A stretch of 64,000 bases of DNA from Xanthomonas arboricola pv. guizotiae (GTDB lineage Bacteria; Pseudomonadota; Gammaproteobacteria; Xanthomonadales; Xanthomonadaceae): the NCBI RefSeq assembly GCF_002940205.1, contig NZ_MDSK01000022.1, positions 21,287-85,286 of the forward strand, read 5' to 3'. Below the pieces are notes generated by a model. The model saw only the letters and a program-made list of their open reading frames with translations. It was not told the DNA's origin and made no database searches. Position 1 is the first letter of the stretch. The number at the start of each line of letters is the position of its first letter. A program made the translations under genes and the position numbers. Positions 1 through 64,000 of the stretch are shown here, piece by piece.

Positions 1-48
1 CCCGTTGATGCCGCCGCCTATCACCAGAAGATCGTATGTCTCGCCCAT
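1..48 (-). CDS. glpD: Glycerol-3-phosphate dehydrogenase GlpD, first 16 codons (partial)
   Basis: The minus strand begins ATG at 48 and reads MGETYDLLVIGGGING before leaving the window. This is the N-terminal FAD-binding Rossmann motif (GxGxxG type) of aerobic sn-glycerol-3-phosphate dehydrogenase, a membrane-associated enzyme that oxidises glycerol-3-phosphate to dihydroxyacetone phosphate. The assignment rests on this motif, on glpR immediately upstream in the same direction, and on a GlpR-type operator 44 bp before the start. Another FAD oxidoreductase cannot be excluded from 16 residues. Confidence 0.75.
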   Translation of the reverse strand, partial: MGETYDLLVIGGGING

Positions 49-91
49 CGGTGTCTCCGTCCGGGCGCGCCAGCAGCGAACCCAAGTTGTC

Positions 92-113
92 ATGTTCGAA
101 CATATTCGAACAT
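92..113. promoter_or_regulatory. GlpR operator upstream of glpD
   Basis: Two copies of the half-site ATGTTCGA face each other (92-99 and, inverted, 106-113) across a six-base spacer. This matches the known GlpR operator form ATGTTCG-N4-8-CGAACAT. It sits between glpR and glpD, so GlpR very likely represses glpD here when glycerol-3-phosphate is absent. Confidence 0.75.
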
Positions 114-271
114 CAAACCTTTTCGGGACGTGAAGAACTGCCAGGCTGGAGAACTAGGCAATTAAAGAGTAAGGCGGCCTATCAAAGTCGGAATCCTGAT
201 AGCCAAAGCGGATCATCAAGGTCGCGGAATCGGCATGCCGCACCGCAAACGCACAAAAACGAACAATTGGC

Positions 272-1081
272 TCAGCTGGCGTCGCCAGGCGCGGCCAAGT
301 GCACGCGGGTGCCGGCCTCGGCCAGCAAGGCGGCCAGTTCCTGCGGCGGCGGCCGGTCGGTGAACCAGTCGTGCACCTGGGCGATCGCGCCCAGCCGCAC
401 CATCGCGTTGCGGCCGAACTTGCTGTGGTCGGCGGCCAGCAGCACCTGCCGCGAGTGTTCGATGATGGCCTGCGCCACGCGCACTTCCTGGTAGTCGAAA
501 TCCAGCAGGGTGCCGTCCAGATCGATGCCGGAAATGCCGATCACCCCGAAGTCCACCTTGAACTGCCGGATCAGCTCCACCGTCGCCTCGCCGGTCACGC
601 CCTGGTCGCGCCCGCGCACCACGCCACCGGCCACGATCACCTCGAAGCTGGGGTTGGCGCTGAGCATCACCGCCACGTTGAGGTTGTTGGTGATCACGCG
701 CAGGCCGCGGTGCTGCAGCAAGGCGCGCGCGACCTCTTCGTTGGTGGTGCCCAGGTTGATGAACAACGAGGCATCGTCGGGAATGAAGCGCGCGACCTGC
801 GCGGCGATGTGCTGTTTCTCGCGCGCCTGCAGCGCCTTGCGCGCGGTGTAGGCCAGGTTCTCCACGCTCGAGGGCATGCTGACGCCACCGTGATAGCGGC
901 GCAGCACGCCGGCATCGCACAGCAGGGTCAGATCGCGACGGATGGTCTGCGGCGTCACCTCGAAGCGCGTCGCCAGCCCTTCCACCTCGGCAAAACCCTG
1001 CTGCCGCACCAATGCCACCAATTGTTCCTGGCGCGGGTTGAGTGCCGGCGCCGGGACCGTCCTGTAGTGAGTCGACTCCAT
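272..1081 (-). CDS. glpR: DeoR-family glycerol-3-phosphate regulon repressor GlpR (269 aa)
   Basis: A DeoR-type repressor of glycerol metabolism. The N-terminal helix-turn-helix carries PQTIRRDL at about residues 44-51. The C-terminal ligand domain carries the family motifs GTT (111-113) and TNNLNVA (131-137), which bind the sugar phosphate. Length and motif order match E. coli GlpR (about 252 aa) along most of the protein. The ATG at 1081 was chosen because upstream in-frame codons have no family similarity; an ATG at 1099 is an alternative. glpD follows downstream in the same direction with a GlpR operator between them. Confidence 0.92.
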   Translation of the reverse strand: MESTHYRTVPAPALNPRQEQLVALVRQQGFAEVEGLATRFEVTPQTIRRDLTLLCDAGVLRRYHGGVSMPSSVENLAYTARKALQAREKQHIAAQVARFIPDDASLFINLGTTNEEVARALLQHRGLRVITNNLNVAVMLSANPSFEVIVAGGVVRGRDQGVTGEATVELIRQFKVDFGVIGISGIDLDGTLLDFDYQEVRVAQAIIEHSRQVLLAADHSKFGRNAMVRLGAIAQVHDWFTDRPPPQELAALLAEAGTRVHLAAPGDAS

Positions 1082-1154
1082 GCGCAGATGATCGCGCATG
1101 CGCGTGAGGATGCAAACACGCGCTGCGCGAGCGCCGGCGTGCCGATGGCCGCGC

Positions 1155-2138
1155 TCAGCCCAGCTCGCCGCGGTAGCCGGTATCGATGCTGATGCTGCCG
1201 CCCACCGCGCGCGAGACGCAGGCGCACAGCTTGCGGTTCTCGCGGCGCTGTTCGTCGCTGAAGAACACATCGCGGTGATCGATATCGGCCGCGCTGTCCA
1301 GCACCTCGACCGCGCACAGCCCGCATTCGCCACGTCGGCATTCGGCGATCAGCTCGACTCCGGCGTCGGCCAGCGCATCCAGCATCGATTCGTTCTCGGC
1401 CACCGGCACTTCCAGGCCGAGCCCGGGCAGCTTGACCACGAACGCCTGTGCCGGCACCCGCCCGCTGTTGCCGAAGGTCTCGAAGTGCAGCCGCGCGCGC
1501 GGGCGCCCGGCGGCATGCCAGTGCTGGCGCACCGCCTCGAGCATGCCGAGCGGGCCGCACACGTACACCTCGGCATTGGGCGACAGCCGTGCCAGCTCGG
1601 CGGCAAGATCCGCCGGGCCGGCGCCGTCGTCGCATTGCAGCTGCAGGCGCTCGCCCAGCAGCGCTTCCAGCTCGTCGACATAGGCCATCGTACGCCGCGT
1701 GCGCCCGGCATACAGCAGGCGGAACGCGCGGTGGCGGCGCGCCAGCCGCTGCGCCATGCCGATGATCGGGGTGATGCCGATCCCGCCGGCGATCAGCAGG
1801 ATCTCCTCGCCGCCCTCGTCCAGCGCGAAGTTGTTGCTGGGCGGGGAGATCTCCACCACATCGCCGGGCTGCAGCGTCCACATGTGCCGCGAGCCGCCGC
1901 GGCTGTCGGGCATCTGCCGTACCGCGATCTGGTAGTGGCCATCGGCACGCGGCTCGCCCACCAGCGAGTAAGAGCGCACGTCGGCGCGGCCATGCAACTG
2001 CACGCGAAAATCCAGATGGCTGCCGACTTCGAAGCCGCGCGCCGCGGTGCCCGGATCGAGCACGATTTCGCGCACGCCCTCGCAGGCGTCGGCGATGCTG
2101 ACCACATGGGCGCGGTGCCACTGGGTGTCTTTACGCAT
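1155..2138 (-). CDS. vanB: Vanillate O-demethylase reductase subunit VanB (327 aa)
   Basis: A phthalate-dioxygenase-reductase-type protein that passes electrons from NAD(P)H through flavin and a 2Fe-2S cluster to the oxygenase VanA. Domain order is flavin domain (RSYSL at 55-59), nucleotide domain (GGIGITP at 118-124, CGPLG at 194-198) and a C-terminal plant-type ferredoxin with Cys267, Cys272, Cys275 and Cys305 or 307. The start overlaps the end of the GntR regulator gene by 8 bp, so vanA, regulator and vanB form one transcription unit. The substrate is inferred from vanA; the reductase alone would only be called a PDR/VanB family oxidoreductase. Confidence 0.88.
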   Translation of the reverse strand: MRKDTQWHRAHVVSIADACEGVREIVLDPGTAARGFEVGSHLDFRVQLHGRADVRSYSLVGEPRADGHYQIAVRQMPDSRGGSRHMWTLQPGDVVEISPPSNNFALDEGGEEILLIAGGIGITPIIGMAQRLARRHRAFRLLYAGRTRRTMAYVDELEALLGERLQLQCDDGAGPADLAAELARLSPNAEVYVCGPLGMLEAVRQHWHAAGRPRARLHFETFGNSGRVPAQAFVVKLPGLGLEVPVAENESMLDALADAGVELIAECRRGECGLCAVEVLDSAADIDHRDVFFSDEQRRENRKLCACVSRAVGGSISIDTGYRGELG

Positions 2139-2934
2139 GGGGAACTCCAGGCAGAGGGGTGGGCCGGCTGCTGCCGGCAGTGGCGGGATGGGCGCGGCCG
2201 ATCAATGCGCCGCCGCGCACCTGGGTGATCGCCGCCGGGGTCTGCAGCACGTGGCGCAGATTGCGGTGCGCCAGCCGTGCGTGTTCGCGCATCAGCGCTT
2301 CGGCGCGCGCGCCCTGGCGGTCTTCGATGGCGGCCAGGACTTCGCGGTGCTGGTCCTGCGCCAGGGTCAGGATCAGCCGCGCCTCGGCGCTGGTGGTCTG
2401 CGCCATGACCAGGCTGTTGGGCGAGGCGAACGGCAGCTGCAGCACACGGGTGAGCTCGCGGCCCAGCACATCGCTGCCGGCCATGGCCACCAGCAACGCA
2501 TGGAACTGCGCATTGGCCTGCACATACGCGCTGAAGTCGATGGCGTGCAGCGGCGAGCCGACGATGCGGTCGAGCGTGTCCAGCAGCTGACGTGCCTGGG
2601 CCAGCGCCGCGGCCGATGCCCCGCGCTCGGCCGCCATGCGCGCGGCCAGGCCTTCGAGCGTGCCGCGCAGTTCGATCGCATCGTGCACGTCGCGTTCGCT
2701 GAAGGCCTGCACCGCATAACCGCCGCCTGGCAGTGCGCTGGCCAGGCCTTCTTCGCACAGCCGCTGCAACGCGGCGCGCACCGGCGTGCGCGACATGCCC
2801 AGCCGCTGCACCACCGCCAGCTCGGACAGGCGCGTTCCGGCCGGCAGGGTGCCATCGAGGATCAGTTCGCGCAGCGACAGCAGTGCGCGCGTGGTCTGCG
2901 CGGCACTGCTGCGAAACGGGGTGGCGGGTGACAT
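2131..2934 (-). CDS. GntR-family (FCD domain) regulator, probably of vanillate genes (VanR-like, 267 aa)
   Basis: The N-terminal winged helix includes MSRTPVRAALQRL, the GntR recognition-helix motif. The C-terminal all-helical FCD ligand domain keeps the metal-binding pattern of Asp, His and a late H-R-N-L-R stretch. The gene lies between vanA (20 bp upstream) and vanB (8 bp overlap), which points to local control of vanillate demethylase. Related VanR proteins are repressors released by vanillate. Candidate palindromic operators lie upstream of vanA. The ATG at 2934 was chosen over the longer frame because that frame would run through the end of vanA. Confidence 0.85.
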   Translation of the reverse strand: MSPATPFRSSAAQTTRALLSLRELILDGTLPAGTRLSELAVVQRLGMSRTPVRAALQRLCEEGLASALPGGGYAVQAFSERDVHDAIELRGTLEGLAARMAAERGASAAALAQARQLLDTLDRIVGSPLHAIDFSAYVQANAQFHALLVAMAGSDVLGRELTRVLQLPFASPNSLVMAQTTSAEARLILTLAQDQHREVLAAIEDRQGARAEALMREHARLAHRNLRHVLQTPAAITQVRGGALIGRAHPATAGSSRPTPLPGVPHA

Positions 2935-2954
2935 GGAGACCTCCGCTGCGGTGC

Positions 2955-4031
2955 TCAGCCCACCATGCGCAGCGACAGTTCCTGCGCGCGCTGCTCCTGG
3001 GCGATCAGCCGATCGATCACACGGCGCGCCCACATCCCGCCGGCATCGACGTTGAGGTTGTAGAAGGTGTGATCCGGATGCGCGTCGATGGCGCGTTGCT
3101 GCGCTTCCAGCACCGCCTCGTCCTCGCCGAACACGCCGGTGACGCCTGCACGGGTCAGCGTGGTCAGCGATTGGTCGTGCAGCGCGTAGTTGCGCATGAA
3201 CGCCCAGAAGTAGTGGCAGGTGGTGTCGGTTTCCGGCGTGATGGTATTGAGCACGTAGCCGTTGACGCCCTGGCTGCGGTCGCCCTCCGGCGCACCGGTG
3301 CCGGCGATGGCCACGCCGACGTCGATGGCGATGGTGCCGGGCGCTTCGAAGCGGATGATCTGCCAGCGGTCGACCTTGCCGCGGTAATCCAGATGGCGCG
3401 CGATCTGGCTGGCCCAGAACGGCGGCGCGTCAATATTGCGCATCCAGCGCGACACCACCACCGAGCGGTCGCCATGCATCACCTCGAACGGCGCTTCGGC
3501 GATCTCGTCCTGGCCGATGCTGGAGCCGTGCACGAAGGTCTCGTGGGTCAGGTCCATCAGGTTGTCCAGCACCAGCCGGTAGTCGCACCTGGCGTAGATG
3601 GTGCGGCCATCGCCGGCCCAGGCCGGATCGTGCGCCCAGTGCAGGTCGGGAATCAGGCCGGTGTCGGCCTGCGCCGGGTCGCCGGGCCAGATCCACACAT
3701 AGCGATGCTTCTCGGCCACCGGAAAACTGCGCACGCACGCGGAGGGATTGATGGTCTCCTGCGAGGGCATGTGCACGCAGCGGCCCTGGCTGTTGTAGAC
3801 CAGCCCGTGATAGCCGCACACCACATCGTCGCCGCGCAGCTTGCCCATCGACAGCGGCACCAGGCGATGCCAGCACGCATCTTCGAGCGCGATCACCGCC
3901 CCGGCAGTGCTGCGATAGACCACCACATCCAGGTTGCAGACCTTGCGGGGGGTCAGCGCGTGCTTGATCTCGTGGTCCCAGGCGACGGCGTACCACGCGT
4001 TGAGGGGAAACAGTTGCTTGGACTGGGACAT
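2955..4031 (-). CDS. vanA: Vanillate O-demethylase oxygenase subunit VanA (358 aa)
   Basis: A Rieske non-heme iron oxygenase that demethylates vanillate to protocatechuate plus formaldehyde. The N-terminal Rieske cluster ligands are visible as Cys53-x-His55 and Cys72-x2-His75. A central stretch NLMDLTHETFVHG carries histidines of the mononuclear iron site. Length is typical of VanA (about 350 aa). The ATG at 4031 begins MSQSKQLFPLNAWY, the conserved N-terminus; the longer in-frame ATG at 4055 adds unrelated residues. The product feeds the divergent pca operon. Confidence 0.92.
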   Translation of the reverse strand: MSQSKQLFPLNAWYAVAWDHEIKHALTPRKVCNLDVVVYRSTAGAVIALEDACWHRLVPLSMGKLRGDDVVCGYHGLVYNSQGRCVHMPSQETINPSACVRSFPVAEKHRYVWIWPGDPAQADTGLIPDLHWAHDPAWAGDGRTIYARCDYRLVLDNLMDLTHETFVHGSSIGQDEIAEAPFEVMHGDRSVVVSRWMRNIDAPPFWASQIARHLDYRGKVDRWQIIRFEAPGTIAIDVGVAIAGTGAPEGDRSQGVNGYVLNTITPETDTTCHYFWAFMRNYALHDQSLTTLTRAGVTGVFGEDEAVLEAQQRAIDAHPDHTFYNLNVDAGGMWARRVIDRLIAQEQRAQELSLRMVG

Positions 4032-4049
4032 GACCGTGGCTCCTGGGGT

Positions 4050-4059
4050 TTGCATACAA
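4050..4059. promoter_or_regulatory. Candidate GntR/FCD regulator operator near vanA start
   Basis: The sequence TTGCATACAA differs by one base from the palindrome TTGTATACAA expected of many FCD-type GntR regulators. It lies 19 bp upstream of the vanA start codon. Binding by the adjacent regulator is inferred. Confidence 0.4.
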
Positions 4060-4146
4060 CCTGGGGGTGCGGATCGGCATCGGTGCGCCGGCTGGCGACC
4101 AGTTGACGCGCATGCCGGCGCTGGCGTCCGCTTGCAAGCGAAGTTA

Positions 4147-4154
4147 TGTATACA
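4147..4154. promoter_or_regulatory. Second candidate GntR/FCD operator upstream of vanA
   Basis: The perfect palindrome TGTATACA lies 116 bp before vanA and resembles the site at 4050-4059. Two sites of similar core in the vanA leader would suit repression by the operon's own GntR regulator. Confidence 0.4.
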
Positions 4155-4194
4155 CCGGAGACAATGTTGGAGCGTCGGCCGTACATCGAAATTG

Positions 4195-4227
4195 TGCGAT
4201 TATCGAATTGATGTACCGATAATCGCA
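4195..4227. promoter_or_regulatory. Perfect inverted repeat operator between vanA and pcaI
   Basis: TGCGATTATCG (4195-4205) and its exact reverse complement CGATAATCGCA (4217-4227) flank an 11-bp spacer. Each arm contains GATAAT, a near-consensus -10 hexamer, one on each strand. IclR-type PcaU/PcaR regulators are known to bind 10-bp inverted repeats of this geometry at pca promoters. The site is 62 bp before pcaI. The likely ligand-responsive protein is the IclR regulator encoded at 12837-13694. Confidence 0.6.
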
Positions 4228-4288
4228 TTGACCGGGCCGTGCGCCTGCGCCTACCGTGACCACACGCTCGCTGCGCAGGACCGACCCA

Positions 4289-5152
4289 ATGGCCCAGATC
4301 GTCCCCCTTTCAGAAGCGGTGTCCCAACTGATCGCCGATGGCGACTGCGTGGCGATGGAAGGCTTCACCCATCTGATTCCGCATGCGGCCGGCCACGAGG
4401 TGATCCGCCAGCGCAAGCGCGACCTGCACCTGGTGCGCATGACCCCGGACCTGATCTACGACCAGTTGATCGGTGCCGGTTGTGCATCGGTATTGCGGTT
4501 TTCCTGGGGCGGCAATCCCGGCGTCGGTTCGCTGCACCGGCTGCGCGATGCGGTCGAACATGCGTGGCCGCAGCCGCTGCAGATCCGCGAACACAGCCAT
4601 GCCGACATGGCCAACGCGTACGTGGCCGGTGCCTCGGGCCTGCCGTTCGCGGTGCTGCGCGGTTATGTCGGCTCGGACCTGCCGCGCGTCAACGACAGCA
4701 TCAGGTTCCTGCAATGCCCGTACACCGGCGAGACGCTGGCCACCACGCCGGCGGTGGCGCCCGATGTCACCGTGATCCATGCGCAGCAGGCCGACCGCCG
4801 CGGCAACGTGCTGCTGTGGGGCATCCTGGGCGTGCAGAAGGAAGCCGCGCTGGCGGCGCGCAAGGTGATCGTCACGGTGGAGGAGATCGTCGACACGCTG
4901 GATGCGTCGGCCAACGCCTGCATCCTGCCGCGCTGGGTGGTCGATGCGGTCTGCCATGTGCCAGGCGGTGCGGCGCCGTCGTACGCGCATGGCTATTACG
5001 CCCGCGACAACCGCTTCTACCTGGCCTGGGATGCGATCGCGCGCGACCGCGCCCGCTTCCAGGCCTGGATCCAGACCCACATTCTCGACACCGAGGACTT
5101 TGCCGCGTTCCAGCGCGTGTACGCGCAATCGCTGCTGCAGGTGGCCGCATGA
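4289..5152 (+). CDS. pcaI: 3-oxoadipate CoA-transferase subunit A PcaI (287 aa)
   Basis: Alpha subunit of the CoA-transferase that moves CoA from succinyl-CoA to 3-oxoadipate, the penultimate step of the beta-ketoadipate pathway. The family I CoA-transferase fold is recognisable from the N-terminal glycine-rich region and the segment [18 protein letters not shown] at 4289 ([10 protein letters not shown]) is preferred to an upstream frame extension lacking similarity. It ends in an ATGA overlap with pcaJ, indicating translational coupling of the two subunits. First gene of the pca operon. Confidence 0.93.
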
Positions 5153-5937
5153 GCGACTACAGCACCAACGAGATGATGACCGTGGCGGCGGCGCGGCGCC
5201 TGCCCGATGGCGCGGTGTGCTTTGTCGGCATCGGCCTGCCATCCACCGCCGCCAACCTGGCGCGGCTGACGCATGCGCCGGATGTCACCCTGATCTACGA
5301 ATCCGGCCCGATCGGTGCGCGCCCGGAGGTGCTGCCGTTGTCGATCGGCGACGGCGAGCTGGCCGACACCGCCGATACCGTGGTCTCCACCCCGGAAATC
5401 TTCCGTTACTGGCTGCAGGGCGGGCGCGTGGACGTGGGCTTCCTGGGCGCGGCGCAGATCGATCGCCACGCCAACCTCAACACCACGGTGATCGGCCCGT
5501 ACGAGGCGCCCAAGACGCGGCTGCCCGGCGCGGGCGGCGCGCCGGAGATCGCGGCCAGCGCCAAACAGGTGTTCATCATCATTCGCCAATCCAGACGCAG
5601 CTTCGTGCCCGCGCTGGACTTCATCACCACGGTCGGGCACATGGACGGTGGCGATGCGCGGCAGCGTGCCGGCCTGCCCGGCGCCGGCCCCACCGTGGTC
5701 GTCACCGACCTGTGCGTGATGGAGCCCGATCCCGTGACCCGCGAGCTCACCGTCACCGCGCTGCACCCCGGCAGCACCCGCGAGCAGGTGAGCGCGGCCA
5801 CCGGCTGGCCGATCCGCTTCGCCGCCGATCTGGCGCAGACCACTCCACCCAGCACTACGGAACTGCAGGCGCTGCGCGCGCTGCAGGCACGCACCGATGC
5901 AGCGCATGGCAAGCAGGCAGCCGGAGCCGAGGCATGA
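5149..5937 (+). CDS. pcaJ: 3-oxoadipate CoA-transferase subunit B PcaJ (262 aa)
   Basis: Beta subunit partner of PcaI. The segment around residues 46-52 ([11 protein letters not shown]) matches the catalytic-glutamate region of family I CoA-transferases (ENG/ESG type); the catalytic Glu is visible in YESG. Both ends overlap neighbours by ATGA (start with pcaI, stop with pcaF), so I-J-F are translationally coupled. The length is slightly longer than many PcaJ proteins (about 215-260 aa). Confidence 0.92.
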
Positions 5938-7142
5938 GCGAGGTCTATCTGATCGATGGCATCCGCACGCCGATCGGCCGCTATGGCGGTGCCCTGGCCG
6001 GCGTGCGCGCCGACGACCTGGGCGCGATACCGATCGCCGCGTTGATGGCACGCAATCCGCAACTGGAATCGGCGCTGATCGACGACGTCTACCTGGGCTG
6101 CGCAAATCAGGCCGGCGAGGACAATCGCAATGTCGCGCGCATGAGTCTGTTGCTGGCGGGCTTGCCCAGTTCGGTGCCGGGCAGCACGCTCAATCGCCTG
6201 TGCGGTTCCGGGCTGGATGCGGTCGGCACGGTGGCGCGCGGCATCCGTGCCGGCGAGCTGGGCCTGGCGATCGCCGGCGGGGTCGAATCGATGACCCGCG
6301 CGCCCTGGGTCATGGGCAAGGCCGAGAGCGCGTTCGCGCGCACGCAACAGCTGGAAGACACCACGATGGGCTGGCGGTTCATCAATCCGCGCCTGCAGGG
6401 CGCCTATGGCGTGGAGCTGATGGGCGAGACCGCGGAGAACGTGGCACAGCGCCATGCCATCGCGCGCGAAGACCAGGACGCGTTCGCGCTGCGCAGCCAG
6501 CAGCGCGCCGCCGCCGCACAGGCGGCCGGTTTCTTCGATGCAGAAATCACCCCGGTGGCGGTGGCCGCACGCAAAGGGGGCGAGGCAAGCGCGGTCGATC
6601 GCGACGAGCATCCGCGCCCGAACACCACCGCCGAGATGCTGGCCAAGCTCAAGCCGGTGTTCCGCCAGCCCGGCACGGTGACGGCCGGCAATGCGGCCGG
6701 TCTCAACGATGGCGCTGCCGCCCTCTTGCTGGCGTCTGCGCAGGCCGTCCACGCGCATGGGCTGAGCCCGCGGGCACGCGTGCTCGGCTTTGCCTCGGCG
6801 GGCGTGGAGCCGGCCTACATGGGCATCGGCCCGGTACCGGCCACGCAGCGCCTGCTGGCGCGCCTGGGCCTGCGCATCGAGCAGTTCGATGCGATCGAGC
6901 TCAACGAAGCCTTCGCCGCGCAGGTGCTGGCCTGCACGCGCGCGTTCGGCCTGGCCGACGATGCCGCGCACGTCAACGCCAATGGCGGCGCCATCGCGCT
7001 GGGCCATCCCCTGGGCATGAGCGGCGCGCGGCTGGCGTTGACCTTGTTGCGGCAACTGGAGGCGGGCAACGGGCGGCTTGGGCTGGCCAGCATGTGCATC
7101 GGGGTCGGGCAGGGCGTGGCGCTGGCGATCGAGCGCGTGTAG
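5934..7142 (+). CDS. pcaF: 3-oxoadipyl-CoA thiolase PcaF (402 aa)
   Basis: Thiolase-family enzyme that cleaves 3-oxoadipyl-CoA to succinyl-CoA and acetyl-CoA, the last pathway step. The nucleophilic cysteine lies in [10 protein letters not shown] (about residue 90). The C-terminal catalytic motifs [17 protein letters not shown] and CIGVGQG are intact. Typical length for thiolase II. The start overlaps the pcaJ stop (ATGA). Context selects PcaF over a generic acetyl-CoA acetyltransferase. Confidence 0.92.
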
Positions 7143-7222
7143 TACGCCGATTGCAACCGCCGCTGCCGTGACCGTACATCCACGTTTTGATCCTGCCGTA
7201 GCGCAACCGATGGAGATCCCGC

Positions 7223-7951
7223 ATGCGCGACCCCAGCTCCGACACGTCGATCGATCCGCTGCTCGGCTATCGCCGGCCGCGGATCGGCACGCAGCCGGCC
7301 TACCTGCATCTGCCCTACGCATCCACCGCATTGCGCGGCCCCACGCACGCGCCGATCGATATCCCGGCCACGCTGTCGGAAGTCACCGGCCCGCAATTGA
7401 ACCGGCTCACCCTGGGTGAGCATGCCGCCGACCTCACTGCCGGCTTTGCGGGCGAGCCGTTGGGCGAGCGCATCATCGTGTCTGGCCGCGTGCTCGACGA
7501 AAACGGCAAGCCGGTGCGCAACAGCGTGGTCGAGGTGTGGCAATGCAATGCCGCCGGCCGCTATCAACATGCCGGCGACCGGCATGACGCACCGCTGGAT
7601 CCCAACTTCCGCGGCACCGGCCAGGTGCTCACCGACGACCACGGCCGCTACGCGTTCAAGACCATCAAGCCGGGCGCGTATCCGTGGCGCAATCACTACA
7701 ACGCCTGGCGGCCGGCGCATATCCATTTTTCGCTGCATGGCGATGGCATCGGGCAGCGGCTGATCACCCAGATGTACTTCCCCGGCGACCCCTTGCTGGC
7801 GCACGACCCGATCTACAACTGCGTGGACGATGCGCAGGCGCGCGAACGCATGGTGTCCAGCTTCGACTGGGAAAACGCGGTGAGCGAATACGCGCTGGCC
7901 TACCGCTTCGACATCGTGTTGCGCGGTCGCAAGCAAACGGTCTGGGAGTGA
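7223..7951 (+). CDS. pcaH: Protocatechuate 3,4-dioxygenase beta subunit PcaH (242 aa)
   Basis: Intradiol ring-cleavage dioxygenase subunit that binds the catalytic Fe(III). The N-terminal PcaH extension (HAPIDIPATLSEVTGP) and the core VLDENGKPV...VEVWQCNAAGRYQH are visible. Iron ligands of the 2-Tyr, 2-His type are represented by Tyr and His residues in YPWRNHYNAWRPAHIHFS. With PcaG it converts protocatechuate to 3-carboxy-cis,cis-muconate. It lies 80 bp after pcaF and 4 bp before pcaG. Confidence 0.94.
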   Translation: MRDPSSDTSIDPLLGYRRPRIGTQPAYLHLPYASTALRGPTHAPIDIPATLSEVTGPQLNRLTLGEHAADLTAGFAGEPLGERIIVSGRVLDENGKPVRNSVVEVWQCNAAGRYQHAGDRHDAPLDPNFRGTGQVLTDDHGRYAFKTIKPGAYPWRNHYNAWRPAHIHFSLHGDGIGQRLITQMYFPGDPLLAHDPIYNCVDDAQARERMVSSFDWENAVSEYALAYRFDIVLRGRKQTVWE

Positions 7952-7955
7952 ATCG

Positions 7956-8519
7956 ATGAGCCTGCACGCCACCCCGTCGCAAACCGTTGGCCCGTATTAC
8001 CGGCTCGGGCTGGAGCCGCTGTATCGCGCGCAACTCGCGCCTGCGCAGGCCGCGGGCACGCACGTGCGGGTCAGCGGTTGCGTGTTCGATGGCGCCGGCA
8101 ACCCGGTGGCCGACGCGGTGCTGGAACTGTGGCAGGCCGATGCGGCCGGCATCTATGCGCATGCCGCCGACGCGCGCTGCCAGGCGCACGATCCCGGCTT
8201 CGATGGCTGGGGCCGTGTGCCGACCGACGCGCAGGGGCGTTTTTCCTTCAGCACCGTCAAGCCGGGCCGGGTCGCCGGGCCGGATGGCAAGCTGCAGGCA
8301 GCGCATCTGAGCGTGCTGGTTTTCATGCGCGGGCTGTTGCGCGGCGTGTCCACGCGGCTGTACTTCGCCGACGATCCGCAGCTGGGCAGCGACCCCATCC
8401 TGGCCCTGGTGCCGGCCGGGCGCCGCAGCACGCTGCTGGCGCACTCGCGCGGTGGCAGCGATTACGTCTGGGACATCCATCTGCAGGGCGATGCGGAAAC
8501 GGTGTTCTTCAACTATTGA
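7956..8519 (+). CDS. pcaG: Protocatechuate 3,4-dioxygenase alpha subunit PcaG (187 aa)
   Basis: The non-iron subunit of the alpha/beta dioxygenase. It starts with the conserved SQTVGPYYRLGL and shares the VLELWQADAAGIYAH core with PcaH. Length matches PcaG (about 190-200 aa). Only 4 bp separate it from pcaH, consistent with co-translation of the two subunits. Confidence 0.94.
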   Translation: MSLHATPSQTVGPYYRLGLEPLYRAQLAPAQAAGTHVRVSGCVFDGAGNPVADAVLELWQADAAGIYAHAADARCQAHDPGFDGWGRVPTDAQGRFSFSTVKPGRVAGPDGKLQAAHLSVLVFMRGLLRGVSTRLYFADDPQLGSDPILALVPAGRRSTLLAHSRGGSDYVWDIHLQGDAETVFFNY

Positions 8520-8839
8520 TCGCGCCGTCGGTGCGCGGGTTGCCATGCAGGGTTGTCTCCGTGCGAGCAGCACCCCTGCACCCGCGTGCAGGTGCGGCGC
8601 AGCCGTCGCCGCGCGCCGGGCAGGCAGGTGCCGGCGCGCGCTGCCCTCGGTGATCCATCGCGATCGCGTGGCCGCTGCGTGCAATGCCGTGATCCCGCCG
8701 CGACACGCGCCTTGTCCAAACGTGCAGCACGCATGACCCGCACCGACCACCACGCGTGCACCCCACCCAGCACCGCGCACGCCAGTTGGCACTCCCGCGC
8801 ATCGGTGCCATGCTGCCGGCACGCCACCCGAGGCCATGC
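8520..8839. other. Non-coding gap between pcaG and pcaB
   Basis: About 320 bp without a recognisable gene. Long overlapping frames exist but look like GC-rich shadows. No clear hairpin with a T-run or promoter was seen. It may contain an internal promoter for pcaBDC. Confidence 0.4.
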
Positions 8840-10192
8840 ATGACTGCGACGTCTTCCCTGTTGGGATCCCTGTTTGGCGAGCCTGCCTGCGACGCGTTGT
8901 TCGACGATACGGCGCGGGTGCAGGCGATGCTGCAATTCGAATCCGCGCTCGCCCGCGCGCAGGCGCACTGCGGCGTGATTCCCGCCGAGGCCGCGCAGGC
9001 CATTGCGGCTGCCTGCGACGTGCAGCATTACGATCTGGCCGCGCTGGCCCAGGCCACCGCACTTGCCGGCAACCCCGCCATTCCCTTGGTCAAGGCGCTG
9101 ACCGCGCGCGTGGCCGCCGACGATGCGCAGGCCGCGCGCTGGGTGCACTGGGGCGCCACCAGCCAGGACGTCATCGACACCGGCACGGTGCTGCAGCTGC
9201 GCGCCGCGCTAGCCCTGCTGCTGCCGCGCCTGCAGGGCCTGTGCGCCGAGCTGGCTGCGCTGGCCGCGCGCGAACGCAATACCGGCCTGCCCGGACGGAC
9301 CTTGTTGCAACAGGCGGTGCCGGTCACGTTCGGGCTCAAGCTCGCTGCCTGGCTGGATGCGCTGCAGCGCGCGCATAGCCGCCTGCAGTCCTTGCAGCAC
9401 GACGGCCTGGTGCTGCAGTTCGGCGGCGCGGCCGGCACGCTGGCGTCGTTGCAGGAGCGCGGTCTGGATGTCGCCAAGGCGCTGGCAACCACGCTGGCGC
9501 TGCCGTTGCCCGCGATGCCGTGGCATACCGCACGCGATCGCCTCGTCGAGGTCGGCTGTGCGTTCGGCCTGCTGGCCAGTACGCTGGGCAAGATCGGCGG
9601 CGACGTGGTGTTGCTGATGCAATCGGAAGTCGGCGAAGTGTTCGAGCCGGCCGCAGCCGGCAAGGGCGGCTCCTCGGCGATGCCGCACAAGCGCAATCCG
9701 GTCTCCAGCGTCGCCGCGGTTGCGGCTGCCACCCGCGTGCCCGGCCTGGTGGCGACCTTGTTCAGCGCGATGGCGCAGCCGCATGAACGCGCCGCCGGCC
9801 AATGGCATGCCGAATGGGAGACCTTGCCGCAGATCGTGTGCCTGACCGCCGGCAGCCTGGCGCAGATGCAAGGCTGCCTGGCCGACCTGCACCTGGACCG
9901 CGAGGCCATGCGCGCGCACCTGCACAGCCATGGCGGCGCGCTGTACGCCGAGGCGGCGGTGTTTGCGCTGGCACCACGGCTCGGCAAGCCACAGGCGCAT
10001 GCGCTGGTCGAACAGGCGGTGGCACGCGCCCAGGCACAGCAGCGCCATCTGCGCGAGGTGCTCGGCGACGACGCGCAGGTGAGCGCGGTACTCACGCAGG
10101 CGCAACTGCAGGCGGTGTTCGATGTGGACAGCTGGCGCGGCATGTCCTCGGTCTGGATCGATCGCGTGCTGGCCGCTTCTTCATCCCGCTGA
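8840..10192 (+). CDS. pcaB: 3-carboxy-cis,cis-muconate cycloisomerase PcaB (450 aa)
   Basis: Fumarase/aspartase superfamily enzyme that lactonises 3-carboxy-cis,cis-muconate to 4-carboxymuconolactone. The superfamily signature GSSAMPHKRNPV is intact near the centre, and HWGATSQDVIDTG gives the second conserved block. Length fits PcaB (about 450 aa). ATG at 8840 (MTATSSLLGSLFG) is preferred because the longer frame has no family match. PcaD follows after 10 bp. Confidence 0.94.
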   Translation: MTATSSLLGSLFGEPACDALFDDTARVQAMLQFESALARAQAHCGVIPAEAAQAIAAACDVQHYDLAALAQATALAGNPAIPLVKALTARVAADDAQAARWVHWGATSQDVIDTGTVLQLRAALALLLPRLQGLCAELAALAARERNTGLPGRTLLQQAVPVTFGLKLAAWLDALQRAHSRLQSLQHDGLVLQFGGAAGTLASLQERGLDVAKALATTLALPLPAMPWHTARDRLVEVGCAFGLLASTLGKIGGDVVLLMQSEVGEVFEPAAAGKGGSSAMPHKRNPVSSVAAVAAATRVPGLVATLFSAMAQPHERAAGQWHAEWETLPQIVCLTAGSLAQMQGCLADLHLDREAMRAHLHSHGGALYAEAAVFALAPRLGKPQAHALVEQAVARAQAQQRHLREVLGDDAQVSAVLTQAQLQAVFDVDSWRGMSSVWIDRVLAASSSR

Positions 10193-10202
10193 CGGTGCTC
10201 CG

Positions 10203-10991
10203 ATGGCTTATCTCCAGTTGCCCACGCATCGCCTGCACTACCGCCTCGACGGCACCGAAGGCCGCCCCTGGCTGACCTTCTGCAACTCGCTGGGCACCGA
10301 CCTGCACATGTGGGACGTGCAGATCGCCGCGTTTGCGCCGCATTACCGCATCCTGCGCTACGACCGCCGCGGCCATGGCGATTCGGACACGCCGCCCGGC
10401 CCGTATCGGGTTGCCGACCTGGGCCAGGACGTGCTGGCGCTGTGGGATGCGTTGCAGATCGCGCAGAGCGACTTCTGCGGCCTGTCGATCGGCGGACTCA
10501 CCGGGCAATGGCTGGGGCTGCATGCGCCGCAGCGCCTGCGCCGGCTGGTGGTGTGCGCCACCGCGCAGAAGATCGGCAGCAGCGAGAGCTGGAACGCGCG
10601 CATCGAGCAGGTGCGCAGCGAAGGCCTGCCGGGGCTGGTCGATGCCACCTTGCAGCGCTGGTTCACCCCACCGTTTGCCATCAGCCATGCGCAGCGCCTG
10701 GACATGATCGTGGCCGCCTTCGTGTCGACATCGCCGCAGGGCTATATCGCCTGCTGCCAGGCGGTGGCCGACGCCGACTTCCGCGACGCGCTGGACACGC
10801 TGGAGCTGCCACTGCTCGCACTGGCCGGCGACGACGACCCGGTCTGTCCGCCGGCCGATCTGCGCGAGATCGCCTACGCCGCCCCGCACGGCCACTACGC
10901 ACAGGTGCCCGGCCGGCATATCTGCAACCTGGAGTCGCCGGCCGCGTTCAACCACAGCGTGCTGGGCTTTCTGCAGGCCGACCACGTGTGA
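10203..10991 (+). CDS. pcaD: 3-oxoadipate enol-lactonase PcaD (262 aa)
   Basis: Alpha/beta hydrolase that opens 3-oxoadipate enol-lactone to 3-oxoadipate. The nucleophile elbow is GLSIGG (about residues 95-100), the acid lies in LALAGDDDPVCPP and the catalytic His in PGRHICNLESP. Short start spacing (10 bp) from pcaB supports co-transcription. Unlike some bacteria, PcaD and PcaC are separate proteins, not a PcaL fusion. Confidence 0.93.
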   Translation: MAYLQLPTHRLHYRLDGTEGRPWLTFCNSLGTDLHMWDVQIAAFAPHYRILRYDRRGHGDSDTPPGPYRVADLGQDVLALWDALQIAQSDFCGLSIGGLTGQWLGLHAPQRLRRLVVCATAQKIGSSESWNARIEQVRSEGLPGLVDATLQRWFTPPFAISHAQRLDMIVAAFVSTSPQGYIACCQAVADADFRDALDTLELPLLALAGDDDPVCPPADLREIAYAAPHGHYAQVPGRHICNLESPAAFNHSVLGFLQADHV

Positions 10992-11187
10992 CCCTCCATC
11001 CGGCCAGGCAGCTGCCGGACGCATGCAGCCGTCACCCCGATCCGGCACGCACGCCGCCCGGCATTCCCGCTCATGCGTTGCATCTGCGCCCAGCTGACCA
11101 CGGCCAGCTGCCTGTCGCCGGCGACGTCAATCGCAACCAATGCACCTGATGTCCCAGCGCTCGCCCTGCGCTCGCCGCCAGCACCCC

Positions 11188-11208
11188 GATTCCCCATTCC
11201 CCATTCCC
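11188..11208. repeat. Three tandem heptamers (GATTCCC/CATTCCC)
   Basis: Three back-to-back copies of a seven-base unit, the first GATTCCC and the next two CATTCCC, end just before the ribosome-binding region of pcaC. Such short pyrimidine-rich tandems vary in copy number between strains. No function is evident. Confidence 0.6.
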
Positions 11209-11225
11209 ACGCAGGAGAGATTCCG

Positions 11226-11630
11226 ATGCACGAAGACGAGCGTTACCAGGCAGGCTTGCGCGAACGCCGACGCGTCCTGGGCGATGCGCATGTCGAGCGC
11301 TCGCTGGCCGCACGCACCGAGTTCACCGACGAGTTCCAGGCGCTGATCACCCGCTACGCATGGGGCACCATCTGGACCCGCGACGGCCTGCCCGCGCATA
11401 CCCGTTCGCTGCTGACCCTGGCGATGATGGTGGCGCTGGGCCACGACGAGGAGTTCAAGCTGCATGTGCGCGCCGCGCGCAACAACGGGGTCACACCCGG
11501 GCAGATCAAGGAAGTCCTGCTGCAGGCCGCGGTCTATTGCGGCGTGCCTGCCGCCAACCATGCCTTCGCGCTGGCCAAGCCCATCCTCGAGGAGCAGGCA
11601 GGCGAAGAAGAGCCAGTGCGCGAAGGCTGA
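11226..11630 (+). CDS. pcaC: 4-carboxymuconolactone decarboxylase PcaC (134 aa)
   Basis: Small all-helical AhpD/CMD-family enzyme that decarboxylates 4-carboxymuconolactone to the enol-lactone used by PcaD. The CMD core TRDGLPAHTRSLLTLAMMVALGHDEE... and a C-terminal AAVYCGVPAANHAF with the conserved Cys and His are present. An AGGAGAGA ribosome-binding sequence precedes the ATG at 11226. It completes the I-J-F-H-G-B-D-C order. Confidence 0.93.
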   Translation: MHEDERYQAGLRERRRVLGDAHVERSLAARTEFTDEFQALITRYAWGTIWTRDGLPAHTRSLLTLAMMVALGHDEEFKLHVRAARNNGVTPGQIKEVLLQAAVYCGVPAANHAFALAKPILEEQAGEEEPVREG

Positions 11631-11884
11631 CGGCCACGGCGATGCGTGAATGCAGCAGGCATGCTGCATTTGCGCGGCATGCGGTGCAAATGCGACCGGT
11701 TCGGTTGGCTGTGCCCCTGGCCTGCACTCAGGGCACGCCGGGCAGGGTGGCGATCCAGCGCGCGCACTGCGTTGCACCCTGGCCATCCGGTATGCACATC
11801 GCCGCTGATGACATCGCCCATCGACGACGGGATGATGCACGTGTCGCAACGGACCACCGCTTGCGTTCGCACAGGACATTTCCC

Positions 11885-12820
11885 ATGAGGCTGCCGATGC
11901 TGCTGCGTACCATGTGTTTGCTTTTGCTGCTCACCGCATCCGGGCTGCAGGCACGACCGCATCCCGGGCCCGGAACCGAGCTGGCGCAGGTGCGCGCCGA
12001 CGATGGCCAGACGCTGGCGGTGTGGTCGCGCGTCCCCGCGCAGCCGCGCGGCACGATCCTGCTGGTGCACGGGCGCACCTGGAGTGCGTTGCCCAATTTC
12101 GATCTGCAGGTTGCCGACGAACCGCGCGATGCGCGCTCGGTGCTGGCGGCATTGGCGCAGGCCGGTTATGCCGCCTACGCGGTCGATCTGCGCGGCTATG
12201 GCGGCAGTACGCGCGATCGCAGCGGCTGGAACACGCCCGCGCGCGCCGTGGCCGATGTCGATGCGGTGCTGAGCTGGGTCGCCCGCCAGCATCCGCAGCT
12301 GCCGCCGCCGGCGCTGCTCGGGTATTCCAATGGCGCGCGGGTCGCGCTGCTGGTCGGCCAGCAACATCCGCAGGCGGTGTCGGCGCTGGTGCTGTACGGC
12401 TTCCCCGACGATGTCGACGCAGCGCCCGACACCACCCCGGCGCCGGCGCAGCCATTGCGTGCGCGCACCACGGCCGCGGCGGCCGGCGAGGATTTCATCA
12501 CCTCCAACGCCGCACCGCCCGGCGTGCGTGCGGCCTATGTGACGCAGGCGGTAGCGGCCGACCCGGTGCGCACCGACTGGCGCGCGATGGAGCAGTTCGC
12601 CTTCCAGCCCGAGCAGGTGACCACGTTGCCGGTCTTGCTGCTGCGTGGCGTCGACGATCCCATCGCGACCCAGGCGGACAACGCGCACCTGTACGCACGT
12701 CTGCGCAGCGAAGACCGCAGCTGGGTCACGCTGCCGCACGCCGATCACGTGGCGCATGTCGAGGACAGCCATGCCGCCTGGGTGGATGCGGTGGTGAGCT
12801 TCCTGCGCCGGCCGCGCTGA
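11885..12820 (+). CDS. Secreted alpha/beta hydrolase (311 aa)
   Basis: The N-terminus MRLPMLLRTMCLLLLLTASGLQA is a signal peptide with likely cleavage after LQA, so the enzyme is probably periplasmic. The mature part is an alpha/beta hydrolase: oxyanion region LLVHGRTW, nucleophile elbow GYSNGA, acid in RGVDDPI and His in HADHVAH. The gene follows pcaC by 254 bp and faces the IclR regulator gene across a 16-bp convergent gap. It could hydrolyse an aromatic ester to feed the pathway, but the substrate cannot be read from the sequence. Confidence 0.75.
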   Translation: MRLPMLLRTMCLLLLLTASGLQARPHPGPGTELAQVRADDGQTLAVWSRVPAQPRGTILLVHGRTWSALPNFDLQVADEPRDARSVLAALAQAGYAAYAVDLRGYGGSTRDRSGWNTPARAVADVDAVLSWVARQHPQLPPPALLGYSNGARVALLVGQQHPQAVSALVLYGFPDDVDAAPDTTPAPAQPLRARTTAAAAGEDFITSNAAPPGVRAAYVTQAVAADPVRTDWRAMEQFAFQPEQVTTLPVLLLRGVDDPIATQADNAHLYARLRSEDRSWVTLPHADHVAHVEDSHAAWVDAVVSFLRRPR

Positions 12821-12836
12821 GCGCGCCCGCCGGCGA

Positions 12837-13694
12837 CTAACTCAACAACGCACCCAGCCGCTGCGCCGCCTGCTTCAACGGCTCCAGCAGCGTCTGCATC
12901 GTCTGCAGGCTCACGCGCCCGGCCTGGGCGCCGATGTTGAGCGCGGCGATCACCTCGCCGCGCAGGTTGCGCACCGGCACCGCGATCGAGCGCAGGCCGA
13001 TCTCCAGTTCCTGGTCGGTCAGGCACATGCCTTCGCGGCGCGTGCGTGCCAGCACTTCCAGCAGTGCAGAAGCCTGGGTCACGGTGCGGTCGGTGCGCGG
13101 GCGCAGCGTGGTGCGCTCCAGGTACGCCTGCAAGGTGTCGCCGGGCAGGGCGGCCAACAGGACGCGGCCCATCGAGGTGCAGTAAGCCGGCAGGCGTGTG
13201 CCCGGGCGCAGCCCGATCGACATGATGCGCACCGTCTCGGCACGCGCCACGTACAGCAGGTCGTCGCCGTCCAGCACGCCCAGCGAGCAGGATTCGTGCA
13301 ACTGGTCGCGCAGCCCGTCCAGCACCGGCTGCGCCGCCGCGGTCATCGACGAAGACGCTGCATACGCACCGCCGATCCCCAGCACGCGCGGCAGCAGCAC
13401 GTAGCCGCGGCCCTGCTCGCCGACATAGCCCAGCCTGGCCAGGGTATGCAGCACCCGCCGCACCGCAGCGCGCGAGATGCCGGTTTCCAGGCTGATCTGC
13501 GACATCGTCACCTCGCGCGCGTGCTGGGCGAACACGCTCAGCACCACCAGCCCGCGGCCCAGCGAGGTCATGAAGTCCGGGTCGCCCTGGGCGGCGGCAA
13601 TCTGCTGCATCAACGCATGCGGCAGGCCGCGCTCGCTCCCGGCGGTGGCCACGGCGGCGGTGCGTTTGCGGCGGCTGGAGGCGGGCTCGGGCAT
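12837..13694 (-). CDS. IclR-family regulator, PcaR/PobR-type (285 aa)
   Basis: The N-terminal winged helix (SQISLETGISRAAVRRVLHTL, about residues 75-95) is followed by the IclR effector domain, with the signature LLDGDDLLYVAR-like block and SIAVPVRNLRGEVIAALNIG near the C-terminus. It ends the pca region and is the only pathway-type regulator seen, so it probably controls the pca operon in response to protocatechuate, 4-hydroxybenzoate or 3-oxoadipate. The start at 13694 (MPEPASSRRK) is preferred to a longer frame through the intergenic region. Confidence 0.85.
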   Translation of the reverse strand: MPEPASSRRKRTAAVATAGSERGLPHALMQQIAAAQGDPDFMTSLGRGLVVLSVFAQHAREVTMSQISLETGISRAAVRRVLHTLARLGYVGEQGRGYVLLPRVLGIGGAYAASSSMTAAAQPVLDGLRDQLHESCSLGVLDGDDLLYVARAETVRIMSIGLRPGTRLPAYCTSMGRVLLAALPGDTLQAYLERTTLRPRTDRTVTQASALLEVLARTRREGMCLTDQELEIGLRSIAVPVRNLRGEVIAALNIGAQAGRVSLQTMQTLLEPLKQAAQRLGALLS

Positions 13695-13720
13695 CGGATC
13701 GCAGGGTGGACGGGTCCGTG

Positions 13721-13786
13721 CATGGTAAGCGCTCAAGCCGATACATGCCCCCGGTCGCAGCTTGCGCCTGGACATGTAAGCGCTTC
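13721..13786. promoter_or_regulatory. Direct repeat CATG(G)TAAGCGCT upstream of the IclR regulator
   Basis: The octamer TAAGCGCT occurs at 13726-13733 and 13777-13784, each preceded by CATG or CATGG, 51 bp apart. The pair lies in the 147-bp divergent space between the regulator gene and the RIO kinase gene. It may be an autoregulatory operator or part of the divergent promoters. Confidence 0.35.
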
Positions 13787-13841
13787 ACCCTGGTTGCCGC
13801 ATAATCGTTGCTGGTTTGTTTCGGATCGGTCTCCTTAGTCC

Positions 13842-14702
13842 ATGAAAACCCCCAAGGGCCTGCAACCGCTGATCGACGACGGCATCATCGACGAAGTGTT
13901 GCGACCACTGAAGAGCGGCAAGGAAGCATCCGTCTATGTGGTCAGTACGGGCGCCGACATCCTGTGCGCCAAGGTCTACAAGGACATGGCGCAACGCAGT
14001 TTCCAGGCACGCGTGCAATATCAGGAAGGCCGCAAGGTGCGTGGCAGCCGCCAGGCGCGCGCAATGGGCAAGGCCACCAAGTTCGGCCGGCGCGAAGCCG
14101 AGACCGCATGGAAGAACACCGAAGCCGAGGTGCTCTATCAACTGATGGACGCCAGCGTGCACGTGCCCAGGCCGCGCGGCTATTTCCACGGCGTGCTGCT
14201 GATGGACCTGGTCACCGACGAGGCCGGCCACAGCGCACCGCGGCTGGGCGAAGTGGACCTGGAGCCGGAGCAGGCGCGCAGCTTTCACAGCAGCCTGATC
14301 GGCGATGTGGTCAAGATGCTGTCGCTGGGCCTGGTGCACGGCGACCTGTCCGAATACAACGTGCTGGTCTCGCCCGGGGGCCCGGTGCTGATCGATTTCC
14401 CGCAGGTGGTCAGTGCTGCCGGCAACAACGCCGCACGCGACATGCTGCTGCGCGATGTGCACAACCTGCGCGATTGCCTCGGCCGCTTCGCCCCGGAGCT
14501 GCTGGACACCCATTACGGCGAAGAGATGTGGGCGCTGTTCGAAAAGGGCGAGCTGCGCCCGGACAGCGTGCTGAGCGGCCGCTTCAGGTTCGACACCCGG
14601 CGCGCCGACGTGCGTGCCATCCGCGCCTCGATCGAGGACGCACGCCAGGAAAACCTCATCCGTCAGCAGGGCCGCGAGGCCGCTGCCGAGGACGACGACT
14701 AG
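13842..14702 (+). CDS. RIO1-family atypical serine/threonine kinase (286 aa)
   Basis: RIO-type kinase with the flexible loop LKSGKEASVYVV (about residues 23-34), ATP-binding Lys in CAKVYK, the hinge LMDLVTDEAG, the catalytic loop LVHGDLSEYNVL with Asp as base, and the metal-binding LIDFPQ. Bacterial RIO proteins of this length (about 280 aa) are conserved in gammaproteobacteria; their targets are poorly known. It stands alone, divergent from the IclR gene. Confidence 0.88.
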   Translation: MKTPKGLQPLIDDGIIDEVLRPLKSGKEASVYVVSTGADILCAKVYKDMAQRSFQARVQYQEGRKVRGSRQARAMGKATKFGRREAETAWKNTEAEVLYQLMDASVHVPRPRGYFHGVLLMDLVTDEAGHSAPRLGEVDLEPEQARSFHSSLIGDVVKMLSLGLVHGDLSEYNVLVSPGGPVLIDFPQVVSAAGNNAARDMLLRDVHNLRDCLGRFAPELLDTHYGEEMWALFEKGELRPDSVLSGRFRFDTRRADVRAIRASIEDARQENLIRQQGREAAAEDDD

Positions 14703-15027
14703 GCCGCTGTTGCGCGCGCGCGCGATGCGGCGTCACAGCAGCGACACAGTTGGCGCGCATGCCGGCATGCATCGCTCATGACTGTCATGCAGGTGCGCGC
14801 CGATGCAGGCGCGCAGCCACGATGCAGTGCAGCAAAAAACCAACAGATGCTGATGATGCGACTGTTCGCCAGGCATCGCCATGGCAGGCGCATGCAGCGG
14901 TATCACAGGGGTTTTTGCGGTGCTGCGGCGCATCTCCGGCAACGTCACTGAACCGATTGATGGCGTCGAATGGTGATTGATCATAAGTATCTGGCAGGCT
15001 CAGCCATCGTCTCCCGGAGAGTCCGCC
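14703..15027. other. Intergenic region with possible promoter for the esterase
   Basis: No gene is recognised. A TTGATG (about 14957) followed 18 bp later by TCATAA could be a weak sigma-70 promoter for the esterase gene, which also has a GGAGAG ribosome-binding site. The first part is GCGC-rich and shows no clear terminator. Confidence 0.3.
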
Positions 15028-15996
15028 ATGTCGTTTGATCCCGATGTCGTGCGCCTGTTTGCCCAGCTTCAACACGCCGCTCAACCACCGATGGAAACCC
15101 TGCCGATCGAAGGCGCGCGCGCCATGATGCGTGCACTCGGCACGCAGCTGGGCTTTCCGCGTGTGGAGATGGCCGAGGTGCGCGACCTGCAGGCCGGCAC
15201 CGCTGCCGGCCCGGTGCGCCTGCGTCTGTATCGCCCGTCCGGGCTGGCTGCCGGTCCGGCCCCGACCTGCCTGTTCGTGCACGGCGGCGGCGGTGTGGTG
15301 GGTGACCTCGACTCCCACGACGATGTCTGCCGGCAACTGGCGGCGCGTGCCGGCTGCCAGCTGCTGGCGGTCGACTATCGCCTGGCGCCGGAACATCCCG
15401 CGCCGGCCGGCGTGGAGGACGTGATTGCGACCATGCACTGGCTGCTTGCCCAGCCCGATGCGGTCGGTGCCGACGTGCAGCGCCTGGCCGTGGCTGGCGA
15501 CAGCATCGGCGGGGCCATGGCCGCGGTCGCGGCGCTGGCCGCGCGCGATGCCGGGATCGCATTGCGCTGCCAGGTGCTGGTGTATCCGCTCACCGATGCG
15601 CGCGAGGACAACGGCCAATACCCGTCGCGATCGCACAACGCCGGCCTGCCGCCGCTGACCACAGAGGCGGTGCGCTTCTTCAATCGCCATCTGTTGCCCG
15701 ACCCGGCCATTGCACAGGACTGGCGCGTCTCGCCGATGCTGGTGCCGGAGGTGGCCGGCGTTGCGCCCGCACTGGTCATCGTGGGCGAGCGCGACATGCT
15801 CTACGACGAAGGCCGCAGCTATGCCGAACGCCTGCGCGCCGCCGGTGTGGAAGTCACCCTGCACAGCTTTCCCGGCATGATCCACGGCTTCATCAATATG
15901 GGCGGCGTCCTGCGCGCCGCCGGCGAAACGCTGGAGATGGCAGCGCTGCTGCTGCGCCAGCGCCTGCTGCCTGCCGTCGAGCGCAGGGCCGCATAA
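15028..15996 (+). CDS. HSL-family alpha/beta hydrolase (acetyl esterase-like, 322 aa)
   Basis: Hormone-sensitive-lipase-type esterase. The oxyanion motif HGGGG (about residue 88) and the elbow GDSIGG are present; the family usual is GDSAGG. The catalytic Asp lies in VGERDMLYDEG and His in GMIHGF. No signal peptide is seen, so it is cytoplasmic. It probably cleaves short acyl esters; the natural substrate is unknown. Start MSFDPDVV follows a good GGAGAG ribosome-binding site. Confidence 0.85.
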   Translation: MSFDPDVVRLFAQLQHAAQPPMETLPIEGARAMMRALGTQLGFPRVEMAEVRDLQAGTAAGPVRLRLYRPSGLAAGPAPTCLFVHGGGGVVGDLDSHDDVCRQLAARAGCQLLAVDYRLAPEHPAPAGVEDVIATMHWLLAQPDAVGADVQRLAVAGDSIGGAMAAVAALAARDAGIALRCQVLVYPLTDAREDNGQYPSRSHNAGLPPLTTEAVRFFNRHLLPDPAIAQDWRVSPMLVPEVAGVAPALVIVGERDMLYDEGRSYAERLRAAGVEVTLHSFPGMIHGFINMGGVLRAAGETLEMAALLLRQRLLPAVERRAA

Positions 15997-16088
15997 GGGC
16001 CTGCGGCAGGCGTGCCATGCGCGCGCTGCCGCAGCGCTGCAGCGATGCCGGCATGCGGATCACCGCTTGAGGGAAAGACGACGATCCA

Positions 16089-16117
16089 GGCCCGCAGGTG
16101 CGCAAGCCTTGCGGGCC
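16089..16117 (-). terminator. Hairpin downstream of the DUF2490 gene
   Basis: GGCCCGCA (16089-16096) pairs with TGCGGGCC (16110-16117). It lies just past the stop of the minus-strand gene and between convergent genes. There is no adjacent T-run, so intrinsic termination is uncertain. Confidence 0.35.
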
Positions 16118-16122
16118 ACCCA

Positions 16123-16833
16123 TCAGAAGTTGAAGCGGAACGTGGTCATCAGCACGTGGTTTTCGCGGTCCACCGTGCTGGTGTTGACGAACTGACCCAG
16201 ATAGCCGACGTCGACATTGGCAATGTCATTGAACTTCCAGTTGATGCCGACGAAGACGCGGTTCTGGTCGAGACCGCGTCGGGCGCCCCACTCGGTCTGG
16301 TCGAGATTGACGAACAGTTCGTTGAACGCCACCCACGACAGTTGCGGAGACAGCGCACTGGGCCGGACCGCCCTGATCATCTGGCGCACCCGATACCCCT
16401 CGTCGCTGAAACCTTCGCGGTGACGCTGCTCCAGGCGGGTGCGACTGGTGATGGTGATATTGGCAATCGGATCGAACTGATATTGAAACTGCCCCCACCA
16501 GCGATTTTCGCGGTTGGAGGATTGCCCGGCCGGGTGGCTGATGATGGTGTCGTAACCCGTCCAGACACTGGCCTTGGGAGTGAACCGGTAAAACACCGCA
16601 GGGCGCAGGATCAACTGGTCGAACTGTTCGCCCTCTTCGCGCCAGCGTGGATGCACATCCATGCTCCAGTACAGGTTTTCGACCGGCAGCTTGCCCTGGG
16701 CATACACGCTCAGCCAGTAACGCCCGTCTTCCTCGGTCTGCGCGGCCGCTTGCGAGGTGCCGCCCAGCATCAGCAGCAGGGCCGGGCAGGCGATTCGGTA
16801 GGTGGCCGTCAGCAGCGCGCGCAGTCTGTTCAT
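16123..16833 (-). CDS. DUF2490 outer-membrane-like protein (236 aa)
   Basis: The N-terminus MNRLRALLTATYRIACPALLL...SQAAAQ is a signal peptide. The mature protein is rich in alternating aromatic strands (YWLSVYAQGKL, RPAVFYRFT, WWGQFQYQFD) and ends MTTFRFNF with a terminal Phe, typical of outer-membrane beta barrels. The pattern fits DUF2490, a family of unknown function. The start at 16833 was chosen because it begins the signal peptide. Confidence 0.75.
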   Translation of the reverse strand: MNRLRALLTATYRIACPALLLMLGGTSQAAAQTEEDGRYWLSVYAQGKLPVENLYWSMDVHPRWREEGEQFDQLILRPAVFYRFTPKASVWTGYDTIISHPAGQSSNRENRWWGQFQYQFDPIANITITSRTRLEQRHREGFSDEGYRVRQMIRAVRPSALSPQLSWVAFNELFVNLDQTEWGARRGLDQNRVFVGINWKFNDIANVDVGYLGQFVNTSTVDRENHVLMTTFRFNF

Positions 16834-17052
16834 GATCAGGAAGTCGTCAGTGGTGCCGGAGCATACCAACTCGATCGCGACCTCCATCAAACTTCCCGGC
16901 ACCGCCGCTGCGATACCGGTGTGTTGCTTCGCCTACGGCGACATGCCATCGCGCCGTGACATCCGCTGACAAACATTCGCGCGTTAGGCGCGTAAAACGC
17001 GCGTGTCCGAACAGGCGGCCGCCATGCAGCTGCCCGCGCACCGGGCGAGCGC

Positions 17053-18957
17053 TTACGCCACCTGGCTGCGGCGCGCGCGCTCCAGATGCACCAGCAGCAG
17101 CGAGATCGCCGCCGGCGTCATGCCGGCGATGCGTTGCGCCTGGCCGATACTTTGCGGGCGCACGCGCTCGAGTTTCTGCTGCACTTCGATCGACAGCCCG
17201 CGCACGCCGGCATAATCGAATCCCTGCGGAATCGGCGTGGTTTCGTGGCGCTGCTGGCGTGCGATGTCGTCGCGCTGGCGGTCCAGGTAACCGGCGTATT
17301 TGACGCTGATCTCCACCTGCTCGGCCACCTGCGCATCGTCCACGCCCGGCCCCAGCGTCGGCACGCGCATCAAGGTGGCGTAGTTGAGTTCGGGGCGCTT
17401 GATCAGGTCCAGCACGTTGGTTTCGCGGCTCACCGCCACGCCCAGGGTCTGGGCCACTTCGCGGCCCAGCGCATTGCCCGGGGTCGCCCAGAGCACGGAC
17501 AAACGCGCGCGTTCGCGCTGCACCGCCTCCTGCTTGGCCGAGAAGCGCGCCCAGCGCGCATCGTCGACCAGGCCCATCGCGCGGCCGACACCGGTCAACC
17601 GCGCATCGGCGTTGTCCTCGCGCAGCTGCAGGCGGTATTCGGCGCGGCTGGTGAACATGCGATATGGCTCGGTGGTGCCGTGGGTGATCAGATCGTCCAC
17701 CAGCACGCCCAGGTAGGCCTCGTCGCGGCGCGGCGACCACGCCGGCAATCCCTGCACATGGCGCGCGGCATTGAGCCCGGCCAGCAGGCCTTGTGCAGCG
17801 GCCTCCTCGTATCCGGTGGTGCCGTTGATCTGCCCGGCGAAGAACAGCCCGCCCACCGCCTTGGTTTCCAGCGAGGCCTTGAGCCCGCGCGGGTCGAAGA
17901 AGTCGTACTCGATCGCATAGCCGGGGCGGGTGATATGCGCCTGTGCAAACCCGTGGATCGAGCGCACCAATGCCAGCTGCACGTCGAACGGCAGCGAGGT
18001 GGAGATGCCGTTGGGATAGATCTCGGCCACGTCCAGGCCTTCGGGCTCGGCGAAGATCTGGTGGCTGCTCTTCTCGGCAAAGCGCACCACCTTGTCTTCG
18101 ATCGACGGGCAGTAGCGCGGGCCGATGCCTTCGATCTGCCCGGAATACAGCGGCGAGCGATGCAGCGCGTTGCGGATGATGTCGTGGGTCTGCTCGGTGG
18201 TCTGGGTGATCCAGCAGCTGACCTGGCGCGGGTGATCGCCGCGCTGGCCCATGAACGACATCACCGGCAGCGGATCGTCGCCGGGTTGTTCGGCCATCGC
18301 GCTGTAGTCGAGCGTGCGCCCGTCGATGCGCGGCGGGGTGCCGGTCTTGAGCCGGTCGATCGCGAACGGCCGCTCGCGCAGGCGCGCGGCCAGCGTGGTG
18401 GCCGGCGGGTCGCCCATGCGTCCGGCCGCGTACTGGGTCTCGCCGACGTGGATCTTGCCGGCCAGGAAGGTGCCGGCGGTCAGCACCACCGAGGGCGCTT
18501 CGAAGCGCAGCCCGGTCTGGGTGATGACCCCGCGCACGCTGTCGGCTTCGGCGGCGCCGTTGTAGATGATCAGGTCGTCTACCGCCGCCTGGAACACGGT
18601 CAGGTTGGGCTGCGCCTCGACGATGCAGCGGATCGCAGTGCGGTACAGGTTGCGGTCGGCCTGGCAGCGGGTGGCGCGCACCGCCGGCCCCTTGGAGGCA
18701 TTGAGCGTGCGCCACTGGATGCCGGCCTGATCTGCCGCGCGTGCCATCGCCCCGCCCAGCGCGTCGATCTCCTTGACCAGATGGCCCTTGCCGATCCCGC
18801 CGATGGCCGGGTTGCAGCTCATCGCGCCCACCGTCTCGATGTTATGGGTGAGCAGCAAGGTGCGCGCACCGGCGCGCGCGGACGCCAGTGCGGCCTCGGT
18901 GCCGGCATGGCCGCCGCCGATCACGATGACGTCGTAGCGATAGAAGGAGTCGGACAT
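17053..18957 (-). CDS. mnmG: tRNA uridine-5-carboxymethylaminomethyl modification enzyme MnmG (634 aa)
   Basis: FAD-dependent enzyme that with MnmE builds the cmnm5/mnm5 group at wobble U34 of several tRNAs. The FAD motif [14 protein letters not shown] is at residues 11-24. The signature [36 protein letters not shown] and the C-terminal tRNA-binding helices are all present. Length matches GidA/MnmG (about 630 aa). The promoter lies in the non-coding block 18958-19060, which contains a perfect CRP-type site 86 bp before the start codon. Confidence 0.97.
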
Positions 18958-19042
18958 GGGCGTGGGACCAGGATGCAGAAGGAGGTTGGCGGCCGCGAAC
19001 GTAGCGGCTGAAGGGCGAGCGAGGTCACTTAATCGGTAAAAG

Positions 19043-19058
19043 TGTGATGTGAATCACA
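19043..19058. promoter_or_regulatory. Perfect CRP/Clp-type binding site
   Basis: TGTGA-N6-TCACA (TGTGATGTGAATCACA) matches the CRP consensus exactly. The Xanthomonas homologue Clp recognises the same consensus and is relieved by cyclic di-GMP. It could act on mnmG (minus) or on a plus-strand transcript. A TTGAAC at 19062-19067 sits right after it, with a CATGTT 17 bp further on. Confidence 0.75.
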
Positions 19059-19096
19059 TTATTGAACACTGACCCTCAAGTTGGCATGTTCCGTGC

Positions 19097-19227
19097 GGAT
19101 ATCCCTAGTGCACCCGTCGTGGCATTGCGACATGGGCGCAAGGCTGGAATTGGAACAGGGGCCAGCCACGCGTGCGATGGGGTAGCGTAAGGGTCGGTAG
19201 TCGGGGGACTGCCGACCCTTATTTTTT
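19097..19227 (+). ncRNA. Candidate small RNA ending in a strong intrinsic terminator
   Basis: Downstream of the CRP-type site and a possible -35/-10 pair (19062-19067, 19085-19090) there is no credible open frame, but the segment ends in a textbook terminator at 19189-19227. No other gene upstream on the plus strand needs this terminator, because mnmG runs the other way. A transcript of about 130 nt is therefore likely. The start is estimated from the putative -10. Confidence 0.5.
19189..19227 (+). terminator. Intrinsic terminator with 14-bp stem and GGGG loop
   Basis: Bases 19189-19202 pair with 19207-19220 over 14 bp (one G-U) around a GGGG loop, followed by six T at 19222-19227. It is one of the strongest terminators in the window and implies a plus-strand transcript. 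Confidence 0.85.
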
Positions 19228-19301
19228 CCCGCGATCCAGCGCCCGCCGCAGCCCTGACTGCTCCAACGGGGATGCCCAGGCGTGGCAGAGCAGCCCGCAC
19301 G

Positions 19302-19430
19302 ACAAAACATAAAGCCCCGGCATGCCGGGGCTCTATGCGTTGGAGGCGCCGATATCCGACAGGGCCGGAACAGGGGGGATCCAGATTTCCCTGTCGGACA
19401 TCGACATAAGTCGGTCAGTGAGCCGGGCCA
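19302..19430 (-). ncRNA. Candidate minus-strand structured RNA with C-rich loop
   Basis: On the minus strand a perfect 10-bp stem (19389-19398 with 19355-19364) encloses a 24-nt loop containing CCCCCC. It is followed by a perfect 20-nt palindromic hairpin at 19313-19332 and the U-rich run TTTATGTTTT. C-rich exposed loops plus a terminator resemble Xanthomonas sRNAs of the sX13 type. No gene runs into this region from the right on the minus strand except the lipoprotein gene ending at 19539, so the hairpin may also serve as that gene's terminator. Confidence 0.4.
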
Positions 19431-19538
19431 GGTCAAAACATGACGTGGCGGGTCACAGAGCGCCTAGCTTGCGACCAAGTGCCGGCTGAACGCAAGCCCC
19501 CAACATCACCATCTGTGGGCCACGTCGCAGTCAGCAAC

Positions 19539-20000
19539 TCAGGGAATCTGCTCACGCGTATTGCGCGGTGCGGTCTGCCGTTGAATCTCCCGGATCACCC
19601 GTGGCGGCGCACCGATGCGTGGCGGCTGCGACGGCGGAGCGCCGGCCGCCGGTGGGCGACTGGGGCGCTGCGGGCGCGGGCCGTTGGGACGGGGACCATT
19701 GTTGAACGAGCCGTTCGGACGTGGCGGCCGGTACTGCGGGCGGCGATCGTTCGGGCGGTAGTAATAGCCGCCGCCGCGGTAGACCGGATATGCCGGGTAG
19801 CCGTACAGCCCGATCGAACCGGCGCCGTAAGGGTAACCGTAGGGGTTGCCGTAGAAATACGGCGAGTACCCCGGCGGGTAGCGGTACTGCACCGCAGGCG
19901 CGCCGCGGTAATAGCCGCCCGACCCAGCACCGGTGTAGTCGTAGGTTGCGCAGCCGCCCAGGGCCAACAGCCCGGCGGCGAAGATCAGACGGAATTTCAT
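19539..20000 (-). CDS. Small Tyr/Gly/Pro-rich lipoprotein (153 aa)
   Basis: MKFRLIFAAGLLALGGCATYD has a lipoprotein signal peptide with lipobox LGGC, so Cys17 is probably lipidated. The rest is low complexity: a Tyr/Gly/Pro-rich half (GYYRGAP, YFYGNPYGYPYG) then a Pro/Arg/Asn-rich half (PPRPNGSFNNGPRPNG). No enzyme domain is seen. It is probably an envelope protein; the function is unknown. Confidence 0.75.
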   Translation of the reverse strand: MKFRLIFAAGLLALGGCATYDYTGAGSGGYYRGAPAVQYRYPPGYSPYFYGNPYGYPYGAGSIGLYGYPAYPVYRGGGYYYRPNDRRPQYRPPRPNGSFNNGPRPNGPRPQRPSRPPAAGAPPSQPPRIGAPPRVIREIQRQTAPRNTREQIP

Positions 20001-20157
20001 GAATGGTGCCCTCCTGCAACCATGGTGTCACTGTCGAACCGATGCATTGAATCGGTCCTTAACTGTGCCGCAATGTGGTGCTTCTGCATCGATCCAGCAT
20101 GCGCGGGCGCTGCGCGTGCAGCCGTGAAGGCAGAGACGATACGTTAATCTTGCAGGC

Positions 20158-21117
20158 ATGATCGAGACGGTCCCGCTTGCCCATTCCGACGTCCTGCAAG
20201 CCGCTGCGCGCATCGCGCCGCAGTGCGTGCCGACACCGTTGCTGACCTCGCACAGCCTGGACGCCCTGTGCGGTGCGCAGCTGTTCTTCAAGGCCGAACA
20301 CCTGCAGCGCAGCGGCGCATTCAAGTTCCGTGGTGCCTGCAACGCGGTGTGGTCGTTGCCGGAGGAGCTGGCCGCGCGCGGGGTGGTCACCCATTCGTCC
20401 GGCAATCACGGCGCCGCACTCGCACTCGCCGCGCGCACGCGCGGGATCGGCTGCCACGTGGTGGTACCCGAAGGCGCGGTGGCCGCCAAGCTGGCCAATA
20501 TCTCCCGTCACGGCGCCACGCTGTGGCGCTGCGCGCCCACCATCGCGGCGCGCGAGCGGATGTGTGCCGAGGTCCAGGCCGGCAGCGGCGCGACGCTGGT
20601 GCATCCGTATACCGATCCGGCGGTGATCGCCGGGCAGGGCACCGCCGCGCTGGAGCTGCTGCAGCAAAGCGGCGGGCTGGATGTGCTGGTGGCACCGGTC
20701 GGCGGCGGCGGGCTGGCCGCCGGCACTGCGCTGGCGCTGCAATCGGCGCCGGGCTGTGCGCTGGTGCTGGCCGAGCCGAGCGGGGCGGCCGATACCGCAC
20801 GCTCGCTGGCGGCCGGGCAGCGGCTGGTCGATTTCGTGCCGGACACTGTGTGCGACGGTCTGCGCGGTAGCTTGGGCGCGCCCAATTTCACGCTGCTGCA
20901 GCACGCCGGTGCACAGGTGATCACGGTCGACGATGCCGCGGTGGTGCAGGCGATGCGGCTGGTCTGGCAGGTGCTCAAGCAGGTGGTGGAGCCGTCCTCG
21001 GCAATTGCGCTGGCGGCGGTGCTGGCCGACCCGGTGCGCTTTGCCGGGCGGCGGGTCGGGCTGATCCTGTCCGGCGGCAATGTCGACCTGGATGCGCTGC
21101 CCTGGGCCGCGGCGTGA
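20158..21117 (+). CDS. PLP-dependent serine/threonine dehydratase or racemase-like enzyme (319 aa)
   Basis: Fold-type II PLP enzyme. The Lys that binds PLP lies in GAFKFRGA (about residue 60), the substrate loop is SSGNHGAALA and the phosphate loop VGGGGLAAG. Without a C-terminal ACT domain it matches the serine racemase/threo-3-hydroxyaspartate dehydratase/biodegradative threonine dehydratase group (about 320 aa). The exact substrate cannot be chosen from sequence. It overlaps the next gene by GTGA. Confidence 0.82.
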   Translation: MIETVPLAHSDVLQAAARIAPQCVPTPLLTSHSLDALCGAQLFFKAEHLQRSGAFKFRGACNAVWSLPEELAARGVVTHSSGNHGAALALAARTRGIGCHVVVPEGAVAAKLANISRHGATLWRCAPTIAARERMCAEVQAGSGATLVHPYTDPAVIAGQGTAALELLQQSGGLDVLVAPVGGGGLAAGTALALQSAPGCALVLAEPSGAADTARSLAAGQRLVDFVPDTVCDGLRGSLGAPNFTLLQHAGAQVITVDDAAVVQAMRLVWQVLKQVVEPSSAIALAAVLADPVRFAGRRVGLILSGGNVDLDALPWAAA

Positions 21118-21719
21118 GCAGGCGCTCGCGTGGGGTCGGTCTGTGGGGCTGGTGCTGGCGCCTGTGCATGCTGACGCTGATCTGGCTGGTGGGCGTGGCC
21201 GGCTGGATCGTGTGGGTCGGCGATCGCGACCAGGCCGCGCCGGCCGACGTGATCATCGTGCTGGGCGCGGCCGCCTACGACGCGCGCCCTTCGCCGGTGT
21301 TCGAAGAGCGCATCCGGCATGCGCTGGACCTGTACGCGCAGGGCTATGCGCCGCGGCTGCTGTTCACCGGCGGCTTCGGCAATGGCGCGCGCTTTGCCGA
21401 GTCGCAGGTGGCGCGGCGCTATGCGCTACGCCACGGCGTACCGCCGGAGGCGATCGTGATCGAGACGGTCTCGCGCACCACCCGGCAGAATCTGCAGCAG
21501 GCACGCGCGCTGATGGACCGGCACGGCATGCACCGGGCGATCATCGTCAGCGACCCGTTGCACATGGCGCGCGCGCTGCGGCTGAGCGATGAGCTGGGGG
21601 TGGACGCGCTGGCCTCTTCCACGCCCAGTACGCGCTTTCGCAGCTTCCACACCAGTTGGCGCTTCCTGCTGCAGGAGGTCTATTACTTCCATCGCGACCT
21701 GGTGGTGCAGGGCGCCTGA
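21114..21719 (+). CDS. YdcF-family (DUF218) membrane protein (201 aa)
   Basis: A GTG start overlaps the TGA of the upstream gene. One N-terminal membrane helix (LCMLTLIWLVGVAGWIVWVG) anchors a DUF218 domain with DVIIVLGAAAYDARPS and the later TRQNLQQAR and SDPLHMARAL. Relatives (YdcF, SanA, ElyC) act in envelope processes, but a biochemical role is not established for this branch. Confidence 0.85.
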   Translation: MSRRSRGVGLWGWCWRLCMLTLIWLVGVAGWIVWVGDRDQAAPADVIIVLGAAAYDARPSPVFEERIRHALDLYAQGYAPRLLFTGGFGNGARFAESQVARRYALRHGVPPEAIVIETVSRTTRQNLQQARALMDRHGMHRAIIVSDPLHMARALRLSDELGVDALASSTPSTRFRSFHTSWRFLLQEVYYFHRDLVVQGA

Positions 21720-21799
21720 CGCCGGGTATGCCGCATGGCAGGCGTGTTCAAGCGCAAGACGCGCTCTATGATGCGGCTTTCCCAGCGGCAGGTTCGAGC

Positions 21800-22219
21800 A
21801 TGAGCGAGCGCAATCGACAACACGCCACCGGCCTGGTTCAGGCCTATTACGCGGCATTCAACCGCGGCGATTGGGATGCCATGCTGGCGTTCCTGGCCGA
21901 CGACGTCGCGCACGACCTCAACCAGGGCCCGCGCGAGATCGGCCGGGCGGAATTTGCCGCCTTCCTGCAGCGCATGAACGACAGCTACCGCGAACAGCTG
22001 CGCGACATCGTGATCACCGCCAACGAGGATGGCACGCGGGTCGGTGCCGAGTACGTGGTGCACGGGGTCTACCACACCACCGACGAAGGTCTGCCGGAGG
22101 CCAACGGGCAGACCTATGTGCTGCCGGGCGGTGCGTTCTTCGATGTGCAGGGCGACAAGATCACCCGCGTCACCAACTACTACAACCTGCAGGAATGGAT
22201 CGCGCAGGTCTCGCGCTGA
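21800..22219 (+). CDS. SnoaL/ketosteroid-isomerase-like NTF2-fold protein (139 aa)
   Basis: Begins with AYYAAFNRGDWDAMLAFLADDVAHDLNQG, the typical NTF2/SnoaL-like entry, and ends DGDKITRV-like (VQGDKITRVTNYYNLQEW), matching the family. It is cytoplasmic with no signal peptide. Catalytic activity is not inferable; many members are isomerases or simply ligand-binding. Confidence 0.8.
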   Translation: MSERNRQHATGLVQAYYAAFNRGDWDAMLAFLADDVAHDLNQGPREIGRAEFAAFLQRMNDSYREQLRDIVITANEDGTRVGAEYVVHGVYHTTDEGLPEANGQTYVLPGGAFFDVQGDKITRVTNYYNLQEWIAQVSR

Positions 22220-22238
22220 GCGCATCGACCGTCACGGC

Positions 22239-22383
22239 GTAGGAGCGCACCAGGGCGCGATAAGGCGTTCCCGGCAATGCCTGGTGGCGCCCGGGTGGAT
22301 TGGTGCTCTGCCTATGTAGGAGCGCGCTCGCGCGCGATGGGGCGTTACCGGTAATGCCTTATCGCGCCCGGGTGCGCTCCTAC
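22239..22383. repeat. REP-like GTAGGAGCG repeat cluster
   Basis: GTAGGAGCGCACC with GGCGCGATAAGGC starts at 22239, a second GTAGGAGCGCGCT copy starts at 22316, and an inverted copy ends at 22383. Outer copies are reverse complements, so the transcript could fold into a long hairpin. GTAG-type REPs mobilised by RAYT transposases are common in Xanthomonas and Stenotrophomonas. No RAYT gene is in this window. Confidence 0.75.
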
Positions 22384-22397
22384 GTGGGTGGGTGGGG

Positions 22398-23303
22398 TTA
22401 CAGCAACACGATCCCGACCACCACCAGGATGAAGATGCCCCACTTGAGCGTCTGGTACAGCGGGTTGTTGCGTTCCTTCAGCGCCTTGGCCTTCAGGCGC
22501 GCGGCATAGAAATAGCGGAACACGCGGTTGATGCCGCCGGTCTTGTCGCCTTCCTGATTGGGCGAGGCGCCGGCCGAGAGCAGGCTGCGGCCGACGAAGC
22601 GGTTCACCGCCGCGGCCCAGCGCCAGCGCATCGGGCGCTCGATGTCGCAGAACAGGATGATGCGGTCCTGGTCGGTGTCGTTGCGCGCGTAGTGGATATA
22701 GGTCTCGTCGAACATCGTCCACTCGCCATCGCGCCAGCTGTGGCGCTGCCCGTCGACATCGATGAAGCAGCGGTCGTCGTTGGGCGTGGCCAGCCCCAGG
22801 TGCAGGCGCATGGACCCGGCGAACGGGTCGCGGTGCGGGCGCAGTTCGCTGCCCGGCGGCAACTCGGCGAACATCGCGGCCTTGACCGTGGGGATGGACT
22901 GCAGCAACGCAGTGGTCTGCGGGCACAGTTCGGACGCCGACGGGTGCGCGGTGCCGTACCACTTCAGATAGAAGCGCTTCCAGCCGCGGCGGAAGAACGA
23001 GTTGAAGCCGATGTCGGTATAGCCGTCGGCGGCGCGGATCTTCTGCATCTGCTGCAGCGCCACCGCTTCATCGCGGATCAGCGGCCAGTTGGCGCGCAGC
23101 GGCGCCAGCTCCGGGAATTCCTTGCCGGGATCGATGAACGGCGTGGTCGGCACCCGCGAACACAGGTACATCAGCGTGTTGATCGGCGCCATGAAGGTGG
23201 AATGGTCCAGCAGCTGCCGGCTGAGCCGGTGCCGCACGCGACCGCGGTAATGGATGTACAGCGCCGATGCGATGAACAGCGCGATGATGAGCCACTTCAA
23301 CAT
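22398..23303 (-). CDS. LpxO-like lipid A 2-hydroxylase (aspartyl/asparaginyl beta-hydroxylase family, 301 aa)
   Basis: Fe(II)/2-oxoglutarate dioxygenase of the Asp/Asn hydroxylase family. An N-terminal membrane helix (MLKWLIIALFIASALYIHYRG) and a C-terminal one (WGIFILVVVGIVLL) place it at the inner membrane. Iron motif HRD (in LRPHRDPFAGSMRLHLGL) and the second His in DETYIHYARN are intact, as is the 2-oxoglutarate Arg region. LpxO hydroxylates a secondary acyl chain of lipid A. The start at 23303 begins the membrane helix; a longer frame to 23774 is not supported. Confidence 0.85.
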   Translation of the reverse strand: MLKWLIIALFIASALYIHYRGRVRHRLSRQLLDHSTFMAPINTLMYLCSRVPTTPFIDPGKEFPELAPLRANWPLIRDEAVALQQMQKIRAADGYTDIGFNSFFRRGWKRFYLKWYGTAHPSASELCPQTTALLQSIPTVKAAMFAELPPGSELRPHRDPFAGSMRLHLGLATPNDDRCFIDVDGQRHSWRDGEWTMFDETYIHYARNDTDQDRIILFCDIERPMRWRWAAAVNRFVGRSLLSAGASPNQEGDKTGGINRVFRYFYAARLKAKALKERNNPLYQTLKWGIFILVVVGIVLL

Positions 23304-23317
23304 TGGGAAGGCCGATT

Positions 23318-23348
23318 GGGGGGCGGGGGCCGCAAATTGGGGGACGGG
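23318..23348 (+). other. G-run cluster, possible G-quadruplex, in the lpxO-like leader
   Basis: G6, G5, G5 and G3 runs lie at 23318-23323, 23325-23329, 23339-23343 and 23346-23348, just upstream of the minus-strand start at 23303. Loops are 1, 9 and 2 nt. The rest of the 364-bp gap to bioC holds no gene that I can support. Confidence 0.35.
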
Positions 23349-23622
23349 AGCCGTAAACGTAAGAGCGGCGATCAAACGACAGTGCAGCGGCCTGGGGCGC
23401 TGCCGGTGCGCGGAGCCTGCATGTACCACGCGTACACAGCGGTTCCTGCGCGCCGCCTGCAGCCACCTGACGACTGCTTGCTGCGTTTTGCTAGCCACTC
23501 CGGTCGAGACATCGAAAAAAGGCAGGCCGACACAGGAACATGCGGCCGTTAACTGCTGAATTCTACCGGGTGTGGCGACCGCGCCTGACAACTCTGCATG
23601 GGTGCCGTCGCAAAACTGTGTG

Positions 23623-23656
23623 TCTCGCCGGCAACGGCTACGTTGCTGCCGGCGAT
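23623..23656 (-). terminator. Hairpin downstream of bioC
   Basis: TCGCCGGCA and TGCCGGCGA form a 9-bp stem just past the bioC stop on the minus strand; CAGTTTT follows about 10-15 nt later. Probable end of the bio transcript, though the T-run is displaced. Confidence 0.4.
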
Positions 23657-23667
23657 CTGCACCGCCG

Positions 23668-24552
23668 CTAGTCGATGCGGCGGCGGATCGGGATCGAGGC
23701 CACCGGGACGCTGGCGACATCGTGTCCCTGCTCGCGGATGGGCGCGCCCGGCGCCGGTGCCCAGGCGTGGGCATAGATCACTTCCCAGGAGCTGGGCAGG
23801 GTGCCGTCCGGCCGCCGCAAGGGCTCGTAGGCGGCGCTGGCGGCGGCAAAGCGGCCGCGTCCGGTCAGGGTGGCGCGGCGATTGCTGAGTGCGTTGGTGG
23901 CGCCCATCGCGCGCAGCTCGCGCATCAGCGCGGGCAGGTCGCTGTAGGTCAGCGTGAACAGGTCGCGGTCCAGCACCGGGTCGCGGAAGCCGGACATCAG
24001 CAAGGCATCGCCGAACTGGGCGATCGGCGGAAAGCGGCTGACATGCGGGGCCGGGTCGGCCTGGGCGAAGGCCTCGCGCAACTCGATCAGCGTCTCCGGG
24101 CCGAAGGTGGAGCACAGCAACAGGCCGCCCGGCCGCAGCGCGCGGCGGAAACCGGCGAACACCGCCGGCAGGTCTTCCACCCACTGCAGGCACAGGTTGC
24201 TGAAGATCACGTCCACGCTGCCGTCGGCCACCGGCAAGGCGCGTGCATCAGCGCAGACCTGCGCGAACGGCTTCCACCAGCCCGCCGCCTTGCGCGCCTG
24301 GCGCAGCATCGGCATGGCCTGGTCCAGTGCGATCACCTGCGCCTTGGGCCAGCGCTTCTTGATCGCGCCGCTGGCATGGCCGGGGCCGGCGCCGACATCC
24401 AGCACCACCTTGGGCACCTGGTCGCCCAGGTAGTCGAGCGATTCGAGCAGGCGCGCTTCGGCTTCGCGCTGTAGCGCGGCGGCGGCGGCATAGCTGCTGG
24501 CGGCACGCGCAAAGGCGCGCCGGACGTGGCGGGGGTCGAAGGTACTGTTCAT
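23668..24552 (-). CDS. bioC: Malonyl-ACP O-methyltransferase BioC (294 aa)
   Basis: SAM-dependent methyltransferase that methylates malonyl-ACP to start pimeloyl synthesis in the biotin pathway. It opens with FDPRHVRRAFARAASSYAAAAALQ, the BioC N-terminus. The SAM motif I is VVLDVGAGPG, and SNLCLQWVEDLPAVF is the BioC signature. Start ATG at 24552 matches this. It is the last gene of the minus-strand bio cluster, 192 bp after the SDR gene. Confidence 0.92.
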   Translation of the reverse strand: MNSTFDPRHVRRAFARAASSYAAAAALQREAEARLLESLDYLGDQVPKVVLDVGAGPGHASGAIKKRWPKAQVIALDQAMPMLRQARKAAGWWKPFAQVCADARALPVADGSVDVIFSNLCLQWVEDLPAVFAGFRRALRPGGLLLCSTFGPETLIELREAFAQADPAPHVSRFPPIAQFGDALLMSGFRDPVLDRDLFTLTYSDLPALMRELRAMGATNALSNRRATLTGRGRFAAASAAYEPLRRPDGTLPSSWEVIYAHAWAPAPGAPIREQGHDVASVPVASIPIRRRID

Positions 24553-24744
24553 GAGCGGCGCTATTGTCGCCTGTGGCCGGGGCGGAGGGAATCGATGGAT
24601 GGCCTGGCATCGGCCTGGCGAGTCTGCAGACGTTCGGTCTGCCGGTGGCTGCGCGGCGAGCGGCAAGGGGTTCAACGGGGCTTGGCCAAAACCCCACCGG
24701 ATGTCCGCGGCGGTCGCCACGACTCGCCGCGTGGCCGAGGCGCT

Positions 24745-25527
24745 CTAGAACGTGCCGGGATAGCTGCCGCCGTCGATCAGCAGGTTCTGCCCGGTGATGT
24801 AGCCGGCCTGCGCGCTGCACAGGAACGCGCAGGCCGCGCCGAATTCGTCCGGCTCGCCGAAGCGTGCGGCCGGAATGCCCGCACGCTTGCGCTCGGCGAC
24901 GTCTTCGGCACTGCTGCCTTGCCGTTGCGCGATCGCCGCGAAGTTGCCGCGCAGGCGGTCGGTGGCGAACTGGCCGGGCAGCAGATTGTTGATGGTGACG
25001 TTGTCGGCCACCGTGCTGCGCGCCAGCCCGGCGACGAAGCCGGTAAGGCCGGCGCGCGCGCCATTGGACAGGCCCAGGATGTCGATCGGCGCCTTCACCG
25101 CACTGGAGGTGATGTTGACGATGCGGCCGAAGCGCCGCGCGCGCATCGCATCGACGCTGGCACGGATCAGTTCGATCGGCGCCAGCATGTTGGCGTCCAG
25201 TGCGCGCAGCCAGTCATCGCGTTCCCACTGACGAAAATCGCCCGGCGGCGGGCCGCCTGCGTTGTTGATCAGGATGTCGACCTGCGGGCAGGCGGCGAGC
25301 GCCGCGCTGCGTCCTTCCGGCGTGGCGATATCGGCGACCACGCTGCGTACCTGGCCGGCACCGGGAAGTGCGCGCAATGCATCAGCGGCGTGTTCCAGTG
25401 CATCGCGGCCGCGCGCGGCGATCACCACATTGACGCCTTCGCTGGCCAATGCGCGTGCGCAGCCCAAACCCAGGCCCTTGCTGGCGGCGCAGACCAGGGC
25501 CCAGCGCCCGGCGATTCCCAGATCCAT
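24745..25527 (-). CDS. SDR-family oxidoreductase with non-canonical active site (260 aa)
   Basis: Short-chain dehydrogenase fold: cofactor motif AASKGLGLGCARAL (TGxxxGxG type, with A in place of T), NNAGG and the Ser in VNITSSAVK. The catalytic YxxxK is not present: the corresponding segment reads LGLSNGARAGL, with no Tyr and Arg in place of Lys. It lies between bioH (44 bp) and bioC (192 bp). Members of this subfamily are usually labelled 3-oxoacyl-ACP reductases, but with these changes reductase activity is uncertain. Confidence 0.8.
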   Translation of the reverse strand: MDLGIAGRWALVCAASKGLGLGCARALASEGVNVVIAARGRDALEHAADALRALPGAGQVRSVVADIATPEGRSAALAACPQVDILINNAGGPPPGDFRQWERDDWLRALDANMLAPIELIRASVDAMRARRFGRIVNITSSAVKAPIDILGLSNGARAGLTGFVAGLARSTVADNVTINNLLPGQFATDRLRGNFAAIAQRQGSSAEDVAERKRAGIPAARFGEPDEFGAACAFLCSAQAGYITGQNLLIDGGSYPGTF

Positions 25528-25571
25528 ACGATGTGTCCTCGATCAGCGATTGCGCATGATCGACGATCCGC

Positions 25572-26333
25572 TCACGGCACGGACGCAACGAAGCGTTGCA
25601 GCGCCTCGGCGACCTGATCGGCATGGCCAAGAAACGGTGCGTGACCGCCACCGGCGATGGTCAGGGCCTGCGCGTGCGGCGTCAGCGCGGCGGCGGCCTG
25701 CATGCCGGCCGCCGGCACCAGCCGGTCGCGTTGGCCCGCGATCCACAGGCTGGGGCGCGCGAGTTGCGGCAAGGCGCGGCGTAGATCGGTACGTTCGAGC
25801 AGGGTGAGCCCTTGCTGCAGTGCTTCGGCGGCCGGTTCGCCACGCGCCACCAGCGTCTCGCGCAGGCTGCGCAACTCGCTGCGGGCATGCGCCGAGCCTA
25901 GCGTATCCAGCGCCAGAAACCGCTCCAGCGTGCCGCGATAGTCGCGCGCCAGGTCCTGGCCGAATTGCACGAACACCTCGCGCTCGACCGCGTCGGGCCA
26001 ATCGTGGCCACGCACGAAACGCGGCGTGGCCGCGATCATCGCCAGCCCGCGTACCTTGGGCTGGGTGGCCGCGGCATGCAGCGCAAACAGCCCGCCCAAC
26101 GACCAACCGATCCACACCGCCGGCGGGGTGGCGGCGGCGATGCCGGCGACCACGTCCGGCAGCGCCAGCGGCGTGCTGTCGCCACGGCTGAAACCGTGCC
26201 CGGGCAGATCCACCAGATGCAGTTGATGGTGCGCGGCCAGGCGTTCCACCAATGGCGCGAACACGCCGCCGTGCAACGCCCAACCGTGCAGAAGAACCAG
26301 CGCAGGCCCGTGGCCGATGACATCGATATGCAT
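25572..26333 (-). CDS. bioH: Pimeloyl-ACP methyl ester esterase BioH (253 aa)
   Basis: Alpha/beta hydrolase that removes the methyl ester from pimeloyl-ACP, partner of BioC. The start MHIDVIGHGPALVLLHGWALHGGVF contains the oxyanion motif HGW. The nucleophile is in GWSLGG, the acid in GQRDRLVP and the His in GGGHAPFLGHA. Length fits BioH (about 255 aa). Start at 26333; the longer frame through 26540 lacks similarity. Confidence 0.92.
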   Translation of the reverse strand: MHIDVIGHGPALVLLHGWALHGGVFAPLVERLAAHHQLHLVDLPGHGFSRGDSTPLALPDVVAGIAAATPPAVWIGWSLGGLFALHAAATQPKVRGLAMIAATPRFVRGHDWPDAVEREVFVQFGQDLARDYRGTLERFLALDTLGSAHARSELRSLRETLVARGEPAAEALQQGLTLLERTDLRRALPQLARPSLWIAGQRDRLVPAAGMQAAAALTPHAQALTIAGGGHAPFLGHADQVAEALQRFVASVP

Positions 26334-26558
26334 GCGGGGATTGTCGCTGATGGCGCCGACCGGCGCATGGGTCGGCGCGTGCGGCGCGCAGTGTCTTGCG
26401 CCAGCATGCATTGCGCGTGGCGCCGATCTGCGCTGCGCGCCAAGCCGGTTGCGGGAGTGCATGAGCGCGCCGACAGCAGCGATCCTGGTCGCATCAGCGA
26501 CGCGGACGCCGCCACGTCGGACACGGCCGCTCCTGCGCAATCGTCTCGATCGTCGCCC

Positions 26559-27764
26559 TCAGGCAGACGCACGCAGCGGTTGCCGGCTGACCACATCGCG
26601 CGCCTGCACGATGGCCTCGATCAAGGCCTGCACCTGCTGCGGCGTATGCAGCGCAGACAGGGTTACACGCAGACGCGCCTTGCCTTCGGGCACGGTGGGC
26701 GGGCGGATCGCGCCGACCAGGAAACCGGCCTGTTCCAGCGCGGCGGACATCGCCATCACCGTGGCTTCTTCGCCGCATAGCAGGGGCTGGATCGGCGTAT
26801 CCGAGGCCATCAGCTCGAAGCCATGCCGGCGTGCACCATCGCGGAAACTGCCGATCGACTCGACCAGCTTGGCGCGCCGCCAATCGTCGCGACGCGCCAG
26901 TCGCACTGCTACCAACGTCGCGGCGACCTGCGCCGGCGGCAACGCGGTGGTGTAGATGTAGGGGCGTGCGGTTTCGGCCAGATGGCGCACCAGCGCGTCG
27001 TCGCCGACCACCACCGCGCCATAGCCGCCGAGCGCCTTGCCCAGGGTCACCAGTTGCAGCGGCACTTCGGCCGCGCCCAGTCCGGCATCGGCCACGCAGC
27101 CGCGCCCCTGCGGGCCGAGCACGCCCACGCCGTGGGCATCGTCGACGTAAAACAGCGCCTGCTGCATGCGTGCCACCAGGCTCAACGCACGCAGCGGCGC
27201 GACATCGCCATCCATGCTGAAGACGCCATCGCTGGCCAGCATCGCCGCGCCCTCGGGCGCGCCCTTGAGCTGACGCATCGCACCTTCCACATCCAGGTGC
27301 GGATAGCGGCGCAAGCGGCAGCCGGCCAGGCGCGTGGCATCGAGCAGGCTGGCGTGGTTGAGCCGGTCCTGCACGCAGACATCGTCGTCCTCGCTGAGCA
27401 GGGCCTGCTGCACTGCCAGGTTGGCGATGAAGCCGCTGCCGAACAGCAGCGCCGACGGATAGCCGAGCCAGTCGGCGATCTCGCGCTCCAGCGTTTCGTG
27501 CGCGGTGTGGTGGCCGCAGATCAGGTGCGAGGCGGTGGCGCCGGCTCCATCGCGCGCGGCGGCGTCCTGCAACGCGGCGACCACTTCGAACTGCTGCGAC
27601 AGGCCCAGATAGTCGTTGGAGCAGAAACCGGTCAGCCAGCGGCCATCGACCTCCAGCCGCACGCCATCGCGACGGCCCACCAGCCGCCGCACCCGCACCC
27701 GTTCCTGGGCCACACGCAAGGTGCGCAGCGACGAAATCCGTTCGTGCAGATCGGGGCGGGCCAT
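26559..27764 (-). CDS. bioF: 8-amino-7-oxononanoate synthase BioF (401 aa)
   Basis: PLP-dependent alpha-oxoamine synthase joining pimeloyl-ACP with L-alanine. Visible are [10 protein letters not shown] near the N-terminus, [10 protein letters not shown], the Asp/His cofactor contacts in VDDAHGVG and the PLP Lys in TLGKALGG. The ATG at 27764 ([10 protein letters not shown]) is preferred over a TTG 12 bp upstream. It follows bioB by 97 bp. Confidence 0.93.
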
Positions 27765-27861
27765 GGGGGCGTTCAACGGCAGAAGGGGGCGTTAGCGTAG
27801 CCTGCCGCGCCCGGCACGCCCAGCCGGCACCGACGACCGGTGCCGGACGTTCGATTCGCGG

Positions 27862-28896
27862 TTAGGCGGCGTGCTCGCAGGCCGTGCTGCGGGTGATCTC
27901 CGCATGCACGGTGCCGGGGTGGTCGTGCTCGGCGGCGTCGACGGTGATCTGCATCGGCCGCAGGCCCAGGCGCTGGAACAGGGCCTGGTCGCGTTCGGTG
28001 TCCGGGTTGCCGGTGGTGAGCAGTTTTTCGCCGTAGAAGATCGAGTTGGCACCGGCCAGGAAGCACAGCGCCTGCAGTTCGTCGCTCATCGCTTCGCGGC
28101 CGGCAGACAGGCGCACCATCGAACGCGGCATCGTGATGCGGGCGACCGCGATCATGCGCACGAACTCGAACGGGTCCAGTTGCTGGGTGCCGTGCAGCGG
28201 GGTGCCGGCGACCTGGACCAGCTGGTTGATCGGCACCGAATCCGGATGCGCCGGCAGCGTGGCCAGCGCCAGCAGCAGGCCGATGCGGTGCTCGCGGGTT
28301 TCGCCCATGCCGACGATGCCGCCGCAGCAGGTCTTCAGGCCGACATCGCGCACATGCTCCAGCGTGTTCAGGCGGTCCTGATACTGGCGGGTGTGGATGA
28401 TCGAGTCATAGTAATCCGGCGCGGTGTCCAGATTGTGGTTGTAGTAGTCCAGCCCGGCGTCCTTGAGCGCGCGTGCCTGGCCGGCGTCGAGCATGCCGAG
28501 CGTGGCGCAGGTTTCCAGGCCCATCGCCTTGACCTCGCGGATCATCGCCGCGACCTTGGGGATGTCGCGCTGCTTGGGCGAGCGCCAGGCCGCGCCCATG
28601 CAGAAGCGCGAGGCGCCGGCGGCCTTGGCCTGGCGTGCCTTGGCGACGACCTCTTCGGTCTCCATCAGCTTCTGCGCGGTCACGCCGGTGTCGTAGCGCT
28701 GCGCCTGCGGGCAGTACGCGCAGTCTTCCGGGCAGCCGCCGGTCTTGACCGACAGCAACGTGGAAACCTGCACTTCAGCCGGATCGAAATGGGCGCGATG
28801 CACGCCGGCGGCGCGGTGCAGCAGCTCCGGAAACGGCAGCTCGAACAGCGCCTGCAGCTCTTTGCGATCCCAGTCATGACGGACGACAACAGACAT
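27862..28896 (-). CDS. bioB: Biotin synthase BioB (344 aa)
   Basis: Radical-SAM enzyme that inserts sulphur into dethiobiotin. The radical-SAM cysteines are in [10 protein letters not shown] (CxxxCxxC), and the C-terminal half keeps [11 protein letters not shown], whose Arg binds the 2Fe-2S cluster. The start at 28896 ([14 protein letters not shown]) was chosen; it leaves a 49-bp divergent promoter region shared with comF. bioA and bioD are not in the window. Confidence 0.95.
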
Positions 28897-28945
28897 CGGG
28901 GTTTCCTGACAGTCAGCGGCTTGGAAGCCAGGCAGTCTGGTGAGC

Positions 28946-29671
28946 ATGGAGGAGGCTGTCAACTTCGATGAGGTGCGCTCGGTTTACAGGTGGCCGCGAC
29001 GGGTGTTGCGGTTGCTGCTGCCGAGCCTGTGCCTGGTGTGCGCGGAGGCAGGCAGCGACGATTGCGATCTGTGCCCGTCGTGTCGCGCCGCGTTGCCGGA
29101 GCACGCGCACGCCTGCCTGTGCTGCGCACTGCAGTTGTCTGCCTGCGATGGCGCGCTGCTGTGCGGGCAATGCCTGCGGCATCCGCCACCGCTGCAGCGC
29201 GTGCATGCGTGCTTCACCTATCGCTGGCCGGTGGACGGCTTGCTGCGGCGTTTCAAGTTCCACCAGGATCTGGCTGCCGGGCGTCTGCTCAGCGCGTTGA
29301 TGGCCAGGCGTTGCGCAGGCCTGCCGCGTCCGCAGGCGCTGGTGCCGGTGAGTCTGCATCGGCAGCGCTTGCGCCAGCGCGGTTACGATCAGGCGCTGGA
29401 GCTGGCCAGACCGCTCGGCCGCGCGCTGCGGCTGCCCTGCCTGCCGTTGCTGCGCCGGGTCCGCGCGACCGCGCCGCAATCGGAGCTGGATGCGGCCGAG
29501 CGTCGGCGCAATCTACGCGATGCATTCGTGGCACGCGGCGCGTTGCCGGCGCACGTGGCCCTGGTGGACGACGTGATGACCACCGGTGCGACGCTGCACG
29601 CGGCGGCAAAGGCGTTGCGAAAGGCGGGGGTGCAGCGGGTGGATGCATGGGTATGCGCGCGGGTGCCGTGA
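28946..29671 (+). CDS. comF: ComF-family phosphoribosyltransferase-like protein (241 aa)
   Basis: N-terminal zinc-ribbon-like cysteines (CLVC, CDLCPSC, CLCC, CGQC) are followed by the double zinc-finger/PRTase arrangement of ComF. The PRPP-binding motif is [13 protein letters not shown] near the C-terminus. ComF proteins act in DNA uptake in competent bacteria. The ATG at 28946 is preferred over a GTG two codons upstream. Divergent from bioB. Confidence 0.88.
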
Positions 29672-29745
29672 GGCCTGGTGGGCTGCGGATTGTGAGCTGC
29701 AGCATGGGGGCTTCGCCCGTACCCTCACCCCAACTCCTCTTCCGC

Positions 29746-29758
29746 GGGGGGGGGGGGG
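29746..29758. repeat. Run of 13 G residues
   Basis: Uninterrupted G13 between comF and ubiA, preceded by CCCTCACCCCAACTCCTCTTCCGC, which looks like a decayed dispersed repeat. Such a run is prone to slippage but lies outside coding sequence. Confidence 0.8.
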
Positions 29759-29789
29759 CTGAAGCCGAGGCGATTGACCTATCTGCGCG

Positions 29790-30695
29790 TCAGCGCACTG
29801 CCAGGGCTACGGCGATGCCGACGAAGATCGCCAGGCCCACCCAGTTGTTGTGCAGGAAGGCGCGGAAGCAGGGGCCGCGTTCGCGGTGGCGGGCAATGCG
29901 GAACTCGTAGGCCACCAGCAGCGCGGCCACGCCCAGTCCGGCCCAGTACGCGATGCCGAGACCGGCGCGCAGGCCGACCAGCGCCAGTGCCGCAAACATC
30001 GATGCATACAGCAGGCCCTGCGCGACCAGGTCGAACCTGCCGAACAGGATGGCGGTGGATTTGCTGCCCATGCGGATGTCGTCCTCGCGGTCGACCATCG
30101 CGTACCAGGTGTCGTAGGCCGTGGCCCAGAGGATATTGGCCGCATACAGCAGCCAGCCCAGCAGCGGCACGCTGCCCTGTACCGCGGCGAAGGCCATCGG
30201 GATGCCCCAGCCGAAGGCCATGCCCAGATAGACCTGGGGCAGGTGGGTGTGGCGTTTGAGATAGGGATAGCTGGCGGCCAGCAACACGCCCGGCACGCTC
30301 AGGGCCACGGTCAGCCAGTTGAGCGTGAGCACCAGCGCGAATGCCACCAGCATCAGCACCACGAACACCCACAGCGCTTCGCGTCCGGACACCGCCCCGG
30401 TGGCCAGCGGACGCGACTTGGTGCGCTCCACATGCGGGTCCAGCCAGCGGTCGGCATAGTCGTTGATCACGCAGCCGGCCGAGCGGGTCAGCCAGACCCC
30501 GGCGGTGAACACGAACAGCGTCCACAGCGGCGGCAGGCCACCGGCGGCCAGCCACAACGCCCACCAGGTGGGCCACAGCAATAGCAGGCTGCCGATCGGA
30601 CGATCGCCGCGGACCAGTTTCCAGTACTGCCCCAGTCGCTGCGGCCAGGTCAGCGCGGGCGCTGTCGGCAGCGGTTCAACACCATGCTTGCTCAT
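29790..30695 (-). CDS. ubiA: 4-hydroxybenzoate octaprenyltransferase UbiA (301 aa)
   Basis: Integral-membrane prenyltransferase that attaches the polyprenyl tail to 4-hydroxybenzoate in ubiquinone synthesis. The two Asp-rich motifs are visible: [20 protein letters not shown] and [14 protein letters not shown]. About eight hydrophobic segments follow the family pattern. It shares the substrate 4-hydroxybenzoate with the wider pca-type catabolism on the same segment. Confidence 0.95.
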
Positions 30696-30929
30696 GCTGC
30701 AAAGGGTAGCAGCGCGGCTCGGCTGCGGTCATGCGCTGGTTGATGGTCGACCTGTGCATCGCCCAGCCTTCCGGGCGGCTGTGCGAGGTCGCGCCGAGCC
30801 GGTCGGCGCAGGCGCTGGGCCCGGGCCGGGGCCGGGCCCCGTTCGGCACCCGGTGGTGCCTGGCCATTTGCAGGCCTGCGCTGCGGGCGTCACGCGCACG
30901 GTCGTGGTTCTGGCATAATGCCCGACCAG

Positions 30930-31006
30930 GCGCTCGTAGCTCAGCCGGATAGAGTAGTGGCTTCCGAAGCCATTGGTCGGGGGTTCGAATCCCTCCGGGC
31001 GCACCA
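30930..31006 (+). tRNA. tRNA-Arg (anticodon CCG)
   Basis: A 77-nt cloverleaf with encoded CCA. The acceptor stem GCGCTCG pairs with CGGGCGC, the anticodon stem GTGGC/GCCAT encloses loop TTCCGAA with anticodon CCG, and the T-loop TTCGAAT is standard. It is followed by an intrinsic terminator at 31039-31068 and then by mobile and accessory genes, so it may have served as an integration site. Confidence 0.95.
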
Positions 31007-31038
31007 GATGAACCCTCCAGGGACATCCAAGAAGGTCC

Positions 31039-31068
31039 AAAACCCCCCCGAGAAATCGGGGGTTTTTT
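31039..31068 (+). terminator. Intrinsic terminator after tRNA-Arg
   Basis: AAAACCCCC and GGGGGTTTT arms close a short GA-rich loop, ending in six T. It terminates the tRNA transcript 33 bp downstream. Confidence 0.85.
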
Positions 31069-31218
31069 GTTGTCCGTAGGTCCGTCAAGGTCCACCCTCA
31101 TCCATTGAAATCCAGGTCGATCGGGGGCATAGATGGGGCACCGGCCCCGGTAATCCCCCCCGCAGGTTAGCAGGCGTCAGAAGTGGAATTTTCTCGTAGT
31201 CTTTCCCGAGGAGGTTCC

Positions 31219-31485
31219 ATGAAAAAGTCCCGCTTCACCGACAGCCGGATCATCGCCGTATTCAAGCAGGCCCAAGCCGGCACGCCGGTGCCGGAGTTGT
31301 GCCGCGAGCATGGCATCGGCTCAGCCACCGTCTACAAGTGGCGCAGCAAGTTCGGCGGCATGGACGCATCGCTGATGTCCCAGCTCAAAGAACTGCAGGA
31401 CGAGAACCGGCGCCTGAAGAAAATGTATGCCGAGGCCCAACTCAGTGCCGACCTGCTGAAGGAAGCGATGGCAAAAAAATGGTGA
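31219..31485 (+). CDS. IS3-family transposase OrfA (88 aa)
   Basis: Helix-turn-helix DNA-binding subunit: [21 protein letters not shown] then [24 protein letters not shown] leucine-zipper-like stretch ([20 protein letters not shown]) follows. It ends TGGTGA right after the A7 slip site, so part of the ribosomes would shift into OrfB. Confidence 0.9.
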
Positions 31486-32306
31486 GGCCATCTCAGCGCC
31501 GGGAGATGGCCCGATGGGCAGTTGAAGGTGGGCAAACGAGTATCCGGCACGCCTGCCAGACCTTTGCCGTAAGCCAGACCTGCTTCCGCTACCAGGCCAA
31601 GGCGAGTGAAGAGAACGGACGGATCGCCGACTGGCTGGTGCGGCTGACCACGGCCTATCGCGACTGGGGCTTCGGCTTGTGCTTCCTGCACCTGCGCAAC
31701 GTCAAAGGCTTTGGCTGGAACCGCAAGCGGGTGTACCGCATTTACCGGGAGCTGGAATTGAATTTGCGGATCAAGCCGAGGAAGCGTCTGGTACGGGAGC
31801 GACCGGAGCCTCTGGCCGTACCCGATTCGATCAACCAGGTCTGGTCGATGGACTTCATGCATGACCAGTTGGCCGACGGGCGCAGCTTCCGGCTGTTGAA
31901 CGTGCTGGACGACTTCAATCGCCAAGGCCCGGGGATCGAGGTCGATCTGTCGCTACCTTCGGCCCGCGTGATCCGGTCGCTGGAGCAGATCATCGAATGG
32001 CGCGGCAAGCCGCGCACCATTCGCTGCGACAACGGCCCGGAATACATTAGTGGCGCGCTGCTAGCCTGGGCGCAGCGGCACAACATCCGAATTGAGCATC
32101 TCCAGCCGGGCAAGCCGCAGCAGAACGCCGATGTCGAGCGCTGCAACCGCACCGTCCGCTACGCCTGGCTCGCCCGAATCCTGTTCGACACCATCGAGCA
32201 GGTACAGGACCAGGCCACGCGCTGGCTCTGGACGTACAACCACGATCGCCCGAACATGGCGCTCGGTGGCATCACGCCGGCGATGAAGCTGGCGATGGCC
32301 GCATAG
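31479..32306 (+). CDS. IS3-family transposase OrfB with rve integrase core (275 aa)
   Basis: DDE recombinase domain: first Asp in VWSMDFMHD, second in IRCDNGPEY, Glu in [12 protein letters not shown]. The ATG at 31479 overlaps the slip site; the product is normally made as an OrfAB fusion by -1 frameshift. All three catalytic residues remain, so it may be active. Usual IS51-group members read VERFNRT; here the Phe is Cys. Confidence 0.9.
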
Positions 32307-32314
32307 CTCCACTT

Positions 32315-33321
32315 AATGTCGCGATTGTTGACCGCCGCTCCATAGACCTGCGATGTCGCACCTGGGTCGGGATCGAAGCTATTGTCTTCGTTCTCGCTGA
32401 AGAGCAGGCCATCGATGTTCTTATAGGGACAACGCCATCCACTGGCGCGTGCCATCGGTGATAGTCCGCGCCGCTTAGGAAAATCTGCACCACCGCCCCC
32501 CCCCCACAAGACGCTGCAATACGTCTTGGCTTGGATTGGCGAGCATGTCTTGTAGCGAGTAGCTTTGCTCCTTGATCCAGAACACGGCGCTCTGTTGCAT
32601 GTTAGTTGCGATGTGATACACCGTGCCGTCGTTGGGCGAGGTAATGATGCTGGCATCGTATTCTCCAGCCAGAGGCGGCAACGGGCCTGGATTTCACGAT
32701 GAAGAAAAGCGTTGTAGGACTGAAAGCCGCCGTGCTTTGCATCCCAGTCGATGACGAAATCGGCAAGCTTGAATTCGGCGATGGCTGCCGTACCAAACCA
32801 GCCAACGTTGGGATCCCGGTTAAGCACCCAGCAGCTGGCATGACTGTCGAGATACGCCGCCCATGCCTTCAGATGGCCCTGAGCGCTTCATTGAACGAAT
32901 CGAGGCGGAAGAGCGCCTTACCCGCGGGTGTTGCCATCATGCCGACAAACAGCGCTGACATCGGGAACAGTACGTGTGCGTTTTTGTTGACGTTGTATTC
33001 GGGCGCCGTGGTGCAAATGACATCGAGCTGGGCCAGCATGTCCTGGATGCTGGTGATGTTTTTCGTAAACGCGCTCGTCTGGTCGATGGCCTCGGTGACA
33101 TACATCCGCACGATGCCATTGGCCTCGATCAGGTCGGCCAGATTCTGCACTGCCTGGTTGGCGTAGCCAGATCCTTGGTCGCTGCGCAGTCGGGTAGCTT
33201 TTTGGCGAATATCCGCATGCCACGCGGCCTGCCCACTGCGATCTTCCGGAAGGTATCCGGCAAACGCGCCAAAGCTGCGTTGATAGTGCGCGTCCATCAA
33301 CGATGTGGTAACGCTAGGCAT
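32315..33321 (-). pseudogene. Phosphatidylserine decarboxylase-family gene, frameshifted and truncated by the IS
   Basis: Starting at 33321 (MPSVTTSLMDAHYQRSFGAF) the first 150 codons are open and resemble the N-terminal PSD-associated domain. Similarity then continues in other frames: LKAWAAYLDSHAS from about 32870, PLAGEYDASIITSPNDGTVYH from about 32670, FLSGADYHRWHAPVDG from about 32480 and LLFSENEDNSFDPDPG to about 32320, where the IS begins. At least three frame changes are needed, one beside a C10 run (32496-32505). The C-terminal autocleavage site is missing. The family label rests on the SGADYHRWHAPV-type motif. Confidence 0.65.
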
Positions 33322-33792
33322 GGCGGATGTCCTGGTCGGGTGAGGGGCAGACTTACATGTCGGCGAATTCGGGAGTTGCTGATGCAGACCTGAGCACTAC
33401 CAAGCTCGATGCCTGTGCAGTGGGCAGCTATAGCGCAAGCAGGGCGTGCAGCTCGCCCTCCGTTCGTCCGGTGCGGCGTGCCGCCGCCTGCGCGCATTCG
33501 ATGAGCGTGCGTGGACGACACGCCGCGTGGCATCAGGCCAAAGAACTGCCAATCAATGAGCGGCTCGATCCCGACCCGGTAGCGGTGACGGCGAACCGCC
33601 AGGAAGGTTCGGCCTGCAATGGGGGATTCGCTTGGGCTTGCACCCGATAGCCAACTGCGAAAGCTCTCCGGCGTGTGCGACGCGATGCTCAACCTGGTGG
33701 TAGCAGGCAGGCGCACAACGCACGGCAATACGATTGCGAGCGCTGCTGCATCGATCTGCGCATCAATGTCTGCCTCTTCCAGATCTCGCGCG
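33322..33792. other. Unassigned region between the pseudogene and the nucleotidyltransferase gene
   Basis: About 470 bp. Minus-strand frames here (for example 33297-33728) have no recognisable domain. It may be debris of an earlier insertion. No promoter or hairpin stands out. Confidence 0.35.
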
Positions 33793-35010
33793 CTATTCCT
33801 GCAGGTGTCGTCGTTTGATCAGATGCTGTCTGACCAACCGGGCCACGCGCACACCGACGTAGGCCCAATGCAAGGACCGGGGCAGAGGCACGGCCTGGCG
33901 ATCCATGTCGGTGGGAAAGAGCAATCCCGGCAGCACGTTTAGGCGGCCGCGCCATGTCGATTGCAGAGACAGCAGGTGCCTGATGTAGGCAAACAGTCCG
34001 ATCCGCACCGCCAGATCCGCACCGCGATCGGACCCGATCGCATCCATGCACGGTAACAGCGCAGCGGCGGCCGGTCGGGCTTTGTGCAGCAAAGTGGTTT
34101 GCTGCCGTAGCGCCGCGGGTAGCGCGATTCCCAGACTTGCTTCGGCCAGCAGCGCACTCAGCGCCAGCTGTCTCTCCACGCCAAGTCGGCGTGCCAGCGC
34201 GAGGACCGCCCCCCAGTCCAGCTGCGCACTGCCAAGCGCCTGCGCCATGTCCACCAGCCAGAAGGTGCGATGCCAGTGGTGCTTGGTGCCATGGAATGCG
34301 GCATAGACCACAGCTGCTGGCTGCGACAGCGTGGGCACATGCATCCCGCCCAACACGACTGTGGTGAGATGATCGCGCCAGACCTGTTTGCTGAGCGGAA
34401 ACTGGTGCTCGTGGTTGGCCAGTCGCAGATGCAATTCCAGCACCACCCTGGTTTCGGAATGACGCAGCGGTAGGGCATGGTTGTAGCGGCTATATTCCGT
34501 TGGATCGAGTGCGGCGTCCGATTGCAGCACATAGCCCAACGCGCTCAGTGCGGACAGCGCGTGTTGGCTGGCATGCGGCTCGATCAGCACATCGATATCG
34601 CTTGCTTCGCGGCGATGCAGTTGGCCAAACTGCGCGGCATACCCCAATCCCTTGAGCAGGCAGCAACGGATGCCCGCCTGCTGCAGCGCAGTCACCATCT
34701 CGCGGATGGCGGCCGTTTGCTGCAATGACTGCAGCAGCATGCGTTGCTGCCGACGCCGCAGTGCTTCGCGTATTGCGACAGGAACGCTGGCCGCCAGGAT
34801 GTCGGCCGCAGGTAACGCCAATGCCATTCGATGCTGTGCAAGCGAATGTTCGAAGGAAACCACATCGGGTGGCGATGCCGCCGCCGGTAGTGCTGCAGCA
34901 GCAGGATCGTGTTGCCGCCATAGCGACAGAATGTAGCCGAACGCAGACGACCACGTCGCACAAGCGTTCTCAACCGTTAGGGTGCAATGCACTTCAGCGC
35001 GCAGTTGCAC
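33793..35010 (-). CDS. Nucleotidyltransferase-family protein of the RiPP cluster type (405 aa)
   Basis: Matches the uncharacterised nucleotidyltransferase family (NTP_transf_5): CCLLKGLGY at about 116-124 and the metal-binding pair in ASDIDVLIEPH (Asp138, Asp140), then HHWHRTFWLVDMAQAL. Such proteins are recurrent neighbours of lasso-peptide genes with kinase and sulfotransferase genes (paeninodin-type clusters). The start is a GTG at 35010; an inner GTG is possible. It would transfer a nucleotide to a small substrate, perhaps the peptide, but this is inference. Confidence 0.72.
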   Translation of the reverse strand: MQLRAEVHCTLTVENACATWSSAFGYILSLWRQHDPAAAALPAAASPPDVVSFEHSLAQHRMALALPAADILAASVPVAIREALRRRQQRMLLQSLQQTAAIREMVTALQQAGIRCCLLKGLGYAAQFGQLHRREASDIDVLIEPHASQHALSALSALGYVLQSDAALDPTEYSRYNHALPLRHSETRVVLELHLRLANHEHQFPLSKQVWRDHLTTVVLGGMHVPTLSQPAAVVYAAFHGTKHHWHRTFWLVDMAQALGSAQLDWGAVLALARRLGVERQLALSALLAEASLGIALPAALRQQTTLLHKARPAAAALLPCMDAIGSDRGADLAVRIGLFAYIRHLLSLQSTWRGRLNVLPGLLFPTDMDRQAVPLPRSLHWAYVGVRVARLVRQHLIKRRHLQE

Positions 35011-35350
35011 GAGAATCGCAAGTGGTGAACGCGCGCACCTTAGCGCGTCTGTGGCCTGTGCTACGTTTGCTGCCAGGGGCCATATCCGCGTTTGCGGATT
35101 GCGAGGGACACTGAGCGAAGTGGTAATCGATGCGCATCGTTTTGAGCCGCCTGACGGCCGTGTTTGTCATGCCGGCCCAGCGCCGATGCGCTGTGCATAC
35201 CCCGCGCTATTAATAGCACAGCATTTGCCGTGTCGCGGCTTGCTCATGCGCGTAGCGGAAGGGGGTGCGCGAGGTTGCCGCGATGGCTTGGGTCAATCCC
35301 AGGTATCTTACACATGCGCTTGATATTGCCGATCGTTGAGGAGCCGCTCC
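35011..35350. promoter_or_regulatory. Divergent intergenic region with palindrome
   Basis: No gene is recognised. The perfect 12-bp palindrome GCTATTAATAGC at 35206-35217 is enclosed by CTGTGC (35191-35196) and GCACAG (35216-35221). It probably holds the promoters for the nucleotidyltransferase (minus) and the tail-collar operon (plus). Confidence 0.4.
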
Positions 35351-35890
35351 ATGAATGAGACCGATGCATTTGTTGGTGAAATCCGCCTGTTTCCGATCGA
35401 CTGGGCGCCCGCCGGATGGCTGCCCTGCGATGGCCGCCAGCTGCAGATCAACAGCAACGTCGCGCTGGCGTCGCTGCTCGGTAACCAGTTCGGCGGCGAC
35501 GGCAAGACCACGTTCAATCTGCCGGACTTGCGCGGTCGTGTCCCCGTCAGCCAGGGTATCAATCCGCTCACCTCGCCGCCGGTGTCCTACGTGGTGGGCA
35601 CCTATGGTGGGTTGGAGGGCGTGGCGCTGACCGCGGCGCAGGTTCCGCCGCATATGCACGCCATGAATGTGATCGATGCGGCAGCCACCACCGGCGCGTT
35701 GGACGGTAGCGGACTCTTTGCGCAGACACCGACCCCGCACAATCTGTATGCGCCAAGCGGCACATTGGTCGGTCTGGCGGCGGATTCCGTCAGCCAGGAA
35801 GGCGCCGGTGCCGCCCACAACAACATGCAGCCATCGCTGGTGCTGAATTTCTGCATCTGCACGGTCGGCATCTACCCGCAGCGCCCCTGA
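35351..35890 (+). CDS. Phage tail collar-domain protein 1 (179 aa)
   Basis: Starts with FVGEIRLFPIDWAPAGWLPCDGRQLQI and GNQFGGDGKTTFNLPDLRGRVPVSQG, the tail-collar (microcystin-dependent protein, MdpB-type) domain, and ends ICTVGIYPQRP. No signal peptide is evident. First of three tandem paralogues; the next starts 24 bp after this stop. Related triplets occur outside prophages; their function is unknown. Confidence 0.88.
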   Translation: MNETDAFVGEIRLFPIDWAPAGWLPCDGRQLQINSNVALASLLGNQFGGDGKTTFNLPDLRGRVPVSQGINPLTSPPVSYVVGTYGGLEGVALTAAQVPPHMHAMNVIDAAATTGALDGSGLFAQTPTPHNLYAPSGTLVGLAADSVSQEGAGAAHNNMQPSLVLNFCICTVGIYPQRP

Positions 35891-35914
35891 AGCGGGCCAT
35901 AAAGGAACCACACC

Positions 35915-36466
35915 ATGGATGCCTACATCGGTCAGATCATTCTGTTTGCCGGCGATTACGAACCCCAGGACTGGGCGTTCTGCGATGGACGTCAGCTGCA
36001 GATCACCACCTACATGGCGCTGTATTCGCTGATCGGTACCACGTACGGCGGCGATGGTAGGACCACCTTCAACCTGCCGGATCTGCGCGGCCGCGTGGCG
36101 GTCTCGCAAGGGCAGGGCGTCGCGCGTGCGCAAACGCCGCAGTTGACCGCACGCGTGCTGGGTCAGCAGTTCGGCACCGCGACGGTGTCCCTGCAGACGG
36201 CAGAGATGCCGGCGCACAGTCATACCCTGCAGGCATCGACCGCACCGGCGTCTGCGCTGACGCCGAGCAACAATCTGCTTGCCGTTCCGCAGAATGCGGA
36301 AGTGTTCTATTTCGTTCCGCCCACGGGGAGCAGCCCGCCGGTAACCAACTTGGCGGCCACCGCGGTGAGCGTGAGTGGAGCCAGTCAGCCCCACGACAAC
36401 CACATGGCGGCGCAGACGCTGAGCTATCTGATCTGCCTGAACGGGTTCTATCCGCAGCGGCCCTGA
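35915..36466 (+). CDS. Phage tail collar-domain protein 2 (183 aa)
   Basis: Second paralogue: YIGQIILFAGDYEPQDWAFCDGRQLQI, GTTYGGDGRTTFNLPDLRGRVAVSQG, AEMPAHSHTL and the terminal LNGFYPQRP. The same layout as its neighbours suggests a hetero-oligomer or three related fibre tips. A good AAAGGA ribosome-binding sequence precedes the ATG. The central part, richest in Ala/Thr/Ser, differs most. Confidence 0.88.
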   Translation: MDAYIGQIILFAGDYEPQDWAFCDGRQLQITTYMALYSLIGTTYGGDGRTTFNLPDLRGRVAVSQGQGVARAQTPQLTARVLGQQFGTATVSLQTAEMPAHSHTLQASTAPASALTPSNNLLAVPQNAEVFYFVPPTGSSPPVTNLAATAVSVSGASQPHDNHMAAQTLSYLICLNGFYPQRP

Positions 36467-36490
36467 CCGGCTATCGCAAAGGAGTTCGAC

Positions 36491-37078
36491 ATGTCCAATA
36501 GCTTCATCGGGGAAGTGCGCGCATTCCCTTACAACTTCGCGCCGGAAGGCTGGCTCGACTGCATGGGGCAGACGGTCAGCATCAATCAGTATCAAGCACT
36601 GTTCGGGGTGATCGGCTTTACCTACGGGGGCGACAAGCAGAGCACGTTCGGCCTGCCGGATCTGCGCGGCCGCGCCGTTACCGGCCAGGGACAGGGGCCG
36701 GGCTTGAGCAACTGCACCATCGGTCAGTTGCAGGGTGCCGATTCCGTTGCGCTGGCTTCTGCCTCACAATTGCCGGCCCATACGCACACCATCTCCAGCA
36801 AGTTCCTTGGGCCTGTAGACGCTCCGGGTGGCTCGGTCAATATGCCGGGTTCGTCCGCTTACATCGCGCGTCTGTTGAACCTGACCCTCACGCCGAAAAA
36901 GACGTATGTCGCGTATGCGTTAGCGACGTCGACGCCTGTGGCGCAGATGTCGCCCAATGCGTTGGCGCCTTTTCCTTCCACCGCAGCAGCAGTACAGGCG
37001 CATGAGAATCGCCAACCGTTCACCACGGTGCGCTATTGCATCTGCGCCACGGACGGCATCTATCCACCCCGGCCGTGA
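36491..37078 (+). CDS. Phage tail collar-domain protein 3 (195 aa)
   Basis: Third paralogue: FIGEVRAFPYNFAPEGWLDCMGQTVSI, FTYGGDKQSTFGLPDLRGRAVTGQG, SQLPAHTHTI and ATDGIYPPRP at the end. AAAGGAG precedes the start. Its stop overlaps the start of the GNAT gene (TGATG), so the four genes are one translationally linked operon. Confidence 0.88.
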   Translation: MSNSFIGEVRAFPYNFAPEGWLDCMGQTVSINQYQALFGVIGFTYGGDKQSTFGLPDLRGRAVTGQGQGPGLSNCTIGQLQGADSVALASASQLPAHTHTISSKFLGPVDAPGGSVNMPGSSAYIARLLNLTLTPKKTYVAYALATSTPVAQMSPNALAPFPSTAAAVQAHENRQPFTTVRYCICATDGIYPPRP

Positions 37079-37611
37079 TGCCGCTGCACTTCGCCTGCCC
37101 TGCGCCCTTGCTGGCGCAGGGCATGGCGATCCGTCCCGAGGGCATGGCGGACCTACCCGCGCTACGCGAGCTGCTTCGCCGCGAGCACTGGGGCGAATTT
37201 GCGATGTTGCCGTGGGACGATGCGGCAAAGGCCGCATTGCTCGATCAACAATTCGAGGCGCAGCGCCGCCATTACCTCCGCATGCATCCTGGTGCCTTGT
37301 TTTTGGTCCTGGCGCTCCGGGAGAGAGTGATTGGTCGTCTCTATCTGGCGGCGACGGAGAAGGGCGAGCTGCGTGTGCTGGACATTCTGTTGTCGCTCGA
37401 TCAGCGGAGCCAGGGAGTCGGAACGCTGCTGATCAGCGCGGTGCTGGATCAGGCGCGCGCCGAGGGACAGTGTGTGCTGCTTGAAGTGAAAAAAGGCAAT
37501 CCTGCGGTCAACTTGTACCAGCGGCTCGGCTTCCAGGAATTTGCCGATGCGGGTATCTCCTGGCACATGGTCTGGCATCCTGTCGTTAGCGGTAGCCAAG
37601 CCAGTCCATGA
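37078..37611 (+). CDS. GNAT-family N-acetyltransferase (177 aa)
   Basis: Acetyl-CoA-dependent acetyltransferase fold: IRPEGMADLPALREL at the start, the pyrophosphate loop LDQRSQGVGTLLIS (Q/RxxGxG type) and the C-terminal NPAVNLYQRLGFQEFADAG. The ATG overlaps the stop of tail-collar gene 3. It might acetylate one of these proteins or a cell component. Its 3' end overlaps the convergent sulfotransferase gene by 26 bp. Confidence 0.88.
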   Translation: MPLHFACPAPLLAQGMAIRPEGMADLPALRELLRREHWGEFAMLPWDDAAKAALLDQQFEAQRRHYLRMHPGALFLVLALRERVIGRLYLAATEKGELRVLDILLSLDQRSQGVGTLLISAVLDQARAEGQCVLLEVKKGNPAVNLYQRLGFQEFADAGISWHMVWHPVVSGSQASP

Positions 37612-38407
37612 CGACACCGTGGTCGGAGGCCACGCGTTGGGCCTGTTCCGGGGTGAGCGCGGACCGCCAGGCGCCGGCGCGGCCCTGGCGAAAGAATCGC
37701 GTCTGTTCACGGCGGCGTTCGGCGAATCCGCGACGGTCCTCAATGCTGCGTAGCGTTTCGAAATGGGACGCGGCGACAGCGCGTGCCACATGCGACGAGC
37801 CGGAAGGCAGCCCAAGAAACGTCGCCAGGCGTGTCGTCTCGCGCAAGGGCTGGGCCAGAAGATCTTCGTAATGCAGAATTAGGCGCGGCCCTGGCGCCTG
37901 CTGCAGCCACGACGCGACATGTCCTGACCAAGACCCATACCATTGTGGTGTCTGTGTATAAAACGAGCGGCCCATGCGGCTCATGGTCATGCGTGAGTCG
38001 CGCATCTGGCTGATGGCGGCGTCTACGTCCATGCTCATCTGGTCGGCCCAGGAGGGCGCGATGTCGCGTGGGTCGCGCACGATGTAAATCGTTGCGAGCG
38101 TCGCATCTGCTGGAAACAGCGTCGGGTCGTAGCGGTCGTGTACTTTGAGCAGTTCAAGCGACTGCGCTGCGCATTGTCGATAAGCGCTGTTGCGCAGAAG
38201 GTGCAGTTCGGACGATGTGAGATCGCTGCTGTCGACATCGACGAATTGCTCGAGCCAATCGCGCGAGGCCGCAGGCGGCAGGCTCTTGCCGAGCCTATCC
38301 AGGTCCACTTCGGCTGCGCCCGTTTGCAGGCTGGAGATCAGGCAGCGCACCCAGGTGTTGCCGGATTTTGGATACGACGCCAGCCAGATGATGCCGCGCT
38401 GGCTCAT
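37586..38407 (-). CDS. Sulfotransferase-domain protein (273 aa)
   Basis: PAPS-dependent sulfotransferase. The 5'-phosphosulfate loop is YPKSGNTW (residues 12-19) and the 3'-phosphate motif RDPRD is at 111-115; HYEDLLAQP completes the family pattern. It overlaps the kinase-like gene by ATGA, so it belongs to the same minus-strand operon as the B1 gene. Sulfotransferase genes are known companions of paeninodin-type lasso clusters; sulfation of the peptide is inferred. Confidence 0.87.
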   Translation of the reverse strand: MSQRGIIWLASYPKSGNTWVRCLISSLQTGAAEVDLDRLGKSLPPAASRDWLEQFVDVDSSDLTSSELHLLRNSAYRQCAAQSLELLKVHDRYDPTLFPADATLATIYIVRDPRDIAPSWADQMSMDVDAAISQMRDSRMTMSRMGRSFYTQTPQWYGSWSGHVASWLQQAPGPRLILHYEDLLAQPLRETTRLATFLGLPSGSSHVARAVAASHFETLRSIEDRRGFAERRREQTRFFRQGRAGAWRSALTPEQAQRVASDHGVVMDWLGYR

Positions 38408-39291
38408 GTTCCCAGGTGTGTCTCGATCAGTTCGGCGCCGTCGTCCAGTGCATCAAAACGCAACGGACGCAGCAGGTGCCAGACCGGTACTTGACGTGCG
38501 ATGGCGGCGGCCTGGGCAAAAGTCGCCGGTCGCAGGCCGAGCCGCAGGGCGGCCGTTGGCCGCGCCAGGTAGTTGTGCAGCAAGGGCAGCGCGGCACTGG
38601 GGGAATGGCGCTGCATGCTCATTTCTGATGCCTCTTTCAGGATAACGATCGCATCCAGTGGAGCCGGGGTGGGGTCGAATCCCGATTGCGGGCGTAGATC
38701 GAACTTGTCCATCCCCTTGCGCACCTGCGGAAGCCCGACGCATGGCATCTGCAGGGAATCGAGCGTATCGCGCCATAGTTTCAGGCGTGGAAAGGCCGGC
38801 AACACCTCGATGTCGCCTTCAGTGCGGATGACGGTCAGATCATCGCTGAGCAACCCATGGCCGCGCCTGACGAGGGCTGCCGACAGCGTGGACTTGCCGG
38901 CGCCACTATGCCCGGCGATGGCCACGGTGCGGTTGCCGATGCGCAGGCAGGCCGCATGCAGCGGGAACAGGCCGCGCTGCAGGCAGAGGTAACCCAGTGC
39001 GGAGCCGAGCAGGAACAGCCGCCAGCTCTCATCGTCCTGGCGCAATCGCTGTACCTGAATCGAACGCCCGCCGCGCACGAGAATGCGGACCAGATCTGGC
39101 ACCTGCAGCAACACCGAGCCGTCTGCTCCGATGCTCAGCCAGGTGTCGGCGGGATCGGCAGCATCAAGCAGGCTTGGCAGTGGCGCTTCCTCGATCACCA
39201 CGTCCGAGGTGTCGCTTGCAGTCACCGACGCCGGCCAGTGCGGCAACTCAGGAAGTAGCAGGGTGCTGCGCACGTGCCAGCCGCATAGCAA
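38404..39291 (-). CDS. HPr-kinase-like protein (HprK-type serine kinase of lasso cluster, about 295 aa)
   Basis: C-terminal HPr-kinase domain: Walker A GHSGAGKST (residues 127-135 from the TTG start), then LLSDDLTVIR with acidic residues, and FPRLKLW. The full-length HPr kinase N-domain is absent. In paeninodin-type lasso clusters such kinases phosphorylate the C-terminal Ser of the precursor, and the precursor here ends in Ser. The start is uncertain: an ATG at 39459 would overlap the B1 gene by 112 bp; TTG at 39291 or GTG at 39273 fit the family N-terminus better. Confidence 0.8.
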   Translation of the reverse strand: MLCGWHVRSTLLLPELPHWPASVTASDTSDVVIEEAPLPSLLDAADPADTWLSIGADGSVLLQVPDLVRILVRGGRSIQVQRLRQDDESWRLFLLGSALGYLCLQRGLFPLHAACLRIGNRTVAIAGHSGAGKSTLSAALVRRGHGLLSDDLTVIRTEGDIEVLPAFPRLKLWRDTLDSLQMPCVGLPQVRKGMDKFDLRPQSGFDPTPAPLDAIVILKEASEMSMQRHSPSAALPLLHNYLARPTAALRLGLRPATFAQAAAIARQVPVWHLLRPLRFDALDDGAELIETHLGT

Positions 39292-39347
39292 GTAGTCACG
39301 CAGAGGTTCCGCCGCTGACAGTGATGCCGAAGTTTTGCAACTGCTGT

Positions 39348-39629
39348 TCAGGCGCGGATCTCGACAGTGCCAGCGCCGCGCAAGGTTTCCAGCAACGACG
39401 CTACGTCGGTCTCGATCCTGGATCGTGTCGTCGCGTAGTCGGCGCACAACCGGTCGCACAGCGCGACGAATGTGCAGGGCGATGCGAGATGCGTCCAGAT
39501 CTGCTTGCCTATCGGGTCAAGCGAGAAATACAGCCCGCGCTCAGTGTTCATGACCACCAGCTCTTCGCCCATTTCCGCAGCCAGGCAACCAGGCGCCTGC
39601 ACGATCAAGGCGTTCGGATCGATGCGCAT
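39348..39629 (-). CDS. PqqD-family RiPP recognition element, lasso B1 (93 aa)
   Basis: Small winged-helix RRE protein: ALIVQAPGCLAAEMGEELVVMN, then GLYFSLDPIGKQIWTHL, the typical PqqD/B1 strand-helix order. In lasso-peptide systems B1 binds the leader peptide and presents it to the B2 protease. It sits between the methyltransferase (72 bp upstream) and the kinase-like gene, on the strand opposite the precursor gene. Confidence 0.87.
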   Translation of the reverse strand: MRIDPNALIVQAPGCLAAEMGEELVVMNTERGLYFSLDPIGKQIWTHLASPCTFVALCDRLCADYATTRSRIETDVASLLETLRGAGTVEIRA

Positions 39630-39701
39630 GGCGAGTCATCCGCTTGAGGAGTTGAAACCTTAACCGGGAAACGTCTTCCTTGGAAGGAGCATAGGGCGGC
39701 C

Positions 39702-40460
39702 TCAAACGCCAGCAGCGACCCGGTCACTTGGGTGTTCGCGGCGACGAAACACCACCTCGTCATCTGACTGAACGGGCAGGCGTCGATTGTCTGGGCCGAA
39801 CAGCGGGGTGTCCGCTTGTGCAGCTAGCGGAAGGCGGAGGACTGGGTCGAACCAGCGCGCTGCGGCGGTATCTCGAAGGCGGAAATTTGCGTGCCGCAGC
39901 ATCAACAATCCGCCAGGGCGCAGGCAGCGGGCGAAGTCCAGCAACTGCGCCTGCACATCTTCGAATCGGATCAAGTGGTCGCAACGTTCGCCCTGGTGTG
40001 AAGCCAGATCGCCGCGGCGCAAGACCGCCAGGCAGAAGATCGCATCGTAGGACGCGGCGGTTTCACGCGCCGTACTGCCAGCCAGGCGAAACTGAATGGC
40101 AGAGTCCGGTTGCCTTTGAAGCCGGAGGTTGCAGGCCGCAATATGGCCGGGATGGATATCCAATCCCGTGATGGCAGCTTCCGGGAAGTAACTGCGTAAT
40201 GTGAAGACTTCTTCGCCGCTGGAACAGCCGAACGACAACAGGCGCAGGTTCCCAGTCGCTCCCAAGGTGTCCTGCGCAAAGGCAAACAACGTGGGATAGC
40301 GATCCATGGCGGTAGTGCCGTAATCCTGGAAAACGGACGCGGCCGAGGTCAGGCGCAGCCAGGTATACGTTCGGCTTTCACGGTCGCGCAGCGCGCGATA
40401 CAGCTGCTTCGCCCACGAGAAGTGGGCCAACCTGCGCCAATGGGGCAGAAGTCGGCTCAT
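39702..40460 (-). CDS. Class I SAM-dependent methyltransferase of the RiPP cluster (252 aa)
   Basis: SAM motif I reads LLSFGCSSGEE (residues 74-84), like CheR-type methyltransferases, followed by ITGLDIHPGHIAACN with the acidic ribose contact. RCLRPGGLLMLRHANFRL is motif III. It is the first gene of the minus-strand operon (methyltransferase, B1, kinase, sulfotransferase). C-terminal carboxylate or side-chain methylation of the peptide is possible but unproven. Confidence 0.75.
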   Translation of the reverse strand: MSRLLPHWRRLAHFSWAKQLYRALRDRESRTYTWLRLTSAASVFQDYGTTAMDRYPTLFAFAQDTLGATGNLRLLSFGCSSGEEVFTLRSYFPEAAITGLDIHPGHIAACNLRLQRQPDSAIQFRLAGSTARETAASYDAIFCLAVLRRGDLASHQGERCDHLIRFEDVQAQLLDFARCLRPGGLLMLRHANFRLRDTAAARWFDPVLRLPLAAQADTPLFGPDNRRLPVQSDDEVVFRRREHPSDRVAAGV

Positions 40461-40601
40461 CTATGTGTGGAATCTGCAAAGAGCAGTAGAATGGACCTGG
40501 CCGGCCGCAGCAGGATGATTGGCGCATCGGATAGGATTGGCACTACCATCGGTCATGGAACAAGCAGCCAGACTGCAGCGGGGATGTTGCTTGAAGCGTA
40601 G

Positions 40602-40662
40602 CCGGTAGCGGCCATCAACGACACAGCGTGCTACCGGACACGTGGGACGTACGCGGTTGACA
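40602..40662 (+). promoter_or_regulatory. Inverted repeat and -35 element before the precursor gene
   Basis: CCGGTAGC (40602-40609) and GCTACCGG (40630-40637) form a perfect 8-bp inverted repeat. Twenty bases further is a consensus -35, TTGACA (40657-40662). No good -10 follows at 17 bp (the area is GC-rich), which hints at activator or alternative sigma control. The same 268-bp region must also start the divergent minus operon. Confidence 0.4.
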
Positions 40663-40728
40663 CTGCGCGCTGTGCTGGGCGGCGCGTACGCGAGCTGCCG
40701 GCGACTTTACAAAAAACGGGAGTGTGCG

Positions 40729-40884
40729 ATGTACGAGAATGATCAGGCAGTAGCGTCCGATACCTCCTCGCAGACCGAGCGCAAGGTATGGGCGACACCG
40801 GTGGTGTCGTTCCTTGCCATCGATGAGACCGCCAACAATATTTACGCAGGGAACGATGGCGTGGGAAACGGGACCGGTTCCTGA
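40729..40884 (+). CDS. Lasso-type RiPP precursor peptide (51 aa)
   Basis: ATG at 40729 with GGGAG seven bases upstream. The leader carries KVWATPVVSFL (like the Y/WxxPxV block recognised by B1) and ends DETA, with Thr34 at position -2, the conserved lasso cleavage landmark. The predicted core is NNIYAGNDGVGNGTGS (residues 36-51): Asp at core position 8 can close an 8-residue ring onto the N-terminal amine, and Ser is C-terminal. An Asn at core position 1 is unusual (Gly, Ala, Ser or Cys are common). The cyclase gene follows 19 bp later. Cleavage and topology are predictions. Confidence 0.75.
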   Translation: MYENDQAVASDTSSQTERKVWATPVVSFLAIDETANNIYAGNDGVGNGTGS

Positions 40885-40903
40885 GTCCGTCTAGTCGATC
40901 AAG

Positions 40904-42829
40904 GTGAGCGATTTCGCGGGGGTGTGGCGTCTCGACGGCGCACCTGTCTCCGCCGTGGATGTGGTGCGTCTCGATCAAGCGCTGGAAGCACGCGGAATCG
41001 GCTCGCGGCGTGTCTGGCACGGTGGCGATATAGCGATCGTCCATCGCCAGCATTACTTCACAGCGGAGGACGCCTGCGAAGCGATGCCATGGGTGGGCGG
41101 GACCGGGGCAGTCCTTGCCGCAGATGTCGTGTTGGCCGCGCGCCGCGAGCTCGCCGCCGCGCTAGGTGAGCCTCCCAGCAGCTGTAGTCCCGATGGCGCC
41201 TTGTTGCTGGAGGCCTTGCAGCGTTGGGATATCGACGCGTTGCCACGTGTGCATGGGTCCTTTGCGCTTGCGTTGTATCGGCCCGACCAGCGCCGGTTGT
41301 TGCTGGCCCGCGATCCAGTGGGTATCCGCGCGTTGTTCGTGCATCGTGGCCCGAACCTGATCGCGTTTTCCACCCGTTTACGGGCGCTGCTGGCGTTGCC
41401 GGAGATTCCCTCGGATCTTGATGAGCAGGCGCTGGCCGGGCAACTCGTCATGGACAGAACGCGGGCGACGCGCACGATCTATCGCTCTATCGACCGGGTG
41501 CCGATGGCACATGTCCTGAACATGACGCAGGAATGGACGCGCGTGCAGCGATGGTGGTCGCTGCCGCAAGCCGGTGTCTTGCATTTGCGCAACGATGAGG
41601 AGGTCGAAGAGGCCGCCGCTGAGGTACTGGATCTGGCCGTTGCCGACTCCCTGCGTGCGCCCGGTCGTGTCGCCATGTGCCTGACGGGTGGCCTCGATAG
41701 TACGTCGGTCGCTCTTTCCGCCGCGCGTCAACACACCGCTGCGCCACTTCTTGCTTTCACGCGGTTCCCGCAGGCGGCGACTGCAGCGCCCAACGCACGC
41801 CACTACTATGACGAATCGCCGCGTGCCCGCTTGCTGGCCGCCAGCCATCCGGGCATCGACTGGCACATGGTCGGCGACGATGGCCAAGACTGGGGCGAAC
41901 ACGATGCTGAGCGTTGGCTGCGCGAAGGTGCGCAGCCAACGCGCTCCCCACTGAATATGGCCTGGTTTTTTCCCCTCTATCGTGAGATGGAGGCGTGCGG
42001 CTGCAGCGTCCTGATCGGTGGCGAGCTAGGCAATGCGTTTTTCAGCAATGACGGCTTGTCCCGGTTGCCGGACTTGCTCCGCGACCGCCAGTGGCGCACG
42101 TTGCTGATGCAGACGCGTGCGCTGGCGGCCACCGAAGGGTTGAGCGTGCGCAAGGCGCTGCAGCGCCACGTGCTGCGCCCTTTCATGCCGATCGCGGTTA
42201 TCCGGCGCTGGCATGGTCTGCCCGCCGACATATGGATGTGCAACGCCGCTCTGAATCCCCAGTTTGCACGAGAGCTGGATCTGCGCCGTACGTTGGAAAT
42301 GAGCCGCCACCGGATTCTTTTCCGTGCCAACCATCCTTCGCTCGCGGTGCGGCGAGAGTGGTTCCTGAGCGATGCCGTGGCGATGGAGACCTATGGGGTG
42401 CTTCGCGCAATGTCTGGCGTGGATATCCGCATGCCGCTCGCCGACCGGCGCGTCATCGAGTTCTTCGGCAGCCTGCCGCTGGATCAGTTCCTGCGCGATG
42501 GCGTCAGCCGATCGCTGCCGCGTCGGTTGCTCGCCGCACGCGGCGCACCTCCGGAAATTTCCGCCAACCGTCAGGTGGGCGTGCAGCATGGGGACTGGTT
42601 CGCGCACCTGAGCGCGCGGCGCGCCAGCATGCAGCAGCAACTCCACACGCTGCAGGACTCCGCGCTGGCGCGGCGCGTGCTCGACCTGCCGCGACTGCAA
42701 GGATTGCTGGACAATTGGCCGCGCGATGCTCAGGCCGCTGAGTCCAAACGTGAGGCCTATCTACAGATGCTGGTATATGGGTTGCAGACCGGCGGCTTCC
42801 TGGCCTGGCACGAGCGCGGCGGTCGCTGA
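40904..42829 (+). CDS. Asparagine-synthetase-like macrolactam synthetase, lasso cyclase C (641 aa)
   Basis: Two-domain AsnB-like protein. The N-terminal domain lacks the catalytic Cys2 of glutaminases (MSDFAG in place of MCGI) but keeps VHGSFALALYRPDQRRLLLARDPVGIRALF. The C-terminal ATP pyrophosphatase loop is LTGGLDSTS (260-268). In lasso systems this enzyme adenylates the ring Asp/Glu and forms the isopeptide bond. GTG start at 40904. The end of the gene lies in a perfect palindrome (42815-42850). Confidence 0.88.
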   Translation: MSDFAGVWRLDGAPVSAVDVVRLDQALEARGIGSRRVWHGGDIAIVHRQHYFTAEDACEAMPWVGGTGAVLAADVVLAARRELAAALGEPPSSCSPDGALLLEALQRWDIDALPRVHGSFALALYRPDQRRLLLARDPVGIRALFVHRGPNLIAFSTRLRALLALPEIPSDLDEQALAGQLVMDRTRATRTIYRSIDRVPMAHVLNMTQEWTRVQRWWSLPQAGVLHLRNDEEVEEAAAEVLDLAVADSLRAPGRVAMCLTGGLDSTSVALSAARQHTAAPLLAFTRFPQAATAAPNARHYYDESPRARLLAASHPGIDWHMVGDDGQDWGEHDAERWLREGAQPTRSPLNMAWFFPLYREMEACGCSVLIGGELGNAFFSNDGLSRLPDLLRDRQWRTLLMQTRALAATEGLSVRKALQRHVLRPFMPIAVIRRWHGLPADIWMCNAALNPQFARELDLRRTLEMSRHRILFRANHPSLAVRREWFLSDAVAMETYGVLRAMSGVDIRMPLADRRVIEFFGSLPLDQFLRDGVSRSLPRRLLAARGAPPEISANRQVGVQHGDWFAHLSARRASMQQQLHTLQDSALARRVLDLPRLQGLLDNWPRDAQAAESKREAYLQMLVYGLQTGGFLAWHERGGR

Positions 42830-42850
42830 TCGCGATCAGCGACCGCCGCG
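42815..42850. repeat. Perfect 36-bp palindrome over the cyclase stop codon
   Basis: Eighteen bases (42815-42832) are followed directly by their exact reverse complement (42833-42850). The TGA at 42827-42829 is inside the left arm. No T-run follows. As RNA it forms an 18-bp hairpin at the end of the A-C message; as DNA it could be a protein site. Confidence 0.85.
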
Positions 42851-43163
42851 TGGGCATACAGCCCGCGCCAAGGCTGCGCCGCGATCGACAGCGCAACGCG
42901 CCCGGTCTGACGTTTGTTAGGCTAGCCGACACGGCAAGGCACTCGGCCATGGGAAGCCGCTCGGGCCCGCGTGATGGCATGAGCTCGATCGCGTCTGCCG
43001 CCCTTCCCTCGACACGTGCCTGCGCCATGCTCTTTCCTCCTTCGGTCCTGCAGTCACGAATGCGGACACCACAACGTTGCTTGGCGGGAGTGCGCCATGC
43101 TCATATCGCGGCGGTGGAGTCGATTGCCGCGCAAGATCACCCTAGCTGGGATGAGGGCTGCCC
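42851..43163. other. Intergenic region between cyclase and B2 genes
   Basis: About 310 bp with no supportable gene; overlapping frames look like noise. A gap of this size is odd in an otherwise tightly packed cluster, and may hold a second promoter or a deleted gene. Confidence 0.35.
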
Positions 43164-43658
43164 GTGAGCGTTTCCCGCGCTGTCAGCGGCTTCCATCGCA
43201 GGCTGGTCGCCTTCGCGCGCCTGCCTCGCTTCGAGCGGCTGTTACTGGTGCCGGCCTGGCTGCTGCTGGGTGCAGCGCGGGGCGCCGTGCGGTTGGTGGG
43301 CTTTCGCCATCTGGCACCCTGGGTGGGCCAGCAAGTGGCAGTACCGCCAGCGTTGCCACGCCTGGATGAACGTGCGCAACGTCGCGCCCTGCAGATCAGC
43401 CGCACCCTGCGGCTGGCCGCACGCCACACGCCCTGGGAATCCAACTGCCTGGCGCAGGCGTTGGCGGCGCGTTGCCTGCTAGGCCTGTTCCGGGTCGCCC
43501 ATTTGCTGTGCCTGGGCGTTGCGCGTAGCGCAGACGGATCCGCACTACAGGCGCATGCCTGGGTATCGGCCGGCAGCCAGCACGTCACCGGCGGACACGG
43601 GACCGATCGCTTCACTCGCGTGGGTTGCTTCCTGCCACGCACACGGCAAGCCCGGTGA
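43164..43658 (+). CDS. Lasso peptide B2 protein, transglutaminase-like leader peptidase (164 aa)
   Basis: Cysteine protease-like B2: N-terminal helix RLPRFERLLLVPAWLLL, then catalytic Cys95 in WESNCLAQALAARCLL and His131 in LQAHAWVSAG, the standard B2 pattern. It cuts the leader after the Thr(-2) position. GTG start. It overlaps the exporter gene by GTGA. Length (164 aa) is slightly long for B2 proteins (about 140-160). Confidence 0.85.
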   Translation: MSVSRAVSGFHRRLVAFARLPRFERLLLVPAWLLLGAARGAVRLVGFRHLAPWVGQQVAVPPALPRLDERAQRRALQISRTLRLAARHTPWESNCLAQALAARCLLGLFRVAHLLCLGVARSADGSALQAHAWVSAGSQHVTGGHGTDRFTRVGCFLPRTRQAR

Positions 43659-45397
43659 CAGTCCTGCGCTTTGTTGCCGGCCTGTTGCGGTGGGCGCCGC
43701 GCGGCCGCTGCATCGGGCTGGCGCTGCTGATGGTGCTGGCTGCGGTTACCGAAGGCATCGGCATGCTGCTGCTGGTGCCGCTGCTGAGTGCCATGCAAGG
43801 CGCTAGCGCTGCGATCGGAATGGCGCACCAACTGCTGCGCCTGCTGGCAGCACTTGGCCTGCCGGCGAACGCGCCGATTCCCTTGCTGCTGCTGTTCTGT
43901 CTGATGCTGTTACTACGCAATGCGATCCAGTTCGGTCGCGAACAGCGCGCGGCGCGACTGCAGCAGGGCGTGGGCAAGCGGCTGCGCACGAGTAGCTTCG
44001 CTGCCCTGCTCGGTGCGCAGTGGCGCTGGCTGGCGGGCCTGCGCGCTGGCGACCATGCCAGCCTGATCCTGAGCGATGTAGGCCGCGCTGAAATCGGGCT
44101 GGGACACGCTCTGGCGATGTTTGCCTCGGCGATCACCGCCGTGCTCTATCTACTCGCCGCCTTCGCGTTGTCCTGGAAGCTGGCGCTGGTTGCGGTGCTG
44201 AGCGGTGTTGCGTTGCTGCTGGTGGGCGGCCAGCGGCGCGGGCTGGCGCTGCTGGGATGCCAGCTGACCGAGGCAAACCAACGCTTGCATGCAGGTCTGC
44301 ACGACCGTCTGTCCGGTTTACGGCTAGCCAAGATCCTCGGTGCCGAAACGGCGTATCTGGTTGCGTTCGAACAGACCGCCGGCACCATCCACGACCAGCA
44401 ACTGCGCTTTGCGCGCGGCTTGAGCGTCTCCAAGGCCTGGCTGCAGAGCGCAGGCGCGATCCTGTTGGCGTTTTATGTCTACCTGGGCTTGCAGGTCCTG
44501 CATATGGCGTTGGCCGAGCTACTCGTGCTGGTGGCCATTTTCGCGCGCCTGGTACCGCTGCTGACCACGGTGCAACAACAACGCCAGTACTGCCTGCATG
44601 CGGCAGCTGCGTTCAGCGCGATCGAACGCCGGCTACAGGAGAGCCGGACCTGGGCCGAGCCGCCCCTGCCTGACACGATGCCGCGGATCCAGCTGACCAC
44701 GTCGATTGCGCTATCTGCGGTCCAGGTCCAATACGCCGGACGCGATACGCCCGCGCTGCAGGATCTGTCGTTACGACTGCCGGCACGGACCACCACCGCC
44801 GTGGTCGGCGCCTCCGGTGCAGGCAAGAGCACCCTGGCCGATGTCCTGAGCGGCCTGCTTGGCCCCGACCAGGGCACGTTGGAGATCGACGGCGTGATGC
44901 TGGACGCGGCCGCGCGACGGGCCTGGCGCCGCTCGGTGGCCTATGTCTCGCAGGACGCCTTCCTGCTCAACGACAGCGTGCGCAATAACCTGTTGATTGC
45001 TTGTCCGGATGCAAGCGAACAGGCGTTGTACGCTGCGCTGGATCAGGCTGCCGCCCAGTTCGTCCATGCGTTGCCACAGGGTTGGGACACGCCGGTCGGC
45101 GAGGGCGGCATGCCGTTGTCCGGGGGAGAGCGGCAGCGCCTGGCACTGGCCAGGGCCCTGTTGCAACGTCCGGCCTTGCTGATCCTGGACGAGGCGACCA
45201 GCGCGCTGGACCATGACAACGAGGCACGCATTCGCAGCGCCGTCCAGAACCTGCATGGTGACCTGACTGTCCTGCTCATCGGCCATCGGCTGGCCTTGCT
45301 GGAACAGGCCGACACCGTGCTGGTTCTGGATTATGGGCGGCTGGTGGCGCAGGGCCCATGGCAGGTAGTGGGGCCGGTCTGGATCGGCGCCCGGTGA
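43655..45397 (+). CDS. ABC exporter of the lasso cluster (McjD-like, 580 aa)
   Basis: Half-transporter with N-terminal membrane helices (LALLMVLAAVTEGIGMLLLVPLL and following) and a C-terminal ATPase: Walker A GASGAGKST, Q-loop VSQDAFLLNDS, signature LSGGERQRLAL, Walker B LLILDEATSALD. The GTG start overlaps the B2 stop (GTGA), so it is likely the peptide exporter and immunity factor. Its stop overlaps the flippase gene (TGATG), joining the RiPP and polysaccharide loci. A lipid-linked sugar flippase role is the alternative. Confidence 0.8.
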   Translation: MTVLRFVAGLLRWAPRGRCIGLALLMVLAAVTEGIGMLLLVPLLSAMQGASAAIGMAHQLLRLLAALGLPANAPIPLLLLFCLMLLLRNAIQFGREQRAARLQQGVGKRLRTSSFAALLGAQWRWLAGLRAGDHASLILSDVGRAEIGLGHALAMFASAITAVLYLLAAFALSWKLALVAVLSGVALLLVGGQRRGLALLGCQLTEANQRLHAGLHDRLSGLRLAKILGAETAYLVAFEQTAGTIHDQQLRFARGLSVSKAWLQSAGAILLAFYVYLGLQVLHMALAELLVLVAIFARLVPLLTTVQQQRQYCLHAAAAFSAIERRLQESRTWAEPPLPDTMPRIQLTTSIALSAVQVQYAGRDTPALQDLSLRLPARTTTAVVGASGAGKSTLADVLSGLLGPDQGTLEIDGVMLDAAARRAWRRSVAYVSQDAFLLNDSVRNNLLIACPDASEQALYAALDQAAAQFVHALPQGWDTPVGEGGMPLSGGERQRLALARALLQRPALLILDEATSALDHDNEARIRSAVQNLHGDLTVLLIGHRLALLEQADTVLVLDYGRLVAQGPWQVVGPVWIGAR

Positions 45398-46629
45398 TGC
45401 CTCGCCTGCCGCCTGCGTGGCGTGGCCTCGCGCGCGGTTTGTCGGCGCAGTGGGTGTCGATCCTGTTCACCGCCGCGGTCTCGCTGGCGCTCTCGGTGTG
45501 GCTGGCGCGCGGGATGGGCCCGGCCGGCTTCGGTCGCTACGCCTATCTGCTCAATCTGGCGACCTTGCTGGCGCTGCTGCAGGATGCCGGCATGCGCACC
45601 CTGGTACTGCGCGAAGGGGTTGCGGCCGGCATCCCGGCGACGATGGCGCGCGCGCTGCCGGGCCTGGCACGCGGGCATCTGCTGTGGTCCACGCTGCTGC
45701 TGGTCGCCGCAACCCTGGCAGCGACGCACGCCGGCAGCGATCCGGCACTGGTCTTGGCGGTGCTGTGCTTCGGCGCGGTCACTCTGACCCAGCTGGTGTC
45801 GGCGCAACTGAAGGCGGCAGGCCAATGGCAACGCGATGCCGGCTGGCTGGCGGGTGCGCGCGCCCTCAGCGCGGTGCTGGTGGTGGCGGCAGTGCTGCTG
45901 CTCGGCCACGACCCTGGCGTGGTCTTCGCTGCCTGGGCATGTGGCCTGCTGCTGGCCTACGTCTGGTTGGGGCGCGGCCTGCACGATCGACCGCTCTGGC
46001 GGCCACAGCCGCTGGCATATCGCGCGGCCGCCGGCTTTTTCTGGATCGATACCGCGACCGGCCTGTACCGTCGTAGCGACGTGGTGATCCTGCAGCACAT
46101 GGTGCCAGCGGCCGAGGTTGGCCAGTATGCCGCCGCGTATCGCGTGTTCGATGGCGTGCTGTTGCTGGCGATGCCGGCCGCCTTGCTGCTGTTCCGCCAG
46201 TTGCGCCTGGCACGCGCGCAGGCCGAGCGCGCGCGCCGGCTTGAGGACCGTGCCCTATGGGTGGCCGGCGCGGCGGGTTTGGCGCTGGCGGCCACCGGCG
46301 CCTGGCTCGGGACCTGGCTAATGGAAGTGTTGTACGGAGCGTCCTATCGCGTGGTGGCGGGGCAGCTGCTCGGTTGGTTGTTTGCCGCCTTCGTGTTCGT
46401 ACTGCCGAATTACGTGCTGACCCAGGCCGCCATCGCCTGCGACCAGCAGCGTTGGTACGTGCTCGGCGCCGGTGTCGCGGCGGTGGTCAACATCGCGCTG
46501 AATCTGCTGCTCACCCACCACTACGGTGTGCACGGCGCAGCCATCGCCGTGATCGCCACCGAGGCGGTACTGACCGCCACATTGTGGTGCGGGCTGCGCA
46601 TTGCAGGGCGCGGTCGCACTCTCGCATAG
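45397..46629 (+). CDS. Polysaccharide flippase, Wzx/GumJ-like (410 aa)
   Basis: MATE/MOP-superfamily membrane protein with about 12 hydrophobic segments, starting WVSILFTAAVSLALSVWLARGMGPAGFGRYAYL, the family entry motif. It probably flips lipid-linked repeat units across the inner membrane. ATG overlaps the stop of the ABC exporter (TGATG). The presence of polymerase and Wzz genes downstream supports a Wzx/Wzy pathway. Confidence 0.82.
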   Translation: MPRLPPAWRGLARGLSAQWVSILFTAAVSLALSVWLARGMGPAGFGRYAYLLNLATLLALLQDAGMRTLVLREGVAAGIPATMARALPGLARGHLLWSTLLLVAATLAATHAGSDPALVLAVLCFGAVTLTQLVSAQLKAAGQWQRDAGWLAGARALSAVLVVAAVLLLGHDPGVVFAAWACGLLLAYVWLGRGLHDRPLWRPQPLAYRAAAGFFWIDTATGLYRRSDVVILQHMVPAAEVGQYAAAYRVFDGVLLLAMPAALLLFRQLRLARAQAERARRLEDRALWVAGAAGLALAATGAWLGTWLMEVLYGASYRVVAGQLLGWLFAAFVFVLPNYVLTQAAIACDQQRWYVLGAGVAAVVNIALNLLLTHHYGVHGAAIAVIATEAVLTATLWCGLRIAGRGRTLA

Positions 46630-46717
46630 CTGCGTTGCCGCCGCTGCAATCGCTGTGGCACAGTGCTGCCGGTACGGCATGGCGCTCCCATGCCCCTTGA
46701 ACCCAAGCGAAGATCTG

Positions 46718-47989
46718 ATGCCGGGTATAGACGAGATCCCTGAACGCCATGACGAGGTCTCCCTGGGCGATCTACTGCTGGAAGTGCTGCGCTTCTACCA
46801 ACAGTTCGGGCGCCTGCTGATTCCGCTGGCATTGCTGTTTGGGGCAGTGGCCGGCGTGCTCGTGGTCATGCGCCCCCTGTATGCGCTCACTGCGCTACTG
46901 GAAACGCCGCAGATGAGCCTGGAACAATGGCGCAAGCTGCAACCCATGCTGGCCGACCGTCAGTTGGTGGCGTCCTCGCTCGCCAGCATGACCGACTTGC
47001 CGACCGAGCAGCGCGAGCGCCTGCAACGGGCTTTCTTGCGCAGAAATTACTGGGACACGCGCGTGACCTACCGCAGTGCGGTCGAACGCGATGACATTCG
47101 CAAACAGGTCAACATCGATCCCCAAAGTGTCGGCGCGCTGGGATTGGAAGTGTCGTTGTACGCACGTGACGATGCGGCTGCGAACCAGCAGCTGGACGCC
47201 ATTGCGCAGCATGTGCGCCAGGTCGTGCTGTGGGCCGGGATGCGTGACTATCTGGACAGCCTGCGCCAGCAGACGCTCCAACAACGCTCGCAGTTGCAGA
47301 TCGCCCAGATACAGCAGCGTTTCGCGATCGAACAGAACGAGCGGCAGTCCGCGGATATGCAGCGGTTGCTGGAGCGCTACCCGGAACTGCGGCGCAACGA
47401 GGTCAACACGGTCGTGTCGGTAGGCGATGGTGGCGGACGCTATCTCTCGCCACTGGCGCAGATCGTCGCACTGCAGTCGACCATCGCCGGGACGCGGACT
47501 ACGTTGCGTCAGGTAGAACGCGACTTGGAACAATTGGATGGCAAACAGCGCTTCCTGGCACGGGTAGACCAGCGCGCGCCAGCGCTGCATCTGGGCACGT
47601 CCCTGGCAGATTGGATACAGAGCTGCCGACGCGCCGTCTTCGGAAACGGCGCCCCCTCCGGTTCGGCGCTGTCGCAGGTCGCCAGCGAAATAGACTTGGC
47701 GCTGTCGCAACAGCGCTGGCGCGCGCAACTGGTGCGCTACCGGGCCATCCCGGCGTTGTCACCGGCGCCAGTACCCTCGCGCCGGCCGGCGCTGGTTGGG
47801 CTGGCAGTCTTCTTAGGGGTGTTGCTGGTCTCGTCGCTGGCATTGGCGATGTATGTCATCGTACGCCGCCATGGCGACCGGCACGCACCCTGGTCGGCAC
47901 ATGCCGATCCCCTGTTCGCCTGGTTGCCGCAGCGCGTGCGGCAGCTGTTGCTCGGGTCGACCGACCCGCGCCCGCTGGGGCATGGATGA
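46718..47989 (+). CDS. Wzz/GumC-like chain-length determinant (423 aa)
   Basis: Two flanking membrane helices (LLIPLALLFGAVAGVLVVM near the start and LVGLAVFLGVLLVSSLALAMYVIV near the end) enclose a long periplasmic coiled-coil region rich in Gln/Arg. This is the co-polymerase layout; it lacks the tyrosine-kinase domain, as in GumC or Wzz. It overlaps the epimerase gene by ATGA. Confidence 0.78.
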   Translation: MPGIDEIPERHDEVSLGDLLLEVLRFYQQFGRLLIPLALLFGAVAGVLVVMRPLYALTALLETPQMSLEQWRKLQPMLADRQLVASSLASMTDLPTEQRERLQRAFLRRNYWDTRVTYRSAVERDDIRKQVNIDPQSVGALGLEVSLYARDDAAANQQLDAIAQHVRQVVLWAGMRDYLDSLRQQTLQQRSQLQIAQIQQRFAIEQNERQSADMQRLLERYPELRRNEVNTVVSVGDGGGRYLSPLAQIVALQSTIAGTRTTLRQVERDLEQLDGKQRFLARVDQRAPALHLGTSLADWIQSCRRAVFGNGAPSGSALSQVASEIDLALSQQRWRAQLVRYRAIPALSPAPVPSRRPALVGLAVFLGVLLVSSLALAMYVIVRRHGDRHAPWSAHADPLFAWLPQRVRQLLLGSTDPRPLGHG

Positions 47990-48942
47990 AGCGTGTGCTG
48001 GTCACCGGCGCGGCCGGGATGATCGGGCGGCGTGTGGCGAGCGCGTTGTTGCGGCGTGGCGATGCGGTTGCAGGGCTGGATGATCTGTCCAGCGGCATGT
48101 CCTTTCCGCAAGGCCTGCATGCAGCAATCGTCGCCGACGTGGGCGAGCGCGAGACAGTGGCCGCCGCGTTGCGTGCGTTCCGCGCCGATGCGCTGATCCA
48201 TCTGGCCGCCCTCCACCACATTCCCACCTGCGAGACGCAGCGCATGCGCTGCCTGCAGGTCAACGTCGTCGGCACCGAGAGCGTGCTGCACGCAGCCGGC
48301 GACGCGGCACTGCGGCAGGTGGTCATCGCCTCCAGCGGCGCGGTCTACGCGTGGGGCGACAGCGCACTGGACGAGCACGCCAGCGCGACCGAGGCACGCG
48401 ATAACTATGCGCTGTCCAAACTTTGCAACGAGTCCCAATTACGGCTGTGGTGCACCGCAGAGCCCGGCCGCAGCGGGCGCGCAGCGCGTCTGTTCAACAC
48501 CATCGCCCATGACGATCCCAATGCGCACCTGATACCGGACGTGTTGGCGCAACTGGCGGCCGATCCGGCCGCGACGCCAACCTTGCGCCTGGGCAACCTG
48601 CAACCGTGCCGGGACTACCTCCACGCAGACGACGCTGCGGCAGGGCTGATTGCACTGCTCGACGATGCGCGGCCGGACCCGGCCTTCGATGTCTTCAATC
48701 TGTGCTCGGGCGTTGAGCATTCGGTTGCTGAACTGGTGCAGCAGATCGGCGCAGTGCTGGGGCGATCGCCGCGTCTGGAAGTCGACCCGCAACGTCAGCG
48801 GCGCATCGACCGTCTCCATCAGTTGGGCAATCCGGATAAGGCGGCGCGCGTGCTGGGGTGGCGGGCGCGCTGGAGTCTGCGCGAGGCACTGCAGCGCGTG
48901 TTGGAAGCCACCGATGCGCCCACTGCCGGGCAACACGCGTGA
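47986..48942 (+). CDS. NAD-dependent epimerase/dehydratase, sugar-nucleotide (318 aa)
   Basis: Extended SDR: NAD motif TGAAGMIG near the start, Ser in IASSGAVYAWG and the catalytic YALSK (Tyr-x3-Lys). RDYLHADDAAAGL is the usual sugar-nucleotide epimerase block. It probably makes an activated sugar for the polysaccharide (for example a UDP-glucose 4-epimerase-type reaction); the substrate is not decided by sequence. Confidence 0.85.
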   Translation: MKRVLVTGAAGMIGRRVASALLRRGDAVAGLDDLSSGMSFPQGLHAAIVADVGERETVAAALRAFRADALIHLAALHHIPTCETQRMRCLQVNVVGTESVLHAAGDAALRQVVIASSGAVYAWGDSALDEHASATEARDNYALSKLCNESQLRLWCTAEPGRSGRAARLFNTIAHDDPNAHLIPDVLAQLAADPAATPTLRLGNLQPCRDYLHADDAAAGLIALLDDARPDPAFDVFNLCSGVEHSVAELVQQIGAVLGRSPRLEVDPQRQRRIDRLHQLGNPDKAARVLGWRARWSLREALQRVLEATDAPTAGQHA

Positions 48943-49288
48943 GCCTGCGCGATGCAATCACATCGCCCGCTGCCACGCTGATCGCAACGCCTGCGGTGCA
49001 AACAGCCCGCGTTGTCGTGCGACATCACTGCGCCGTGCCATCGCAGGTTGAACGATTGCGGCAATGGCACCACGCGCCCATCTCGAGATGGGTCTGCTCA
49101 GTGCGTGAATCCGGCGCCACACCGACCAGACATTCACTGCCGGATATGCGCTGCGTCGCATTGAGCTCTGGCGCTGGCCAAACGCGAGCGATTGTCTTCA
49201 TGGGGAGTGCGGCCTGCAATTGCGTTAGTGCATCCCCAGCCCGGATACTCCGACTGCGGTATTCCCCGTTCCTGCGAGGGGGTCTGGC
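48943..49288. other. Region without a recognised gene between epimerase and methyltransferase relic
   Basis: About 350 bp that interrupt the otherwise closely packed polysaccharide operon. No frame is supportable. Together with the following relic, it suggests deletion or decay. Confidence 0.35.
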
Positions 49289-49819
49289 TTGTCTGTGACG
49301 ACCATTGAACGCCTCAAGCTCGCCTACCGTCGATTGCGCGTCGGAGCGAACCTGCACCGTAACGATGCGCTCGGCGCGCTGTTTCGTGCATGGGCCTATA
49401 CGCATGCCACGCAGCTGACTGGCGACTATTACGAATTCGGCGTCTATCGCGGCAACAGTCGCGCGCGCGTGGCTGCCATGGGTCACGCCGGTACTGGCCG
49501 CAGGTGCGACGACACTGCTCAGCAGCGTGCTGGCGGCCTTGTTGGTCGGACGCCACCGCGAAGCGACGCTGGTTCCATTGCTATGGGCGGCGCGCCCTAC
49601 AGCGCGCTCCTGCAGGTCGCCGCAGCGGCGGCGCACGCGCCACAGTGGCTGCTATGGCTGCGATTCTCGTGCGTGCTGGCCATGGCGGCGGCGAGTCTGC
49701 ACTTGTGTGGGCTGCGCTTGAACGTCGGTGGCCACGCGGCGCTGCTGCTGGTGCCGGTGGCGTGGACGGTGTGGCAGCGCCGCAGCCTGCTGCACGCCAC
49801 GCTGCCGGTCCGCGCGTGA
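49289..49819 (+). pseudogene. TylF/macrocin-O-methyltransferase-like start fused to membrane-protein remnant
   Basis: The first 57 codons (TTIERLKLAYRRLR..., ending GDYYEFGVYRGNS) match the N-terminus of TylF-type SAM methyltransferases, which normally continues for another 150-200 residues. Here similarity stops. The downstream part encodes hydrophobic stretches split over two frames (TPVLAAGATTLLSSVLAALLVG in one, WLLWLRFSCVLAMAAASLHL in another), like the C-terminal membrane part of a glycosyltransferase. A deletion plus a frameshift is the simplest explanation. Confidence 0.6.
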
Positions 49820-49871
49820 TGCCTGGTTGCAGCGTGTTGGCGATGCCCTGCCGCCGGAAGCGGAGGCCAGC

Positions 49872-51713
49872 ATGTGCGGCATAGTTGCGCTGCGTAGCTT
49901 CGTGGCGGAGACGCCGTTGCAGGCGCTGGCCGAGCGCGCGCTGGACGCCTTGTCCCGTCGCGGCCCGGACGCGCAGGGTCTGCTGTGCCTGGAGCAGCCA
50001 GTGCCGACGGCGCTAGGCCACCGTCGCCTGGCGATCCTGGACCTGACCGATGCCGCCACCCAGCCGATGCGCTGCGCCGAGACCGGCAACGTGGTGGTTT
50101 TCAATGGCGAGATCTACAATTTTCTCGAGTTGCGCGAGGAACTGGAGGCGCTGGGCCACCGGTTCCGCACCGGCAGCGATACCGAGGTGATCCTGCATGG
50201 CTGGCGCGCATGGGGCGAGGGGCTGTTTCCCCGCTGCAACGGCATGTGGGCGCTGGTGCTGCTGGAGCAGGCAAGTGGCGATCTGATCTATTGCCGCGAC
50301 CGGCTGGGCGTCAAACCCTTGTACCTGCACCACGACGGGCGGCAGCTGGTGCTGGCCAGCGAGATCCGCGCCATCGTTGCCAGCCTGGGGGGCTACCCGC
50401 CACCCAATCCTGCCGCGGTGTTCGATTTCCTGGTTACTGGTCTCTCCGACCACACCAGCGACACCTTTTATGCCGGCATCCGCGCGGTTCCTCCCGGCTG
50501 GCTGTATCGGGTGTCGCCAGCCGGCCATAGCCGGCGCATGCCGTACCACCAGTGGCCGCTGCCCGGTGCAGTTGCTCCGCTGGACGCGCAGGCCACTATG
50601 GAGCTGCTCGAAGACTCCACCCGCCTGCGTTTGCGCTCGGATGCGCCCACGGTGTCACTGCTGTCGGGCGGGTTGGACAGTTCAATCCTGACCACCCTGA
50701 GCGTGCAGGCCGGTGCGCTGCCACGCACCTGTTTCGCCGGCGCCTTCACCTATGGCTACGACGACACCGAGCAGGCCGGCTTCGACGAAACCGAGGCCGC
50801 AGCGAGCTTGATGCAAACGCTGGGGCAGAGCGAGCGCCACTTCGTGCATCGCGCCCGCGCGATTCCGGACGAGGAGGAACTGCTGGCATTGGTGGCGGCG
50901 CAGGAAGAGCCGTTCTGTACGCCGTCGATACTCGCCAGTTTCCGTATGTATCGCGCCATCCGCGCCGCCGGTTACAAGGTGGTGCTCAATGGTGAAGGCG
51001 CCGATGAGCTGTTCGGTGGGTACGTGCGCCTGTACCTGGCTTTGAGCGCGCGCAGTGCGCTGCACCAGGCACGACTGCCGACCGCCCTCCGGCTGCTGTC
51101 CACCGGCGCGGTGGACCCGCGTCTGCTGCTCAATCGTCTTGCATGGGATCTGCCAGCCGGCGCGCTGGGCGCACTGCTGCGCCGGCAGCGGCCGAGCGTG
51201 GCCTGCATGTCCTCGGCGCTGTGGCACGACCAGGCCGCCCGGCTGCAGTCGTTGCAGGTCGATCGCCGCGCCGATATCGAGGCGCGTTTGCGTCGCGACG
51301 TGCTCTCGACCAACCTGCCGATGGTGTTGCGCATGACCGACCGCAACAGCATGTCCGCCGGCATCGAGGTGCGCGCGCCATTCCTGGACTATCGCGTTGT
51401 CGAACGCGCGTTGTCGACGCCGGCACTGCAGCGGATGGGCGACTACCATGGCAAGGCCATGTTGCGACACGCGTTCGCCGACCGCTTGCCGGCACGCGTG
51501 ACCACACAACGCAAGAGCACCGGCTTTGGACATGCCGAACAGTTTCTGGTCGACCGCATGCCGTTGCAGCACGCGTTGGCGACCTTGCCTGCGGGCGTGA
51601 ACGAGCTGCTGGATGTCGCACGGCTTCGCAAGGAGCTGGCCAGCGGACGGTCGCACAGCACGGTGTGGTTCGCGGTCTCGGTCGCGCTGTGGTATCGGAG
51701 CGTCTATGCGTAG
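49872..51713 (+). CDS. Asparagine synthase (glutamine-hydrolysing) of polysaccharide locus (613 aa)
   Basis: AsnB-type amidotransferase. Cys2 (MCGIVAL) and the glutaminase RRGPDAQG, FNGEIYNF and RDRLGVKPLY are intact, then the synthetase loop SLLSGGLDSS. Unlike the lasso cyclase at 40904, the glutaminase is active-looking. In sugar loci such enzymes amidate uronic acids or similar groups. It overlaps the following methyltransferase gene by 8 bp. Confidence 0.85.
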   Translation: MCGIVALRSFVAETPLQALAERALDALSRRGPDAQGLLCLEQPVPTALGHRRLAILDLTDAATQPMRCAETGNVVVFNGEIYNFLELREELEALGHRFRTGSDTEVILHGWRAWGEGLFPRCNGMWALVLLEQASGDLIYCRDRLGVKPLYLHHDGRQLVLASEIRAIVASLGGYPPPNPAAVFDFLVTGLSDHTSDTFYAGIRAVPPGWLYRVSPAGHSRRMPYHQWPLPGAVAPLDAQATMELLEDSTRLRLRSDAPTVSLLSGGLDSSILTTLSVQAGALPRTCFAGAFTYGYDDTEQAGFDETEAAASLMQTLGQSERHFVHRARAIPDEEELLALVAAQEEPFCTPSILASFRMYRAIRAAGYKVVLNGEGADELFGGYVRLYLALSARSALHQARLPTALRLLSTGAVDPRLLLNRLAWDLPAGALGALLRRQRPSVACMSSALWHDQAARLQSLQVDRRADIEARLRRDVLSTNLPMVLRMTDRNSMSAGIEVRAPFLDYRVVERALSTPALQRMGDYHGKAMLRHAFADRLPARVTTQRKSTGFGHAEQFLVDRMPLQHALATLPAGVNELLDVARLRKELASGRSHSTVWFAVSVALWYRSVYA

Positions 51714-52728
51714 CGCGCCGCCGACATCGCTGGAGTTGTGGACGCCCGACCATGGGCATTGCCGCTGTTGCGGCGGCACGCAAGCGCAACGCACGGTGTG
51801 GGCAGAAGTCTATGTAGGGACTGGTCAGGAGCTGCGCCGCTGCGGTGCGTGCGCGGCGGTGTATCTGGCGCCTGACCTCACCGAAGCGGCGCTACAGCAC
51901 TTCTATGCCCACGATTATCGGCAGCTGTTTCCCGCCGAAATCCCGTGGGGTAGCCAGCGGCGCTTCTTTGCGTGGCGCGGCGACCGCTGGATCGCGCACA
52001 ACCGGCTACAGCGGATCGCGCCCGCGCTTGCACCTGCAGCCAGGGTGTTGGAGGTGGGTTCGGGTTTCGGTGCCTTTCTTGGCGCCGCTGCCGCCATGCG
52101 ACCAGACCTGCGCCTGTCGGCGTGCGAGCCGGATGTGACCCATCGCCACGTCTTGCTGGATGGCGCGGCGGTGACCTTCCTGCCTGCGCTGGACACGCTG
52201 GCCGACGGAGAGTTCGAGGCCGTGGTCGCCTTCCATGTGCTTGAGCACTTGACCGACCCGCGCGCGTTCCTGTCGTCGCTGGCGCGCATCCTCGTTCCCG
52301 AGGGACAGGCGTGGATCGAGGTCCCGGACCTGATGAGTGGATGGCGTTCGCGCAACTATGTCCACCCGGCCCATCTAAGCTATTTTTCGGCGCCGTTGCT
52401 ACGACGGCTGGCCAATGCGGCAGGCCTGGAGGTCGTGTCCTGCGGTCCGTATTCCGATCGCGGTGTGTTGGCTGGAAACATCTGGCTGCAGTTGCGGCAG
52501 CCTGCGCAACCGCGCGCCGCGACACCGCTGGAGCTGGTTGACGCGCACGAGGTCGACGCGGTCGACGCGCGGCTGGACATGGTCCGGTGGAGCCGGCGGG
52601 ACCGGCTGCAGCGGCGGCTCAAGCACGGCCTGATCCGGGTGCTCGGCAGAGGTCTGTTCGGTGAACTGCAGCGCTGGCGTGGCTACCGCCAGCTGCGCAA
52701 AGACCAGGTGCACGATGGACTTCGCTGA
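51706..52728 (+). CDS. SAM-dependent methyltransferase with zinc-like N-terminus (340 aa)
   Basis: N-terminal CRCCGG...CGAC cysteines resemble the zinc motif of sugar C-methyltransferases. SAM motif I is VLEVGSGFGAFL, with AFHVLEHLTDP and IEVPD further on. It probably methylates a sugar nucleotide or a glycan residue. It overlaps AsnB and the next gene, so it belongs to the same operon. Confidence 0.82.
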   Translation: MRSAPPTSLELWTPDHGHCRCCGGTQAQRTVWAEVYVGTGQELRRCGACAAVYLAPDLTEAALQHFYAHDYRQLFPAEIPWGSQRRFFAWRGDRWIAHNRLQRIAPALAPAARVLEVGSGFGAFLGAAAAMRPDLRLSACEPDVTHRHVLLDGAAVTFLPALDTLADGEFEAVVAFHVLEHLTDPRAFLSSLARILVPEGQAWIEVPDLMSGWRSRNYVHPAHLSYFSAPLLRRLANAAGLEVVSCGPYSDRGVLAGNIWLQLRQPAQPRAATPLELVDAHEVDAVDARLDMVRWSRRDRLQRRLKHGLIRVLGRGLFGELQRWRGYRQLRKDQVHDGLR

Positions 52729-53971
52729 CTTCCAGCAAGCCGTACATGCCCAATTCGGCGCGGAGGCGGCCGCGGTACGCCATGAGATCTACTTCCTGAC
52801 CCGCCGACGCGGCGCAGGGCTGCGTGCCGCTCTGGCCGTCCTACGCGATGCATGGCTGTGCCTGCGGCTGCCGCAACGCCCGCCCGTGCTGTCCACGTGG
52901 ACGGCGCTGGCAACCCTGCCGGGCAGCAACGGCTGGGGCGCACTGGCGCCATACCTGGCCGATCTGCAGCGGCAGGGCGCGGCATGCACGGTGCTGATCC
53001 ATCCGCGCCTGCGCGGCAGCGTCGAGGGACAGCTGCCCGCACGTCCAACCTGGGACAGCTGGCGTGCGGCTTTGCGCGCCCTGGCCCTGCGCCGCACGCC
53101 GTCCGGGCCGGCGGTCGCTTCGCTCTGGATCGTGCGCGCCAGCGTCTTGCGCCAGCGCCTGTGGCACGGTGCATGGCAACGCACGCTGGGCGCCGCGCCC
53201 GCCGGAGCCACACTGCTGCTGCACAACGACTTCGACATGTATGCGGCGGCGGCATTGCACGCTGCCGGCGACGGCTGGCGGAGCGTCTGCGTCCAGCATG
53301 GTCTGCCAACCGACGAGTTCTTCCCGGTTCGGGCCCGGCACCATCTGCTGTGGGGGCCTAGCAGTGCGCAGGTCTACCGCAAGCACGGCGTCGCACCTGC
53401 CGCCATCGGCTACGGGCCAACGAGGGCGTTGACCGATCTCGATACCGCAACGGTGCCAACCGCGCTGTATCTGATGTCGCAGAGCCACACACCGATTTAT
53501 GGACCCACCCTTGCCGCGCAGTTGTTGGCCTTGGCGCAGGCGCTGCCGGCGCTGGAGACAGACGGTGTGGCCGTGCGCATCCTGCTGCACCCGGAGGAAG
53601 TGCGCGGCAGCCATCCGTATGCAGAGCCGGCACTGCAACAGCGCTGCCAGCCTCCCCCGCACGCGATCCTGGAGGCGGATGTGCGTCCGGCGTTGGTGGT
53701 GGGATTTTGTTCCACCGCGCTGCTGCAAGCCGCCTGCCGCGGTCACTACGTGATCGGCATGGCATGGCCCGCGTCCGCGTCCCACGATGCCTTGGCGGTC
53801 GGGCGGCCCGCACATCAGGTCGCCGATGCCGACGCGCTGTCTGCACTGGTGCAGGCGCTGCGCAGCGACGCGGGCGCGCGCACGCGATTTGCCGCGCAGC
53901 AACGGCACTGGCTGCAGCAGACCTTCGCTGCCGATGCGCGATGGTCGCAACGCCTGGAAGCGACACCATGA
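52715..53971 (+). CDS. Probable GT-B-like glycosyltransferase, surface carbohydrate (418 aa)
   Basis: No standard motif is obvious. Segments such as LLLHNDFDMYAAAALHAAGD, CVQHGLPTDEFFPVR, LLWGPSSAQVYRKHG and ILLHPEE recall the polysialyltransferase/CDP-glycerol transferase type of GT-B fold (HG and HPEE motifs). It overlaps the upstream methyltransferase (14 bp) and downstream polymerase (ATGA). Substrate unknown. Confidence 0.55.
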   Translation: MDFADFQQAVHAQFGAEAAAVRHEIYFLTRRRGAGLRAALAVLRDAWLCLRLPQRPPVLSTWTALATLPGSNGWGALAPYLADLQRQGAACTVLIHPRLRGSVEGQLPARPTWDSWRAALRALALRRTPSGPAVASLWIVRASVLRQRLWHGAWQRTLGAAPAGATLLLHNDFDMYAAAALHAAGDGWRSVCVQHGLPTDEFFPVRARHHLLWGPSSAQVYRKHGVAPAAIGYGPTRALTDLDTATVPTALYLMSQSHTPIYGPTLAAQLLALAQALPALETDGVAVRILLHPEEVRGSHPYAEPALQQRCQPPPHAILEADVRPALVVGFCSTALLQAACRGHYVIGMAWPASASHDALAVGRPAHQVADADALSALVQALRSDAGARTRFAAQQRHWLQQTFAADARWSQRLEATP

Positions 53972-55299
53972 AGCGCGCCTACCTGCTGCTGGCAGTGCTG
54001 CTGGCGATCCACCTGGGCGATCTGCTGGTGGCATGGCTTTACCATGGCGGGGCGCTGCCGGCGGCTGCCCTGTTGCGGCCGATGCGCGATGCCACGCTCA
54101 TCGTGCTGGCCGGCATTGCACTGCTGACGGTGCGCATGCCGCGTGCGTTGCTGGCAATGATCCTGATGTTCGGGCTGATCGCACTCGCATACGCGCCGAT
54201 TGGATACGCACATGGGTTACCGGCCGGCGTGGTCGTCGGCTCGCTTGGAACATTGCTGCTGCCCATGCTGCTGGTGCTTGCCGGGTATTGGTGCATGCCG
54301 CATCCACACGATTTCAGGCAGGGGGCGCGCTGGCTGGTCTGGTTGGGCATCGTCAGCGCTTTGTTCGGTGCATGGGACCTGGCGCATACCGATTTTTGGG
54401 TGCGGACCGTACGCTTGCCGGACTACCTGGCGCAGGTGAAAGGCGTGCTTCCCAAGGACACCGACCCGGACACCGGGCTGCCATGGAACTTCTTCGGCGG
54501 CGAAAACTACACGCGCCGGGCCGGTGGACTGGTGGCAGCGCCCTTGGCGCAGGGCCAGTTCCTGATCACCGCGGCACTGACCGCACTGGGCCTGTGGCAG
54601 CGACGCTGGCCGTGGCGCGCCCTGCTTACGTGCCTGGGGTTGCTGGTGGGCGTGTGGATGTCGGGCACGCGGGGCGCCATGCTGGCCGGCATCGTCGGAG
54701 TGCTGGGCTACCTGGTCAGCGCACGCGGTCTGGTGCGATCGCCTCTGGCGCGGCTGCTGCTGGTGGGCGGTATCGCGTTGATGCTGGCGGCCGCCTCCTA
54801 CGGCATCGTGGTGACGTCGGTGAACTTCCGCGACGGCTCCACCATCGGCCACTGGCACGCGCTGCAGCGCAATCTGGCCGACCTGCACCAAGTCATGCTG
54901 TGGGGCGGTGGGCTAGGCCGCCAGGGAGCGGTGGCTGCGCGTCAGGCGCTGACCGATCTGGGCGGTGGCGAAGGTGCCATCTTTACCATCGCATACCAGA
55001 TGGGGTTGCCGGCGGCCCTGCTGTTTCTGGCGTTTGTCGGCTGGAGCCTGCATGCGTTGTGGCGTGCCTATCGCCAACGCGACGATCACCTGGCATTGGC
55101 GATGTTCTGGCTGTTGTGCGGCATGGCGACAACCTTGATCTCTTCCGACAACGCAATGACCGTGTCTGGCGCTGGGGGGTTCTGGTTGCTACTCGGCGGC
55201 GCGTTGCGTCATTGCCAATGTCCGCTGCCAACCTCACGAGCGATCGCACGTACACGCAGGGACGATACCGCGCCTGCCGCCAGCATGGCCGCAGGCTGA
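53968..55299 (+). CDS. O-antigen ligase/polymerase-family membrane protein (Wzy-like, 443 aa)
   Basis: About 10-12 transmembrane helices with the periplasmic loop containing NFFGGENYTRRAGGLVAAPLAQGQ and later GGGLGRQGAVAARQ, the layout of O-antigen ligase-family polymerases. ATG overlaps the upstream stop (ATGA). One of two such proteins here; they may polymerise and transfer chains, respectively. Confidence 0.7.
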   Translation: MKRAYLLLAVLLAIHLGDLLVAWLYHGGALPAAALLRPMRDATLIVLAGIALLTVRMPRALLAMILMFGLIALAYAPIGYAHGLPAGVVVGSLGTLLLPMLLVLAGYWCMPHPHDFRQGARWLVWLGIVSALFGAWDLAHTDFWVRTVRLPDYLAQVKGVLPKDTDPDTGLPWNFFGGENYTRRAGGLVAAPLAQGQFLITAALTALGLWQRRWPWRALLTCLGLLVGVWMSGTRGAMLAGIVGVLGYLVSARGLVRSPLARLLLVGGIALMLAAASYGIVVTSVNFRDGSTIGHWHALQRNLADLHQVMLWGGGLGRQGAVAARQALTDLGGGEGAIFTIAYQMGLPAALLFLAFVGWSLHALWRAYRQRDDHLALAMFWLLCGMATTLISSDNAMTVSGAGGFWLLLGGALRHCQCPLPTSRAIARTRRDDTAPAASMAAG

Positions 55300-55302
55300 G
55301 CG

Positions 55303-56382
55303 ATGCGCATCCTGCACGTTTACAAGGATTTCGCGCCGCACAGCGGCGGCGGCGGGGTGGCGCGGCACATCCATGGGCTGGCAGTGACCCTTGCCGATGC
55401 CGGGCATACGGTGCGGATCGTGGCCCCGTTGGCCGATGACGGCATCTCGCCACACGGCTATACGGTGGTCCGCGCTACCGCATCGCAGCTCTGGCATCAC
55501 GTCGGCTGGGCCGATGTAGTGCACGTGCACGGTGCGCGCACGCCAATCGCCGCGATCGCCGGTGCGCTTGCCCGGCTGCGCGGCAAGCGTGTGATCTATA
55601 CACCGCATTGTTATTACGATGACGATCTTGCAGCGAGCAAGCGCGCGCGCAAGTGGTGCTGGGATCGCTTGATCGAGAAGCCGCTGCTGCGAAGCGCACA
55701 ACCCACCGTGCTGCTGTCCGCGTATTGGCAGCAATACCTCTCACAGCGTCGGCTGCCGCCCAAGCGCGCCTTGCTGCTGCCCAATGCCGTGCTCGCCGCC
55801 GAGCAGTGCCTGCCCGCGACGTCACGGCAACCGTTGCTCGGTGCTCCGGCGCTGCTGTCGGTCGGCCGCCTGGACGCGGTCAAACGGCTACAGGATGCGA
55901 TCGCAGCCCTCACCCAGCCGAATATGGACGCTGCCGTGTTGCACGTGGTCGGACGTGGCCCGGATCGGGCACGCCTGGAAGCCTGCGCCGTGGCGTTGGG
56001 GGTTGCTGCGCGCGTGCACTTCCATGGCTTCGTCAGCGATGCCGAGGTTGCAGCGATGGCCGCACAGGCCGATGTCTTCGTGTTGCCATCGGCAGTGGAG
56101 GGCATGCCGACCGTCTTGATCGAAATGCTGCTGCATGGGTGTCCGGTGGTTGCCAGCGACATTCCCGGCAATCGCTCGATCCTGGCCCAGATCGGCCTGC
56201 AGGCGGCCTTGCACCGGCTCGGCAACAGCGCCGCGTTGGCGGGATGCATTCGCGTGCAACGACAGCAGCGGATTGGGCCGGAGCGCATCGCGCGTGTCCG
56301 GGCAGACTTCACCTGGGAGGGCCTGCGAGCGCAGGTGCTGTCACTGTACGATGCTCAGGTCGTAAAGGAACCCGCAACTTGA
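55303..56382 (+). CDS. GT4-family glycosyltransferase (359 aa)
   Basis: GT-B fold: VYKDFAPHSGGGGVARHIHGLA at the start, SVGRLDAVKRLQDAI in the linker, and VFVLPSAVEGMPTVLIEMLLHGCPVVASD (EX7E-type) in the nucleotide domain. It adds a sugar to the lipid-linked unit in the cytoplasm. The next gene begins in its stop (TTGA). Confidence 0.9.
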   Translation: MRILHVYKDFAPHSGGGGVARHIHGLAVTLADAGHTVRIVAPLADDGISPHGYTVVRATASQLWHHVGWADVVHVHGARTPIAAIAGALARLRGKRVIYTPHCYYDDDLAASKRARKWCWDRLIEKPLLRSAQPTVLLSAYWQQYLSQRRLPPKRALLLPNAVLAAEQCLPATSRQPLLGAPALLSVGRLDAVKRLQDAIAALTQPNMDAAVLHVVGRGPDRARLEACAVALGVAARVHFHGFVSDAEVAAMAAQADVFVLPSAVEGMPTVLIEMLLHGCPVVASDIPGNRSILAQIGLQAALHRLGNSAALAGCIRVQRQQRIGPERIARVRADFTWEGLRAQVLSLYDAQVVKEPAT

Positions 56383-57161
56383 CCACACCGCCGGCTCGCC
56401 TGTCCTTTTTCGGATGTCCGTTGGACCTCCTCCCCACGGACCAGATTCTCTTGCGTGCGCAGCACGCCGCCGAGGGCGGCGCGCCGATCCGGGTGGAGGG
56501 CTTGAACGTTGCCAAACTGATCGATGCGCGCGCCCAGCTGTCGCTGCGCCAGGCGCTGGAACAGGCCGAAGTGGTGCACATTGATGGCGCCGGCATCAGC
56601 CTGGGCTTGCGTTGGTTCGGGGTGGACGTGCCGCCGCGCAGGGCCGGCATCGACCTGATGCAGGACATGTGCGGCCAGGCCGCCCGCAGCGGTGCAGGGG
56701 TCTATCTGCTCGGTGCGCGCCCGGCGGTGGTCGCGGCCGCGGCAGAACGCCTGTGCACGCACTGGCCCGGTCTGCACATTGCCGGCATGCGCGATGGTTA
56801 TTTCAGCGACGCCGAGGAGGACGCGGTGATCGCGGCAATTCGCCACTCGGGTGCACGCTATCTCTTCATCGGCATCAGTTCGCCGAAGAAGGAACTGCTG
56901 CTGGAGAAACACTGGCAGACCCTGGGCGTGCCGGTGGCGATGGGCGTGGGCGGTTCGTTCGATGTGCTGTCGGGCATGTTGCCGCGCGCGCCGCGGTTGA
57001 TGCAGCGCTGCGGCATGGAGTGGCTGTTCCGGCTCGCGCTGGAACCCCGCCGGCTGGCCTGGCGCTATCTGCGCACCAATGCGGCGTACCTGCTGCTGTT
57101 GCTGCGCGCCCGCCTCAGCCGACGCTACCGCGCGCAGGCGCTGACGACCTGGCCCACATGA
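56379..57161 (+). CDS. WecG/TagA/CpsF (GumM-like) glycosyltransferase (260 aa)
   Basis: GT26 family: HIDGAGISLGLRWFG, RAGIDLMQDM, VYLLGARPAVV, ARYLFIGISSPKKELLLEK and GVGGSFDVLSG. It has a TTG start overlapping the GT4 stop, with AAGGAA nine bases upstream. WecG-type enzymes use UDP-ManNAc(A), GumM uses UDP-Glc; WecB in this locus favours a ManNAc-type donor. Confidence 0.9.
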   Translation: MTTPPARLSFFGCPLDLLPTDQILLRAQHAAEGGAPIRVEGLNVAKLIDARAQLSLRQALEQAEVVHIDGAGISLGLRWFGVDVPPRRAGIDLMQDMCGQAARSGAGVYLLGARPAVVAAAAERLCTHWPGLHIAGMRDGYFSDAEEDAVIAAIRHSGARYLFIGISSPKKELLLEKHWQTLGVPVAMGVGGSFDVLSGMLPRAPRLMQRCGMEWLFRLALEPRRLAWRYLRTNAAYLLLLLRARLSRRYRAQALTTWPT

Positions 57162-58426
57162 CCGCTGGGGCGCCTGCGCGCCAGCCTGCGCAGACGGGGC
57201 TGGTGGCCGTGTGCCTGGGCCTCTACCTGCTGTTCTGTCTGCAGCAAGTGGTGTTGACCGGCCGCTACTTTGGGGTCGGTCTGTCGCTGGGATCGATGGC
57301 CATCCGTGGCGTTGCGCTTGGCCTGAGTGCATGGGCGTTATGGCGGCACGGCGTTCCGGCATGCCTGCGCTGGCCATTGCTGTCGATTCTGCTGTGTATG
57401 ACTGCGCTGGCAGCGTCGGTGCTGGCGTCCGAGCACTCGGCCTTGGCATTCAAGTACGCCGTGCGCTATGCCACTGCCTTGCTGTGGCTATGGGCCTTAT
57501 TGAATCTGGCGGTGGCGTGGCCGCAGTGGCCGCGCGCGGCGACGCTGGCGGCGTTGATCGCGGTGTGGATCAATCTGGTGTTGGGCATGGCGGTACGGCT
57601 ACAGTGGTCGCCGGCACTGACGCTATCGCTGGCCTTCCATGCGCAGGACAGCTTCAAATATCTGCCACGGGTGTCGGGCATGTACGACCATCCGGCGTTG
57701 CTGGCGGCAACGGCCGTCATCGTTGCGTTGCTCACGATCCAGTTGTATCAGCGGCACGAGGTTGGGCGCGGGCAGCTTGCCGCAGCAGTGCTGGCGACGA
57801 TCGCAGCGCTGGCGTTGAGTGAAGTTCGTAACCCGTTGCTGCCGGTGGCCGCATTGATCCTCTGGTGGGCCTGGTCGCGCCGCAATGGCGCACGCCCTGG
57901 CCGCCGCGCGGTCTTGGCCGCCTTGCTCGGCCTGCTGGCCGTTGCCGGCTTCGTGCTTTGGCAGCGCTACGCGGAGATGACCAGCGCAGTCCACGAAAGC
58001 CCGCTGACCGCATTTTCGTTGGGGCGAACCTACCTGTGGTCCGGCGCGATCGAGGCATGGCGCACGCATCCCTGGTTCGGGCTAGGCGCCGGTGTTTTCC
58101 AGTTTCTGGTTCCCGATTACACCGGTGGTCGCTTCGATCGCGGCGAGCTGCACGCACACAATGCCCTGCTGGCGGTGTTGTCGGAAACCGGGCTGTGCGG
58201 GCTGGTTGCGTGCCTTTGCCTGTTGGGGGCGCTGTGGGCGCCGTTGCTGCGCAACCCTGCCGAACGTGGCTGGGCGCTGATCTGGCTGCTGTTCCTGCTG
58301 GGCTTGAACGTGTTCGACTTCTATCCGCTGTTCTATCCCTTTTCCCTGCATGCGGCCTTGGCGGTGGCGCTGCTGTATGCCCGGCATGTCACGCTCGGCA
58401 AGGGAGCGCGGTCTGGGATTCACTGA
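57158..58426 (+). CDS. O-antigen ligase-family membrane protein, second (422 aa)
   Basis: About 11 transmembrane helices; the signature periplasmic loop is HPWFGLGAGVFQFLVPDYTGGRFDRGELHAHNALLAVLSETGLCGL, typical of Wzy_C/WaaL-type proteins (His in HAHN). ATG overlaps the WecG-like stop (ATGA). Last gene of the plus-strand operon. Confidence 0.78.
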   Translation: MTAGAPARQPAQTGLVAVCLGLYLLFCLQQVVLTGRYFGVGLSLGSMAIRGVALGLSAWALWRHGVPACLRWPLLSILLCMTALAASVLASEHSALAFKYAVRYATALLWLWALLNLAVAWPQWPRAATLAALIAVWINLVLGMAVRLQWSPALTLSLAFHAQDSFKYLPRVSGMYDHPALLAATAVIVALLTIQLYQRHEVGRGQLAAAVLATIAALALSEVRNPLLPVAALILWWAWSRRNGARPGRRAVLAALLGLLAVAGFVLWQRYAEMTSAVHESPLTAFSLGRTYLWSGAIEAWRTHPWFGLGAGVFQFLVPDYTGGRFDRGELHAHNALLAVLSETGLCGLVACLCLLGALWAPLLRNPAERGWALIWLLFLLGLNVFDFYPLFYPFSLHAALAVALLYARHVTLGKGARSGIH

Positions 58427-58650
58427 GGCCGCATCGGCGCTCGGCAGTTGGCGTACCGTACCGGCATGAAGCAGCCCAGCCATCCCGCCCCTGCGCAGCG
58501 GGCGGATCCCGTCGACGATGCATGGTGCCTGCGCACGCGTGCGCGCTCGGTCCCGGGAACGCGCGCAGGCTCAGCGCAGGTCGCCGCCCGCCGAGCGAGG
58601 CGGCGTTGGTGCACGCGGCCGGCGCGCTCAAGCACTTCGTCTGCGGCTGC

Positions 58651-59769
58651 CTAGGCGTGCTGCAGGCGTGGCTGCTGTGCGCTGGCGCGTTCGTCCCTGG
58701 CCAACAGCGTATCGAGGATGCAGCGGAACGCATGGCCATCGCCGAATGGATTGCGCCACGCCACCGAGCGCGCCAGCAAGCGATCGGCGGCTGACCGCAG
58801 CGCGTCCTGGTCAAGGCCGTCGGGCAGTTCCGCCCCACCGATCTGCAGGGTTTCCGGTCGCTCGGTGTTGGTGCGCAGCACCAGACATTTGCGCTGCAGG
58901 ATGCAGGCTTCCTCCTGGATCCCGCCACTGTCGGTCATGATCAACGCCGCGCCTTGCTGGAGCGCCAGCATGTCCAGGTACCCCACCGGACCGATCGCCC
59001 GCAGCACGCGATGCCGCGCAGCCGCCGCGCTCCCCAGTGCATCCAGGCGCGGGTGCATCGGGAACACCAGCGGCAACCCCTGCTCTTCGGAGATCGAGCT
59101 GACCGCCTGCATCAGCGCGGCAAAATGGGCGGGATCTTCGGTATTGGAACGGCGATGGCAGGTGAGCAGGTGATAGCCGCCTTCGTGCAGCCCCAGCCGT
59201 TGCAGGATGGTCGAGCGGCGCAGCGCAGTCTGGGCATGCGCCAGGGTCGCATCGGCGACGGTATTGCCGGTGATGCGGATGCGTGCGCCGGTCAGGCCTT
59301 CATCGCGCAGGATCTGCGCCTGCAGTGCGGTGGGACAGAACAGGTAATCGGACAGGTGGTCGATCAGAACGCGATTGACTTCTTCGGGCATGCTGCGGTC
59401 GCGACTGCGTAGGCCCGCCTCGACATGGGCCACGGCGATCTCCAGCTTGTTGGCCGCCATGGCACCGGCCAGGGCGCTGTTGGTGTCGCCCTGTACCACC
59501 ACCACATCCGGCTGTAGCGTCGCCAGCACCGGCTCGATGCCGCACAACATGCGTCCGATCTGTACGCCGTGCGGCGCCGAACCCACGCCAAGATTGTAAA
59601 CGGCCGGGGGCAAACCCAACTCGTCGAAGAACACCCGGTCCATCGCCTCGTCGTAATGCTGGTTGGTATGGACGATCGAAAAATGCAGCCCATCGCGCAG
59701 GCTTGCGGCGATCAGCGATGCCAGCTTGATGATTTCCGGGCGCGTGCCAAGAACATAGGTGATGTGCAT
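58651..59769 (-). CDS. wecB: UDP-N-acetylglucosamine 2-epimerase WecB (372 aa)
   Basis: Non-hydrolysing epimerase that makes UDP-ManNAc. GTRPEIIKLASLI at residues 8-20, VVVQGDTNSALAGAMAA, THRRSNTED, PMHPR and TDSGGIQEEACIL are all present. It follows the GumD-like gene by 19 bp on the minus strand. Start at 59769 (MHITYVLGTRPE). Confidence 0.93.
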   Translation of the reverse strand: MHITYVLGTRPEIIKLASLIAASLRDGLHFSIVHTNQHYDEAMDRVFFDELGLPPAVYNLGVGSAPHGVQIGRMLCGIEPVLATLQPDVVVVQGDTNSALAGAMAANKLEIAVAHVEAGLRSRDRSMPEEVNRVLIDHLSDYLFCPTALQAQILRDEGLTGARIRITGNTVADATLAHAQTALRRSTILQRLGLHEGGYHLLTCHRRSNTEDPAHFAALMQAVSSISEEQGLPLVFPMHPRLDALGSAAAARHRVLRAIGPVGYLDMLALQQGAALIMTDSGGIQEEACILQRKCLVLRTNTERPETLQIGGAELPDGLDQDALRSAADRLLARSVAWRNPFGDGHAFRCILDTLLARDERASAQQPRLQHA

Positions 59770-59788
59770 GGGACTTCCCGATCCGAGT

Positions 59789-61198
59789 TCAGTAGGCATC
59801 GCGGTCGAACAGAACGATCACGCAGGTCTGCGCGATGATGCTCAGATCCAGCCACAGCGACCAGTGCTGGATGTAGGCGAGATCGTGTTGAACACGGCGG
59901 TGCATCTTTTCCACCGTGTCGGTCTCACCGCGCAGGCCATTGACCTGCGCCCAGCCGGTGATGCCCGGCTTGACCCGCTGGCGTTGAAGATAGTTCGGCA
60001 CCAATTCCTGATATTGCGCGTTGTGCGCCAGCGCATGCGGCCGCGGCCCGACGATGGCCATGTCTCCCTGCAGCACGTTGAGAAACTGCGGCAATTCGTC
60101 GAGGCTGGTGCGCCGCAGGAACGCGCCGAAGCGCGTGACCCGTTGATCGCCCCGGCTGGTCTGCGAGGCGGCGGTTGCCGCATCGTGTACCTGCATGCTG
60201 CGGAACTTCCATAATTCGAACGGACGTCCGTCCCAGCCCTGCCGCGTCTGCCGAAACAAGACCGGTCCGGGGCCGGAGAGCTTCACGCCTGCGGCCAGGG
60301 CCAGCATGAGCGGTGCACTCGCCACCACGATGACGGACGCCAGCACACGCTCGGTCGCTTCCTTCAGCGCGCGCGACAGGCCCGTCAGCGGGCGGACCGA
60401 CAACGCCAGCATCGGCGGGCGGCTCATCTCTTCCAGGCAGGATTGCCCTGGACGACATGCGAACAGGTCGGGAATCCAGCAGGCGTCCACGCAGCAGGCA
60501 TCCAGTTGCGCGACGCTGTGGCGAAGTCGCGCTTCCTCGCGCATCGGCCAGGTCACCCACACTTCGCCGACATGCTGGTCTTCCAGCCAGGACGACAATC
60601 CGGCGGTGCCGCCAAGCGCCAGGTCCATCGGTACCTGCAGCAGTTCGATCCCCGGGCATGGTTGCCGCTGGATACTTTTCGCCAAGATGTCGCTGCATTC
60701 GGGCGGACCGAGCAGGGCGATGCGTCGGCGTCCGATCTCGTGAGAATGCAACCAGGCAAGCGCGCCCTTCATTGCATAGCGTACGCACAGCAAACCGGCG
60801 CCACCGCATCCGGCCCAATACAGAAACCACAGGCGGGAGAAACCCGCACCGGTTGCGCTCAGAAAGCCGATCGACATCAACGTGCTCAGCACGATTGCCC
60901 ACCCCGTCAACACGCGGCCGGCTACCATCGTCAAGGCCACATGCGGTCCTTGGCGATAAAGCGACAGGCGGCCGAACACCAGCAGCGTCAGCGCCGCGGC
61001 GGCGAGTAACGCATACGTATAGCGGGGCGCTTCGGGCAATGCCGGTTGCCCGACGCGCATGGCATAGGCAAACAACCCGCTGCCGACCACCACGCCCATA
61101 TCGGCGACCTTCACCAGGCTGGGGACCGACCCGAGCAGATCGCCCGATCGCCTGGGCACGAGGGCCACACGCGGCAACAGTGGATCGAGCGAACTCAT
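59789..61198 (-). CDS. Polyprenyl glycosylphosphotransferase, GumD/WbaP-like (469 aa)
   Basis: Initiating transferase that loads the first sugar-1-phosphate on undecaprenyl phosphate. N-terminal membrane helices and a CoA-binding-like domain precede the C-terminal bacterial sugar transferase: [51 protein letters not shown] and [15 protein letters not shown]. Start at 61198 (MSSLDPLL). GumD itself loads glucose; this is a paralogue outside the gum operon. Confidence 0.92.
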
Positions 61199-61264
61199 CC
61201 GCCAACCGCAGCCCGGCAGTAGGGCTGCGCGCCTGCACATGGATTGATCAGCATTCCTTTCCCT

Positions 61265-62437
61265 TCATCCCTGGTTTCCTCCAAGAGTGGCAGCTCCGCC
61301 AGCGGCACCGTGGACCTGGCGATAGAGCGTGGCATAGGAACGCACCATCGCCGCGCCGGTGAAGTACTGCCGATAACGGCTCAACGCCTCCTGCCCCAAT
61401 GCGTTGGCCACCTGCGGATGGTTCCATAGATAACCCATTGCATCGCGTAAGGCCACCGGATCTTCCGGCGCCACCACCAGGCCGGTGCGTCCGGCCACGT
61501 TCACAAAGCTGGTCCCGGTGCCGATTTCGCAGGAGATCATGGGCTTGGCATGCATCGCCGCTTCCAGCAAGGTGATGCCGAACGCCTCGGCTCGCAGATG
61601 CGATGGAAATACCAGCCCCTCGCACAGTGACAGCAAAGCATGCTTGTCGGCATCGTCCAGCACGCCCAAAAAGTGAACGTGGGTCAGGCCGAGCTGCCGC
61701 GCCTGCTGGCGCAGGCGCGCGCCTTCCGGCCCGTCGCCAACGATGGCCACCGGGATCTGCGTCTGGCGGACCGCCTGCAGCAGGTATTGCAGACCCTTGT
61801 AGTAGCGCAGGACCCCGACGAACAGAAAAAACCGTGGGCCCAGGCGCGTGCGCCAGGCCTGCGCGCGTTCGGCATCCGGCGTGTGGTGAATGGAGAGGTC
61901 CAGTCCGATCGGTATCACGCTCAGCTTGGCTTGAAAGTCGGCCAGGACCGGACTGGTGGCGCGGTAATTGGGCGACGTCGCGACAATATGATCCACGCGC
62001 TCGAGAAAGCGCCGTTGCAGCGGCCGATACAAACGCAATAAACGGCGTTGTCGCACGATGTCGGCGTGGTAGGTCAGCACCGAAGGCGTGCGAACCGCGC
62101 CCGCCAGATGCAGGACATCCATGAACGGCCATGGAAAGTGGTAATGGATCAGATCGAAGCGACGGGCCAGACCTGCGAACCGGCGCAACAAGCGCAGCGA
62201 TACCGGCATCGACGCCACTTCGAAGTCGCGTCGGAAGCGGTGCAGTGCGTAGGGGCCCTGCATGCTGGTGCCCGCTAGACGCCCATCGGCGCACAGGGTC
62301 ACCACCTCGCTGTCCACCGCGTACCGATGCGATTGCATGGCAAGCGTGCGGATCACCTGTTCGGTGCCGCCCATGGTTTCCGGCAAGCTGGTCTTGTAGA
62401 CCTGCAACACCCGTAGCGGCGGGGATGCAAGGCTCAA
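61265..62437 (-). CDS. GT4-family glycosyltransferase (390 aa)
   Basis: GT-B enzyme: VLQVYKTSLPETMGGTEQVIRTL at the start, FVGVLRYYKGLQYLLQA, VAIVGDGPEGARL, and SHLRAEAFGITLLEAAMHAKPMI (EX7E). The start is a TTG overlapping the stop of the upstream GT gene (TTGA), as at 56379. Downstream 66 bp lies the GumD-like gene. Confidence 0.9.
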   Translation of the reverse strand: MSLASPPLRVLQVYKTSLPETMGGTEQVIRTLAMQSHRYAVDSEVVTLCADGRLAGTSMQGPYALHRFRRDFEVASMPVSLRLLRRFAGLARRFDLIHYHFPWPFMDVLHLAGAVRTPSVLTYHADIVRQRRLLRLYRPLQRRFLERVDHIVATSPNYRATSPVLADFQAKLSVIPIGLDLSIHHTPDAERAQAWRTRLGPRFFLFVGVLRYYKGLQYLLQAVRQTQIPVAIVGDGPEGARLRQQARQLGLTHVHFLGVLDDADKHALLSLCEGLVFPSHLRAEAFGITLLEAAMHAKPMISCEIGTGTSFVNVAGRTGLVVAPEDPVALRDAMGYLWNHPQVANALGQEALSRYRQYFTGAAMVRSYATLYRQVHGAAGGAATLGGNQG

Positions 62438-63576
62438 GCGGACAACACGTCGCGGTATGCGTCGGCCGTCGCTGCGGCGCAACGCTGCCAGCTGAACTGG
62501 GCTGCGCGCTGCAACCCCGCCTGGCGCGCGGTTTCGCGCCAGGCGGCATCGTCGATGCCTTGTGCCAGCGCCAGGGTCAACCCGCTGACGTCGGCAGGAT
62601 CGAACAGCATTGCCGCATCGCCGGCCACCTCCGGCAATGCCGACGCCGACGCGCACAGCACCGGCGTACCGCTCGCCATGGCCTCCAGCACCGGCAGCCC
62701 GAACCCTTCGTAAAACGATGGAAACACCAACAGGCGGGCACCCGCCACCAATGCCGGCAGACGGTCTTGCGGGACGTAGCCGAGATAACGCAGCCAACCG
62801 GCCTGTTCGGCGCTGCGTATGCGCGCATGCAACGCCTCGCTGGACCAGCCGCCGTGGCCGGCGATCACCAGCGGGTGGCGAGCACGCACTACGGTGGGCA
62901 AGGCCGCATACGCCGTCAACAGGATGTCGATGTTCTTGCGCGGTTCGATGGTACTCACGCACAGGCAATACGCCTGGGTCTGCAGGCCCAACGCCTGCAG
63001 CGGTGCCGCTAATTCGCCCCAAGCATGGGGCCGGAACGCCGCATCTGCCGCCAGCGGGATGGCGCGAATACGCTCGAGCGGCAAGGCAAAGTGCGCAGCA
63101 ATCTCCTGCCGCGAAAATTCCGAGACCGTCAGAATCAATTGCGCGCGCTGCACCGCCAGCGCCAACTCCTTGCGCATATAGCGCACCCGATCTGCGCGGT
63201 GGCATTGCGGCCAGCGATAGATCGAAATGTCGTGGAAGGTCGCCACGCTGGGACCGTCGTAGGCCGGCAGGTAGTAATTGCAGCCATGAAACAGCGCCGG
63301 TCCCCGCCCGCGCAGCGCGCGCGCCTTGGCCAGATTGCTGATGCGTCGATACGCATCTGTCGCGATTTCGATACGCGAGAAACGATCACGCATCCACGAT
63401 GTCACGTTCGATGCCGGCCCAGGAATCGGTCGCTGTTGCAGCAGGCGTCTCCCATGCAGGTACTGCAAGGACTCGATCTGCGGCAGTGCGGCCAAGTGCA
63501 CCGCCAGTTCCTGCGTATAACGCCCGACACCGGTCAGCGGGTGTCGAATCGACTCGGTAGCTAGGATGATGTGCAC
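62434..63576 (-). CDS. GT4-family glycosyltransferase (380 aa)
   Basis: MHIILATESIRHPLTGVGRYTQELA opens the GT-B N-domain; the linker STIEPRKNIDILLTAY and the C-domain FPSFYEGFGLPVLEAMASGTPVL (EX7E) are typical mannosyltransferase-like GT4 features. First gene of the minus-strand operon. Confidence 0.92.
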   Translation of the reverse strand: MHIILATESIRHPLTGVGRYTQELAVHLAALPQIESLQYLHGRRLLQQRPIPGPASNVTSWMRDRFSRIEIATDAYRRISNLAKARALRGRGPALFHGCNYYLPAYDGPSVATFHDISIYRWPQCHRADRVRYMRKELALAVQRAQLILTVSEFSRQEIAAHFALPLERIRAIPLAADAAFRPHAWGELAAPLQALGLQTQAYCLCVSTIEPRKNIDILLTAYAALPTVVRARHPLVIAGHGGWSSEALHARIRSAEQAGWLRYLGYVPQDRLPALVAGARLLVFPSFYEGFGLPVLEAMASGTPVLCASASALPEVAGDAAMLFDPADVSGLTLALAQGIDDAAWRETARQAGLQRAAQFSWQRCAAATADAYRDVLSA

Positions 63577-63906
63577 GGCGCGTCGCAGCGATCAGGGCCG
63601 TTGGCAGCCGACGACGCGGCTGTCCAGGGCACGCTGCGCCGTCGGCTGTTTATTGATACCTGGATATAACGACCGGCATCGGCCCATTCCATGCTCCTCG
63701 TGGCGACCCTCTCAGTCTACCCGCTGCCGAAGACCGCGGCGACCCAAGCCCTCCTCCATGCCACGGTGACGTCAGTCCATGTACGCCGCGCTACATCTTC
63801 ACCCTCTGGGAGCGCGCCTGTCAGGCGAGAGACCCATCCGGCGGTCGCAGGCCGCAAAGTCAGCATCTCCCGTTTTCGTTATCCGCTGCATACGCAAAGC
63901 AGCGAG
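63577..63906. other. Intergenic region before the IS5-like element
   Basis: About 330 bp without a supportable gene. It should hold the promoter of the minus-strand glycosyltransferase operon and the boundary of the insertion element. The frames here are shadows. Confidence 0.35.
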
Positions 63907-64000
63907 CTAGGTCCTGTTAACGCTAGTGGCTGGGGAGGTTAAACTATTGGACATGGAGATCACGCCAGCACAATTTGCCCTCATCGAACATTGCTTACCT
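63907..64000 (+). mobile_element. IS5-like insertion sequence, left end (partial)
   Basis: GGTCCTGTTAACGCTAGTGGCTGGGG just after CTAG looks like an IS left terminus, and 40 bp later a transposase frame begins. The exact end cannot be fixed because the right end is outside. Confidence 0.6.
63953..64000 (+). CDS. IS5-family transposase, first 16 codons (partial)
   Basis: ATG at 63953 reads MEITPAQFALIEHCLP, the N-terminal stretch of IS5-family transposases frequent in Xanthomonas (DUF4096-like domain). It runs off the window. Confidence 0.7.
   Translation, partial: MEITPAQFALIEHCLP

What the first reader, a model, noticed from the sequence alone, without database searches (positions are those of the whole stretch)
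33793..45397. A large lasso-peptide-type RiPP cluster with four possible tailoring enzymes in Xanthomonas
Seen: precursor, AsnB-like cyclase without glutaminase Cys, PqqD-like B1, transglutaminase-like B2 and ABC exporter, plus HPr-kinase-like, sulfotransferase, SAM methyltransferase and nucleotidyltransferase genes. Known: paeninodin-type clusters of Firmicutes carry the kinase, and sometimes sulfotransferase and nucleotidyltransferase. Inferred: this organism makes a heavily modified, phosphorylated or sulfated lasso-like peptide. Such a full set in a plant-associated gammaproteobacterium looks undescribed to me.
Basis: partly seen in the sequence, partly recalled or inferred. Interest (0 to 1): 0.92.

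Follow-up and report, generated by a model that had tools for sequence, protein, structure and literature searches.

The report
Swappable capped-peptide cassette in polysaccharide locus
This Xanthomonas genome carries genes predicted to make a small ring-shaped peptide with a phosphate cap; the block, together with three phage-tail-tip-like genes, sits beside a polysaccharide gene cluster and appears to have moved between bacteria as a unit, which suggests that the peptide likely acts at the cell surface.

Summary
A 51-aa precursor, lasso-type cyclase without glutaminase Cys, PqqD/RRE, B2, HPr-like kinase, sulfotransferase, methyltransferase, nucleotidyltransferase and ABC exporter are conserved in 8 of 35 Xanthomonas genomes, another genus of the family and Paracidovorax. 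A shared precursor pattern (WxxP, Thr(-2), Asp/Glu at core position 8 or 9, C-terminal Ser) recurs in distant, mostly alphaproteobacterial loci and supports a macrolactam ring of 8 (sometimes 9) residues whose last Ser is probably phosphorylated. Kinase-bearing lasso clusters in Proteobacteria are published, so that part is a new member of a known kind. Three findings go further. (1) Three phage-tail-collar genes plus a GNAT lie inside the cluster; collar genes also lie near such cassettes in 8 of 11 unrelated genomes holding both. (2) It adjoins a Wzx/Wzy polysaccharide locus whose flippase occurs in the same 8 of 35 genomes. (3) The RiPP core has been swapped between lineages against the polysaccharide background (100/100 clade in one tree, rejected in the other, p 4e-45). 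Threading is unproven: the predicted tail GVGNGTGS has no bulky residue. Product, modifications and role are untested.

The parts
40729..40884 (+). precursor peptide, 51 aa; leader with KxWxxP, Thr(-2); predicted core NNIYAGNDGVGNGTGS (residues 36-51)
   Evidence: 18 of 51 columns invariant in an alignment of 9; pattern Thr(-2), D/E at 8, Ser end across loci
40904..42829 (+). macrolactam cyclase (C), 641 aa, AsnB-like without glutaminase Cys
   Evidence: PF00733; lass_lactam_cya 214 bits, below its cut-off; PP-loop TGGLDS, starts MSDF
39348..39629 (-). B1/RRE, PqqD-like
   Evidence: PF05402 53 bits; closest solved chain TbiB1 5v1u
43164..43658 (+). B2 leader peptidase, transglutaminase-like
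   Evidence: NF033537 over cut-off; Cys kept in 22 of 22 and His in 23 of 23 rows with a letter there
43625..45397 (+). ABC exporter (D)
   Evidence: PF00005/PF00664; follows B2 in the window and the 7 other Xanthomonas loci
38404..39459 (-). HPr-kinase-like peptide kinase (longest ORF; true start probably near 39294)
   Evidence: PF07475, TIGR04352, both below cut-off; motif H..GHSGAGKS..DD intact
37586..38407 (-). sulfotransferase, overlaps the kinase gene by 4 bp
   Evidence: PF00685 100 bits; closest solved Teg12, Teg14
39702..40460 (-). SAM methyltransferase with GCSSGEE motif (likeness to CheR recalled)
   Evidence: PF08242
33793..35010 (-). nucleotidyltransferase-like (PF14907)
   Evidence: 149 bits; KG...DID motif visible in the translation
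35336..35890 (+). collar protein A (phage tail collar domain)
   Evidence: PF07484 94 bits
35915..36466 (+). collar protein B
   Evidence: PF07484 108 bits; profile of collar B homologues matches T4 gp12 1ocy, E 4e-9
36491..37078 (+). collar protein C
   Evidence: PF07484 92 bits
37036..37611 (+). GNAT acetyltransferase that accompanies the collar trio
   Evidence: PF00583; also follows the stand-alone trio in 12 of 12 Xanthomonas loci read
45358..46629 (+). polysaccharide flippase (Wzx-like)
   Evidence: PF01943; same 8 of 35 genomes as the cyclase
46601..61240 (.). further polysaccharide genes: Wzz-like (name inferred, no family hit), NAD epimerase, AsnB-like amidotransferase (49728-51713), methyltransferase, glycosyltransferases incl. 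WecG type, Wzy, GlcNAc 2-epimerase, undecaprenyl sugar transferase
   Evidence: conserved beside the cassette where read

Best explanation
The locus holds a precursor gene beside lasso-type cyclase, RRE, peptidase, kinase, sulfotransferase and exporter genes, which would likely turn the precursor's last 16 residues into an 8-residue-ring macrolactam peptide that is phosphorylated on its C-terminal serine and exported, and the core of this gene set appears to have been exchanged as a module inside a polysaccharide locus. Inferred order of events: PqqD binds the KxWxxP leader and presents the linear precursor to the kinase (Ser51), and to the sulfotransferase, methyltransferase and nucleotidyltransferase (targets unknown; hexose or nucleotide on the phosphate by analogy with pseudomycoidin); B2 cuts after TA; the cyclase joins Asn36 (core position 1) to Asp43 (core position 8); the ABC protein exports the product. 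The collar trio, predicted to be a three-subunit tail-fibre-tip-like assembly, travels with the cassette and probably works with the peptide at the cell surface.
For: Gene families and catalytic residues. Precursor pattern: D/E at core position 8 in 30 of 38 Ser-ending candidates vs 2 of 42 others; of the 28 from distant loci, 25 have D/E at 8 or 9. Kinase and sulfotransferase together in 16 of 20 distant loci that have the kinase. Collar genes within 10 kb in 8 of 11 unrelated genomes with both, 0.1 expected; one of the 8 (G797) was found only from the collar side. Polysaccharide flippase in the same 8 of 35 genomes. Module exchange: dS and trees.
Against: No product has been seen. Cyclase, PqqD and kinase fall below the curated lasso/HprK cut-offs. 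The predicted tail GVGNGTGS has no bulky residue, so a stable thread is doubtful. Paracidovorax oryzae has cassette and polysaccharide genes with no collar trio beside them. Of the 8 genomes with adjacent collars, G713 has only two collar genes and no detected GNAT, and one of the two G797 places has one collar gene and no GNAT. Eight of 19 distant genomes searched... are counted with the omissions told in Tried and rejected (8 of 14 if three left-out genomes are added).
Confidence: 0.72

Rival explanations
1. It is an ordinary antibacterial lasso peptide (a bacteriocin) with extra tailoring; the collar genes and the polysaccharide locus are neighbours without functional connection.
For: Full A, B1, B2, C, D set; cassettes without adjacent collar genes exist (e.g. 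L128, L129).
Against: Collar adjacency recurs in unrelated genomes at about 80 times the expectation of uniform placement and was also found from the collar side; flippase and cyclase share exactly 8 of 35 genomes; the predicted tail lacks plug residues.
Confidence: 0.22
2. The sulfotransferase, nucleotidyltransferase and methyltransferase act on the neighbouring polysaccharide, not on the peptide.
For: They lie beside a polysaccharide locus in Xanthomonas and Paracidovorax.
Against: Kinase and sulfotransferase occur together in 16 of 20 distant cassettes that have the kinase, and in Xanthomonas sulfotransferase and methyltransferase share the divergence of the RiPP core, not of the polysaccharide genes. 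The nucleotidyltransferase has flank-like dS in X. floridensis and G011, so it remains open.
Confidence: 0.15
3. The product is an unthreaded branched-cyclic peptide used as a signal or strain tag, not a lasso.
For: Small tails: 5 to 11 residues, 11 of 28 tabulated without any of FWYRKHMLIQ, one of these 11 with no assigned ring; the core is swapped as a module.
Against: Known lasso machinery gives threaded products as a rule (established knowledge); 17 of the 28 tails do hold such a residue; a phosphate or hexose on the last Ser could itself be the stopper.
Confidence: 0.35

Closest known systems
Paeninodin-type phosphorylated lasso peptides (Paenibacillus) and the Sphingobium yanoikuyae cluster
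   Same: Split B1/B2, cyclase, ABC exporter, HPr-kinase homologue, C-terminal Ser in the precursor; kinase-bearing clusters already noted in Proteobacteria (PMC8498205 section 8)
   Different: Here a sulfotransferase, methyltransferase and nucleotidyltransferase on divergent transcripts; a collar trio and GNAT inside; next to a polysaccharide locus; core exchanged as a module. What the original papers show of proteobacterial sulfotransferases I could not check
Pseudomycoidin (Bacillus pseudomycoides)
   Same: Kinase plus nucleotidyltransferase; hexose on the phosphorylated C-terminal Ser (PMC8498205 section 8, PMC9266682 passages)
   Different: No sulfotransferase or collar genes mentioned for it in the passages I saw; Firmicute
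Bsf cluster of Bradymonas (PMC10368454, passages)
   Same: Kinase with the H..G..GxGKS..DD motif, RRE helps kinase and peptidase, nucleotidyltransferase present
   Different: BsfK phosphorylates Ser3; its precursor ends in Asp and has Ile(-2); here the precursor ends in Ser and has Thr(-2)
Xanthomonins (X. gardneri; recalled, no call)
   Same: Lasso peptides of the same genus
   Different: Recalled as a different precursor type without kinase or sulfotransferase
Phage tail collar / microcystin-dependent protein family PF07484; T4 short tail fibre gp12
   Same: Collar domain; profile of homologues matches 1ocy at E 4e-9
   Different: Bacterial A-B-C trio with GNAT; no other phage family among the window ORFs scanned

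Membership tests
lasso peptide biosynthesis (split B1/B2 type) | precursor with leader motif [YW]xxP and Thr at -2 | tested here: met
   W21, P24, T34 invariant in 9 rows; Pro to Thr spacing is 10 residues here
lasso peptide biosynthesis (split B1/B2 type) | Asp/Glu at core position 7-9 as ring acceptor | tested here: met
   Asp at 8 in the window and 9 of 9 close relatives; 25 of 28 distant candidates at 8 or 9
lasso peptide biosynthesis (split B1/B2 type) | AsnB-like cyclase | tested here: met
   PF00733 over cut-off; lasso cyclase model 214 bits, below the 525 cut-off
lasso peptide biosynthesis (split B1/B2 type) | RRE/PqqD and Cys-protease B2 | tested here: met
   B2 over cut-off with Cys and His kept; PqqD over Pfam's cut-off but below the lasso model's, nearest solved TbiB1
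lasso peptide biosynthesis (split B1/B2 type) | threaded lariat topology of the product | not testable with these tools
   needs NMR or ion mobility; tail composition argues against classic plugs
phosphorylated (paeninodin-type) lasso peptides | HPr-kinase homologue with the H-G-GxGKS-DD motif | tested here: met
   motif from PMC10368454 passages; curated HPr-kinase cut-offs not reached
phosphorylated (paeninodin-type) lasso peptides | C-terminal Ser in the precursor | tested here: met
   10 of 10 close precursors (9, the tenth, L027)
phosphorylated (paeninodin-type) lasso peptides | phosphate on that Ser | not testable with these tools
   needs enzyme assay and MS
phage tail / prophage | other phage structural or replication genes beside the collar genes | tested here: not met
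   none among the 40 window ORFs scanned with Pfam; not every ORF was scanned; an rve integrase lies at 31299-32306
Wzx/Wzy polysaccharide locus | flippase, polymerase, glycosyltransferases, initiating sugar transferase | tested here: met
   PF01943, PF04932, PF00534, PF03808, PF02397

The most novel reading that the evidence does not exclude
A new kind of surface-typing system: an exchangeable cassette inside a polysaccharide locus makes a phosphate- or sulfate-capped macrolactam peptide that works together with a heterotrimeric, phage-derived tail-fibre-tip protein (collar A-B-C) on a polysaccharide-coated cell, so that strains sharing one cassette type recognise, adhere to or exclude one another.
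Probability: 0.2. Interest if true: 0.92.

Novelty: new variant of a known kind. Interest (0 to 1): 0.72.

Why it matters
Database names seen for these proteins are 'asparagine synthetase B' or the like for the cyclase and 'phage tail protein' for the collars, so the family is easily overlooked. If the links hold, they give a functional context for two orphan groups: bacterial collar trios, and phosphorylated or sulfated lasso-like peptides. The swap pattern (core exchanged, polysaccharide background kept) predicts that the peptide cassette is a strain-specific surface trait, which can be tested. The peptides also offer a test of whether a C-terminal phosphate or sugar can act as the stopper of a lasso.

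Tried and rejected
Plasmid records: no precursor match and 3 records with distant cyclases. ORF 42850-43167 as an extra gene: no family, and among the loci a match in X. floridensis only; set aside. A genomic island fixed at tRNA-Arg 30930-31006: not general, because in G006, G010 and G281 the tRNA-Arg neighbourhood lies hundreds of kb or more from the cassette on the same contig; in the other five cassette-bearing genomes searched it lies on another contig, which in drafts decides nothing. A prophage origin of the collar genes: no other phage family among the ORFs scanned. The idea that all Xanthomonas collar trios go with RiPP genes: rejected; 12 of the 17 stand-alone trios were fetched, none has cassette genes beside it, all 12 have an autotransporter beside them, and the one neighbourhood scanned with Pfam also has Mla genes. 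AlphaFold2 of collar B was poor outside the collar core (mean pLDDT 67), so no fold search was run. The collar tree is moderately supported (SH-aLRT 84-93 at the forks used, quick method, long branches) and has exceptions. A clade of G024+G011 was not rejected by the polysaccharide tree (p 0.168). The group window+X. prunicola+G281 was named after seeing the identities, so its p-value is not that of a blind test.
Full report
WHAT IS THERE. On the minus strand: nucleotidyltransferase 33793-35010, sulfotransferase 37586-38407, HPr-kinase-like 38404-39459, PqqD 39348-39629, methyltransferase 39702-40460. On the plus strand: precursor 40729-40884, cyclase 40904-42829, B2 43164-43658, ABC exporter 43625-45397. 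From 45358 on follows a polysaccharide locus: flippase, Wzz-like protein (name inferred), epimerase, a second AsnB-like amidotransferase, methyltransferase, glycosyltransferases, Wzy, 2-epimerase and undecaprenyl sugar transferase.

CATALYTIC PARTS. The cyclase starts MSDF and keeps TGGLDS, as expected of a lasso cyclase rather than a glutamine-using synthetase. B2 keeps its Cys in 22 of 22 and His in 23 of 23 aligned rows with a letter there. The kinase carries H..GHSGAGKS..DD, the motif shown to matter in BsfK (PMC10368454, passages); of the 33 kinase rows printed, 31 fit the pattern as I wrote it and two (L031, L114) do not. The sulfotransferase is nearest to the glycopeptide-antibiotic enzymes Teg12 and Teg14 among solved structures, with StaL further down the list; PqqD is nearest to TbiB1. 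The cyclase and PqqD score below NCBIfam's lasso cut-offs and the kinase below the curated HPr-kinase ones, which fits the database names 'asparagine synthetase B' or similar.

THE PRECURSOR. Eighteen of 51 columns are invariant in an alignment of nine, among them K19, W21, P24, T34, A35 and, in the core, G6, D8, G9, G11, T14, G15, S16. I scanned 40 loci within 6.5 kb of the cyclase on both strands for short ORFs with a [WY]xxPx[LVIM] motif: 80 candidates, 38 ending in Ser. With the cut placed by Thr(-2) (or, where there is none, 12 residues after Pro), D/E stands at core position 8 in 30 of the 38 Ser-ending and 2 of the 42 others. Among the 28 Ser-ending ones outside the ten close loci it stands at 8 in 20 and at 9 in 6 (one has both: 25 of 28 at either), and in at most 2 at any other position. 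Some of the 38 may be spurious (one in L126 looks so), and the ten close loci are not independent. This is strong evidence for a macrolactam ring of 8, sometimes 9, residues.

IS IT A LASSO? Tails are 5 to 11 residues; of 28 precursors tabulated, 17 hold at least one of FWYRKHMLIQ in the tail and 11 do not (one of the 11, L033, has no assigned ring), the window's GVGNGTGS among them. For such tails a stable thread would need the modified last Ser as stopper; this is open.

WHO HAS IT. In Xanthomonas 8 of 35 genomes carry the cyclase. Close proteins bear names of X. prunicola, X. theicola, X. floridensis, X. arboricola, X. rydalmerensis, X. citri pv. mangiferaeindicae and Paracidovorax cattleyae. 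One genome of another genus of the family has it at 84 % identity. With an alignment as query, 14 of 385 genomes of the class of G713 have 23 loci, and 3 of 369 of the window's class, itself included. Kinase and sulfotransferase occur together in 16 of the 20 distant loci that have the kinase within about 10 kb of the cyclase; several of these loci come from one genome. Ten further loci with a relative of the cyclase have no kinase in the 20 kb read.

COLLAR TRIO. The trio and GNAT lie between nucleotidyltransferase and sulfotransferase in all eight cassette-bearing Xanthomonas genomes and in G281, but not in Paracidovorax oryzae. Outside the family, of 16 genomes with a kinase-bearing cassette, 11 have any collar gene, and in 8 of these a collar gene is within 10 kb of the cassette; 0.095 expected, P 1e-15 under uniform placement. 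In six of the eight (G373, G484, G713, G748, G857, G955) these are the only collar genes found in the genome. In G797 both collar places, fetched for the collars alone, turned out to lie beside further kinase-sulfotransferase-PqqD-cyclase cassettes; by the cyclase search alone the count would be 7 of 11. Against: G713 has two collar genes and no detected GNAT, one G797 place has one collar gene; G623, G945 and Paracidovorax have collars elsewhere only; counting three genomes that I left out (G717, G742, G855) gives 8 of 14. In Xanthomonas another trio with GNAT, 35-46 % identical to the window's, occurs in 17 of 35 genomes, in none together with the cassette type. In the 12 of 17 fetched, an autotransporter lies beside it in 12 of 12 (barrel match); in the one read with Pfam this is a 1640-residue protein with Ig and Calx-beta domains. 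In the collar tree the cassette-linked first, second and third genes mostly fall into groups of their own, and the cassette-linked Xanthomonas collars group with alphaproteobacterial ones rather than with the genus's own stand-alone trio, with moderate support; exceptions are the third gene of L126, both of L033 and the one of L137. Three ordered subunits of a domain that is trimeric in T4 gp12 (trimer recalled) suggest a heterotrimer; this was not tested.

POLYSACCHARIDE LINK AND SWAPPING. The flippase occurs in exactly the same 8 of 35 genomes as the cyclase. Polysaccharide genes also adjoin the cassette in Paracidovorax; in G281 about 22 kb separate B2 and exporter from the cyclase, and what fills that gap I did not read. 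Synonymous divergence from the window tells two histories. In X. floridensis GNAT to cyclase have dS 1.14-1.87, but B2, exporter and flippase 0.20-0.31. In G281 collar A to cyclase have dS 0.32-0.64, but nucleotidyltransferase, B2, exporter and polysaccharide genes 0.52-1.22, and the matching DNA block runs 35336-42822, from the start of collar A to the end of the cyclase. A tree of five core proteins unites window, X. prunicola and G281 with 100/100 support; a tree of exporter and three polysaccharide proteins rejects that group (p-AU 4e-45). So the core is exchanged inside a kept polysaccharide background, and in G281 the collar trio moved with it. Whether the peptide or the collars touch the polysaccharide is inference.

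LITERATURE. Review PMC8498205 (passages and section 8): kinases act on the C-terminal Ser; proteobacterial kinase clusters are known; sulfotransferase and nucleotidyltransferase genes were noted in Firmicutes; pseudomycoidin carries hexose on phosphate. PMC9266682 and PMC10368454: passages only. PMC8734464 (passages) lists putative class II lasso clusters in X. melonis; the passages name no genes. PMC10040529 (passages) lists, among gene families that go with halotolerance in Pontixanthobacter and Allopontixanthobacter, near-consecutive lasso B2, nucleotidyltransferase, two sulfotransferase, PqqD and asparagine synthase entries, and elsewhere in the list a GNAT and a tail fibre protein. No paper in the held library has 'phage tail collar' with 'lasso peptide' or 'tail collar domain' with 'RiPP'. 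Two hold 'lasso peptide' with 'tail fiber protein', of which I read passages of one; 15 hold 'lasso peptide' with 'sulfotransferase', of which I read parts of three (PMC8498205, PMC10040529, PMC8776678). Twenty-four hold 'lasso peptide', 'Xanthomonas', 'gene cluster' and 'kinase'; I read passages of two of them (PMC8734464, PMC8776678). Of the original papers on these kinases, the one I looked up is not held, so what their figures show of proteobacterial sulfotransferases is not known to me.

VERDICT. A real, conserved phosphorylated-lasso-type cassette (new member of a known kind) in a context not found in the searches named above (collar trio, polysaccharide locus, module exchange), hence new variant. 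Shown by sequence: gene content, precursor pattern, co-occurrence, incongruent histories. Inferred: ring, phosphate, sulfate, export, surface role.

Noticed in passing
42815-42850: A 36-base perfect palindrome spans the cyclase stop codon (read by eye); the right end of the exchanged block lies at about this place.
   Followed up: no
30930-32306: tRNA-Arg (CCG) and an rve integrase gene at the left edge, where GC falls from about 0.69 to 0.60; the integrase gene has an 86 % DNA match in L073.
   Followed up: partly
L065-L076: Stand-alone collar trio plus GNAT of Xanthomonas lies next to an autotransporter in 12 of 12 loci read, and in L065 also next to Mla transporter genes.
   Followed up: partly
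L109, L112, L115, L136, L137: One alphaproteobacterium-class genome (G797, same class as G713) holds at least five cassettes of this kind.
   Followed up: partly
L028:4829-5251: The third collar gene of G010 has an in-frame stop.
   Followed up: no
L116, L118, L124, L125, L130: Cyclase relatives with no kinase in the 20 kb read still have Ser-ending WxxP precursor candidates, three each in L116 and L118.
   Followed up: no
L139, L143: PqqD plus GNAT plus collar trio without cyclase or kinase of this kind.
   Followed up: no
22398-23774: Aspartyl/asparaginyl hydroxylase (PF05118); a gene of that name also appears among the cassette-like entries listed in PMC10040529.
   Followed up: no
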